Shown piece by piece: positions 1 through 38,771 of a DNA stretch of 38,771 bases (its first letter is position 1; each line of letters starts with the position of its first letter). The notes beneath the pieces were generated by a model. It made no database searches. It saw only the letters and a list, made by a program, of their open reading frames with translations, and had not been told where the DNA came from. The stretch covers positions 1 through 38,771 of the IMG/VR virus record IMGVR_UViG_3300042458_001162; one strand, written 5' to 3'. Made by a program: the position numbers and the translations under genes. The stretch comes from a virus.

Positions 1-593
1 TCAAATAATAAGTGGATGGTAAATCCAATTGCCGCTGTTTTTGTTGTTGCTTGTGAGAATAGACGACATCCATTATCAAAACGCATACCTGTAACTCCAC
101 CGGCCACAACACCAGGTTTCATAAAGAATGGCAAATTCTTAAGAACAGTTTTAATTTTATCAACAATCTCAGAAGTGGTAGCTAACTTATTTGCAACTAC
201 CATGATATTTCTATCGGAGTGAAAACATAAATACCAAGCAATGAAAATTGATGATGTTACCGTTTTACCAATCTGACGAGACGCAAGCATTACAACAAAA
301 CGATTGTCTTGGAATGCCGCAAGCATGTCTTCTTGATACGGTCTTAATTGAATTAAACGAATACCCTCATCGGTCATCGAGTAACAGTACTTGTTACCAA
401 AGTAAACTACGTCATTAGCGCATCTTGCTAATTCTTCAAGCTCTTCTCTTGTATATTCATATACAAGATCCGCTGCTTTCATATCTATCTTACCTTCAGA
501 GAACGGAGAATAATCAGCATAAACACCGCGTTCAATTCTATCTACCTCTTCGGCAATTTTCTTACTGTTCCAAACCTTACCTCTATTCGACAT
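1..593 (-). CDS. Terminase large subunit, gp17-like (N-terminal part; cut by window edge)
   Basis: Packaging motor ATPase/nuclease that drives DNA into the prohead through the portal. Translating the minus strand from the ATG at 593 gives 197 codons without a stop, running off the window. Visible are an adenine-binding Q motif (RPYQ, residues 84-87) and a Walker A loop SRQIGKT (105-111), close to T4 gp17 SRQLGKT. The last residues (SQATTKTAAIGFTIHLLF) match the stretch just before Walker B in T4-like terminases; Walker B and the nuclease domain lie outside. The start overlaps the TerS-like gene by 11 bp, the T4 gene 16/17 arrangement. Confidence 0.93.
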   Translation of the reverse strand, partial: MSNRGKVWNSKKIAEEVDRIERGVYADYSPFSEGKIDMKAADLVYEYTREELEELARCANDVVYFGNKYCYSMTDEGIRLIQLRPYQEDMLAAFQDNRFVVMLASRQIGKTVTSSIFIAWYLCFHSDRNIMVVANKLATTSEIVDKIKTVLKNLPFFMKPGVVAGGVTGMRFDNGCRLFSQATTKTAAIGFTIHLLF

Positions 594-1242
594 TTGTTAC
601 ATTGTTGTCATTTGGAGTAGAACCCGCTCTACGTTCAGGTATTGCGTCTCTAAGAGTTTCAATTAGCGCTCGACCGCCTCTCATTTGATACGTGTTGGTA
701 CTGGTCTCAACTTCAGCATCTTGGTCAATTAATAAAGGTTCATCAGACATCTTAACTCGATAGTCTTCTTTAAGATTCTTGTAATTGTTTTCCATGATCA
801 CCATGAATTGCGCTAAATGTTTAACGATTTCCATTTTAGATCGCTGTAATGAAGCTAAAACTTCAAATGTACGTGGGTGTAAATTACCACCATCAATTTC
901 TTCAAGAAGTTTAATAATTGCGTGTTCAGCAGTTTTCATTTGGAAAAGCAAATTTGAAACTGTGATTTTATCAACTACACTTTTTTGATGTACGTAGGGA
1001 ATAGTCTTAATGATTTCTTGGTTAAGATAAAACTCAGCAATAGAATTTACAATCGTTTCCGAGTTGCTATCTGCATAAGTTTTGACTTTTTCATAGTCCA
1101 TGAAATTACCTTCACGCGCTGGCAATAAATCTGTAGCGCTTTCTATACTAAGCTGTATGTCCTCAATTCCGTTTGATAACATTTTTTCCAGCTCATCACG
1201 GAGTTCCATCTCACGTTTTCTGTCTTCTGGTATTTTTCTCAT
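583..1242 (-). CDS. Terminase small subunit, gp16-like
   Basis: A 219-residue, mostly helical, charged protein directly upstream of and overlapping TerL, the usual place of the small terminase that recognises DNA and regulates the motor. Residues 123-150 (starting PRTFEVLASLQ) resemble the central helical hairpin of T4 gp16 (PRHMEVFATLMGQ), the ring-forming region. It is longer than T4 gp16 (164 aa), mainly at the N-terminus. It starts one base after the stop of the 667-residue gene, so the three genes are probably one late transcript. The call rests on position plus this weak similarity. Confidence 0.65.
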   Translation of the reverse strand: MRKIPEDRKREMELRDELEKMLSNGIEDIQLSIESATDLLPAREGNFMDYEKVKTYADSNSETIVNSIAEFYLNQEIIKTIPYVHQKSVVDKITVSNLLFQMKTAEHAIIKLLEEIDGGNLHPRTFEVLASLQRSKMEIVKHLAQFMVIMENNYKNLKEDYRVKMSDEPLLIDQDAEVETSTNTYQMRGGRALIETLRDAIPERRAGSTPNDNNVTNVE

Positions 1243-1243
1243 A

Positions 1244-3247
1244 TTATTTAGTTTTGCCTATCCACGGAAGTCTTAATCGTGGGATTGCGTTGTCAATGAT
1301 AATTCCAAATTGTGCGTCTTGTACAATAGTTTCATTTAGTATGATAGATTGTTTTACTTGGTCAGTTTCAGTTTTGTCAAATAATCTTATGTTGGTAATT
1401 GCTAAATTGCCAGCTAAAAGATTATACTTATCTGCAGCACTTCTATCTATTGCATTAAATGGCATGATTGTATTACTGTATATATTCTCAAGATCTGTTG
1501 TTTGTTCAGGCTGTGGATTTTGATCATTCCATTTTCTAACCCAAAGATCTACGGTTAACTGTCGGTAAAAATTCGACATGTTTACAAATATTGCATACCA
1601 ATAATCTTCGACTAGAGATGTACCTAAAATATTTAAGTATTCTTTAGTTGAATCTGTAAAGATTAAGTAACGACTAGCAAAAAGAGAAACTTTCCAGCCG
1701 TTACCAGCAAAATATCCGTTGAATAAAATTTGTTCATTGGTTGCTTCCGCAACGTAACCTGTACTAGTGAATGAAGATGCCCAGCTTGTGAAGTACGTAT
1801 CTAAGTATTGAATGATTTCATTCTTAACATTAAGTGTATACGTAAACACAGATCCTGACGGACTAGTGGTTACTGACGCAATATCACCATATAATGATAA
1901 TCCGTTAAAGCGTGTAATTTTTATATTAGTTCCAACTGCATAATGTCTTTTAGCAGTAATGCTATAAGAGAGCTCTGTTGTTTCTGGACCCACCGCGCCT
2001 TTAATAAGATAACCTTTTACATTATCTCGAGGCATAGCAACGACAGGTTTAAGTTCTTTAAACCACATACATAAAGATCGTTCTTCGGTAGACGGAAAAT
2101 CTACATTAGCACGGTATTCAATAGCTGGTATTTGAACTGGTAGTTTAGAATCATAAATAGATCTTAAATCATATTGTGATTCTGATAGTGTGTTTGTATA
2201 ATTTGGTAATTTCAATTGTGATATGACAAGATTATTATCTATGTTTAAACGAGTTGGATCATAGTCAACTGAACCAATCTTTGGATCATATTGTTGTGGG
2301 TCAGTTGTTTTAACCGCTTCCAATCTAACTTCTTCTCCAAATCTTTCTTCCGAATCCCAAGTAAGTGTGTCAAAAGTTTCACGTAAATCTTGAGGCTCAT
2401 AACGATTAGCTTTAGGAGCATATTTCTTAAGAGCAATTTTCCAATAGACTTCTCGTTGCATAAAATCTTTGAATAGATAAGTACTGTCTATTTCATATAT
2501 TCTATTTGTAAGTGGAAAGTAAATGATATCACGTTTCTGTGGTCCAGTTCCAATTCCAAATATTTCTTCATAGTATTCTTTAACTATTTGAATTTCAAAT
2601 GGCATTTCAAAGTCAAGACCCATTGGATTAAATAAGATCTTATTATCTGGAAACTCATTATTAGGAACTACAACTTTAACACACTTAGGATCGTCAACAT
2701 CGTATAAAGTCCATTCATGTAATGTAACGTCTTTACCAATTGCCATAGGAACAGCTCTTGCGTACATTACATCATGCCCAAATAATTGATTAATTGTATA
2801 GCTTAGTTGTTTAAGTAAAACAATAGCAGGATTAACTTGGTAAGGCTTAAAAGAAAAGTTTTCAATTTTTGTTAAGTTGCTAACATTACCTCTTTCAGAA
2901 ACAAGCATAGCTGGTCTCCATCCTAAGTAAGGATCTGCTGCATCAGCAGATTGTATGCAGTTAACTTCTATATCTTCAATTGTGACAGGTCCACCGCTAA
3001 TAAGTGTTAAGCGGAAGTCAACGAATAAATCATTAGCAGGATCTAAGATTATTGATTGTAAATTTTGTGTGGTAAGTTCAACCCAAGAAGCACGAACTCT
3101 GTTTGACGTGCCCCATCGAAATTCTTTTTTCAAGATGCCCATTCCAGTGATGGTATCGCACCACCCTGTAAGTTGAGTAACGTATCGAAAAGGCTTATCC
3201 TGAGTTATCTTAACGAAGTCTCCGGGTTGTGATAAAATTGCCAGCAT
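1244..3247 (-). CDS. Large virion-type structural protein, unassigned
   Basis: 667 residues with no motif I can name. The composition (many Tyr, Trp, Asn and Thr; mixed beta; no signal peptide or membrane segment) looks like a baseplate or neck structural protein. The C-terminal third (about 400-640) has Gly/Ser/Thr-rich beta-type sequence (e.g. YGDIASVTTSPSGS). It is followed immediately by the terminase genes and preceded by a GAATATATA element of the kind also seen before the portal gene, which suggests late expression. A baseplate wedge role is possible from size but is not shown by the sequence. Confidence 0.5.
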   Translation of the reverse strand: MLAILSQPGDFVKITQDKPFRYVTQLTGWCDTITGMGILKKEFRWGTSNRVRASWVELTTQNLQSIILDPANDLFVDFRLTLISGGPVTIEDIEVNCIQSADAADPYLGWRPAMLVSERGNVSNLTKIENFSFKPYQVNPAIVLLKQLSYTINQLFGHDVMYARAVPMAIGKDVTLHEWTLYDVDDPKCVKVVVPNNEFPDNKILFNPMGLDFEMPFEIQIVKEYYEEIFGIGTGPQKRDIIYFPLTNRIYEIDSTYLFKDFMQREVYWKIALKKYAPKANRYEPQDLRETFDTLTWDSEERFGEEVRLEAVKTTDPQQYDPKIGSVDYDPTRLNIDNNLVISQLKLPNYTNTLSESQYDLRSIYDSKLPVQIPAIEYRANVDFPSTEERSLCMWFKELKPVVAMPRDNVKGYLIKGAVGPETTELSYSITAKRHYAVGTNIKITRFNGLSLYGDIASVTTSPSGSVFTYTLNVKNEIIQYLDTYFTSWASSFTSTGYVAEATNEQILFNGYFAGNGWKVSLFASRYLIFTDSTKEYLNILGTSLVEDYWYAIFVNMSNFYRQLTVDLWVRKWNDQNPQPEQTTDLENIYSNTIMPFNAIDRSAADKYNLLAGNLAITNIRLFDKTETDQVKQSIILNETIVQDAQFGIIIDNAIPRLRLPWIGKTK

Positions 3248-3263
3248 CCTGAATGTATTTTAT

Positions 3264-3275
3264 GTATATATTCAT
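3264..3275 (-). promoter_or_regulatory. Late-promoter-like element ATGAATATATAC
   Basis: In the 43-bp gap before the 667-residue gene the minus strand reads ATGAATATATAC, 16 bp before the ATG at 3247. Similar GAATATATA sequences precede the portal gene and the 528-residue structural gene. It resembles the T4 late promoter box TATAAATA read by gp55, and a gp55-like sigma is encoded at 16861-17205. AT-richness makes chance matches possible. Confidence 0.4.
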
Positions 3276-3290
3276 GGAGGCTGGCAAGTA

Positions 3291-3698
3291 TTATTGTGTT
3301 ATGAGAGATTCATATTGTTTTACTTCTGTAATGAATTCTTCACCAAGAATTAAAACCGAAGTGTCAAAATCACGGCGGGACATTTGAAACTTATCACAAT
3401 ACCATTTTACAGTTTCATCTGTAAACTCTTGCTTGGCTTTTTTGTCCTCTTTAGCCTTTTTAGTTTTGACGTACATCCAAGAAGGAGTACGGGAATACAT
3501 TTTACTCCAGTTATCTTGCCAGTATGAAACAGTCTGTCCTGGATTAATTCTTAAATGATTAAAGTAAGCAGCTTGCACCGGAAACTTAATTGACGCAAAC
3601 CGATTAATCATAAAGAAATGCTTTGCTCGTTCATGCATAGCAATCTTTTTAAAATCTTGCGGTTTGAACATTGTATTTATAAATTCGAACAAATCCAT
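3291..3698 (-). CDS. Clamp loader small subunit, gp62-like (tentative)
   Basis: 135 residues. The layout recalls short gp62 proteins of marine T4-like phages: N-terminal MDLFEFIN, then FFMINRFASIKFP (about residues 28-40), a basic tract with PSWMYVKTKKAKEDKK, and a helical C-terminus. gp62 joins the gp44 ATPase (here at 12225-13172) to load the gp45 clamp. No other gp62 candidate was seen in the window. The gene follows RNase H, another replication gene, after 87 bp. The assignment is from remembered family architecture and needs profile confirmation; otherwise it is an unknown basic protein. Confidence 0.45.
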   Translation of the reverse strand: MDLFEFINTMFKPQDFKKIAMHERAKHFFMINRFASIKFPVQAAYFNHLRINPGQTVSYWQDNWSKMYSRTPSWMYVKTKKAKEDKKAKQEFTDETVKWYCDKFQMSRRDFDTSVLILGEEFITEVKQYESLITQ

Positions 3699-3785
3699 TG
3701 AGTAGATGTTTATTAGATGACCGTAGAGGTATTATTATTTGTTAGTTATATTTGCTACTGATAAGATAGTTTTAATCTTTTAGAA

Positions 3786-4892
3786 TTACATTCCAAAATC
3801 CTTAAAAATATCAGATTCAATAACTATCTTAGGTCCGTTTACAAAACTTGTTCCTGCAAGTAAAAAAGACATATCATAATTTGCTGCAGGCAACGAATCG
3901 TTTTTATGTTTAGCAAATGAGATCTTGAAATTATCTTGTATGTCTTGTGGTATAACTCGTTCATCAAGATAAACTAAAGTGATATTACGTTCAATACGTT
4001 TTTTAAGTAACTCGACCGGAGCAGTCTGTTTACAAGTTGCGGCAATACCGTTAGCAATTTCTAAAGCACGTTCAGGTAAAAGGTAGATATCGTCAATGAA
4101 TTTTGTACGATTAACGATTTCATAAATCCGTTCTGCTTTGGCAGGAGTAACTCTGTAAGTTTTATCTTTTGCTTGCCAAGTCCATACAGGTGGTACCGCG
4201 TCTCCAGCGTCTCCAGTAATTACTTTACAGAAAATCATATATGCAGGATCTATTTCTTCAACAGGAATAGCGTGCATAGCCTCAGCAATTAAATCCTTGT
4301 TGCTACCCATATAAGTAGAAGCATCGAATAAATCATAGCTTTCAGTAGTAAGCCAATTTTTAAATCCAATAGGAGCAACGATCTTACGGTTTTTAGAATT
4401 TGGATTAAAGCAAACTATAAAGTTTTTCTCGTTCATGCGAACACATTGAGTTAAATCACCATCACCAGTAATAATAATGCTATCTTCACCTTGTTGAAAT
4501 AAATGATCCGCCCATAAATGCATAAGATCATCACCTTCAGCGCGATCTTCACGAGAAACAATAAATCCTTTACGAGATAAGATCTCACCGAACTCATTCA
4601 TCATTTTATAAAACTGGTCCCAGTTAATTTTGGATTCGTCTTTAGTACGAGTTCCTTTATAATCACCGTCTTCAATGATTACGTCTTTTCTCCATGATCT
4701 TGCGTCAATTGTAAAGATGATCTTGTTTGGATTTCCAAAATTACGGATTGCGTGCGACATGTCAGTAGCAACTTTTCTCATAAACATGTCTTGGTCTTTT
4801 TTGTCATCAAGCAAACGTTTGCCGCCGCCATAACCACCGAAGATAAACAGTGTTTTGTAGAAAAAGTAATTTCCGTCGAATATTAAATTCAT
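3786..4892 (-). CDS. rnh: T4-type RNase H (5' nuclease, FEN-like)
   Basis: 368-residue 5'-3' exonuclease/flap nuclease that removes RNA primers from lagging-strand fragments. Acidic metal-binding motifs appear in family order: FDGNYFF at the N-terminus, DARSWRKDV (about 63-71), AEGDDLMHLWADH (about 118-130), ITGDGDLTQ (about 140-148), and GDAGDAVPP (about 228-236) of the helix-hairpin region. Length is slightly above T4 RNase H (305 aa). It has its own upstream promoter (4918-4949) and works with the DNA ligase at 34328-36178, so both Okazaki maturation enzymes sit behind host-type promoters. Confidence 0.88.
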   Translation of the reverse strand: MNLIFDGNYFFYKTLFIFGGYGGGKRLLDDKKDQDMFMRKVATDMSHAIRNFGNPNKIIFTIDARSWRKDVIIEDGDYKGTRTKDESKINWDQFYKMMNEFGEILSRKGFIVSREDRAEGDDLMHLWADHLFQQGEDSIIITGDGDLTQCVRMNEKNFIVCFNPNSKNRKIVAPIGFKNWLTTESYDLFDASTYMGSNKDLIAEAMHAIPVEEIDPAYMIFCKVITGDAGDAVPPVWTWQAKDKTYRVTPAKAERIYEIVNRTKFIDDIYLLPERALEIANGIAATCKQTAPVELLKKRIERNITLVYLDERVIPQDIQDNFKISFAKHKNDSLPAANYDMSFLLAGTSFVNGPKIVIESDIFKDFGM

Positions 4893-4917
4893 AAGTAGTG
4901 TATTTATTATTATATGG

Positions 4918-4949
4918 TAAAATTAACCAATAGTTTTCACATATGCAAA
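4918..4949 (-). promoter_or_regulatory. Bacteroidota-type promoter before RNase H
   Basis: On the minus strand TTTG (4949-4946), exactly 20 nt, then TAATTTTA (4925-4918), one base from the Bacteroidota -7 box TAnnTTTG, about 25 nt before the ATG at 4892. The stretch TTGGTTAATTTTA is identical to that before the PRPP-synthetase-like and ligase genes. It fills most of the 79-bp gap and lacks the TTGTTAATAACTT block seen at four other sites. Confidence 0.6.
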
Positions 4950-4971
4950 TTATTGTCCAATTATTTTTGCA

Positions 4972-5448
4972 TTATTTTAATTGTTTTATTCTTGACCTTA
5001 ACGCAGCAATTGCAGTTTCAAAATCATTAAACAGTGGAATGTTAAATCTGTGACAAACGATTTCAACATTGCCTTTACGATAAAACCCATCAGGACAGCA
5101 AACAATTAAATTAGCTTCTTCAGCATGTAGTCCTAATTCTAATAAAGTAATTGGTGATTTAGACTCTGGCAAGATATTCATAAAGATTATATCAGCATCT
5201 TCCAATTTATCCATTTCCCAATTTACTTGACCGTTAAACTCTGGATTGGTAGCTCTTTGTTCCCATGAAGAATCCCATTCATCTCTTCGAGGATTAAAGA
5301 ATGTTACTTCACAATCACTAAGTAGTGCTTGAGTTGCAGTTTGCCAATCGACAGACGAACCCATATCTATGGAACCAGCTAAAAAAATCCCAGGGTAATG
5401 TTCCTGGGATTGTTTAGAGCTAGTAGGTTTAATTACTTGGCTTTTCAT
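4972..5448 (-). CDS. Nucleoside 2-deoxyribosyltransferase-like protein
   Basis: 158 residues of the PF15891-type nucleoside 2-deoxyribosyltransferase-like family, Rossmann-like enzymes acting on N-glycosidic bonds of nucleosides or nucleotides. Seen: IFLAGSIDMGSSVDWQ (about 21-36), the loop FFNPRRDEWDSSW (about 50-62), and SPITLLELGLHA (about 98-109), whose Glu fits the catalytic glutamate of the family. The substrate cannot be read: base exchange, nucleotide hydrolysis (as in MilB-like CMP hydrolases) or another ribosyl substrate. It starts 3 bp after the stop of the SPFH gene, so the two are probably co-transcribed at the end of the NAD+/ADP-ribose block. Confidence 0.72.
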   Translation of the reverse strand: MKSQVIKPTSSKQSQEHYPGIFLAGSIDMGSSVDWQTATQALLSDCEVTFFNPRRDEWDSSWEQRATNPEFNGQVNWEMDKLEDADIIFMNILPESKSPITLLELGLHAEEANLIVCCPDGFYRKGNVEIVCHRFNIPLFNDFETAIAALRSRIKQLK

Positions 5449-5451
5449 ATA

Positions 5452-7347
5452 TTACGATTGAGCTGGTTTTTCACCTTTAGCAACTTTTTCAGTTTTCACT
5501 GGTTCAGTTACAGCAGGTTTGGTTTTCTCTTGTACTCTGTTTAACAATTCCATTCCAAGTAATCCAGAGATTGGACCGTTGGCACCATCACCGCCTGAGA
5601 TTAAAATCTCTGGGATAATTTTGATGTTGTTAATACCGATAGACTCAACTACCTTTAATTGCCCAAAGTTATCAGCGCCCATTGCTTGTACTTGTTTCTC
5701 GTACGCTTCAGCGGTAGCCTTACCGATTGCTTCAATTTTACCAGCCTCTGCTTTACCGTTAACATCAGTTTCATATGCAGCAGCCTCGGCGTTTAATTTT
5801 TTGGCTTTGGCCTGAGCACCTGCCTTAAGCTCCATAGATTTAGCTTCACCTTCCGCTTCCTTAACTTTAGTTTGAGCAACACGGTCGGCAATCATAACTG
5901 ATTGTTCTGCCTTCACGATTTCAGGCTGCATGTCAGCAAGGGCTCTTGCAGAAGCAAGTTTTTGTTTTTCTTCCTGAGCTTTTTGTTGCACGTTAAAGGT
6001 TTCTTGTTCTTCCTGAGCAATCTTACGGTCAGTTAACGTTTTCATCAATGATTCAGGCGGAGTAATATCTCCAATCAAAGTATCCACGGCATGTACGTTA
6101 TATTCATCAAGTACCTTAGAGATTGATTCCTTAGCAGCGTTCTGTCTGTTTTGACGAGTAGTTAAGAAAGCAATAACGTCAGAGTCCTGAGCAGAGTTAC
6201 GGAAGTAGTTACCAATTGTTGGTTCAAGAACTTGAGATACAAGATTCTGCATAGAACCGAAACGGGCAATTACCTTTGGTGCCTCAGTTGATGGTATGTG
6301 GATAATCTGTGATACGTCAAGATTAAAAGGGAAACCATCTTTAGATCTTACGGTAATTGTTGATAATCCTTTATCCAAGTTGTGTGATTCAGTTCGAGCA
6401 TTTGCCCAGTTAAGAACCAAGTTTGTAGTTGGAACCACCTCAATTTTATGAGTGTACGGATTGATTGCGTATTTACCTGGGTCAAGCGGAGTAATACATA
6501 CACCTTTTTGTCCTTTCTTAACAATGTTACCGTGTTTAAATGTTGCACCGGTTGTATCCTCACCTTCATCACCTACATAAGATATGATAACACCTACATG
6601 ACCGATAGGAATTTGCGTCATAGCAACTTTTTCAATCTCAACCGCCCAAGGGTTAAACGAATAGTTACCAGCTTGTACTACCTGTATCTGCAAACCACGT
6701 TGACCACCTGCATCTAAGAATTTATCAAAATCTTGATAGTTGTTATGTCCTGTTATAACAGAACCAGCGATTGATCCTTGTTCAAGTGGTGTACCGTCAA
6801 GCGCTGTAATAATTCCGACAGATCCATCTTCAATATTTGTAATGTCAGCAGCAGAGATTTCAAATAAGTGTGTGTTAATACGATAAACTCCGTTATTTAA
6901 GTAACCCACCTGTTTACCTCTTTGGCCGCCATTAGTTAAAAATTCTCGAGCATTTTGGAAGTTATCAGAATCAACGTGACGAGCTAAGATAGCACCAGTT
7001 GGTAGCTGTGCTCCATCTTTTGAAGATAGTAATCCAATTTTACCTTTTGGTATAACCGTTAGCGGTGCTTGGTCAATTGCATATTGCCAAGGCCAGTAGA
7101 ACCAATAAAGACCCGGTGCCAATGTATCTGCTTGATACCCTGGTTCCCCGTTAAGAGCAATAATCTTACCGTCTGGTAAACTTTTGTTTGCGCCAAACAA
7201 GACGAATTTCTTGGTTACTAAACCAATTTTGTCTTCGGGGATTATTACCATACCGAAGAATACTCGAAGAGTGAACTTGTAAAAAATTGTTGCTAAGATA
7301 GGTAACAAGACCCAGGCATAGCTAAAAAGCGTAGAAACTAATTCCAT
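5452..7347 (-). CDS. SPFH/Band 7 (flotillin-like) membrane protein
   Basis: 631 residues. The N-terminus has two hydrophobic stretches (about 6-22 and 24-36), which should anchor it in the inner membrane. About 37-330 holds repeated beta-rich modules with recurring I(P/E)xGxVGxI sequences and GNY/GKYAINP turns. The SPFH core follows at about 330-450, then an Ala/Glu/Lys-rich coiled coil (about 450-570; e.g. VKEAEGEAKSMELKAGAQAK) typical of flotillins, and a charged tail. SPFH proteins form membrane-associated ring or cage assemblies and often hold proteases or other membrane proteins. The phage role is unknown; acquisition from a host is likely. Its start follows the NAMPT-like gene by 43 bp. 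Confidence 0.85.
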   Translation of the reverse strand: MELVSTLFSYAWVLLPILATIFYKFTLRVFFGMVIIPEDKIGLVTKKFVLFGANKSLPDGKIIALNGEPGYQADTLAPGLYWFYWPWQYAIDQAPLTVIPKGKIGLLSSKDGAQLPTGAILARHVDSDNFQNAREFLTNGGQRGKQVGYLNNGVYRINTHLFEISAADITNIEDGSVGIITALDGTPLEQGSIAGSVITGHNNYQDFDKFLDAGGQRGLQIQVVQAGNYSFNPWAVEIEKVAMTQIPIGHVGVIISYVGDEGEDTTGATFKHGNIVKKGQKGVCITPLDPGKYAINPYTHKIEVVPTTNLVLNWANARTESHNLDKGLSTITVRSKDGFPFNLDVSQIIHIPSTEAPKVIARFGSMQNLVSQVLEPTIGNYFRNSAQDSDVIAFLTTRQNRQNAAKESISKVLDEYNVHAVDTLIGDITPPESLMKTLTDRKIAQEEQETFNVQQKAQEEKQKLASARALADMQPEIVKAEQSVMIADRVAQTKVKEAEGEAKSMELKAGAQAKAKKLNAEAAAYETDVNGKAEAGKIEAIGKATAEAYEKQVQAMGADNFGQLKVVESIGINNIKIIPEILISGGDGANGPISGLLGMELLNRVQEKTKPAVTEPVKTEKVAKGEKPAQS

Positions 7348-7390
7348 GTTTAAAAAAGTGTTAATGAATAATTAAAGTTAAAATTTATTT

Positions 7391-8920
7391 TTAGATAGCA
7401 GATAATTCGTTAACCTTAGCTCTGATTGCTGTCAAAGTAGTTTGGTTATGGAAGTTTCCGTTTTCGTATATTGTTTGTAATAAACCAGAGTTCTCTTGAG
7501 CATCAGTACATTGTGTTTGTACAACGTATACGCCGTTTGCCTCAATCACAGCACATTTACCTTTTAATGATTTTTTTGTTCCATCATCAGTTACAGGTTC
7601 TTTGTAGATGTTATGAGCATTTCCGTTTTCTTGGAACCAAGCACCTTTTGCAGCGTACCCAAAGGTATCACGTGTAGTGAATTGGTATGTGAATGAACCT
7701 ACACCTAATACGATATTAGTTGAAGCAAATCCTTTAGCTTCCAATCTTGTGTAGATTTCAATTTGACGGTCAAGTGTAATTGAATCTCCATAGATTGCTC
7801 CAATGTGAGAGTCTAATACTTTGTAACCTTGAGCATTAATGGTGCCACCGAATGTTTCCCATAAGCACTCAATTAATCCTTTGGTATAAAACTCTGGATA
7901 ACCGGCTCTTAATTCTTGTTCGGTTAATTCAGTTCTTCCGTGCCCACAAAGAATTTCCACTGGATCACCTGAGTCAGGACGAATTACAAGTTTACCTGCG
8001 CGGTTCATAATTAAATCTTTTTGGTTGTAGCAGAAACCGCCTGGACCTGGTTTAGCAACCAAGGTTACATCAAAGGTGTCGGCAACCATTGAGAAGATAC
8101 CTTCGTTAAAATCCGTTAACCAATCCACCATCATTTGTTCCTCACCTACAGTAAAGATTTTAGTAGTTGACACAGAGTGCTCAGAAGCATTTACCGAAGC
8201 TATGCAAACTTCATCCTCAGATTCATCATAGAAATAACGAGATGCTGGAATTACCACGATTGAGTCAGAACCCATAAAAGAAAAGGCATGACCAAGACCA
8301 GATGATAAACTATCCCAAGGAGATAATCCACGGGCTGAGAAATCATGGCATAAGTAAGGAATTAACCAAGCATTTGCAGGGTCAGTTTTAGTTACCCATT
8401 TTACAAGGTTTCTACGATACTGTAATGCAATGGTTGCAGAAGTAGCTGGTTTCCATGCTAAAGATGAAATGATTGTTTCAAGATACAATGTTAACCAGGC
8501 AAAACCAGGCACAGTGTTAATGAAAGTCATATGAGGAATATTTGCGTCTGTCTCAATTCCTTCAGGTAAGGCTTTAATTTTAATAGGCAAGTATCCTAAA
8601 TCATGTAGTGCTTCAAAGTGCGAAGCATCATATGGCATACCTAAGTATTTTGCCATGTCAGTTCCAAATTTGGTTGCAGTTTCTTTTGGCATGTCAAAGA
8701 AATTCTCTTGCCATTCAGCGTGTAACCAACGAACAGTTAATTGATGACCAATAGAAAGAATTTTGTTAATTCCTTTTGGCGCATGTTTTGTACTTCTTGG
8801 GATCCAAGTTCCGTATAAGAAATCCGTGCCTGGAGCAAGCATTCTTTTATGCCCAACTTTATATCCATCAGAATAATAAGGAGCAGGGGCTCTAAACGAT
8901 TTTTGTAACTTAGTTATCAT
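7391..8920 (-). CDS. Nicotinamide phosphoribosyltransferase-like (NAMPT/NadV; possible NARP1 Namat)
   Basis: 509 residues aligning through the NAMPT fold. Catalytic positions are intact: Y20, F194 and R197 (HDFSARG; human F193, R196), D219 (GSDS), H248 (ASEHS; human H247), R314/D316 (IRPDSG; human R311, D313) and G378-D379. The phosphate-binding loop is GVGSF (406-410) instead of human GSGGG. Classical reaction: nicotinamide + PRPP to NMN. In the NARP1 phage pathway the same fold (Namat) joins nicotinamide to ADP-ribose-pyrophosphate to give NAD+ directly. A PRPP-synthetase-like gene two genes up from NADAR and no NMN adenylyltransferase in the window favour NARP1, without proving it. It has its own promoter (8948-9004). 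Confidence 0.9.
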   Translation of the reverse strand: MITKLQKSFRAPAPYYSDGYKVGHKRMLAPGTDFLYGTWIPRSTKHAPKGINKILSIGHQLTVRWLHAEWQENFFDMPKETATKFGTDMAKYLGMPYDASHFEALHDLGYLPIKIKALPEGIETDANIPHMTFINTVPGFAWLTLYLETIISSLAWKPATSATIALQYRRNLVKWVTKTDPANAWLIPYLCHDFSARGLSPWDSLSSGLGHAFSFMGSDSIVVIPASRYFYDESEDEVCIASVNASEHSVSTTKIFTVGEEQMMVDWLTDFNEGIFSMVADTFDVTLVAKPGPGGFCYNQKDLIMNRAGKLVIRPDSGDPVEILCGHGRTELTEQELRAGYPEFYTKGLIECLWETFGGTINAQGYKVLDSHIGAIYGDSITLDRQIEIYTRLEAKGFASTNIVLGVGSFTYQFTTRDTFGYAAKGAWFQENGNAHNIYKEPVTDDGTKKSLKGKCAVIEANGVYVVQTQCTDAQENSGLLQTIYENGNFHNQTTLTAIRAKVNELSAI

Positions 8921-8947
8921 AATTTATATTTGTTTTTAATTATAGAG

Positions 8948-9004
8948 CAAATTTAACCAAAATAAAGAAGCAAAGCAAATATTTTGGTAAAAAGTTATTA
9001 ACAA
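8948..9004 (-). promoter_or_regulatory. Composite promoter before the NAMPT-like gene
   Basis: Minus strand: TTGTTAATAACTT (9004-8992), 12 nt, TTTG (8979-8976), 20 nt, TAAATTTG (8955-8948), an exact TTTG/TAnnTTTG Bacteroidota promoter about 27 nt before the ATG. A perfect 9-bp inverted repeat ACCAAAATA/TATTTTGGT (8956-8964 with 8980-8988) brackets the -33/-7 spacer and could be an operator or weak hairpin. The 13-bp TTGTTAATAACTT block recurs at the same or a one-base-different distance at 11368-11380, 36242-36254 and (one mismatch) 13964-13976. Confidence 0.65.
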
Positions 9005-9478
9005 TTATATAAGTTCTTGTTTAACTATTGTAATTGCTTGGCCTAAAAGATTAAGTCCTTTCCAACACATAGGGTGCTCGACATTAGGATCGTCTTCAGC
9101 CATACCGATACCCCAGATATTATCAAGTGGTGATGCCTCAACCATGATTCGTTTACCTGTAAGTAATAGCGCAGCTTTAAGATCACTGTTTTGAGAAAAC
9201 TTAAAGTAGTTTCCTTTAATTACAATACCTAAGGAAACTTTATCCCAAACACTTTTGTCAAAGTTTCTAATCATACGGCCGTATTTCTTTTGCTCTCTTG
9301 GATTAGTTTCTTCCATTATAAGTTTAGCAATTTCCGTGTCACCAAACGTTAAGGCTTTTTGGTGCATCATATATTGTTCACATGAATTGTAAGTGATACC
9401 GTCAATAGTCATATTTGCTTTATGCCATTGAGAGTAAATACCATTCCAGAAGAATACATATTTATTTGTAGTTTTCAT
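9005..9478 (-). CDS. NADAR-family (YbiA-like) ADP-ribose/N-glycosidase protein
   Basis: 157 residues, the full length of a NADAR (DUF1768/YbiA) domain. The signature NSCEQYMMHQKA (31-42, with the conserved Glu34) and the C-terminal DNIWGIGM (119-126) are intact. YbiA-type members cleave N-glycosidic bonds of riboflavin intermediates; other NADAR proteins remove ADP-ribose from guanine in DNA and act as antitoxins to DarT-type enzymes. It begins one base after the stop of the 62-residue gene and ends the run PRPP-synthetase-like, macrodomain, small ORF, NADAR, which suggests an ADP-ribose-related job. Substrate not provable here. Confidence 0.9.
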   Translation of the reverse strand: MKTTNKYVFFWNGIYSQWHKANMTIDGITYNSCEQYMMHQKALTFGDTEIAKLIMEETNPREQKKYGRMIRNFDKSVWDKVSLGIVIKGNYFKFSQNSDLKAALLLTGKRIMVEASPLDNIWGIGMAEDDPNVEHPMCWKGLNLLGQAITIVKQELI

Positions 9479-9479
9479 T

Positions 9480-9668
9480 TTAGTTTTGTGGTTTACGTTC
9501 TTTTAATAATAGTTGTTTAGCTCGTTCAAATAAAGTATCAAAATATTCTCCGAATTTTTCATCAGCAACTACTTTATCAAAAAAATCATTGAAGCACAGA
9601 GGCTCTGTAGTTTCTGATACGTAAATGGTGTATGCTCTTTCAAATATTAATTCTCCTTGAGGACCCAT
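9480..9668 (-). CDS. Small acidic protein in the NAD+/ADP-ribose operon, unknown
   Basis: 62 residues, no recognised domain. It has a helical C-terminal half (VVADEKFGEYFDTLFERAKQ) and no membrane segment or Cys cluster. Its ATG shares its first base with the last base of the macrodomain stop codon (TAATG), and NADAR follows after one base, so translation is very likely coupled. Placement between two ADP-ribose-related enzymes suggests an accessory or adaptor, but no function can be read. Confidence 0.75.
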   Translation of the reverse strand: MGPQGELIFERAYTIYVSETTEPLCFNDFFDKVVADEKFGEYFDTLFERAKQLLLKERKPQN

Positions 9669-10390
9669 TATTGTGGTAAGATTACGATTGTTACTTTACA
9701 ATCAATTAATTCTGTTTGAATAATTTTTTTAATTCTGTCCCAATCTCCGCCAGCAAGACCAGCGCCAATTTTAGGAAGACCAATATGTTTACCTTTAAAG
9801 GCTACATTCATCTTTCTCATGCACATTGTGATTGCTTCATAATCCACAGGTTTGGCAACACCGTCTTTATGATTAGCACCGTAGTTATATTGTGTATAAG
9901 CATTCACAACGATTAAATCTTTAACATCAGGTTGACCTGGTGATTTTGAGTTCATTGGAATGGCGAGGCCGTCTTCTTTAACGTATGGATGTTTAAACCA
10001 TAGATACATATGTTGATAATCAATGTTACCAAGTTTATTGATGTCACCGCGGTTTTTAGTTTTTACCACATATTCATTCCCATGATCATCGTACTCTGGA
10101 TATTCAGTTATTTCTAAGTTAAACTGATTTGCACCAAATTCTCTTGCCATGTGTGGAGCAATTCCTGCGCCCATTGTGCAAAAGCAATTACAACCGTGAG
10201 CAATAACATCAAACTCACCTTGCTTTGCTAACGTAATAAGATTACCTGTAACCTCAGAGTATCTTGCTTTTAATTTTGCTTCCGCAGCTAAGTCAGTAAA
10301 TGGAGATTCTTGACACATGTCTTCTTTGCAAATACCAGTGCAAGGGCCATGTTCACAATACCAACAGTGGAGTCCAATACCTATTCCCAT
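9668..10390 (-). CDS. Macrodomain (ADP-ribose binding/hydrolase) with Cys-rich N-terminus
   Basis: 240 residues. A macrodomain spans about 45-240: EVTGNLI (46-52), HGCNCFCTMGAGIA (65-78), and the GLPKIGAGLAGGDW signature (204-217), closest in pattern to Poa1-like ADP-ribose-1-phosphate phosphatases and ADP-ribosyl hydrolases. Such domains bind free ADP-ribose, cleave its phosphate, or remove it from proteins or DNA (as DarG does against DarT). The first 30 residues add C9, C12, C17, C21 and C26 with H8 and H14, a possible metal site not part of the usual fold. Its ATG overlaps the preceding stop by one base and its stop overlaps the next ATG. Confidence 0.92.
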   Translation of the reverse strand: MGIGIGLHCWYCEHGPCTGICKEDMCQESPFTDLAAEAKLKARYSEVTGNLITLAKQGEFDVIAHGCNCFCTMGAGIAPHMAREFGANQFNLEITEYPEYDDHGNEYVVKTKNRGDINKLGNIDYQHMYLWFKHPYVKEDGLAIPMNSKSPGQPDVKDLIVVNAYTQYNYGANHKDGVAKPVDYEAITMCMRKMNVAFKGKHIGLPKIGAGLAGGDWDRIKKIIQTELIDCKVTIVILPQ

Positions 10391-11304
10391 TAGAATACGT
10401 TATAAACGTTAAGTTTATGTAATTCATTATCGTTTTGGATTGAGAACTCTGGATCATTCTCAGGACGGATTGAATTAGTTGTATAGATACCGTCAAAAAG
10501 TTTATTTAATTCCTTTAGACCGCTTGAAAAGATACCGTGTGTGATTACTAATGTTATAGTATCATTTGTTTGTGCCTGTGGTCTAACTGTACGAATTGCT
10601 TTTGCTAATTCTATAAAGGTTCTTCCACCATCACAGATATCATCAACGATTAGAAAATGTTTAGCAACATTTTGTGTAGATAAGCCAGGTACGTCAGTAT
10701 GAGTGATTTTTCCTGTTTTGATATCTCTGTGTTTAGATGCAACAACGATATCTTCAATACCAAATTGTTCAGCAACATCATAGATCTTTTTCAGAGCACC
10801 AGCATCAGGAGAGACAAGAGTAACTTGTTTACATTTTTCTTTAAATGTAATTGCTGCAGATGAGCTCTTAACGATTGCGTGACTAACCAAAACATGATTA
10901 GAAGTTTTCTTGTAGTTATTTAAACATGCCTCAAGAACATCGGAATGAGGATCCAATACATGCACCTCAGTAAAATTCTGAGCATTAATAATTGGGCAGA
11001 TTACTGTCTTAAGATAATTAGAAGCTCCTTCTAGAAATTTTCTATCTGATCTTGCACCTAAGAAGTACGGAACATATAAGTAAACTTGTTTTGCACCCAT
11101 TTCAAGCAAGGCTTGGTTTGCGCAAATGATTAATTCTAAATCACGAAACGAGTTTAATCTTGATTTGATTTCTACGTTTTTGATTTTAGTACTGAACGAA
11201 TAGCCTTTAGGTTCAATCGTAATAGATTGTTGACCGTCAGGAAAATTTGAGATTTTAAAATCGATGTCAGATTTCTCAGGATCTGCTAAATTAAGTATGT
11301 TCAT
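10390..11304 (-). CDS. Ribose-phosphate pyrophosphokinase family (Prs-like; possible NARP1 Adps)
   Basis: 304 residues with the phosphoribosyl-pyrophosphate synthetase fold: FPDGQQ (21-26) at the ATP site, PYFLGARSDRK (79-89) flexible loop, DPHSD (118-122), VSPDAGA (164-170), and the ribose-phosphate loop DDICDGGRT (221-229). Normal Prs makes PRPP from ribose-5-phosphate and ATP. The last loop has GGR where housekeeping enzymes usually have T-G/A-G-T, which may mean a different sugar-phosphate substrate. In NARP1 the homologue Adps pyrophosphorylates ADP-ribose for Namat. It heads the operon with macrodomain, small ORF and NADAR, behind the promoter at 11324-11380. Confidence 0.88.
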   Translation of the reverse strand: MNILNLADPEKSDIDFKISNFPDGQQSITIEPKGYSFSTKIKNVEIKSRLNSFRDLELIICANQALLEMGAKQVYLYVPYFLGARSDRKFLEGASNYLKTVICPIINAQNFTEVHVLDPHSDVLEACLNNYKKTSNHVLVSHAIVKSSSAAITFKEKCKQVTLVSPDAGALKKIYDVAEQFGIEDIVVASKHRDIKTGKITHTDVPGLSTQNVAKHFLIVDDICDGGRTFIELAKAIRTVRPQAQTNDTITLVITHGIFSSGLKELNKLFDGIYTTNSIRPENDPEFSIQNDNELHKLNVYNVF

Positions 11305-11323
11305 ATAGTTTTTATTTGATAGT

Positions 11324-11380
11324 TAAAATTAACCAATATAAAGAAGCAAAGCAAATTTAATTCCAAGAAGTTATTAACAA
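11324..11380 (-). promoter_or_regulatory. Composite promoter before the PRPP-synthetase-like gene
   Basis: Minus strand: TTGTTAATAACTT (11380-11368), 12 nt, TTTG (11355-11352), 20 nt, TAATTTTA (11331-11324), about 19 nt before the ATG. It shares GCTTTGCTTCTTTAT and the TTGTTAATAACTT block with the promoter of the NAMPT-like gene, so the two halves of the NAD+ pathway have near-duplicate control regions. The block abuts the stop codon of the small membrane protein gene. Confidence 0.65.
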
Positions 11381-11668
11381 TTAGTAATTTTCACTTCCTT
11401 CAAGATCCGTTGGCGGTTCAGTTGGTTTGATTGGCATTTCTTCAATCATTTTAACAATAGTCTCACCAGCAAGTTTAATGCCATGTTCTGTGCCTTTTCT
11501 ATACGCATTGTAATTTGTAATAGCAACACCTATGATTATCATAAACATTCCAATAGCATGCCAAGGTCTTTCACACTTAAAAGTAAATGGTGAAAAAGTA
11601 ATTGTTGTATTTGCTAACCAAAAGAAGCAAATAACAGTTAAGATTATTGTAAAGATCATATATTTCAT
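11381..11668 (-). CDS. Small membrane protein with two predicted TM segments
   Basis: 95 residues. Two hydrophobic stretches at about 4-22 (FTIILTVICFFWLANT) and 37-54 (WHAIGMFMIIIGVAITNY), then a hydrophilic tail ending in a Pro/Glu-rich stretch. The first could alternatively be an uncleaved signal anchor. No domain recognised. It begins 2 bp after the stop of the 81-residue gene and ends just before the regulated NAD+ operon. Confidence 0.7.
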   Translation of the reverse strand: MKYMIFTIILTVICFFWLANTTITFSPFTFKCERPWHAIGMFMIIIGVAITNYNAYRKGTEHGIKLAGETIVKMIEEMPIKPTEPPTDLEGSENY

Positions 11669-11670
11669 AA

Positions 11671-11916
11671 TTAGTTATTAAAGTTCCACTTATTCATTAT
11701 TTCTTCAACCCGAGTATCAAGTTGCTTGCGTAAGATTGCCAATTCATTAACCATTGGTAGCGGTCCTTGCCAAACGATTTCTCGTTGTAAATTATTATCA
11801 TGGTCAATAAAATAGATATACATTCTAGGACCAATCTTTGCAATATCAAACTTGGTAGGTTTTAAAGCTGGATATGTTTCAGCAATAAATTTCTTTAAGT
11901 CTTTAGCGCTATTCAT
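11671..11916 (-). CDS. Small protein of unknown function (81 aa)
   Basis: 81 residues. The N-terminal 25 are helical and basic (SAKDLKKFIAETYPALKPTK), followed by a short beta segment (PRMYIYFIDHDNN) and a C-terminal helix. Its ATG lies 8 bp inside the end of the KTSC-domain gene, so they are translationally coupled. No family recognised. Confidence 0.7.
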   Translation of the reverse strand: MNSAKDLKKFIAETYPALKPTKFDIAKIGPRMYIYFIDHDNNLQREIVWQGPLPMVNELAILRKQLDTRVEEIMNKWNFNN

Positions 11917-12223
11917 TATCTTCGATTTTTACCATGTCTTTGCCATCCTTATACGTATTACGTACTTCAGCTAAAAAGAATTTACCTTGAGATTCAGCAG
12001 AGCAAAATTCTTTATATGTTTCAGGCATGAATTTAGAATACTTATACTTCTTATCATTATTAAAAGTAACTGTAAACTCATACTTTAAAGCATCGTAAGT
12101 AGTTTCTTTTAACAATGAAGAAGTCCACGTTTTAGTTTCAGGAACATATTCACGTGCATAGTCTCTCATGATTTGGTCTAATGAAACGTGTTCATCAGAA
12201 CTTACTGGTATAGGATTTTCCAT
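11909..12223 (-). CDS. KTSC-domain protein
   Basis: 104 residues. Residues about 45-95 fit the KTSC domain: YEFTVTFNNDKKYKYSKF, then a helix carrying SAESQGKFF and a closing VRNTY. KTSC domains are small beta-alpha modules sometimes attached to lysyl-tRNA synthetases or found alone in phages; their function is not established. The first 40 residues are acidic. It starts 1 bp after the clamp loader ATPase stop. Confidence 0.65.
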   Translation of the reverse strand: MENPIPVSSDEHVSLDQIMRDYAREYVPETKTWTSSLLKETTYDALKYEFTVTFNNDKKYKYSKFMPETYKEFCSAESQGKFFLAEVRNTYKDGKDMVKIEDNE

Positions 12224-12224
12224 A

Positions 12225-13172
12225 TTACGAATTTAAAATGATTTGAGTTTCAAATACCGCAGCAAGCATCGTAATACAAGGATCAATCACATGTACTCGT
12301 TGTGCTTGGTAATGTGCAATCTTAATTAAGATTTGTGGCACCTTAGCAAATTTGGTAGGATGATTATCTCGAATGTAATCAGGAAGCTCTTGTCCTAATG
12401 CATGAAGCACATCATCAACTTTGCTGCTATAATTTGTCATTAAGAATTTATAGTTCTCTTGCGAATTTGGAGCTCCAAGTACAAGATCAAAAACATCACG
12501 ATATGAATAGTTTAATTTCCTAACATCTTCAGGTTTAATTTCCTTAACACCTTGAACATGGAATGTTTGAATTTTGTTTACGATAGAACGCATATCAGGA
12601 AAATTTCTTTTCACAAATTCTATTACTGCTTCTTTACTAATTTCAATACCGCAAGCTCTAAAGATTTGGTATGATCTTTTAATAAACTCAACCATTACTT
12701 CTTTTTCTTCTTCTTTACTTAAAAAGTCAAAAGGTATACAAGTAAATCTTGATTGAACCGGGTCTGGTACTTTATTAATGTAATTACAAGTTCCAATGAA
12801 TCTTGCGTTATTAGCAAATTTCTCAATCGTTGCTCTAAGAGCTTTATAGAATTGATCACTTGCTCCGTCCATCTCATCAAGAATAACTACTTTAAATTTC
12901 TCAGCGCCATCAAGAAGACTTATGGTAGAACACCATGTAGAGATCTTATCACGGATTACATCAACCGAGCTTTCATCGGATACATTGATATAAAGTGTTG
13001 GGAATGATTGTGCTAATACTTTTGCTAAAGAAGTTTTTCCTAATCCTGCCGAACCATAGAACAAATAGTTCTGATGTAATTCGCCATCTCCTAATGCTTG
13101 TCTGATTCTTAAAGGAAGAATCATCTGGTCCAAATTCTTTGGACGATACTTTTCTGTAAATAGTTGTGCCAT
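12225..13172 (-). CDS. Clamp loader large subunit, gp44-like AAA+ ATPase
   Basis: 315-residue AAA+ ATPase that opens and loads the gp45 sliding clamp. Seen: FTEKYRPKNLDQM (5-17) typical of RFC/gp44 starts, Walker A GSAGLGKT (40-47), Walker B VVILDEMD (95-102), sensor 1 IGTCNYI (126-132), and the SRF arginine-finger motif (141-143). Length matches T4 gp44 (319 aa). The gp62 partner is not adjacent as in T4; the best candidate lies about 8.5 kb downstream (3291-3698). A TATATAAA-like sequence lies within about 12 bp of the ATG, too close to judge. Confidence 0.92.
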   Translation of the reverse strand: MAQLFTEKYRPKNLDQMILPLRIRQALGDGELHQNYLFYGSAGLGKTSLAKVLAQSFPTLYINVSDESSVDVIRDKISTWCSTISLLDGAEKFKVVILDEMDGASDQFYKALRATIEKFANNARFIGTCNYINKVPDPVQSRFTCIPFDFLSKEEEKEVMVEFIKRSYQIFRACGIEISKEAVIEFVKRNFPDMRSIVNKIQTFHVQGVKEIKPEDVRKLNYSYRDVFDLVLGAPNSQENYKFLMTNYSSKVDDVLHALGQELPDYIRDNHPTKFAKVPQILIKIAHYQAQRVHVIDPCITMLAAVFETQIILNS

Positions 13173-13213
13173 GTAATTTATATACTTTAGGGTATACCTT
13201 AGTTCTTAATTTC

Positions 13214-13894
13214 TTAATATTGTTTTCTTAATAATTCAATTACGTCCCAAGCATCTTCAACTGCATTGTGTGTAACTATTTCAGGTAAACCTGCTCTGCT
13301 TTTACATTCCGATAAGTTAGGTAAAGAATTGTCTTTAGTCCAGTCAACGAATAAAACTGCAGGATCTATAACTCGTTGTTGGATACGAATAAGTTTTTTC
13401 CAATTAGGTAGTCTTTCAAGGAATAACTTATCAAATGTTCCGAAGTTTTTACCAGCCACTGTAATCACAACAGGTTTAGTTCTTAAGTTAACCATCGGCA
13501 CTATTTTCCCACCAACTAATTTAACTTGTTGCCCAACGTTAATATCTTGAGTTCTTTCACTTGAGATTCCATTTAGATATAAGAATTGGAATATTGCTTC
13601 AGCAACTGCTTCTTCTTGTAAAAATTGCATACCTGTAAAATGAACCATGTCGTTTTTCTCATCTTGGTCAACTGCAGTCTGATAACTGTTAATCGTTTCG
13701 ATTAAATCAGCATTCATATTAATTGCATACGGAGATCCAGAGATTCTATCTCTTAAGATTGCTATATGTAATTTTGGAATTTCATCAAACGGAAGTTTCT
13801 TTGATGTATCCTCTAAGATTATCCCAACGGATAAAATCTGGTCATTCTCTGAGTCAATTCCAGTAGTCTCGATATCTATGCTTAGATATTTCAT
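13214..13894 (-). CDS. DEDDh 3'-5' exonuclease
   Basis: 226 residues of the DnaQ-like exonuclease superfamily. Exo I DIETTG (D7, E9), an exo II-type region around GKNFGTFDKLFLE (about 148-160), and exo III HNAVEDAWD with H209 and D214 give the DEDDh set. A middle insertion (about 85-135) is longer than in minimal oligoribonucleases. Likely roles are degradation of host DNA or trimming of single strands, as for T4 DexA, to which it matches only in general type. It has its own promoter region (13919-13976) after the terminator that closes the portal operon. Confidence 0.85.
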   Translation of the reverse strand: MKYLSIDIETTGIDSENDQILSVGIILEDTSKKLPFDEIPKLHIAILRDRISGSPYAINMNADLIETINSYQTAVDQDEKNDMVHFTGMQFLQEEAVAEAIFQFLYLNGISSERTQDINVGQQVKLVGGKIVPMVNLRTKPVVITVAGKNFGTFDKLFLERLPNWKKLIRIQQRVIDPAVLFVDWTKDNSLPNLSECKSRAGLPEIVTHNAVEDAWDVIELLRKQY

Positions 13895-13918
13895 ATATGT
13901 ATAGTTTTAAATTATATG

Positions 13919-13976
13919 CAAATATAAACAAAAAGTTCCGTAGTATTGCTACTACAGAACCAAAAGTTTTTAACAA
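13919..13976 (-). promoter_or_regulatory. Promoter region before the exonuclease, overlapping a terminator
   Basis: Minus strand: TTGTTAAAAACTT (13976-13964; one mismatch to the block at three other sites), 37 nt, TATATTTG (13926-13919), an exact TAnnTTTG box about 24 nt before the ATG at 13894. No TTTG sits at the -33 position, which falls inside the terminator hairpin (13928-13960). A factor acting through the TTGTTAA block may compensate. Confidence 0.5.
13928..13960 (-). terminator. Rho-independent terminator after the portal gene
   Basis: Inverted repeat GTTCCGTAGTA (13935-13945) and TACTACAGAAC (13950-13960), loop TTGC, ten pairs with one mismatch. On the minus strand the stem is followed by TTTTTGTTT. 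It lies 26 bp after the portal stop and should end the late transcript. Confidence 0.82.
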
Positions 13977-13985
13977 ATGTTTTAT

Positions 13986-15605
13986 TTAGAATCCACCAGC
14001 TCCGCCGCCTTGGCCTGCTTGTATATCTTGTTGTTGTTTCATATAAGCAAGATCTTCAATTTCTTGTTTCTTATTTAATCTAGCGTTTTCTGTAATATCA
14101 GAAGGATCTAATTTAAGATATTTCTCAACTACAAATTGTGCATTAAAGTAAGGCACATCAACGTCCATTCCTGAAGCATCTTTACGTTTAATCATAATAC
14201 CCATCATTTCAGTTACAAATTCAATTCTTTGCTTCATGATTTCCATTGTTTTTAATTCTTCGAAGATATTATCAGCGTTGAATTTTAAAGCAAGTGTAGA
14301 TTTGAATAATTCGTCTTCAGCAAGTTCAGGGTGTAAAAGACCTATTTGAATAAATAAAGGCTTAAGAAGAACTTCTTGGAATACAGATCTTAAACGGTTA
14401 ACGAATTTAGCAAAACGGATTTCATCACGATTTGTACTATCCGCGGACATACTGATATTACCTCCACCAGACTGTTGGTCAAAACGTGAGAACGGTATTT
14501 TAGAATCTTCTTGAAGTTTAACTTTAAAGTATCCAACGATATCATTATTACTAAGGTCATAACCTTCACCACCCATAACTGAGATATCTGGTTGCTCGCC
14601 ATTCTTAGATGGGAACAGGTAGTTTTTGTAAAACTGCATAGATGGAGAACCATTTACTGAAAGTTCACCAGATTCATAGTTTAAATTAATGTCCTCTTTG
14701 TAGATTGACATCATTTCAGCTAATGATTCTTTCGCTTTCTGTGGAGATTTTGTACCAATTGGAACAACCATCTTCATACGGAATGATGAGTTCATGATAT
14801 TCCAAATGATACGTGAGTTTTCCATTATACGTAACAAGTTGAAAGAACGAACTAATCTTTCTACATAAGATACACGAGAAGTAAAGTTACCTTTAGCATA
14901 TGATATGTAAATAATCTGAGAGTCAAGAAGTACTCTTTTCATTGAAGGAATATCTTCGTACTGAACCCAAATCTTTTTATAATTTCCGTCTCCTGATTTT
15001 TCAACACCAGGTCTAAGTGATGTAGGGTCTAATTCTTTAAAACCTACAATGTTTTTCCCGTCCGGGTCAAAAATAATCTCAAAGGAAAGGAAACCGTCAA
15101 TTAAAAATTGTCTAAAGTAACCCCAACCATCATGACCTTCATTAAAGTGAAAGTGAGAATAAATCTTTTTAAACTCTGTATTAATTTCGTTGCAGATATC
15201 ATCAACCTTGTCTGGCGATAGTATTTCTTTTACCTTTGAAACGTCAGGACGAACAAAGTAATTTCCTTCATCATAAACAATTGCTTCATCAGAAAGCGTA
15301 TCAAGAATAAATTCTATCTCACCATTCATTGCAAATTTACGTAAGTAATCTCTACGAGATTTGTAATCTTTATCAAAGAAGGCAATAAACTTCTTAGCTC
15401 CTACATCGGATAATGCAAGTGAGTATAAAAATTCTTCGGGCAAATAACCCTGATTTCCAAATTCTGCTTCAGTTACACCGACAGCCCTAGACTGTTTGAT
15501 AACCATATCCTCGTACCTCATTCCAAGGTTTGCGAGGTTTTTCAGACTTTTAGATAACTGTCCGAAAATAGGATTGACTCCAACTCTATCGATAAAACCT
15601 GCCAT
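13986..15605 (-). CDS. Portal protein, gp20-like
   Basis: 539 residues forming the dodecameric portal through which DNA is packaged and to which the neck attaches. Family features: YVERLVRSFNLLRIMENSRI in the middle, NNDIVGYFKVKLQED (about 355-369) before the KIPFSRF segment, and RDEIRFAKFVNRLR followed by LLKPLFIQ, matching the crown/wing helices of T4 gp20 (RDELKFSKFISKLR, LEPLKVQ). Length is close to T4 gp20 (524 aa). The C-terminus is Gln/Gly-rich. It is preceded by a late-type element (15627-15637) and followed by a terminator, so it may also be made from a short transcript. Confidence 0.92.
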   Translation of the reverse strand: MAGFIDRVGVNPIFGQLSKSLKNLANLGMRYEDMVIKQSRAVGVTEAEFGNQGYLPEEFLYSLALSDVGAKKFIAFFDKDYKSRRDYLRKFAMNGEIEFILDTLSDEAIVYDEGNYFVRPDVSKVKEILSPDKVDDICNEINTEFKKIYSHFHFNEGHDGWGYFRQFLIDGFLSFEIIFDPDGKNIVGFKELDPTSLRPGVEKSGDGNYKKIWVQYEDIPSMKRVLLDSQIIYISYAKGNFTSRVSYVERLVRSFNLLRIMENSRIIWNIMNSSFRMKMVVPIGTKSPQKAKESLAEMMSIYKEDINLNYESGELSVNGSPSMQFYKNYLFPSKNGEQPDISVMGGEGYDLSNNDIVGYFKVKLQEDSKIPFSRFDQQSGGGNISMSADSTNRDEIRFAKFVNRLRSVFQEVLLKPLFIQIGLLHPELAEDELFKSTLALKFNADNIFEELKTMEIMKQRIEFVTEMMGIMIKRKDASGMDVDVPYFNAQFVVEKYLKLDPSDITENARLNKKQEIEDLAYMKQQQDIQAGQGGGAGGF

Positions 15606-15626
15606 ATATGTTTAGTTTGTTTAGTT

Positions 15627-15637
15627 TATATATTCAT
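15627..15637 (-). promoter_or_regulatory. Late-promoter-like element before the portal gene
   Basis: Minus strand ATGAATATATA followed by AAC, 21 bp before the portal ATG, in a 34-bp gap. It is the clearest of the GAATATATA copies and sits before a gene that is late in all T4-like phages. Confidence 0.45.
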
Positions 15638-15639
15638 TA

Positions 15640-16377
15640 TCATCCACCGGGCGTTTTATACTTCTTTTGCGCCGTTAATGCCTTAGTGGAATCTTTATTA
15701 TTAAGTTCACTCCTGTTTAATATCTCCATTCTTGACTTTGCATAAAGCTGATACACATAAGCAACTGCTTTACCTGCTAATTCACGCGGAACAAAATACG
15801 GAACCATCTCAAAATCTTCAACTTCAATTAAGACTGGGTTTTTAATTTGTGTGATATCATAATTTCTTACAGCAAAAGCTAATCCAATCTTAGAATTTTT
15901 ATCAAAGTTACTAGCCATAAAAAACCAATTAGTAACCAACTTATTAATTACTTTCATAGAAGCTAGTCTATCATCGTCACTCATTTCATCTGCAATCTTG
16001 TATGCGTCTCCAAAGATTCGGTAAGCTGTATCTATAAACTGTGCTTTTGCTTTCTCTGGAAGGAAATTAAGGTTCACACCTTGAACTATGTGCATGCCTG
16101 ATGATGGTGATATAAACTCTCCTATAATATAAACCATAGGACGTTTATCATAAAAATCTAATACATCGGCACCGTGCGGCATATACTGATATGTATAAAT
16201 TCGGCCGGGCATAAAAAATTTAAGTTGTCTTGCCTTAAATCTTTCAGTTTGCTCAATGATCCAATAGTTTGTAAAAGGTTCTTTAAAGTACTTATCATTA
16301 AAGTATTGAAAAGATTCCTTGCGCAGCTGTTCTTTATCTTGAGCATCATCATAACGCTCCATGAATGTCTTTTTCAT
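15640..16377 (-). CDS. Protein of unknown function in the head-gene cluster
   Basis: 245 residues. The central part has FMPGRIYTYQYMPHGADVL (about 54-72), DKRPMVYIIGEF and VQGVNLNFLP (about 98-107). This GxIYxYxY / YDxxPxV / GxNLxxLP pattern recurs in unassigned virion-associated proteins of T4-like phages. C-terminus helical and basic. The ATG overlaps the gp4 stop by 4 bp and the gene is followed by portal, so a head, neck or tail role is likely; it does not look like T4 gp2 or gp53. Confidence 0.7.
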   Translation of the reverse strand: MKKTFMERYDDAQDKEQLRKESFQYFNDKYFKEPFTNYWIIEQTERFKARQLKFFMPGRIYTYQYMPHGADVLDFYDKRPMVYIIGEFISPSSGMHIVQGVNLNFLPEKAKAQFIDTAYRIFGDAYKIADEMSDDDRLASMKVINKLVTNWFFMASNFDKNSKIGLAFAVRNYDITQIKNPVLIEVEDFEMVPYFVPRELAGKAVAYVYQLYAKSRMEILNRSELNNKDSTKALTAQKKYKTPGG

Positions 16378-16871
16378 CGTGGTACTGCTTTAAATAAGAA
16401 ATCTTCAGTTACGATGATAAATTTATAACCGATGGACTCAGCATGTATTTTTGCTGCTGAAAATTTTGCTGTGTTAATGATAAAAGTTTTAGCCGCATAG
16501 TTAAAACTTTTAAGTTTACTTGTAGTCTGTATGCCTTCATACACAGGGCGGAGTAAAGAAGCAGCTGGTTTAACTTCAACTAAATAGTCTTGTTCAACTT
16601 CGTCTTTAACTGCTCTCATATAAAAGTCTATATAATAATCATGAGTCTTTCCATCTATAGGACTAACATATTTAATAGGGAATGGTTCTGATGACCATTT
16701 TAATACGTTAGTAGAATCATCACAATACCTACAAAACTTATATTCCCATGAGGAGCGATAGATGATCTTTGTGGGATCACCTATATACTTCTCTGGGTTA
16801 TTTAGTGTGTAATAGCCTTGGCGGAATTTGCTTTTAGCTGTAGGCTTGTTTGATTTTATATCAGATGCCAT
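16374..16871 (-). CDS. Head completion protein, gp4-like (nuclease-like)
   Basis: 165 residues. Strong resemblance to T4 gp4 (gp50): NPEKYIGDPTKIIYRSSWEY (25-44), then LKWSSEPFPIKY (about 57-68), DYYIDFY (about 78-84) and YLVEVKP. The D...EVK arrangement fits a PD-(D/E)XK/TnsA-like nuclease fold. gp4 finishes packaged heads before tail joining. It overlaps the gp55 gene by 11 bp and the next gene by 4 bp. Confidence 0.9.
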   Translation of the reverse strand: MASDIKSNKPTAKSKFRQGYYTLNNPEKYIGDPTKIIYRSSWEYKFCRYCDDSTNVLKWSSEPFPIKYVSPIDGKTHDYYIDFYMRAVKDEVEQDYLVEVKPAASLLRPVYEGIQTTSKLKSFNYAAKTFIINTAKFSAAKIHAESIGYKFIIVTEDFLFKAVPR

Positions 16872-17205
16872 AGAAATTTTCGTTGTTAATAGAAACTTGG
16901 TCTAAAGAACTTAATGGGTGTAATTTCCTCCATCCTTTAGCAAACCCATTCTTCAACATTTGCGTGTAATACGCAAAAGGATATTTAGATTTCTCTGGAT
17001 TGTAGCTTTTCCAATATCGGATAACATCCATCATCGCAAACGCAATACAATCTTTTCTATCTTCTTCATCTTTATATCGAAATTTCTTTGACATTTCTTT
17101 TGCCATTCTTTGAAAGATTTCGATAGCGCGTGGAGTTAATACTCCCTTTTCTAATGATAATAGAACTTCTTTTTTAAGTTCTTCGGGTTCTACGTAATTT
17201 GCCAT
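16861..17205 (-). CDS. Late-transcription sigma factor, gp55-like
   Basis: 114 residues. NPEKSKYPFAYYTQ (69-82) matches DPEKSKNPFAYFTQ of T4 gp55, preceded by a sigma region 2-like helix (DCIAFAMMDVIRYWKSY). gp55 replaces the host sigma and, with the sliding clamp as mobile enhancer, reads the TATAAATA late promoter. It is shorter than T4 gp55 (185 aa). The C-terminus ends soon after region 2 (SSLDQVSINNENFYGI), and no clear gp45-binding LxxLF tail is visible. It starts immediately after the stop of the frameshift extension, inside a late operon. Confidence 0.85.
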   Translation of the reverse strand: MANYVEPEELKKEVLLSLEKGVLTPRAIEIFQRMAKEMSKKFRYKDEEDRKDCIAFAMMDVIRYWKSYNPEKSKYPFAYYTQMLKNGFAKGWRKLHPLSSLDQVSINNENFYGI

Positions 17206-17838
17206 TTATTTGTTGATTATGGTAGATGCTCCCTCTGCTTCGCTTTCAAGACTTTTTACGTATGTGTTTAATTCACCCATGCACTTATCAATAGATTCAT
17301 GTGATAACGCAGAATTGTCTTTAACAAATAATTGTAGCTCTTCAAGGTTTGAGACGATTTCTTTTATACGCTCAGTTAACCTATCAATTACAGCCCCAAC
17401 TTTATCAGGCGTATTCTCTCCGGTTTTTGGATTATTAGTTGCATCAATTTCAGAATTATATACACCAGTTTCAAATAGTTCTACAGGCACGATAAATGCT
17501 TTCTTAACTTTAAGTTTTGTATCACCATGAAGTATTTCGATAGAGTCTTCATCTCCACCTTTTGTAAAGTCTAAAGCATTAATCATAATCTCGGTATCAG
17601 GAACTAAACCAGCGCCTGCGCCGTTTACACCAATCTTACCTTTTACATACTGCTTGGCCTCTCGAACTCCAACCGATCCACCGTCTTGCTGAGTATTCAG
17701 CTCGAGGTCATTTCCCGGTTTAGCTTGAGAGGCCTTTTTAGTTACTTCTATTTCTGTTGGATCTACAATTGCTGTAGAGCCGTCTTCATATTGTATAGTT
17801 AGAGATCGGTCTGCTGTGTTAGTACCTGTTACTCTTGC
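17206..17838 (-). CDS. -1 frameshift extension of the 528-residue structural protein
   Basis: Open -1 frame beginning at the slippery site and running 210 codons to a TAA. It lacks an ATG for its first 80-odd codons (first ATG at 17586, giving only 126 aa), and no GTG or TTG start was found there. The stretch 17587-17828, otherwise a 242-bp hole in a packed genome, is fully open in this frame. The product has Thr/Gly-rich beta-type sequence (YEDGSTAIVDPTEIEV), a Gly-rich hinge (VNGAGAGLVPD), then KKAFIVPVELFETG and a C-terminal coiled coil. Fused to 526 residues of the upstream gene it gives about 736 aa. Alternatives: a homopolymer sequencing error (one A missing), or independent starts at 17586. 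Confidence 0.72.
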   Translation of the reverse strand, partial: ARVTGTNTADRSLTIQYEDGSTAIVDPTEIEVTKKASQAKPGNDLELNTQQDGGSVGVREAKQYVKGKIGVNGAGAGLVPDTEIMINALDFTKGGDEDSIEILHGDTKLKVKKAFIVPVELFETGVYNSEIDATNNPKTGENTPDKVGAVIDRLTERIKEIVSNLEELQLFVKDNSALSHESIDKCMGELNTYVKSLESEAEGASTIINK

Positions 17839-19415
17839 TTTTTTTTTAAGTGCTCAACTTCATCGTCAACATTTGCACCAACGCCTTCAGCAATTGATGT
17901 ATAGTCTCTAAGTTCTTGTTGTGCAGTAGCGTAAGATTCTTTAAGTGTAGCAATTTCTTCGTTGATTGCTTCATAGATGCTAGTCATTTCTTCAGATTCT
18001 CTAACCTCTTGGTTTTGGATTCCGTCGATTTTAGCTTTACGTGCTTCAAGATAATTTATGGCTTCAAGAATTTCTTCTTTCTTAGCCTCTAGAACTTTAA
18101 TTTGTTTTTCATCTTTACTAAGTAAGTCTCCAAAAGATTCAGCTAAGTCGTAATTCATAAATTCTAATACTGCGTTACGAGATTGTACTCCATTACATTC
18201 AGCAATGAATACATTCTCTCCCATCATAGTGTCAAGTTTGTTCATGTGCATTTTATCTCCAGTACGGAATAAATCTACACGACGGTTAGGGTTTGAGTGC
18301 GAAAAGATTGATTTTACAAAGTCAAGCTCAAAGATAGTATCCCAGTTTTCAACAATTTTGTAAACTGCTGTAAGAACTTCTCTTTCCTCAACTCTGAAAA
18401 TTCCTGAGTTTAAGTATACTTTTTCAAAATCAGCGTTAGTAACGGTTCTTCCGTTAATGTTTACGGTTGGGACTCCGTTTTCATCAATGATTTCTACTTT
18501 CTTATCACGAGAGAATATCTTAACAGTAGACTCTGTGATTTCAACATTAGGTTGTGTAAGGTAATTTGCTAACCACATGAAGTTTTCAGGAAGTGATTGC
18601 ATTTCAGCTTCAGTTAATGTATTAACATCTTCACCTTCTTTAACAAATGCTTTACCATAAACAGTAAAGAATTCTTTTCCTTCATTAACATAAACAGGTG
18701 AATACACTTGTTTAAAGTAAGCATCTTTGCTGTTTGCTTTGATTTGGAAACCATTTGCAGATTCAGCAATTACATTATAAAGTTTTTTGATACCTGCATC
18801 AAAAGAAAACTTATTAAGTTGCTCCATAAGGTGAGCACGATTCGTAGCAGTTCTACGGTTTAGGTAGTTGTCAATTGGTTTTTCTAAACCAGACATAAGA
18901 TACGAAGAGTTTGTACTATTAGCTTCAGCAACTGCTTTAAAGATTTTAATGTCTTCAGCATATTTTGCGGTGTTTGCTTTAAGTATTCCCAAATGTTCTT
19001 TAACGATTGGTGACCATTCAAACTGTGAAAGAGCTTCAACAGCGGTTTCAGCGGCAATCCACTCAGGAACTTCCTGAAGACGACGTAAATTCTCTATGAT
19101 ATAGCGAACAGATACGTGTTTTGATAAATCATCTTCTAGTACTGCATTGATTGCGTTACGAACTCCAAGGTTATTCATTCCTAAGATACGGCTTTCAACC
19201 GTAAGGAAATCTTGTGTAACAGTTTCATCAATACCACTAAGCGATTCAATCAATGAATTTGCTATAGTTTCTTCAATAATACTTCTTTGACTGTATGGTG
19301 ATGTTGACACGATACTGCCTTTAAATTTGGCGATTGCTTCTGTGCAAACTTCACGAACATCTGATATTTGTGTTGCGCCAAGAAGAGTTTCTACTCTTTT
19401 CTTAAGATTTGACAT
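17829..19415 (-). CDS. Coiled-coil virion/scaffold-type protein (zero-frame product)
   Basis: 528 residues, not matching a family I can name. Mostly helical N-terminal 230 residues, a mixed beta region about 240-350 (VYGKAFVKEGEDVNTL, VNINGRTVTNADFEK), then a long C-terminal Glu/Lys/Ala-rich coiled coil (about 435-525). Size, composition and position between the gp15-like gene and gp55/gp4/portal point to a structural or assembly protein. It ends with KKKQE at the slippery site, so two forms (528 and about 736 aa) may be made. A GAATATATA element lies 26 bp before its ATG. Confidence 0.65.
   Translation of the reverse strand: MSNLKKRVETLLGATQISDVREVCTEAIAKFKGSIVSTSPYSQRSIIEETIANSLIESLSGIDETVTQDFLTVESRILGMNNLGVRNAINAVLEDDLSKHVSVRYIIENLRRLQEVPEWIAAETAVEALSQFEWSPIVKEHLGILKANTAKYAEDIKIFKAVAEANSTNSSYLMSGLEKPIDNYLNRRTATNRAHLMEQLNKFSFDAGIKKLYNVIAESANGFQIKANSKDAYFKQVYSPVYVNEGKEFFTVYGKAFVKEGEDVNTLTEAEMQSLPENFMWLANYLTQPNVEITESTVKIFSRDKKVEIIDENGVPTVNINGRTVTNADFEKVYLNSGIFRVEEREVLTAVYKIVENWDTIFELDFVKSIFSHSNPNRRVDLFRTGDKMHMNKLDTMMGENVFIAECNGVQSRNAVLEFMNYDLAESFGDLLSKDEKQIKVLEAKKEEILEAINYLEARKAKIDGIQNQEVRESEEMTSIYEAINEEIATLKESYATAQQELRDYTSIAEGVGANVDDEVEHLKKKQE
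17838..17844 (-). other. Slippery heptamer A_AAA_AAG for -1 ribosomal frameshifting
   Basis: The upstream zero frame reads TTA AAA AAA AAG CAA GAG TAA; the heptamer A AAA AAG, identical to that of E. coli dnaX, sits two codons before the stop. A -1 slip continues as GCA AGA GTA into the 210-codon open frame. No strong stem-loop or pseudoknot was found just downstream by eye, nor a clear Shine-Dalgarno-like stimulator upstream. The nine-A run also makes slippage by RNA polymerase, or sequencing error, possible. Confidence 0.7.
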
Positions 19416-19441
19416 TTTCTATTGATATTTTTAATCTATAC

Positions 19442-19450
19442 TATATATTC
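19442..19450 (-). promoter_or_regulatory. Late-promoter-like element before the 528-residue gene
   Basis: Minus strand GAATATATA within GGTGAATATATAGTATAG, in the 56-bp gap, 26 bp before the ATG at 19415. Same core as before portal and the 667-residue gene. Confidence 0.42.
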
Positions 19451-19471
19451 ACCTTCTTCAATACATTTTTA

Positions 19472-21013
19472 TCATTGTATTTCAAAGATAGCAATTTGTG
19501 GCTCAAGCGTATATTCTCCATCTGTGACTAGTAAAGAAGGCGCAAGATCCAATTCAACTCGATTATTTCCAGGATCTGGTGTTATAATTTTTGTTCCTAT
19601 TGTCACACCTGGCCCATTTACCGTGCTATCAAAATTAACACCAAGCGAAACCATTTCAGAAACGGATGGAACAAGATTTGATATTTGAAACGGGGTAACT
19701 TGTGGGTCAGTGTCACCTGTGAATTTTTGTGCAGTTTGTATAATTTGATATTGTGTATCGTCAACTGCGTTTTCAATTTTTATTTCTATTGAATGTTGTG
19801 GCGTGGTATCAAAACCAGAGCCAGCATTATGTATTGTAAACCCAACTACTCTACCTTCTGCTACGTTTGCTGAAATGTTTGGGGCAACAAACGGTGGTAC
19901 ACCAGGTGGCGGCTGAATTAGAGGAGAAACTTGAACTGTTGCATTATTTGAATAACCGTAGCCTCCGTTAAATAATATGATTCGTTCAACTTCACCATTT
20001 GCATTAATGATAGCTCTAATTTTTGCACCTTTTCCTGTTGCATCTATAACAGTAGCACGAATGGGATCGTTAGCAATTACTTTAGTGTTAGTACCGAAGA
20101 ACGGTAAATTCCAGTCGTAAGCTCCATTGTTTTCAACGGACCTTGCTATCATTGTCCAATCTTGAACGCCATTAAATCTGTAATACAAGTTAACTCTTAA
20201 GATAGCTCCACCATTAGTCCATCTTATCGGCATTGTTGAGCCAGACAAATACGTACCATTTGGTGTAGGATATGTAAATTCAAATACAACTGGCGGGTTC
20301 TCATTAATAATATCTATAGCAGATCCAGGACCAGCTGTAGATGTCATACGGTTAGCGTTGTTTCTTTCCGCTGTTGGATCTGTTACTGGTAAGTATGTTT
20401 CTACTGATAATGTAAATGATATTTCAATTTTATTCTCAGTCTGATACGTAAACTCAAATGTTTTATCTATTCCGTAGTCTTCAGGAAATCCTACTTGACA
20501 TGGAACTCTAAATCCTTTAAAACCAACTGAATAAACTTGTGTCTTATAAAAAGTTTCAATAATTGCTTGTTGAATTTTAAAAGCATCAAGATTTGTATCA
20601 GTTTCAATCTTAACATCAAATCCCATAGTTAATGGGATAGAATTAATAAATGAATTGAAAGTCTGTAACTGCCCATTCACTTCTTTTGTGTAACTACCAC
20701 GAACGAATCTATGGGTCATTGCTGAAGTGTTAATGGCATTTGATGTGAGTGTAACAATTCCTCTTGGTATAACATCATAATTACCGTCAGCATGCTTTGG
20801 GTGTAAGCAGTCATTCCATTCTAAAAAGAAATCTTGAAGAAATCTTTCGTCGCCTGTCATGCTATAAAAGAAAGGCACTGTAACTTGGTCTATTGAGTTA
20901 TCTCCTAAAACGTTGTCATATTGGACTACCGTATTAAGAAGATTAACAAGACCAACGATTACAGCTCTTGAGTGTACGTTATCTGTGTTATGTTTATGAA
21001 GAAATTGTCCCAT
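19472..21013 (-). CDS. Tail-completion (gp15-like) protein fused to Ig-like domain and repeats
   Basis: 513 residues in three parts. Residues 1-215 recall the T4 gp15 tail sheath terminator layout: VHSRAVIVGLVNLLNTV, VTVPFFYS, then IPRGIVTL, an R-G-x-Y turn, SIPLTMGFDVKI, and a closing ISFTLSVETYLPV. Residues about 240-305 look like a Kre9/KNH-type Ig domain (YPTPNGTYLSGSTMPIRWTN ... NGAYDWNLP). Residues about 320-420 contain two gxVxxixixNxGxGY-type repeats (FNGGYGYSNNATVQV; IHNAGSGFD). The last two parts are absent from T4 gp15 and could decorate the neck. gp15 identity is tentative; virion location is likely. It begins 10 bp after gp46. Confidence 0.55.
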   Translation of the reverse strand: MGQFLHKHNTDNVHSRAVIVGLVNLLNTVVQYDNVLGDNSIDQVTVPFFYSMTGDERFLQDFFLEWNDCLHPKHADGNYDVIPRGIVTLTSNAINTSAMTHRFVRGSYTKEVNGQLQTFNSFINSIPLTMGFDVKIETDTNLDAFKIQQAIIETFYKTQVYSVGFKGFRVPCQVGFPEDYGIDKTFEFTYQTENKIEISFTLSVETYLPVTDPTAERNNANRMTSTAGPGSAIDIINENPPVVFEFTYPTPNGTYLSGSTMPIRWTNGGAILRVNLYYRFNGVQDWTMIARSVENNGAYDWNLPFFGTNTKVIANDPIRATVIDATGKGAKIRAIINANGEVERIILFNGGYGYSNNATVQVSPLIQPPPGVPPFVAPNISANVAEGRVVGFTIHNAGSGFDTTPQHSIEIKIENAVDDTQYQIIQTAQKFTGDTDPQVTPFQISNLVPSVSEMVSLGVNFDSTVNGPGVTIGTKIITPDPGNNRVELDLAPSLLVTDGEYTLEPQIAIFEIQ

Positions 21014-21023
21014 ACTTTATATA

Positions 21024-22700
21024 TCATCCTATTTTTTCCACCAATAAGTGGGAGAAACCGTTGTTCTTTTCAATTTCCAATTTATAATCAAATATCTCAG
21101 TTGGTAATTGACTATGATTAATAACAAATATGTTTAAGTTAAGTTCTCTACAAGTTTTATGAAGAACTTTTAAGATATGATAAATTCCGTCAGAATCAAT
21201 TGAAGAAAAGATTTCATCAAGAAAAGTAAGGTTAAGACCTGCGAACCTAATCTTCATTAAACGTATTAAAGCAATCAGCGTAGCAAAATCTATTTTCTTT
21301 CTTTCACCCGTACTTAATTGGTCTGGAGAAATCTTAAATCCTAAATGTTGAATATCCACGTCAAACTCTTCATTAAAAGTTACACGATAATCCATGTTTA
21401 AGTCAACCATTACTTTTCGGATCTCTGCGTTTAATAAAGGAACGATTCTTTTTAATGCAGATAGCTTAACACCTTTATCTCCAAAGATTTCTTCAACGAT
21501 TTTAAAGAAGTTTCCTTTTTTCTCTTCTTCACTCTTTTTAACTAAAGCAGTTTGTTTTTTAGCATTGGTATCAGTAATAAGATTTTCTAAAGATTGCGTT
21601 TGAGCATCATTAATATTACCAGTGTTTAGTTTAGCTAGTTCATTTCTTAAAGAACTTAATTGTGTATCTGCTGCTACCTTTTTAGTATTTACATCAGAAT
21701 ACATTGAACGAATCTTAGTTTTCTTTTCAGTTAATTCATCTTGCTTTATTTTAATGTCAGCCATTAATTTTTTTGTAAGATCATTCTTTTCAAGAAAATC
21801 ATGCAGCATAGTTTTATGAGACTCATCAGTTAAATCAGTTTCACAAGATGGGCACTTACCACTTTCAAATAAATGTATCTTTTGAGTACATATACTTGTG
21901 TCTGTTCTGTATTCACTCATCTTAGAAGATAATGTATTTAAGATATCTTGAATCTCTCTTTCTTTTGCTCCAATCTCAAGTAGACGTGCATTTGCTTTTG
22001 TAATGAAATCTTGAAACTGTAAGATTTTAGTTTGCAGCTCTAACCGTCTTTCCTCACCAACAGTTATCAGTTTTTCATTTAAGCTGTCAAGTTCTGCGTT
22101 TGTGTCCTTTATACTTCTTTCCAATACAGAGATTTCAGTGGAAACGTTGTCAAGATAATCTTTAAGAAGTTTAAGTTTCATTTTTACTTTCCACTTAATT
22201 CTTCCAATGATTTCTAATCCAAATAGTCTATCAATGATTTGACGTTTATCATTCACACCCATACTAATGAAACTCTTAAAATCATTAATGGATAAAGAAA
22301 TCATATTGTTGAAAACATAAAAAGGTATTCCTAAGATTTCTTCTTCAATGTATTCTTGTACGTTTTTCTTTCCAGCTTGGTCATACTCAACTCCGTTAAT
22401 TGCAAGTTTGAAAATACCGGGTCTAAGGCCACGTTCAATTGTGGCAATCACACCTGGGGTTTTCTCAATAACAATTTTGACTTTCATGTTACCATTAAAT
22501 CTGTTAGGAAGATCGCCCATCTTTTTACTATCAACTCTGCCATATAGACCAAACTTAATTACATCAGATATAGTTGACTTACCTGCGCCGTTACTTCCAA
22601 CTATAAGATAAAAGTTACCTTGTGTTTCATCAAATACTATTTCCTGTGGTTTATTTCCGTATGAACCGAAATTTTGCCATGTTATTGACTTAATCTTCAT
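21024..22700 (-). CDS. Recombination endonuclease subunit gp46 (SbcC/Rad50-like)
   Basis: 558 residues from the ATG at 22700, which I prefer over 22751 because the family starts MKIKSITWQNFGSYG and this gives the usual 11-bp overlap with gp47. Walker A GSNGAGKST (35-43), a coiled coil interrupted by the zinc-hook motif CPSC (283-286), then the ABC signature LSTGERKK and Walker B LTFLDEIF with nearby SSIDSDG. It forms the gp46/47 complex that resects double-strand ends to feed UvsX recombination and recombination-dependent replication. Confidence 0.93.
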   Translation of the reverse strand: MKIKSITWQNFGSYGNKPQEIVFDETQGNFYLIVGSNGAGKSTISDVIKFGLYGRVDSKKMGDLPNRFNGNMKVKIVIEKTPGVIATIERGLRPGIFKLAINGVEYDQAGKKNVQEYIEEEILGIPFYVFNNMISLSINDFKSFISMGVNDKRQIIDRLFGLEIIGRIKWKVKMKLKLLKDYLDNVSTEISVLERSIKDTNAELDSLNEKLITVGEERRLELQTKILQFQDFITKANARLLEIGAKEREIQDILNTLSSKMSEYRTDTSICTQKIHLFESGKCPSCETDLTDESHKTMLHDFLEKNDLTKKLMADIKIKQDELTEKKTKIRSMYSDVNTKKVAADTQLSSLRNELAKLNTGNINDAQTQSLENLITDTNAKKQTALVKKSEEEKKGNFFKIVEEIFGDKGVKLSALKRIVPLLNAEIRKVMVDLNMDYRVTFNEEFDVDIQHLGFKISPDQLSTGERKKIDFATLIALIRLMKIRFAGLNLTFLDEIFSSIDSDGIYHILKVLHKTCRELNLNIFVINHSQLPTEIFDYKLEIEKNNGFSHLLVEKIG

Positions 22701-23793
22701 ATGATCGCTTTTCTTCAATTTCAACAAGTGCTTCTTGATAAAGCCTTGCACTTACATTTTTTAATGACTGCTTAACGTTTTCAGAATACGGTAACGAATC
22801 TATGTGTTTGTCAATTAAGTTAGATAAATTGATTTCTTCATAAGCTCCAATAATTTCACCGTCTTCTGTTGTGACATCTTCATCACTTGCAGTTATGATA
22901 GGGTTTATTTTGCGGTACCCTGTAAACTTATCAGCAAATATACCGAAAGGAAACTTTAAGGACCACTGAGGTGTTACCATGATATCTACATAATTGTTTT
23001 GAAACAACTTTTGAAGTTTCTCAATAGGTTGCTCTAAAACCCAATCAAGTTTGTACTTGACAAATTTTGGAGAATGATCATTAATAAAACTAACTTCCTC
23101 ATCAGTTTCTAAATCCAACCTCCATAAAGATTTTATGTTACTGCTATCAGAACGGGTAAGTTCATAAGGGCAACCAAGCATTCTAACGTTTTTGTATTTT
23201 TGAGCATAATGAATATGACCAGAATAAACTCTATGAAAGTGCGCAAATTTGTCAGGATCACTTCCTTCTTCAATCTTTACAAATTTATTAAAAGACATTC
23301 CTTTAATATCTGTATGGCAAAACATGATTTCTGCTTTGTACTCAGGAAGTGTAACGATTTCAGCAAATTCTTCAGGACTATCCACCCACGGCATAAACAA
23401 AACTTTACGTGGCCCAAGTTGAGCTACTGTCGGCTTTTCAAATATATGAATGTCTGGTATATGTTTAAATACTTTCAATGAATTAATGTCATTAGAGTAT
23501 TTCATGAAGATGTCGTGATTACCAATGATCATATAGATAGGCATGATCTTAGTAATCTCTTCAAATATAGACATTCCTTTATTCAGTACATAAAGATTAA
23601 TTGACTGTCTTGAGTCAAACACATCTCCACAATGAACAAGAACGTCACCAGGTTGGTATTCTCTTTTTATGATAGGAATAAAATGGTTCATGAAGTAATC
23701 TTCAATCGTATCCATCCATTCCCTAGAATTTGTTCTAACTCCTAAGTGTGTATCAGAGATTAGCCAGATTCTTTTAGCATCGATTTTTAGCAT
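22690..23793 (-). CDS. Recombination endonuclease subunit gp47 (SbcD/Mre11-like)
   Basis: 367 residues with all calcineurin-type phosphoesterase motifs in order: DTHLG (14-18), GDVFDSR (about 56-62), IGNHD (about 90-94), FCHTDIKG (about 158-165) and SGHIH (about 193-197). Length is close to T4 gp47 (339 aa). Nuclease partner of gp46, overlapping it by 11 bp; it follows a 141-residue unknown gene by 3 bp. Confidence 0.94.
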   Translation of the reverse strand: MLKIDAKRIWLISDTHLGVRTNSREWMDTIEDYFMNHFIPIIKREYQPGDVLVHCGDVFDSRQSINLYVLNKGMSIFEEITKIMPIYMIIGNHDIFMKYSNDINSLKVFKHIPDIHIFEKPTVAQLGPRKVLFMPWVDSPEEFAEIVTLPEYKAEIMFCHTDIKGMSFNKFVKIEEGSDPDKFAHFHRVYSGHIHYAQKYKNVRMLGCPYELTRSDSSNIKSLWRLDLETDEEVSFINDHSPKFVKYKLDWVLEQPIEKLQKLFQNNYVDIMVTPQWSLKFPFGIFADKFTGYRKINPIITASDEDVTTEDGEIIGAYEEINLSNLIDKHIDSLPYSENVKQSLKNVSARLYQEALVEIEEKRSYED

Positions 23794-23796
23794 ACA

Positions 23797-24222
23797 TTAA
23801 AATAATCGTTTAATATTCTTTTTACGAAAGATGTCGTATTTGCCATCTAATTCTTTAAGTAACGCTTCTTTGTATGTTGGGGCAAGTTCTTCGTATAATA
23901 AATCGTATGATATGCTCATAAACTCTGCAACCGCAACAAACTTTTCTACTGCTGCCATTCCTTTTGAGTTTTTTAAGTTATCATCAAAGTAATAATAGAT
24001 ACGAGCCACATCACTACGAACTACTTTTTTGTTTTTAGAATAGTCTTCATAGAAGTCAGATGCTTGAAAGATTTCATATAAGTCTTCCTGTAATCTGTTA
24101 TCTGTGTATTCTTCAAAGGTATCACGGGGTACATATTTGTCATGTACTTTAATTGCACCAAATGTTTCGTACTCAATGTCTCCTGTGTTGTACCGGTTGT
24201 TAAAAATTTTATCTTCTTTCAT
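23797..24222 (-). CDS. Helical protein of unknown function beside the helicase
   Basis: 141 residues, mostly helical, rich in Tyr, Asp and Lys. The C-terminus is basic (RKKNIKRLF). Its ATG shares a base with the helicase stop (TAATG). A helicase-loader or accessory role could be guessed from this coupling, but it shows no recognisable gp59 similarity and is shorter than T4 gp59 (217 aa). Confidence 0.72.
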   Translation of the reverse strand: MKEDKIFNNRYNTGDIEYETFGAIKVHDKYVPRDTFEEYTDNRLQEDLYEIFQASDFYEDYSKNKKVVRSDVARIYYYFDDNLKNSKGMAAVEKFVAVAEFMSISYDLLYEELAPTYKEALLKELDGKYDIFRKKNIKRLF

Positions 24223-25523
24223 TATTCAGATGTCATTTGAGAGTCAGGATCCTGAGTAATTCTCATAAGATCGTAACTGATTAAAAATCGTTGGCGGGCA
24301 TTCTTGTACCCGTCATTTCTATTGGCAATTAATTTTAGTATGTATTCACGATTAGCATGCATGATCTCATCTTGTATGATACCGAACATTGCATCAACCG
24401 TATGTCCTAATGCCGCAGACTCTGAAATGTTATTTGCACTTAAGTCAGTGCTTCCAAAACCTGAACGGTTTATTTGAGTGGCTGTAATGATTGCCCAATT
24501 GTTTCGCATTGCCATAGCTCGAAGATCTTCAGCAATTTGCTTAATCTTCATGTATGTATTTTCGGAGTTAGGGTTTCTCCAGTTTTTCAAGATGTTAATA
24601 TAATCCAGGACAATTACTTTAAACTTAATTCCTTTGATTTCTTCCATCTTAATCAAGTAACGTTCAATGTCAGGTACACCAGCAGAAGATGTTGGGAATT
24701 CTTTTACATATAATTTCCCAGGGACCTGTAGGCTTTCATAACCCATGTTACTGATTTTGTGTTTCATCATGGTTCTGTCTTCCGCAATAACATCATATTC
24801 TTTCATGTTAATACCTAAAAGATTTGCACCTAAACGTTTAATAAGTTTACGGTCTCTCATCTCTAATGATAAAACCGCTGTGTTATAACCTAGCTTAACA
24901 GAGTTAGCCGCAACGTTTGCTAACCAGATTGACTTACCAATCTTCATTTCTCCAATAAAACAGAATAGGGCTTTAGAATACCAACCACCACCAAGGACAA
25001 GATCCATCATTGGGATTCCTGTACTAAATGTATCAGTTGAAGGCTGGTGATGCGATTCAGGATTAAAGAAATCCAAACCTTCATCAAAATTAAATTGAAT
25101 GTTATTACGTTCAGTTATAATGTTCTTAGCATTTTGAACTACGTCTTTAACGTTTTCAGTAGTAACTTTTGTGGTCTTAAGATAATTTAATAAGTCGTAA
25201 ACTGATAGATCAAGATTCTTATACTCAATCCAAGATTCTGCAGTTTCTCTTAACCATTCATCTTCGTATTCTTTAAGGTTAACTTCATAAAGATAATCAA
25301 TTTTCTTGTTATCCAATTCTTCGGATAAACCTTTCATTTTGATTAATTCATTAATCTGTGAACGGGTTGGTATGTCATTATACTTTTCAGTAAATTCCTG
25401 AGCTATTTCGTATATCTTACGTATATCTGCAGTATCGAAAAAGCGAGATTTAACGACATCCAGTAATTCCCTCCTATCCATCAGATAGTGGAAAAAGATT
25501 TTTTCTAAGTGTGTTGCTACCAT
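24222..25523 (-). CDS. Replicative DNA helicase, gp41-like (DnaB family)
   Basis: 433 residues. N-terminal helical domain (1-140), then a RecA-type ATPase with TFSTGIPMMDLVLGGGW (165-181), Walker A GEMKIGKS (191-198), SLEMRDRK (about 220-227), Walker B FKVIVLDYINIL, and AIITATQINRSG with the sensor Gln. Walker A has Lys-Ile-Gly-Lys-Ser, in the pattern of T4 gp41. It unwinds the fork as a hexamer. Neighbours UvsX, polymerase and clamp make a replication/recombination operon. Confidence 0.93.
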   Translation of the reverse strand: MVATHLEKIFFHYLMDRRELLDVVKSRFFDTADIRKIYEIAQEFTEKYNDIPTRSQINELIKMKGLSEELDNKKIDYLYEVNLKEYEDEWLRETAESWIEYKNLDLSVYDLLNYLKTTKVTTENVKDVVQNAKNIITERNNIQFNFDEGLDFFNPESHHQPSTDTFSTGIPMMDLVLGGGWYSKALFCFIGEMKIGKSIWLANVAANSVKLGYNTAVLSLEMRDRKLIKRLGANLLGINMKEYDVIAEDRTMMKHKISNMGYESLQVPGKLYVKEFPTSSAGVPDIERYLIKMEEIKGIKFKVIVLDYINILKNWRNPNSENTYMKIKQIAEDLRAMAMRNNWAIITATQINRSGFGSTDLSANNISESAALGHTVDAMFGIIQDEIMHANREYILKLIANRNDGYKNARQRFLISYDLMRITQDPDSQMTSE

Positions 25524-25530
25524 ATTAAGT

Positions 25531-25539
25531 TATATACTC
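25531..25539 (-). promoter_or_regulatory. GAGTATATA element before the helicase (weak)
   Basis: Minus strand GAGTATATAAC in the 31-bp gap, only 7 bp before the ATG. It resembles the GAATATATA elements, but such a short leader makes promoter use doubtful. Confidence 0.2.
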
Positions 25540-25554
25540 GAAAGGTTAAATAGT

Positions 25555-25884
25555 TTACATCCACGGGTTTCTAATTAACCTGTAGTAACTGTGGCTCTTA
25601 TCTGTTCGAGTTTTTTGTAAAAATAATTCATTTTCCGGTAGCCCTTCGTCAGCTATGCTATCAAGAAAAATACGAAAATCTTTTAATGTAGCAATGCATG
25701 ATCGCATCGGTCCCCAAATGTTTTCAGCTCTAAACTCGCGGTCAAGCCATGTGCCTTCTTCGTCACCTTCCTCCAACGAACGAATCATAACGTAAATTCT
25801 GTCCGTATGAGTAGGAAACCCTGGAATCTCACTATAGATATCCAGGGCATACTTTACTTCAAGTTTGTTTTGATTAATTGTCAT
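25555..25884 (-). CDS. Protein of unknown function between UvsX and helicase
   Basis: 109 residues from the ATG at 25884, which overlaps the UvsX end by 11 bp. A longer frame up to 25947 lies wholly inside uvsX and is less likely. Mixed fold with the segments WLDREFRAENIWGPM and SHSYYRLIRNPWM; no family recognised. Coupling to uvsX suggests a recombination or replication accessory role. Confidence 0.68.
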   Translation of the reverse strand: MTINQNKLEVKYALDIYSEIPGFPTHTDRIYVMIRSLEEGDEEGTWLDREFRAENIWGPMRSCIATLKDFRIFLDSIADEGLPENELFLQKTRTDKSHSYYRLIRNPWM

Positions 25885-27130
25885 CTTCGTCGTCGTCTTC
25901 AAGAATATTGTCCATTTCCAATTCTTCAAGTTCACTAAGATCTGCAATGTTTGGTAACATAAACATTTTCTTAATTACCTTTTCATCAAGCTCACGTAGA
26001 ACTTCATCAGTAATAACTTTAGTTGTAAACAGTTCAGCAGGTTTTAATTCACAGCCTAAGTGACGAACTACAATTGATCTTGCAGTTTCTTTAGGTTCAA
26101 GATAAAGTACTCTTGTATTTCCAGCTTCATCAGTATGCTCAAAACGAGTTGGTCCAATGATTGCTTCAGCTGGTTTGCCTTTAACGTGTTTATCAAATCC
26201 TTTCTGGTCCATAAGTTTTCCTTTTTGGATTCCACAGTTTTCCCAGTTGATGAATGTTTCAAGACCAACGAATCTGTTCATACCTTTATAAAAACTGATA
26301 TGGAACTTAACAGGAATAGGACGAGCAAAACGATTCTTTGCAGGTTTAGATGTTACAATGATACCTGTCTTTTGTACACCGGCAGCAGCAGCCTCATCTC
26401 CGCCTTCTTTAAGACCAGCTTTAGAAAGTTGTAAGATTACAGACGCATTATAGATTGCTCCACCTCCACCAGAAATAGTTTGTCCTGGTATGAATGATCC
26501 AATACTTGCGTATGTGTGGTTAGTAAAGATAAATGGAATTTTCATTTCAGCAAGATCCGTTGTAATTACACGGAATAAAGAACGAAGTTCTTGTTGCTTT
26601 GTCATATCCTTTTTTTCACTACCGCTCATAGCATCACCTCTTTCTTTATTTGTGGCAAGGTTGCCTAAAGAGTCGAGGACAAGCATGATCTTAGGAAGTT
26701 CAGTTCCTTTATCTTTTGCTTTTTTCAATGTATCACATAAGTTGGTAACAAAGTGACGTACTTCTTGGGGAGTACTTACAGGTTGGTATCTGAATTTTTC
26801 TGGGTCTACTCCAAAATTACGAATGATATCTTCATCAACCGCAGCCTCAGAATCCATGTATATAATGTTGTAGTCCATTTTTTGTGCTTCACGACAAGCG
26901 TTAAGAGTCAAGAAAGTTTTACCAGTTCCAGATTCACCTGCCACACAGATAGATCTTGAGTTTGGGTATCCTCCGAAAAGTGAACCACTAAGTTGTGCAT
27001 TTAATAAGTAGTTCCCAGTGTCTATCCATTCATCAATCTTTGAGAAAGTATTGATTGTAATGATAGATCCTTTGTCATTTACTTTGGTAAGCGCGTTGTC
27101 AAGATCTGTAAAAGAAAGTTGTTTAGCCAT
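25874..27130 (-). CDS. uvsX: UvsX recombinase (RecA family)
   Basis: 418 residues. Walker A GESGTGKT (65-72), YMDSEAAVD (about 91-99) with the catalytic Glu region, Walker B-like IMLVLDSLGNL, and the strand-exchange region FTNHTYASIGSFIPGQ with a Gly-rich loop (SGGGGAIY). It ends in an acidic tail of Asp/Glu, as T4 UvsX does. It coats single-stranded DNA and drives strand invasion. Lies 16 bp after the polymerase fragment. Confidence 0.94.
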   Translation of the reverse strand: MAKQLSFTDLDNALTKVNDKGSIITINTFSKIDEWIDTGNYLLNAQLSGSLFGGYPNSRSICVAGESGTGKTFLTLNACREAQKMDYNIIYMDSEAAVDEDIIRNFGVDPEKFRYQPVSTPQEVRHFVTNLCDTLKKAKDKGTELPKIMLVLDSLGNLATNKERGDAMSGSEKKDMTKQQELRSLFRVITTDLAEMKIPFIFTNHTYASIGSFIPGQTISGGGGAIYNASVILQLSKAGLKEGGDEAAAAGVQKTGIIVTSKPAKNRFARPIPVKFHISFYKGMNRFVGLETFINWENCGIQKGKLMDQKGFDKHVKGKPAEAIIGPTRFEHTDEAGNTRVLYLEPKETARSIVVRHLGCELKPAELFTTKVITDEVLRELDEKVIKKMFMLPNIADLSELEELEMDNILEDDDEDDN

Positions 27131-27146
27131 TTTTAGAATATTATTT

Positions 27147-28328
27147 TTAGAATAGTTGTGTTCTTACAATTAGCTCCGAAGATATCGGAGGTAATCCTAT
27201 TGCACTAATAAATCGATTAAGTGGGTCAATTATGTTTTTAGCAAACTGCGTATCATAATCAACGGGAGGTGCAAATTCAATAGGATGATTTCCAGGTAAG
27301 TAAGCAAATACATTTTCACCAACACCATAGTCGGTCTTTGCATAATAGTATCTTACTTTGTCACCAGATTTGATTAATTGATATTTGTTTTTCCACTTAC
27401 TGTTATTTAATGAATAGTTGTGGAACCCAGCAGCCCGTACATGCATTGGGCAATGATTATTAAGAATAAGTTTTTTACGGTCATCAGCAACTCCTTTTTC
27501 GTAATCAGTAATTCCAGAGGACATTGAAATGTTTTCAATATTATCTAACATAAAACTATCCTTTTCTTTTTTCAGCAAGTCAGCAAGTGCTCGCATGTTA
27601 AGTTTAGTTTTTTCACGGAAGATAATCTTTAATAGCTCTTTCAATTTGTTACGAGCAAATAGCGGAGTAGAAGATTGAACAATCTCAACACCTACTGCTT
27701 TTATTTTCTCCAGTGGCTGATAATTAATACCATCACCTTGTCCATCTTTCCAAGCAATATCCATACAGTACTTTTTCTTTTTCAAAAGAATTACTGAATA
27801 AGATATCGTTTCCATTTCAAGATCTTGAATGTTTTCCGTTCCTGTTTGGTCAGCGTACTGTTTATACGATTTCTCAATATAACTTTTTATCCTATGCTTA
27901 TAAATGCCTTTAAGTAAATCACGAGGATCTCCAGGCCAGTCACAACCTTTAACAACTTCTTGGAATGTAATGTAACACGAGTCAGTATCACCGTAAATTG
28001 AAACCTCTTGAGTTACTTTTTCTGCTCGAGTTATACCAAGGATATCATGCAGTTCTTTATCACGATGCCAAAAATCTAAAAAGTAACGATTAAATATTTT
28101 GGTAGCAATTCCGCGGACCTCCTGTCCTTGCAATGTGATAGCCTCAGCAACTCTTACATTATAACCTACGAAATACGGTGAGGCTGTTGCGCCATAAACC
28201 GAGTTAATGAAAATCTTAATTGCCTGTTCTTCATTCTTCTTCAAATTCATAAGATTGGTCAGGCGACTTATTTCTGTCGTGATCTCCTCCTTTGAAGAAT
28301 TCTTTGGGTCGATCTTACAGTATTTCAT
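27147..28328 (-). CDS. DNA polymerase family B, C-terminal fragment (gp43B-type split)
   Basis: 393 residues covering only the second half of a T4 gp43-like polymerase. Motif B KIFINSVYG (38-46; T4 KALLNSLYG), motif C YGDTDS (112-117), thumb features VGVEIVQSSTP (T4 MGLETQKSSTP) and CPMHVRAAG (T4 CPFHIRGIL), and a C-terminal TQLF that may contact the clamp. The 3'-5' exonuclease domain and motif A (SLYPS) are absent and no upstream remnant exists: the ATG overlaps the clamp stop by one base (TAATG). The N-terminal half is not in this window. A free-standing start 37 codons before motif B argues for a stable two-subunit polymerase rather than decay. Confidence 0.93.
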   Translation of the reverse strand: MKYCKIDPKNSSKEEITTEISRLTNLMNLKKNEEQAIKIFINSVYGATASPYFVGYNVRVAEAITLQGQEVRGIATKIFNRYFLDFWHRDKELHDILGITRAEKVTQEVSIYGDTDSCYITFQEVVKGCDWPGDPRDLLKGIYKHRIKSYIEKSYKQYADQTGTENIQDLEMETISYSVILLKKKKYCMDIAWKDGQGDGINYQPLEKIKAVGVEIVQSSTPLFARNKLKELLKIIFREKTKLNMRALADLLKKEKDSFMLDNIENISMSSGITDYEKGVADDRKKLILNNHCPMHVRAAGFHNYSLNNSKWKNKYQLIKSGDKVRYYYAKTDYGVGENVFAYLPGNHPIEFAPPVDYDTQFAKNIIDPLNRFISAIGLPPISSELIVRTQLF

Positions 28329-29074
28329 TAGTCAGCTTTTCCGATAATCATTTTTGTTTCAGTTTCAATTGAATGGAAGATTAATCTATCCTCATTCATA
28401 TAAACCATTGTGTCTTCTTTATCCAAGTAAGCAAATTGAGATTTGTAAACTGAGATAGTCAAGTTAGCAGAAGTATCATCGATGTTTAACAAGTTAAGGT
28501 TAAATGATTTTCCTGAAGCTTTTACCACTCCGTTTTTAACAGATAAAGTTAAAAGTTTTTGGTCTGGGTCAAGTGACACAAGAGAGTTGATTCTTGCTTG
28601 TAATTCTTTTGTAAGAACAAAGCTAGTTTGCGCAGTTTCGTGATTAGCGATACGATCCATCATTTCATCAGTGATGTGCGTGAATAATCTTAAAGAAGCA
28701 CATTGATAATTGATGTCAAGAGAATCATTCTTAAGTGTAATTCCTGTACCTACTAATCCTTCAGAGGTATTTTCTGTGTCAAGGTCAAACTGAATGTTTG
28801 AATCTCCAAAGTGAGAGAACGATTTCATTAAACGGTCAAGTGAGATAACTCCAAACAATAGTGCTTGTTCTGGTGTTACTGCTTCATCACCGAATATTCT
28901 GCTTAATTCGATTTTTGATGATTTCACAACACTTCTTTCAGGTGTATGTGTTTTTGCTTTAAAATAACCGTCTTCAACTTCGATAAGTAAAGATGGAGCT
29001 ACAGAAGAAAATCGCTTTAAGAAATTTGTTAGTTCTTCAGAAGATTGTAGTTGTAATTGAATTTGATTGCTCAT
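28328..29074 (-). CDS. Sliding clamp, gp45-like
   Basis: 248 residues with low but patterned resemblance to T4 gp45 (228 aa): two similar beta-rich halves, LLFGVISLDRLMKSFSHFG in the first, and a second half with LTKELQARINSLVSL, LLTLSVKNGVVKASGKSF and a final YMNEDRLIFHSIETETKM. Direct coupling to the polymerase fragment supports the call. The clamp tethers polymerase and, in T4-like phages, also activates late transcription with gp55. Preceded by a GAATATA element. Confidence 0.7.
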   Translation of the reverse strand: MSNQIQLQLQSSEELTNFLKRFSSVAPSLLIEVEDGYFKAKTHTPERSVVKSSKIELSRIFGDEAVTPEQALLFGVISLDRLMKSFSHFGDSNIQFDLDTENTSEGLVGTGITLKNDSLDINYQCASLRLFTHITDEMMDRIANHETAQTSFVLTKELQARINSLVSLDPDQKLLTLSVKNGVVKASGKSFNLNLLNIDDTSANLTISVYKSQFAYLDKEDTMVYMNEDRLIFHSIETETKMIIGKAD

Positions 29075-29100
29075 TAGTTAAAATTTAATTGTTTAGTTTT

Positions 29101-29110
29101 TATATTCATT
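29101..29110 (-). promoter_or_regulatory. GAATATA element before the sliding clamp
   Basis: Minus strand AATGAATATAAAAAC, 26 bp before the clamp ATG in a 53-bp gap. Same AATGAATATA core as before portal; a probable promoter for the clamp-polymerase-uvsX-helicase operon. Confidence 0.35.
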
Positions 29111-29127
29111 AATTGGTAATAAGTTCT

Positions 29128-29733
29128 TTAAATGATCTCATCTATTAGACCATATTTTTTACATTTCTTTGCACTCCACCAAATATCACGAGATAGGATT
29201 TTATCCATTTCCTCAACAGGAATCGTAGTGTATTTTTTATAGTGCTTTTTAATAGTTTTCATAATGCCATCATTATTATCCAAGTGATCTTTCATTGCTG
29301 AATGTTTTCCCCAGCAAGCATCACTAAGTTCATGAACAAGCATGTATGCGTTTTCTCTCATTAACCTTTTGGAACCGGCTACTGAAATAATAGTTGCACC
29401 AGATGCAGCAGCACCTTCAACGATAGTTATAATTGGCACCACTTTAGAAATTCTCGCAATTGTGTCAGCAATTGCGAAAGATGCAAATACATCACCGCCC
29501 ATAGAATTAATATGTAACCAAATTGGAGCTGGCGGATTAACTTCATGCATTGAAGAAAATGCCGAAGGTGCCATTTGCATTGACACTGTCTGTAAAAGTT
29601 TGTTTAGTTCTAATGCTGATTCTGATGATACTTCTGTATAAAAATATACGTGGTCTCCTAGTGCTGATACTCCACTTACGCCTGGCATTGGAAATTCCAT
29701 ATCATCATTGTTTTTGTTTTTGTCTCTATTCAT
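29128..29733 (-). CDS. ClpP-like serine protease
   Basis: 201 residues from the ATG at 29733, which overlaps the topoisomerase stop by 8 bp; the longer frame to 29853 is inside that gene. ClpP-fold features: IWLHINSMGGDV (71-82, oxyanion/turn), VEGAAASGATI (105-115, nucleophile S111), and MLVHELSDA (131-139, general base H134); the Asp is less certain. It could be a Clp-type protease acting on host or phage proteins, or, since some phages use ClpP-fold enzymes for head maturation, a prohead protease. It sits among replication genes, but two genes with capsid-targeting-like ends lie about 1.5 kb away. Confidence 0.85.
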   Translation of the reverse strand: MNRDKNKNNDDMEFPMPGVSGVSALGDHVYFYTEVSSESALELNKLLQTVSMQMAPSAFSSMHEVNPPAPIWLHINSMGGDVFASFAIADTIARISKVVPIITIVEGAAASGATIISVAGSKRLMRENAYMLVHELSDACWGKHSAMKDHLDNNDGIMKTIKKHYKKYTTIPVEEMDKILSRDIWWSAKKCKKYGLIDEII

Positions 29734-31144
29734 AGTTTTCGGATTCTTCATCATCATCCGCGGATTGTGAATTGCCAAAGACTGCAATACCATCGATCTC
29801 TTCTTCATCAATAAATAAGTTTGCTGAAGAGCTACTTCTGTTTGTAGTTCCACGTTTAAGCGACGTGTCTGTCATTCCTGCCAAAACAGTTATTGCTTCG
29901 TTAAGTTCGATTTCTTGTTTCTTAAGCTCTTCTGTTAGTTCTTTAATTTTTGCTCGTGTTCTTTCTAATTCTTGCTCGGTTAATGATTTTAGATAAATAG
30001 ATTCAAGACGTCTGCGGATATTAGGATATCCTTTAGTTAAAGTTTTTAGGAATGCTTCAATTTGATCATCGGTAATCATTTGCGTTTTTTTGCCTTCAAG
30101 CATAAATAGCAAATACTTTTCCTTTTGAATTGAGAACTGTAGTTCATCAACGTTTTCTTGTTTAAAGTACTCTAATCTTTTAACTCTTAATTCTGATATG
30201 CGGTAACGGTAATCATCAATGTAATCTTCAATACGATTATATTCCAAAACCATTCCGTCTTTAACAAAGACTGGTGTTTCAGTCACAATCATTTTAATCG
30301 ATTTATCTACTGCTTCAACGAATACCGGCCATTCTTCCTTTGTTCCAGTGAACTGTAAAAGAATGTCAACATTTACTTGAGAGTTGTTAGTCAATTTAAT
30401 TGAATGATTAGCAATAAGGTTTTCTATCTTTTTCAAGAATGAACCGTATTTCATCAACGGTGGTAATTCTGTAATACGAATAGTTTTAGCAGTTGGGTTA
30501 TTTTCAGAAACTCCTTCAATTAACCAGGTTTTATCTAATCCTTTGTATCTTGAAACTTTACCACCAAAGTTTTTAAATTTTGGTTTAACTTCTTTAGCTT
30601 TTCCGTCAAGATATTTTTGTACGTCTCCAAGATCTCGTGGTAAAACTGTAGTTGCATAACCAACAGCAATTCCAATTATAGTGTTTGTTAATCCGATTGG
30701 CAAATCTACCCATAGCGGTTTCCAAGCACCTTCATCGTTTTTCTCATTTAAGAAATTGCTTTTACGTATCACTTCGGCAATTTTGGGATTAATTCTAACT
30801 GACGTATAACGTGCAGCAGATGCCTCGTGATTAATTGGTGATCCAAAGAATCCATCACCAAGAAGTAGTTGCTCGGAGTTTCCAAATGGACGAGCAAGTT
30901 TGTTTATTGCACCAGTCAAAGATTTATCTCCGTGGTGATATCCATCAGTTATACAAGATCCTACTAAGCCTAAAGATTTGTTAAAACTGTGTGGAGCGTT
31001 CAGCATGATAATTCGCTGAACATTTGTTAACCCATCGTAAAAAGAAGGAATACCTCGATTTTCTAAAACATATAAAGCGTAGTTTCTGAAGTTGGTATCA
31101 ATCTGTCTTGAGATAGGTAAAGGATAAATTTTAGATTTTGCCAT
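29726..31144 (-). CDS. DNA topoisomerase II medium subunit, gp52-like (GyrA/ParC-type)
   Basis: 472 residues, near T4 gp52 (442 aa). DNA cleavage-reunion core: DGLTNVQRIIM (37-47), HHGDKSLTGAI (70-80), and the active-site Tyr113 within ASAARYTSVR, preceded by R112. A coiled-coil region lies about 300-400. It lacks the GyrA beta-pinwheel, as in T4. The C-terminus is acidic. It pairs with the ATPase subunit at 32421-34238. Confidence 0.93.
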   Translation of the reverse strand: MAKSKIYPLPISRQIDTNFRNYALYVLENRGIPSFYDGLTNVQRIIMLNAPHSFNKSLGLVGSCITDGYHHGDKSLTGAINKLARPFGNSEQLLLGDGFFGSPINHEASAARYTSVRINPKIAEVIRKSNFLNEKNDEGAWKPLWVDLPIGLTNTIIGIAVGYATTVLPRDLGDVQKYLDGKAKEVKPKFKNFGGKVSRYKGLDKTWLIEGVSENNPTAKTIRITELPPLMKYGSFLKKIENLIANHSIKLTNNSQVNVDILLQFTGTKEEWPVFVEAVDKSIKMIVTETPVFVKDGMVLEYNRIEDYIDDYRYRISELRVKRLEYFKQENVDELQFSIQKEKYLLFMLEGKKTQMITDDQIEAFLKTLTKGYPNIRRRLESIYLKSLTEQELERTRAKIKELTEELKKQEIELNEAITVLAGMTDTSLKRGTTNRSSSSANLFIDEEEIDGIAVFGNSQSADDDEESENYE

Positions 31145-31165
31145 TTAAGTACAAGTATTTAGTTT

Positions 31166-31172
31166 TATATTC
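31166..31172 (-). promoter_or_regulatory. GAATATA element before the topoisomerase medium subunit
   Basis: Minus strand CAAGAATATAAAACT, 21 bp before the ATG at 31144 and just after the terminator at 31201-31234. The terminator plus promoter arrangement suggests a new transcript starts here. Confidence 0.4.
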
Positions 31173-31200
31173 TTGAGTGGTCAATTAGTTTTTGGAAAAC

Positions 31201-31234
31201 AAAAAAGGAACTCAAAATTAATTGGTTCCTTTTG
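31201..31234 (-). terminator. Rho-independent terminator after the acidic protein gene
   Basis: Nine-bp stem AAAAGGAAC (31203-31211) with GTTCCTTTT (31225-31233), 13-nt loop, followed on the minus strand by TTTTTTGTTTT. The A/T flanks on both sides make it potentially bidirectional. Confidence 0.78.
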
Positions 31235-31254
31235 TATAGTATGTTTGAATTAGA

Positions 31255-31587
31255 TTAGTCCTCAGGCAATTCTTCTACATCATCTTCTTCTTCGTCTTCA
31301 TCCTCTTCCTCTTTTTCTTCTTCCTCGCCTGCGTCTTTAGCAGCATCATCAGCAACTTCTTCAGTTTCTTCTTCAGTCTCTTCAGCTGGAGCTTCTTCTG
31401 TTGCATCAGCAGCAGCATCAGTTTCAGCAGAGGCTATTTTTTCTGCAGGAGTTTCTTCTTTGTCGGTATCAGCACCAGTATCGGTGTTTACATCCTCTAC
31501 ATCTGTTTTCTCAGTGTCTTCAGTATCTACATTCTGTTTTACTAAATCTTCCTTAACAAATGCCTCAAACGTTTTTAAGTGTTTCAT
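31255..31587 (-). CDS. Very acidic low-complexity protein with capsid-targeting-like N-terminus
   Basis: 110 residues. After the first 15 (MKHLKTFEAFVKEDL) nearly all residues are Glu, Asp, Ala, Thr or Val, with pure Glu/Asp runs near the end. The N-terminus matches that of the next gene (MKHFISFENFVNEKL) and resembles the T4 capsid-targeting sequence MKTYQEFIAEA of internal head proteins, cleaved after the Glu. An acidic internal protein or scaffold component packaged in the prohead fits. It is transcribed together with the neighbouring 128-residue gene and closed by a terminator. Confidence 0.75.
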   Translation of the reverse strand: MKHLKTFEAFVKEDLVKQNVDTEDTEKTDVEDVNTDTGADTDKEETPAEKIASAETDAAADATEEAPAEETEEETEEVADDAAKDAGEEEEKEEEDEDEEEDDVEELPED

Positions 31588-31613
31588 TGTTATTTGGTTA
31601 TTTTTGTTTTTGA

Positions 31614-32000
31614 TTATACGTTAGCTTTTAAGAATTTAGCAATATCTTTACTAAGTTGTTTTGCGTCGGAAAATGTTTTTCCTCCAAATTCTTGTTGTGC
31701 TTTTTTAATTGCTGCAATACCTTTATCTTCATCACATTTAATGATTGTCACATAATCATAACCGCCACGGCTATTAGGGTAAGCATTAACTAAGGCTTTC
31801 TTTCGATCTTCCCATTGAATATGACCATTTTGTAAATGACTAATTGCTGGTGACTTACTAGAATCACTGATTAATAGTTCATTTTCTCCACCTGTTGGGT
31901 GAATATCTTTCAAGTCTTTTACTGTAACACTTTCTGTTAAAGTATCTTCAGTATTTAGTTTTTCGTTAACGAAATTTTCAAATGATATAAAATGTTTCAT
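31614..32000 (-). CDS. Candidate internal head protein with capsid-targeting-like N-terminus
   Basis: 128 residues. N-terminus MKHFISFENFVNEKL, parallel to the neighbouring acidic protein. Residues about 40-128 form a compact basic alpha/beta domain (VTIIKCDEDKGIAAIKKAQQ, then a Lys-rich helix) with no recognised family. If the first 15 residues are a head-targeting tag, the rest would be carried in the capsid and perhaps injected. Confidence 0.7.
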   Translation of the reverse strand: MKHFISFENFVNEKLNTEDTLTESVTVKDLKDIHPTGGENELLISDSSKSPAISHLQNGHIQWEDRKKALVNAYPNSRGGYDYVTIIKCDEDKGIAAIKKAQQEFGGKTFSDAKQLSKDIAKFLKANV

Positions 32001-32011
32001 ATTTTCTAATC

Positions 32012-32371
32012 TTATTTTAAAGTAAGTAAATACTTAAGTTGTTGAACATCTGCAACAATCTCGTCTTTAATGTTACTTAATTCTGAATCTTGTTCTGCCA
32101 TAAATGCATCAGCAAAAAATTCTTCAACCGATTTTAAGAATGCGTCAACTTTGATGCTATCATAATCAGCAAGCGTAAATTCTGTAGCTCCACCTAAACG
32201 TGGTCTTTGGTATTTACCGCTGTATACTTCAATTAAACGATCAAACTTATCCCCAAGAGATTCGTAAGTTCTGTCAAATGCGTTATGTTCTGCGAAAGAT
32301 TCAGTTTGCCAGTGTAAAATTTTAATCTGTGCAGAAATTTGCAGTACATTTAATAAAAGTTCTTTTTCCAT
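32012..32371 (-). CDS. Dps/ferritin-like helical protein (DUF5856 type)
   Basis: 119 residues. LHWQTESFAEHNAFDRTYE (19-37) followed by DKFDRLIEVYSGKY fits the DUF5856 phage family, which resembles the Dps/ferritin four-helix bundle (LHWxTxxxxxH and D/E metal-ligand spacing). The C-terminal half is helical. Function in phages is not established; DNA protection or oxidative defence is inference. It lies 11 bp upstream of the two capsid-targeting-like genes but lacks that tag. Confidence 0.75.
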   Translation of the reverse strand: MEKELLLNVLQISAQIKILHWQTESFAEHNAFDRTYESLGDKFDRLIEVYSGKYQRPRLGGATEFTLADYDSIKVDAFLKSVEEFFADAFMAEQDSELSNIKDEIVADVQQLKYLLTLK

Positions 32372-32420
32372 TATATGTTTGTTCTATTTTGATATTTGGT
32401 ATATATCATAGGAAAAAAAC

Positions 32421-34238
32421 TTAGATTGTGCCCTCAAGCCATTTCTTTCTTTTATTAGCGTTTGGTCCAAAAGCAATATCGATGAATTTAGCAGCTGACC
32501 TATCTTGACGTATTCTAAACATTTGTCTTTCAGACATTACCACTTCCCAATCTTGTATGCTCAATGATCCTAAACCTTTTAAATACCTTACACCTTTATA
32601 AGCTGTGCCACCTTGTTCAAAGGCTGCCCACTCTTGTAACGAATAAAAGTATTTTCGTTTACCACCAACTTCAGCAGAAACAAGTGGAGTAATAAGTATG
32701 TTTAATTTGTTCTGTTCAATTACTTGTGGAAACCACTTATAGAATAAGTTAATAACCAATGAAGCAATATGTCCAATTCCATCAGGGTCCCAATCTGTTG
32801 ATATAGCAACATTAGCAAAAGAACATTTGCTACCATCACGAGGTTCAAGATTTAAGATATTCATTAAATCAATGATTTCATTATTTGAAGACAAGTCGGA
32901 AATTGACCGAGCATTTTTTATCTTTCCTTTTAATGAATATACTGCATCAACTCGAGGGTCTCTCTTTTGTAAGATAGAACCCATAGCTGAACTTCCCTCC
33001 ACAATAAATAAAGTTCCTTTTGATTGTGAAGCAGGGAAGTATTTGTCAGATATCTTTTTAGCAGCGGCTTTCTTTTTTGCTTTAAGATTATTCATATCTG
33101 CTTTAAGATTTCTTTCGTCAATCTTTTTCTTCACACCAACGTAAAATTCCGACCTTAAAATAGCAGGTCTTAATTTCTTGAAGAAATCTTTCTCAAGCAT
33201 ATGTTGGATTTCCCAACGCCCACCTGCATACTTAGTTTTATTTTGGTCTGCAAACCTTACAAGTTTAGCAGGAAAGTTTAATATAAGTAAAGTTTCATAG
33301 AAGTGGTGAGCAGCATTGTACTCAAAGATATCATTAACCCAATCAGTAAAAATCTTTTGATGAATACCTGTACATAGAGCACCATTAATAAATGAAGCAC
33401 TTGCAGCATTTTCATATTTCTCCCAGATTACAAACATACCGTGTTTTCCTGCAAATGTTAAAGCATTGTCAGGTAAGAAGGCTTGGTTTAAGTTTAGTTT
33501 TTCCCCGTCAAAGTAAAATTCAATTTCAAGATTTCCAATAACAGGATCTTGGTTCTTTAAGAACTCTCTGAATATAAACATGGTATGAAGATATTCTTTA
33601 TCCCATGTACATCCTTTAAAAATATCTGAACGAGGTATGTAAGTAACTGAGGTTCCTGTTACTTGATTGCGTTTCTTAGGAGTAGAAGTTTCAGCGGTTT
33701 TAACAAACTTATTCCAAGTTATGTTATACTCAATCTCTGAATTTATTGTTGTGATAGTAAATTCATCGGAAAGCATATTCACTAAAGCAGCACCTACACC
33801 ATTGGTCCCAATTAAACTATCTGAGGAATCGTCATTATAAAAATTAGATCCTGCTCTTAACATTGACATTGCTGTCTCTACGTTACTAGATTTTGTTTTA
33901 GAGTTTATCTTATCAGCATTTATAAAACCACCACCAGTATCAGTTACTGTAACGCCGTTTGTCTTTGAGTCAATCTTAACAATGATTTTGGGCATTACAC
34001 CTTTCATTCTTTTAGCTTCATCAAAAGCATTGTCAACGATTTCATTTAACATCTTATAAAACCCAACAGAAAATATTTTGTTCTTTTCTATAAGTTTTCC
34101 ATCTTCAACGATTTGCACTTTTTCTTCAGTTTTCTCAACTGAACCGATGTACATGGTCGGTCTGTGGATAACGTGCTCAAAATCCGAGAGCGCTACAATT
34201 TCCTTGTTAGATTCTTCAACTTTTTTTGCTTTTGCCAT
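32421..34238 (-). CDS. DNA topoisomerase II large subunit, gp39-like (GyrB/ParE-type)
   Basis: 605 residues. GHKL ATPase: LNEIVDNAFDEA (N box, about 64-75), TDTGGGF (about 98-104), IGTNGVGAALVNM (about 143-155), and QNKTKYAGG lysine loop; TOPRIM: TLFIVEGSSAMGS and DWDPDG. T4 splits this subunit into gp39 and gp60; here it is one intact gene. It works with the subunit at 29726-31144, separated from it by three small genes. Confidence 0.93.
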   Translation of the reverse strand: MAKAKKVEESNKEIVALSDFEHVIHRPTMYIGSVEKTEEKVQIVEDGKLIEKNKIFSVGFYKMLNEIVDNAFDEAKRMKGVMPKIIVKIDSKTNGVTVTDTGGGFINADKINSKTKSSNVETAMSMLRAGSNFYNDDSSDSLIGTNGVGAALVNMLSDEFTITTINSEIEYNITWNKFVKTAETSTPKKRNQVTGTSVTYIPRSDIFKGCTWDKEYLHTMFIFREFLKNQDPVIGNLEIEFYFDGEKLNLNQAFLPDNALTFAGKHGMFVIWEKYENAASASFINGALCTGIHQKIFTDWVNDIFEYNAAHHFYETLLILNFPAKLVRFADQNKTKYAGGRWEIQHMLEKDFFKKLRPAILRSEFYVGVKKKIDERNLKADMNNLKAKKKAAAKKISDKYFPASQSKGTLFIVEGSSAMGSILQKRDPRVDAVYSLKGKIKNARSISDLSSNNEIIDLMNILNLEPRDGSKCSFANVAISTDWDPDGIGHIASLVINLFYKWFPQVIEQNKLNILITPLVSAEVGGKRKYFYSLQEWAAFEQGGTAYKGVRYLKGLGSLSIQDWEVVMSERQMFRIRQDRSAAKFIDIAFGPNANKRKKWLEGTI

Positions 34239-34327
34239 AGTATCTTTTAGATGACTTTAATTTTTGGTATATAGATTATATCAATAAAAATATAAAAGTT
34301 CTGCTAATGTTCTTTTTTATCTGTTAG

Positions 34328-36178
34328 TTAAACGGATATGTCTGAATATTGCAAAATTTTAACACCTTTAGATTGAGCTGTCTTTATTTTGTTACTTAGA
34401 TTATTTATGTCTTCAACAAATAAAACTTTTGCACTTGACATACCTACATGGTGATAACCTTTTTCTTTAGCAGCCTTAACAAATTCATCCTTGGTTTTAA
34501 ATCCTGCAGATTTTGGAGAACCGCTCATCTCAAACGGAATTGAGTCAGCGGCAACTTGTTCTGGTAGAATGATGTTTACATATTTACTAACAGCTGTAAT
34601 TATTTCATCATAGCGTAATCTTTTAGATCCGCCTGGTTCGAACCCAGCAATTACATCCTTTTGTAAACCGTGGAATGAATGAGGTAATCCTGTTAGATAA
34701 TTTTCTAATTGTTTAGCAACCGTATGACCCATACCGTCAATTCCCATACATAAGATTAATTTCATTGGATGAATATCCTTAATCTTGGCAATTTCCTTAA
34801 ACATATTATCTACAGTTTTACTGTCCTTAACGCCATTTGCTAATAGGATTGCTTTATTAAATTTAGTAGGGTCAAGTAAATCTAACGGATTTCTGAAACC
34901 AGCTTCCCATATAGAATTTATCATGGCACCACCTACACCGTCAAGTCCTAATACATTAACGCCAGTATGGAATTTATTTTGTGCCTTTGCAGAACAGTCA
35001 GGATTAACGCAAATTAAATGTACTTCTTGTACTTCTAGTTTTGCGCCACACTTACAGTCAACAGGATGGTCCAAAACAGTATTTGGTGATGGTGTAATAA
35101 CTCTTAAGATTTGCGGAATAATATCACCGGCCTTAGCGATTGCTACAGTTGCTCCAACCATTGCACCGGATCCTTTAATAAATCCGATATTGAATAAAGA
35201 TGCTCGAGAAACAGTAGAACCGTCAAGATCCACAGGTTCCATAATTGCGACTGGAGTAACTCTTCCAGTTTTTCCCCATTGCCACGAGATATCTACAATT
35301 TTTGTTATAGCCTCCTTAGGTGGAAATTTAATTGCAATTGCCCAATTAGGATCATGTGAATTTTCACCAAGCTTGGCACGAAACTCAATAGGAGCTTTAA
35401 TAACAAATCCATCAAGCGGGTATTCGGATATTTCTTCTCTATAAGTTTTCATTGAGCTATAAGCAAACTCAAAATTATTGATTGAGTCTGCAAGATCAAT
35501 ATAAATTGAGTGAGCTGCAAATTTTAATCCTTTAATATCAGAAGGCTGGCGATATGTAACATCGCCGTCAATTTGCTGGCGAACCTCAACGGGTAAAAAG
35601 TCCAATTCAGAAATAGTAGTATCAGAATTATCGTCTCTGTTTAAAACACCGGCAACATAATTACGAGGATTTCTAAATTCATTTGCGTATTTCTGATTAA
35701 ATGTAGATTTTTTGATGCAAACTTCGCCACGTATTTCTACAGTCCCTGATAAAATAATAGTAGCTGGTACATTATGTTTTACTTTATCAGTAATATCACG
35801 GCCTTTAGTTCCATTACCTCGAGAAAGGATTTGAATTAATTTTCCATTTGCATAGATTACGTTTGCGGCGTTTCCGTCAAATTTTGGAGTTGCCTCAAAT
35901 TTTTTCGCCCCAGTATTTGTCATCCATTTATTTGCAGATTCTGTCGGTGGGGTACCGTCAGCGGCTGCCTGGAATTTACCTAAGGATAACATTGGAGATG
36001 GGTGAGAATATTTTGCCTTACGATCATCAGCGCCAACAATGAAAGGAGCAGTAGAACCTAAATTAATTAGTTCCTGTTCCATACGGTCAAATTCATCGTC
36101 AGACATGATTGGTTCACCAAGATAATAAGATTCCTTGGCTTGAAAATAAAGCTGTTCTAGGTCAAAGCGTTGGTTCAT
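34328..36178 (-). CDS. ligA: NAD+-dependent DNA ligase (LigA)
   Basis: 616 residues. YYLGEPIMSDDEFD (18-31) resembles the NAD+-binding Ia region, the adenylation motif is KFDG (K99), then RGNGTKGRDIT, EIRGEV and a nucleotidyl motif with WQWGKTGRVTP. A Cys4 zinc site (CKCG ... CVNPDC) is followed by helix-hairpin-helix repeats and a BRCT-like C-terminus (about 545-616). Seals nicks using NAD+ and releases NMN and AMP-DNA. T4 itself uses an ATP ligase (gp30), so this phage's DNA joining depends on NAD+. Confidence 0.94.
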   Translation of the reverse strand: MNQRFDLEQLYFQAKESYYLGEPIMSDDEFDRMEQELINLGSTAPFIVGADDRKAKYSHPSPMLSLGKFQAAADGTPPTESANKWMTNTGAKKFEATPKFDGNAANVIYANGKLIQILSRGNGTKGRDITDKVKHNVPATIILSGTVEIRGEVCIKKSTFNQKYANEFRNPRNYVAGVLNRDDNSDTTISELDFLPVEVRQQIDGDVTYRQPSDIKGLKFAAHSIYIDLADSINNFEFAYSSMKTYREEISEYPLDGFVIKAPIEFRAKLGENSHDPNWAIAIKFPPKEAITKIVDISWQWGKTGRVTPVAIMEPVDLDGSTVSRASLFNIGFIKGSGAMVGATVAIAKAGDIIPQILRVITPSPNTVLDHPVDCKCGAKLEVQEVHLICVNPDCSAKAQNKFHTGVNVLGLDGVGGAMINSIWEAGFRNPLDLLDPTKFNKAILLANGVKDSKTVDNMFKEIAKIKDIHPMKLILCMGIDGMGHTVAKQLENYLTGLPHSFHGLQKDVIAGFEPGGSKRLRYDEIITAVSKYVNIILPEQVAADSIPFEMSGSPKSAGFKTKDEFVKAAKEKGYHHVGMSSAKVLFVEDINNLSNKIKTAQSKGVKILQYSDISV

Positions 36179-36197
36179 ATTGTTTTTATTTATAGTA

Positions 36198-36254
36198 TAA
36201 AATTAACCAAAAAATCCCACAAATAAAAATTTATGGGACTAAAGTTATTAACAA
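36198..36254 (-). promoter_or_regulatory. Composite promoter before ligA
   Basis: Minus strand: TTGTTAATAACTT (36254-36242), 36 nt, TAATTTTA (36205-36198), about 19 nt before the ATG. Same block, spacing and TTGGTTAATTTTA core as before the PRPP-synthetase-like gene. The -33 position reads TTTT instead of TTTG, and the spacer contains the terminator hairpin at 36209-36238. Confidence 0.58.
36209..36238 (-). terminator. Rho-independent terminator after the DUF3846-like gene
   Basis: Stem TCCCA (36215-36219) with TGGGA (36234-36238) plus an inner AAAT/ATTT, four-A loop, followed on the minus strand by TTTTTT. It sits 20 bp after the stop at 36258 and inside the promoter region of ligA. Confidence 0.72.
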
Positions 36255-36257
36255 TTT

Positions 36258-36911
36258 TTATAGTTCTATACTATCTTTTATCTTTTGAAGTTCTGCACAC
36301 TTTTCATATTCTTCAGTTTCAAGTAATATATCAATCATTTGCTGCAACATTAAGTCTTTATCAGAGTTTGACTTGATACGTACGATTGTCATATCATCTT
36401 CAAAGATAATGTTACTATCATTTTGAATTTCATGAGTTACAAGATACTGATGTGCTTTCTTAAAGAAGTCTTTAATGTTATCATCAATGATACCTGTAGG
36501 TGTGTATGTCCATTCTTCTTTTACAAACCCTGAATTATCCAGAGTTCCTGGTGCATTATAAACTCGGTTATATGCAAGGGCAGATTGTAAGGCGGATAAA
36601 AATCCTGTCTCTACCTGGTCTGCTGTATATTTTAAATCGCTATCTTCCATCAAGTCCCATTCGTCAGGCATTTGCTGCGGAGGTACTACAAGAACGGTTC
36701 CGTACATTGCAACGTCAAAGAAGAAAGATGCCACCTTGTTAAGTGGCTCTCCGCTTTCTTTTGATTTTTCTCTGTACATAACCCATATAGGTCCAATCTT
36801 GATTGGTTCTATCCAGCCTTCAACATTATCATTAAGTTCATCAATATTGAATTTCCTTAATGATGGCTGAATTACTTTAACGATTGCGTCTGATGTTATT
36901 TTTACTGCCAT
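36258..36911 (-). CDS. DUF3846-like protein with UVR-like C-terminal helix pair
   Basis: 217 residues. Residues about 28-95 (VEGWIEPIKIGPIWVMYREK ... YGTVLVVPP) follow the DUF3846 pattern of a GxI sheet, an asparagine-containing turn (PLNKVA) and a G-T-xxVV ending; the family is common in phages with unknown function. The last 25 residues (ILLETEEYEKCAELQKIKDS) resemble a UVR (UvrB/UvrC) motif. Starts 3 bp after nrdA, so it is in the nucleotide-metabolism transcript. Both domain calls are by eye. Confidence 0.5.
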   Translation of the reverse strand: MAVKITSDAIVKVIQPSLRKFNIDELNDNVEGWIEPIKIGPIWVMYREKSKESGEPLNKVASFFFDVAMYGTVLVVPPQQMPDEWDLMEDSDLKYTADQVETGFLSALQSALAYNRVYNAPGTLDNSGFVKEEWTYTPTGIIDDNIKDFFKKAHQYLVTHEIQNDSNIIFEDDMTIVRIKSNSDKDLMLQQMIDILLETEEYEKCAELQKIKDSIEL

Positions 36912-36914
36912 AAT

Positions 36915-38741
36915 TTATCCTTCACAGCTGACGCAGTCCGGGTCTGTTGCTCTTGCAGCAATATCTCCACGAAGTACTGATTCAGTTCTCATGTAATATA
37001 AAGTTTTTACTCCTTGTTTCCAAGCTTCCATATGAACTTGGTTTATCCATTTTGGTTCTGCAATTGATGGAAACGCAAGATTTAAAGAAACTGCTTGGTC
37101 AACGTATTGCTGACGAACACCTGCTTGTTTTACTAAGTCTAATTGATTAATTTCTTTAAACGTTTTAAATACATCTTTAACAGAATATGTTCTATCTTGA
37201 ATCATTGGATCTGTGATTGACGCACGTTCCACGAGTTTGCCATCTAAGAAACACCAGTCATCTAGAAAATCCAATCCTTGTACTGAACCACCGTCGGTTA
37301 ACATCTGGTCCCAAGTTTCTTTGTTATTCTTTCCAATTTTCTTTAATACTTTCTCAAGCTCAAAGTTTTTACGAATGAATGTTCCTTTTGCAGTTTGTTC
37401 TGTAAATACATTAGCTGCCCAAGGTTCAGCACCTGATGAAACGTTACCACTTAATTTAGAATTAGAAACCGTAGGAGCTACTGCTCTTAAGTGAGTGTTT
37501 CTCATTTCTGTATCTCTACACCATAGTGGTTCACCAAATTCTGCAGCAAGATCTCGAGAAGCTCTTTCACTTTCAATTTTCATTTGAGAAAAAATCTTAC
37601 GAGTTTCAAACTGTGCTTGCAGACCTTCAAACGGTAATCCTTTTTGTTGTAAGTAAGTGTGCCATCCAAGAATTCCTAATCCAAGTGCTCTACCTTTTTC
37701 AGCAGAACGCACAGAATTTTCAAATCCTCTAAGTCCTTTTGCTTTTTGGATAAATTCCTCAAGAACACCATCTAAGAATACGGTTGATGTATAAATTAAA
37801 TCTGTATCTCTCCATTCATCGTATTTTGCAAGGTTAAGAGAACTTAAACAGCAAACGAATGAGTGAGATTCATCTGTATGTAAAACGATTTCCGAACAGA
37901 TATTAGTCATGAATACTTTTAATCCGTTCTTTTTATATGCGTCAGGGTTTTGATTATTTACATTTCCTTTAAACATAATGTACGGCTCACCAGTTCCTTT
38001 ACGTTTTTGTAATAGCTTACCCCACTTACGTCTGGCTTCAGTATCACCATCTTGTAATTTGCGCATGAATTTATTTCCAATTACCGCGCATTGATGTAAG
38101 TTTAACGATTGACGATTAACATCACCTTTTGGTTCTCTAATCTCTAACCACTCTTCAAAATCTTTATGGTCTATACTCATGTTTACTGAAGCAGCGCCTC
38201 TACGAACAGAACCTTGATTGGTTGCAAGAATGGTTGAGTCATAAATTTTACAGAACGGAACTACACCATCTGATGTGCCGTTTCCTGTAATCTTAGCACC
38301 AGCAGGTCTGATTTGGTTAATTCCAATACCTACACCGCCGCCATGTTTTGCAAGAAGCATAAGTTCAAGATTCTTAGTTCCAATTTCATAAATTGAGTCT
38401 CCAACGTCAATACCGAAACATGAGATTGGTAAACCTCTATCAGATCCTGTATTAGAAAGTACTGGTGTTGCTAAACATAACCAACCTTTCCAAATGTAAT
38501 CAAAAAACTTTGATGCTAACTGTGGTTTTCCTAATCTACGAGCAATAGTTGTACATACTCTCCAATAGGCATCTTTTGGTTTTTCGCCAGGAAGTAGATA
38601 GCCTTTACTAATTGTCTTAACATAAATTTCAGTGTTACCCCATGTTGGGTAATCTACACCAAGTTCCCATCCAAAAGGTGCTCCATGATGTGTTCCTTTT
38701 ATAGGCTCCTTTGGCGCTTCAGGCTTTTCTTCTCTATACAT
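36915..38741 (-). CDS. nrdA: Ribonucleotide reductase class I large subunit (NrdA)
   Basis: 608 residues reducing ribonucleotides to deoxyribonucleotides for phage DNA. Active site: N280-C282-E284 (NICSE), redox cysteines C108 and C297/C298, Tyr pair Y582-Y583 (TLYYMRTES), and the C-terminal shuttle pair C603/C606 (DCVSCEG). Gly-rich KHGGGVGIG is at 132-140. The protein begins just before the catalytic barrel, so the N-terminal ATP-cone that gives dATP feedback inhibition in E. coli NrdA is missing. No nrdB is in the window; it may lie upstream. Only 30 bp of upstream sequence is visible, with no clear promoter. Confidence 0.95.
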   Translation of the reverse strand: MYREEKPEAPKEPIKGTHHGAPFGWELGVDYPTWGNTEIYVKTISKGYLLPGEKPKDAYWRVCTTIARRLGKPQLASKFFDYIWKGWLCLATPVLSNTGSDRGLPISCFGIDVGDSIYEIGTKNLELMLLAKHGGGVGIGINQIRPAGAKITGNGTSDGVVPFCKIYDSTILATNQGSVRRGAASVNMSIDHKDFEEWLEIREPKGDVNRQSLNLHQCAVIGNKFMRKLQDGDTEARRKWGKLLQKRKGTGEPYIMFKGNVNNQNPDAYKKNGLKVFMTNICSEIVLHTDESHSFVCCLSSLNLAKYDEWRDTDLIYTSTVFLDGVLEEFIQKAKGLRGFENSVRSAEKGRALGLGILGWHTYLQQKGLPFEGLQAQFETRKIFSQMKIESERASRDLAAEFGEPLWCRDTEMRNTHLRAVAPTVSNSKLSGNVSSGAEPWAANVFTEQTAKGTFIRKNFELEKVLKKIGKNNKETWDQMLTDGGSVQGLDFLDDWCFLDGKLVERASITDPMIQDRTYSVKDVFKTFKEINQLDLVKQAGVRQQYVDQAVSLNLAFPSIAEPKWINQVHMEAWKQGVKTLYYMRTESVLRGDIAARATDPDCVSCEG

Positions 38742-38771
38742 TTAATTCTTATTTTTATAATTTGATTAAAA

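What the first reader, a model, noticed from the sequence alone, without database searches (positions are those of the whole stretch)
27147..28328. DNA polymerase split immediately before motif B; only the C-terminal half is here
The gene starts 37 codons before motif B and encodes motifs B and C plus thumb, translationally coupled to the clamp. No exonuclease domain or motif A is present in the window, so the other half must be encoded elsewhere. Split gp43 (43A/43B) is known in some Aeromonas T4-like phages, and a split family B enzyme in Methanothermobacter, but a pair separated by many kilobases and coupled to the clamp gene would be noteworthy. Motif B is also a common intein site, a possible origin of the break.
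Basis: partly seen in the sequence, partly recalled or inferred. Interest (0 to 1): 0.72.

Follow-up and report, generated by a model that had tools for sequence, protein, structure and literature searches.

The report
Phage DNA polymerase encoded in halves
This virus and its relatives make their DNA-copying enzyme from two separate genes that lie thousands of letters apart, cut at the tip of the enzyme's 'fingers', and one relative carries the two halves joined in one gene, most simply read as the halves having fused again.

Summary
Confirmed. ORF 27147-28328 (-) is the C-terminal 393 residues of a T4-type family B polymerase (motif B, motif C, KKKY, clamp-binding-like tail). It starts by a TAATG overlap with the probable clamp gene. 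The window is a 38.8-kb linear IMG/VR fragment and holds no N-terminal half. The missing half was found in relatives: a 456-466-aa gene with exonuclease motifs and motif A, same strand, 10-19 kb upstream, with RNR, ligase, topoisomerase and clamp genes between. In the nearest relative (C-half 95% identical) synteny places it about 1 kb past the window's end. The break is at the fingers tip (RB69 about residue 504), the same point as in Aeromonas and Acinetobacter 43A/43B. No intein or intron was found at the break. A wider survey gave 72 split or N-half-only loci against 1 intact; in all 38 loci holding both halves the order is polN-nrdA-clamp-polC. PAU, the huge LR7565xx phages and Lak megaphages are also split, up to hundreds of kilobases apart. 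The one intact relative (G009) branches inside the split group, which suggests re-fusion. So: a known kind of split enzyme, in an unusually dispersed and widely conserved form.

The parts
27147..28328 (-). polC: C-terminal half of a T4-type family B DNA polymerase, 393 aa (second fingers helix, motif B, palm motif C, thumb, C-terminal tail)
   Evidence: PF00136, phrog_1918 and phrog_262 matches; PDB sequence match to RB69/T4 gp43 from residue 548-560 on
28218..28328 (-). N-terminal leader and fingers helix before motif B (MKYCKIDP...), start of polC at the fingers tip
   Evidence: alignments to intact polymerases and to other split ones
28191..28217 (-). motif B, KIFINSVYG (residues 38-46)
   Evidence: conserved core columns
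27978..27995 (-). motif C, YGDTDS (residues 112-117); uninterrupted here, but an intein insertion site in several relatives
27768..27779 (-). KKKY motif (residues 184-187)
27150..27173 (-). C-terminal tail LIVRTQLF, proposed clamp-binding peptide
   Evidence..TQLF or ..xxLF tail in most relatives; clamp binding inferred from T4 gp43, not tested
28328..29074 (-). probable sliding clamp, 248 aa; stop codon overlaps polC start (TAATG)
   Evidence: weak hhalign match to gp45; homologue directly upstream of polC in 38 of 38 surveyed loci with both halves
25874..27130 (-). UvsX-like recombinase, downstream of polC
   Evidence: phrog_97
24222..25523 (-). DnaB-type replicative helicase (gp41-like)
   Evidence: phrog_19, PF03796
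12225..13172 (-). clamp loader (gp44-like)
   Evidence: phrog_168, E 1.5e-62
29128..29853 (-). ClpP-like protease gene between topoisomerase and clamp
   Evidence: PF00574
29726..31144 (-). type II topoisomerase, medium subunit
   Evidence: PF00521, phrog_551
32421..34238 (-). type II topoisomerase, large subunit
   Evidence: phrog_543
34328..36178 (-). NAD-dependent DNA ligase
   Evidence: phrog_3869
36915..38741 (-). ribonucleotide reductase large subunit (NrdA); last gene before the window's end. By synteny with L044, nrdB and then polN (the N-half) follow outside the window, polN at about 39,795-41,183 if the window were extended
   Evidence: phrog_84; blastn of window against L044, 87.8% identity up to the window's end; L044 polN at 15796-17184

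Best explanation
The window carries the C-terminal subunit (polC) of a replicative DNA polymerase that this phage makes as two polypeptides. The N-terminal subunit (polN: N-terminal domain, 3'-5' exonuclease, first palm segment with motif A, first fingers helix) is encoded on the same strand about 10-12 kb upstream, next to nrdB and just outside the window. The two chains associate without a covalent link. The fingers hairpin, cut at its exposed tip, and the palm, to which each chain gives one catalytic aspartate, form the interface. The assembled enzyme works like T4/RB69 gp43. PolC, which carries thumb and tail, is made by translational coupling with the probable clamp. Evolution: the split most likely arose once in the ancestor of this phage group, with the clamp gene between the halves; nrdBA, and then ligase and topoisomerase genes, accumulated between polN and the clamp; in the megaphages the halves moved far apart; in one lineage (G009) they fused again. 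Shown: both genes in relatives, break point, motifs, gene order, selection, tree. Inferred: polN in this very genome, association, activity, coupling, single origin and re-fusion.
For: N-half found in relatives that carry the C-half: G001 (C-half 95% identical), G008, G010, G012, G013, G014, G016, G028, G029, G030, G032, G036, always same strand and upstream, 10-19 kb away. N-half has exonuclease motifs and motif A, C-half has motifs B and C. N-half model (pLDDT 82) covers RB69 gp43 residues 5-504, Z about 26; C-half aligns from about T4/RB69 residue 513-560 on. Purifying selection on both halves (C dN/dS 0.04, N 0.06). Order polN-nrdA-clamp-polC in 38 of 38 loci holding both halves, mostly with nrdB before nrdA and uvsX and helicase after polC; 72 split or N-only loci against 1 intact. 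The intact G009 joins the same two halves in one 877-aa chain and branches inside the split group (its exclusion from all split taxa of the group rejected, AU p 8e-5; 98-100% bootstrap with denser sampling). 43A and 43B of phage 25 co-purify and have polymerase activity (PMC2988022), and the 43A/43B break of 44RR and Ac42 is the same as here. No Rfam match in window or L044 at gathering thresholds.
Against: The N-half of this very genome is not in hand; its presence is inferred from synteny with a relative 85-88% identical at the DNA level. The close relatives are linear contigs, none known to be complete. The C-half alone was predicted with low confidence (pLDDT 52), which may reflect the shallow alignment as much as a missing partner. 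The clamp identity is weak. In the N-only tree the intact MaF61 falls among the split taxa with low support, and the exact place of G009 near this clade is not resolved (AU p 0.24-0.36), so the number of splits and fusions is uncertain.
Confidence: 0.87

Rival explanations
1. The halves are joined into one chain after transcription or translation, by a split intein or a trans-spliced split intron.
For: Split inteins do occur in this same polymerase: at motif C in LR756500, Lak-A2, G036 and G039. Phage 25 43B carries a group I intron.
Against: At the fingers break the N-half ends directly after a helix (..EQLKEYIK stop) and nrdB starts within about 20 nt; the C-half start overlaps the clamp-like stop codon, which leaves no room for intein or intron sequence outside the clamp-like gene. 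No Rfam match at gathering thresholds in the window or L044.
Confidence: 0.04
2. The C-half is a non-functional duplicate; an intact polymerase elsewhere does the work.
For: The window is a fragment, so the rest of the genome is unseen.
Against: Split relatives of 100-238 kb hold one N-half and one C-half and no full-length copy; the only other matches are weak, short, exonuclease-like ones. Catalytic motifs and strong purifying selection are kept.
Confidence: 0.03
3. The split arose several times independently within this phage group, and G009 keeps the ancestral intact gene.
For: Splits at the same tip did arise independently elsewhere: ACG-2014f within cyanophages, 44RR and Ac42 within T4-like phages, Atu_ph07. 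Several deep branches in the trees have weak support.
Against: Needs about four or five parallel splits against one split and one fusion. The order polN-nrd-...-clamp-polC, shared by this clade and by the separate group, would have to arise repeatedly. G009 keeps the rnr-ligase-topoisomerase-clamp order but lacks polN at the nrd site.
Confidence: 0.18
4. The break is a sequencing or assembly artefact.
For: None found.
Against: Same boundaries in tens of independent contigs from different metagenomes.
Confidence: 0.01

Closest known systems
Split gp43 (43A/43B) of Aeromonas phages 25 and 44RR2.8t and Acinetobacter phage Ac42
   Same: T4-type family B polymerase cut at the same place, the tip of the fingers (44RR and Ac42 aligned); both halves are separate genes; the phage 25 halves co-purify and are active (PMC2988022).
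   Different: There the halves lie 0.05-2.5 kb apart in the regA-43 region, in phage 25 with a homing endonuclease between. Here the halves lie 10-19 kb apart with replication and nucleotide genes between, polC follows the clamp-like gene, and the split characterises a large group.
Split polymerases of Sphingomonas phage PAU (gp105/gp110) and Chryseobacterium phage MA9V-1, and of Lak and other huge phages
   Same: Same break, same branch of the polymerase tree; PAU also has a clamp homologue between the halves.
   Different: 2-2.4 kb apart in PAU and MA9V-1; tens to hundreds of kilobases apart and on opposite strands in LR756501/2/4, G018 and Lak-A2. I found no description of the split in these phages in the papers searched.
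Split family B polymerase of Methanothermobacter thermautotrophicus and split PolB of Nanoarchaeum equitans
   Same: One family B polymerase encoded by two distant genes (own knowledge).
   Different: Cellular; from memory the breaks lie nearer motif C, and in N. equitans a split intein joins the chains. Break points not compared here.
Split-intein 'fractured' PolB genes (Pseudomonas phage MIJ3, PMC6892783)
   Same: Phage family B polymerase in pieces.
   Different: Joined by protein splicing, with an HNH endonuclease gene between the pieces; intein blocks are absent at the fingers break here. Relatives of this phage carry such inteins at motif C as a separate feature.
Split minimal DNA polymerase III alpha of group 2.2 jumbo phages (PMC7824862)
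   Same: A polymerase core predicted to be rebuilt from two proteins encoded by distant genes, in a group that includes Lak phages.
   Different: Polymerase III type, not family B; described as accompanying the family B enzyme.

Membership tests
T4-type family B DNA polymerase (gp43) | Polymerase motifs B and C and KKRY-like motif | tested here: met
   KIFINSVYG, YGDTDS, KKKY; PF00136 and phrog_262
T4-type family B DNA polymerase (gp43) | 3'-5' exonuclease domain and motif A | tested here: met
   absent from the window but present in polN of relatives: WNFIGYD, YYNAVDT, DFASLYPS, PF03104
T4-type family B DNA polymerase (gp43) | single polypeptide | tested here: not met
   two genes in relatives; so it is a split variant, not an ordinary gp43
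Split gp43, 43A/43B type | break at the tip of the fingers, between the two finger helices | tested here: met
   alignment; N-half model ends at RB69 residue 504
Split gp43, 43A/43B type | halves adjacent or separated by few small or mobile genes | tested here: not met
   10-19 kb in this clade; so it is filed as a new variant, not as 43A/43B proper
Split gp43, 43A/43B type | halves associate into an active enzyme | not testable with these tools
   reported for phage 25 only (PMC2988022)
Split-intein fractured gene | N-intein at the end of the first half and C-intein (..HN) at the start of the second | tested here: not met
   N-half ends ..EQLKEYIK, C-half starts MKYCKIDP
Sliding clamp (28328-29074) | PCNA/gp45 fold | tested here: inconclusive
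   hhalign probability 51%; no Pfam or PHROG hit at default threshold, no PDB profile hit

The most novel reading that the evidence does not exclude
An obligately two-subunit replicative polymerase is an ancient, shared trait of a large phage group reaching from aquatic T4-like phages to the Lak megaphages. The subunits are expressed separately (polN with nucleotide-synthesis genes, polC with the clamp), so that proofreading and polymerising parts can be supplied, timed or exchanged independently, and the split has been reversed by natural fusion in at least one lineage.
Probability: 0.2. Interest if true: 0.75.

Novelty: new variant of a known kind. Interest (0 to 1): 0.57.

Why it matters
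Replicative polymerases of this family are usually single catalytic chains. Here a probably clamp-dependent one appears to work as two chains in a large phage group, cut at one exposed loop that also tolerated cutting in other lineages. It makes testable how far the fingers need covalent continuity, whether exonuclease and polymerase parts can be regulated apart, and whether a long-split enzyme can fuse again (G009). It also matters for annotation: polymerase searches that require a full-length gene, as in viral surveys, will miss or miscount these phages.

Tried and rejected
(1) Intein or intron origin of the break: no intein motifs at the ends, no Rfam match at gathering thresholds. (2) A second full-length polymerase: not found in long relatives. 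(3) Frameshift or assembly error: excluded by recurrence. (4) Structure of the C-half alone: low confidence; its structural matches are too weak to use beyond a rough residue range. (5) Clamp identification by families or PDB profile: no useful hit; only a weak profile match. (7) Host: the scan of bacterial genomes gave only two distant relatives, in a Bacteroidetes MAG and a Clostridia MAG, too distant to name a host. (8) Papers: no description of a split family B polymerase in Lak or PAU in the held library; the 2009 paper on fractured genes is not held, and the 2010 paper on split gp43 was read only through a review.

Full report
What is in the window. The window is a linear IMG/VR virus record of 38,771 bases with its genes mainly on the - strand. 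The ORF at 27147-28328 encodes 393 residues that match the C-terminal part of family B polymerases: PF00136 positions 149-452, phrog_262 (gp43) positions 490-839, and phrog_1918, a family of about the same length (382) that matches over its whole length. It carries motif B at residue 38, motif C at 112 and KKKY at 184. In the PDB it matches RB69 and T4 gp43 from residue 548-560 on. The start codon overlaps the stop of the 248-aa ORF upstream as TAATG. A profile of the N-half finds nothing in the six frames.

The missing half. Related contigs were fetched with the C-half and searched whole. Five of the longer ones contain a second gene matching phrog_262 positions about 102-497 and the exonuclease family PF03104; seven more pairs of this kind came with later searches. 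In these twelve the two genes are on the same strand, the N-half upstream, about 10-19 kb from the stop of one to the start of the other (coordinates). The N-half of G001 matches phrog_2062 (502 positions), again a half-length family. In G001 (locus L044) the genes run polN, nrdB, nrdA, a 217-aa ORF, ligase, a 290-aa ORF, topoisomerase large subunit, small ORFs, medium subunit, clpP, clamp-like gene, polC, uvsX, helicase. The window aligns to it at 85-88% DNA identity up to nrdA at its right end, so the N-half should lie about 1 kb beyond the window.

Break point. Aligned with intact polymerases, the split ones break at the tip of the fingers hairpin, between its two long helices. The N-half model, confident over most of its length (pLDDT 82), covers RB69 gp43 residues 5-504 with Z about 26. 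Its one poorly predicted stretch, residues 350-383, includes the start of motif A (residue 378), where the palm would need strands of the C-half; this is suggestive only. The C-half alone was not predicted well (pLDDT 52). From established knowledge of RB69 gp43, the catalytic aspartates of motifs A and C and the fingers residues that bind the triphosphate would then come from different chains, so neither half should polymerise alone, while the N-half might keep exonuclease activity.

Not an intein or intron. The N-half ends in a helix with the next gene starting within about 20 nt; the C-half start overlaps the preceding stop codon; Rfam finds nothing at gathering thresholds. Inteins do occur in this polymerase, but at motif C: contiguous in G038 and G032, split in G036, G039, LR756500 and Lak-A2, in LR756500 with a long ORF, possibly an endonuclease, in the gap. 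That is a second, separate breakage of the same gene, like the split intein described in the polymerase of phage MIJ3 (PMC6892783).

How widespread. 44RR, Ac42 (7 ORFs between), ACG-2014f (2 small ORFs), PAU, MA9V-1 and Atu_ph07 break in the same region. In Lak-A2, LR756501, LR756502, LR756504 and G018 the halves are about 86 to several hundred kilobases apart in the record and on opposite strands. Of the loci classified, 72 held a split or N-half-only gene and 1 an intact one, G009. In all 38 newly surveyed loci that held both halves, nrdA and the clamp-like gene lay between them, the clamp-like gene directly before polC, with a median of 4.4 kb between the halves. In G023 only the clamp-like gene lies between. 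These counts are of contigs, not of independent events, and an N-half whose C-half lies outside the fetched stretch counts as split because its frame ends at the fingers tip.

One split and one fusion, probably. In trees of 32 and 49 taxa, the split polymerases of this phage, the group, LR756500, Lak, the other huge phages and PAU/MA9V-1 form one group, in which the intact G009 is nested. A tree with G009 outside all of these is rejected (AU p 8e-5); its exact place near this clade is not resolved. N-only and C-only trees agree in placing it next to this clade, although in the N-only tree the intact MaF61 also falls among the split taxa with low support. G009 keeps rnr-ligase-topoisomerase-clamp and has the fused gene in the polC slot, with no polN found in the rest of its 26-kb contig. 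The leader at the start of split C-halves (KYCKIDP, LKYSNID) has a counterpart inside the fused chain (TYSNIN); this fits a fusion but does not prove it, as intact polymerases have a loop there too. One ancestral split and one re-fusion is the simplest reading; several independent splits remain possible (18%).

Selection. dN/dS is 0.04 for the C-half between window and G001, and 0.06 for an N-half pair; the clamp-like gene gives 0.06.

What is known. The split kind is known: 43A and 43B of phage 25 co-purify and have polymerase activity (PMC2988022), and PHROGs already holds separate half families. A split minimal polymerase III in group 2.2 jumbo phages is reported (PMC7824862), and polymerase genes split by endonucleases in Jug phages (PMC12363816). 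I found no account of this dispersed, clamp-linked arrangement, of its breadth, or of a re-fusion, but the held library lacks many papers.

Limits. The close relatives are not known to be complete genomes; association of the halves is inferred; the clamp is only weakly identified; the survey counts depend on the patterns used by the search.

Noticed in passing
L069 14416-17816 (LR756500); L070 4974-7125 (Lak-A2); L238 6035-8837; L244 216-3058; L243 7995-9635; L265: Inteins at motif C (YxDTD|S) of polC: contiguous in G038 and G032, split into two genes in LR756500, Lak-A2, G036 and G039, so that these polymerases would be encoded in three pieces. In LR756500 a long ORF, possibly an endonuclease, lies in the gap.
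   Followed up: partly
L050 4377-7010 (contig IMGVR_UViG_3300000563_000024): The only intact polymerase found near this clade; nested among split ones, a candidate natural re-fusion.
   Followed up: partly
L071 4980-6527 (Lak-A2 polN): The N-half of Lak-A2 reads 43 residues further upstream, with a better profile match, if TAG is read as glutamine.
   Followed up: no
window 7391-8920 and 10390-11304: Nicotinamide phosphoribosyltransferase and ribose-phosphate pyrophosphokinase genes, as in phage NAD+ salvage.
   Followed up: no
G008:109163-109543, G012:62641-63153, G016:135618-136064: Second, short ORFs (236-242 aa) with a weak match to the exonuclease part of gp43 only.
   Followed up: no
window 36258-36911 and L044 9416-10288: Uncharacterised ORFs of 217 and 290 aa between the polymerase halves, no PHROG match; no counterpart of the 290-aa ORF of L044 was seen in the window.
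   Followed up: no
L277 and L278: Distant polC relatives in contigs binned as a Bacteroidetes MAG (254 kb) and a Clostridia MAG; in L278 the clamp homologue follows polC instead of preceding it.
   Followed up: no
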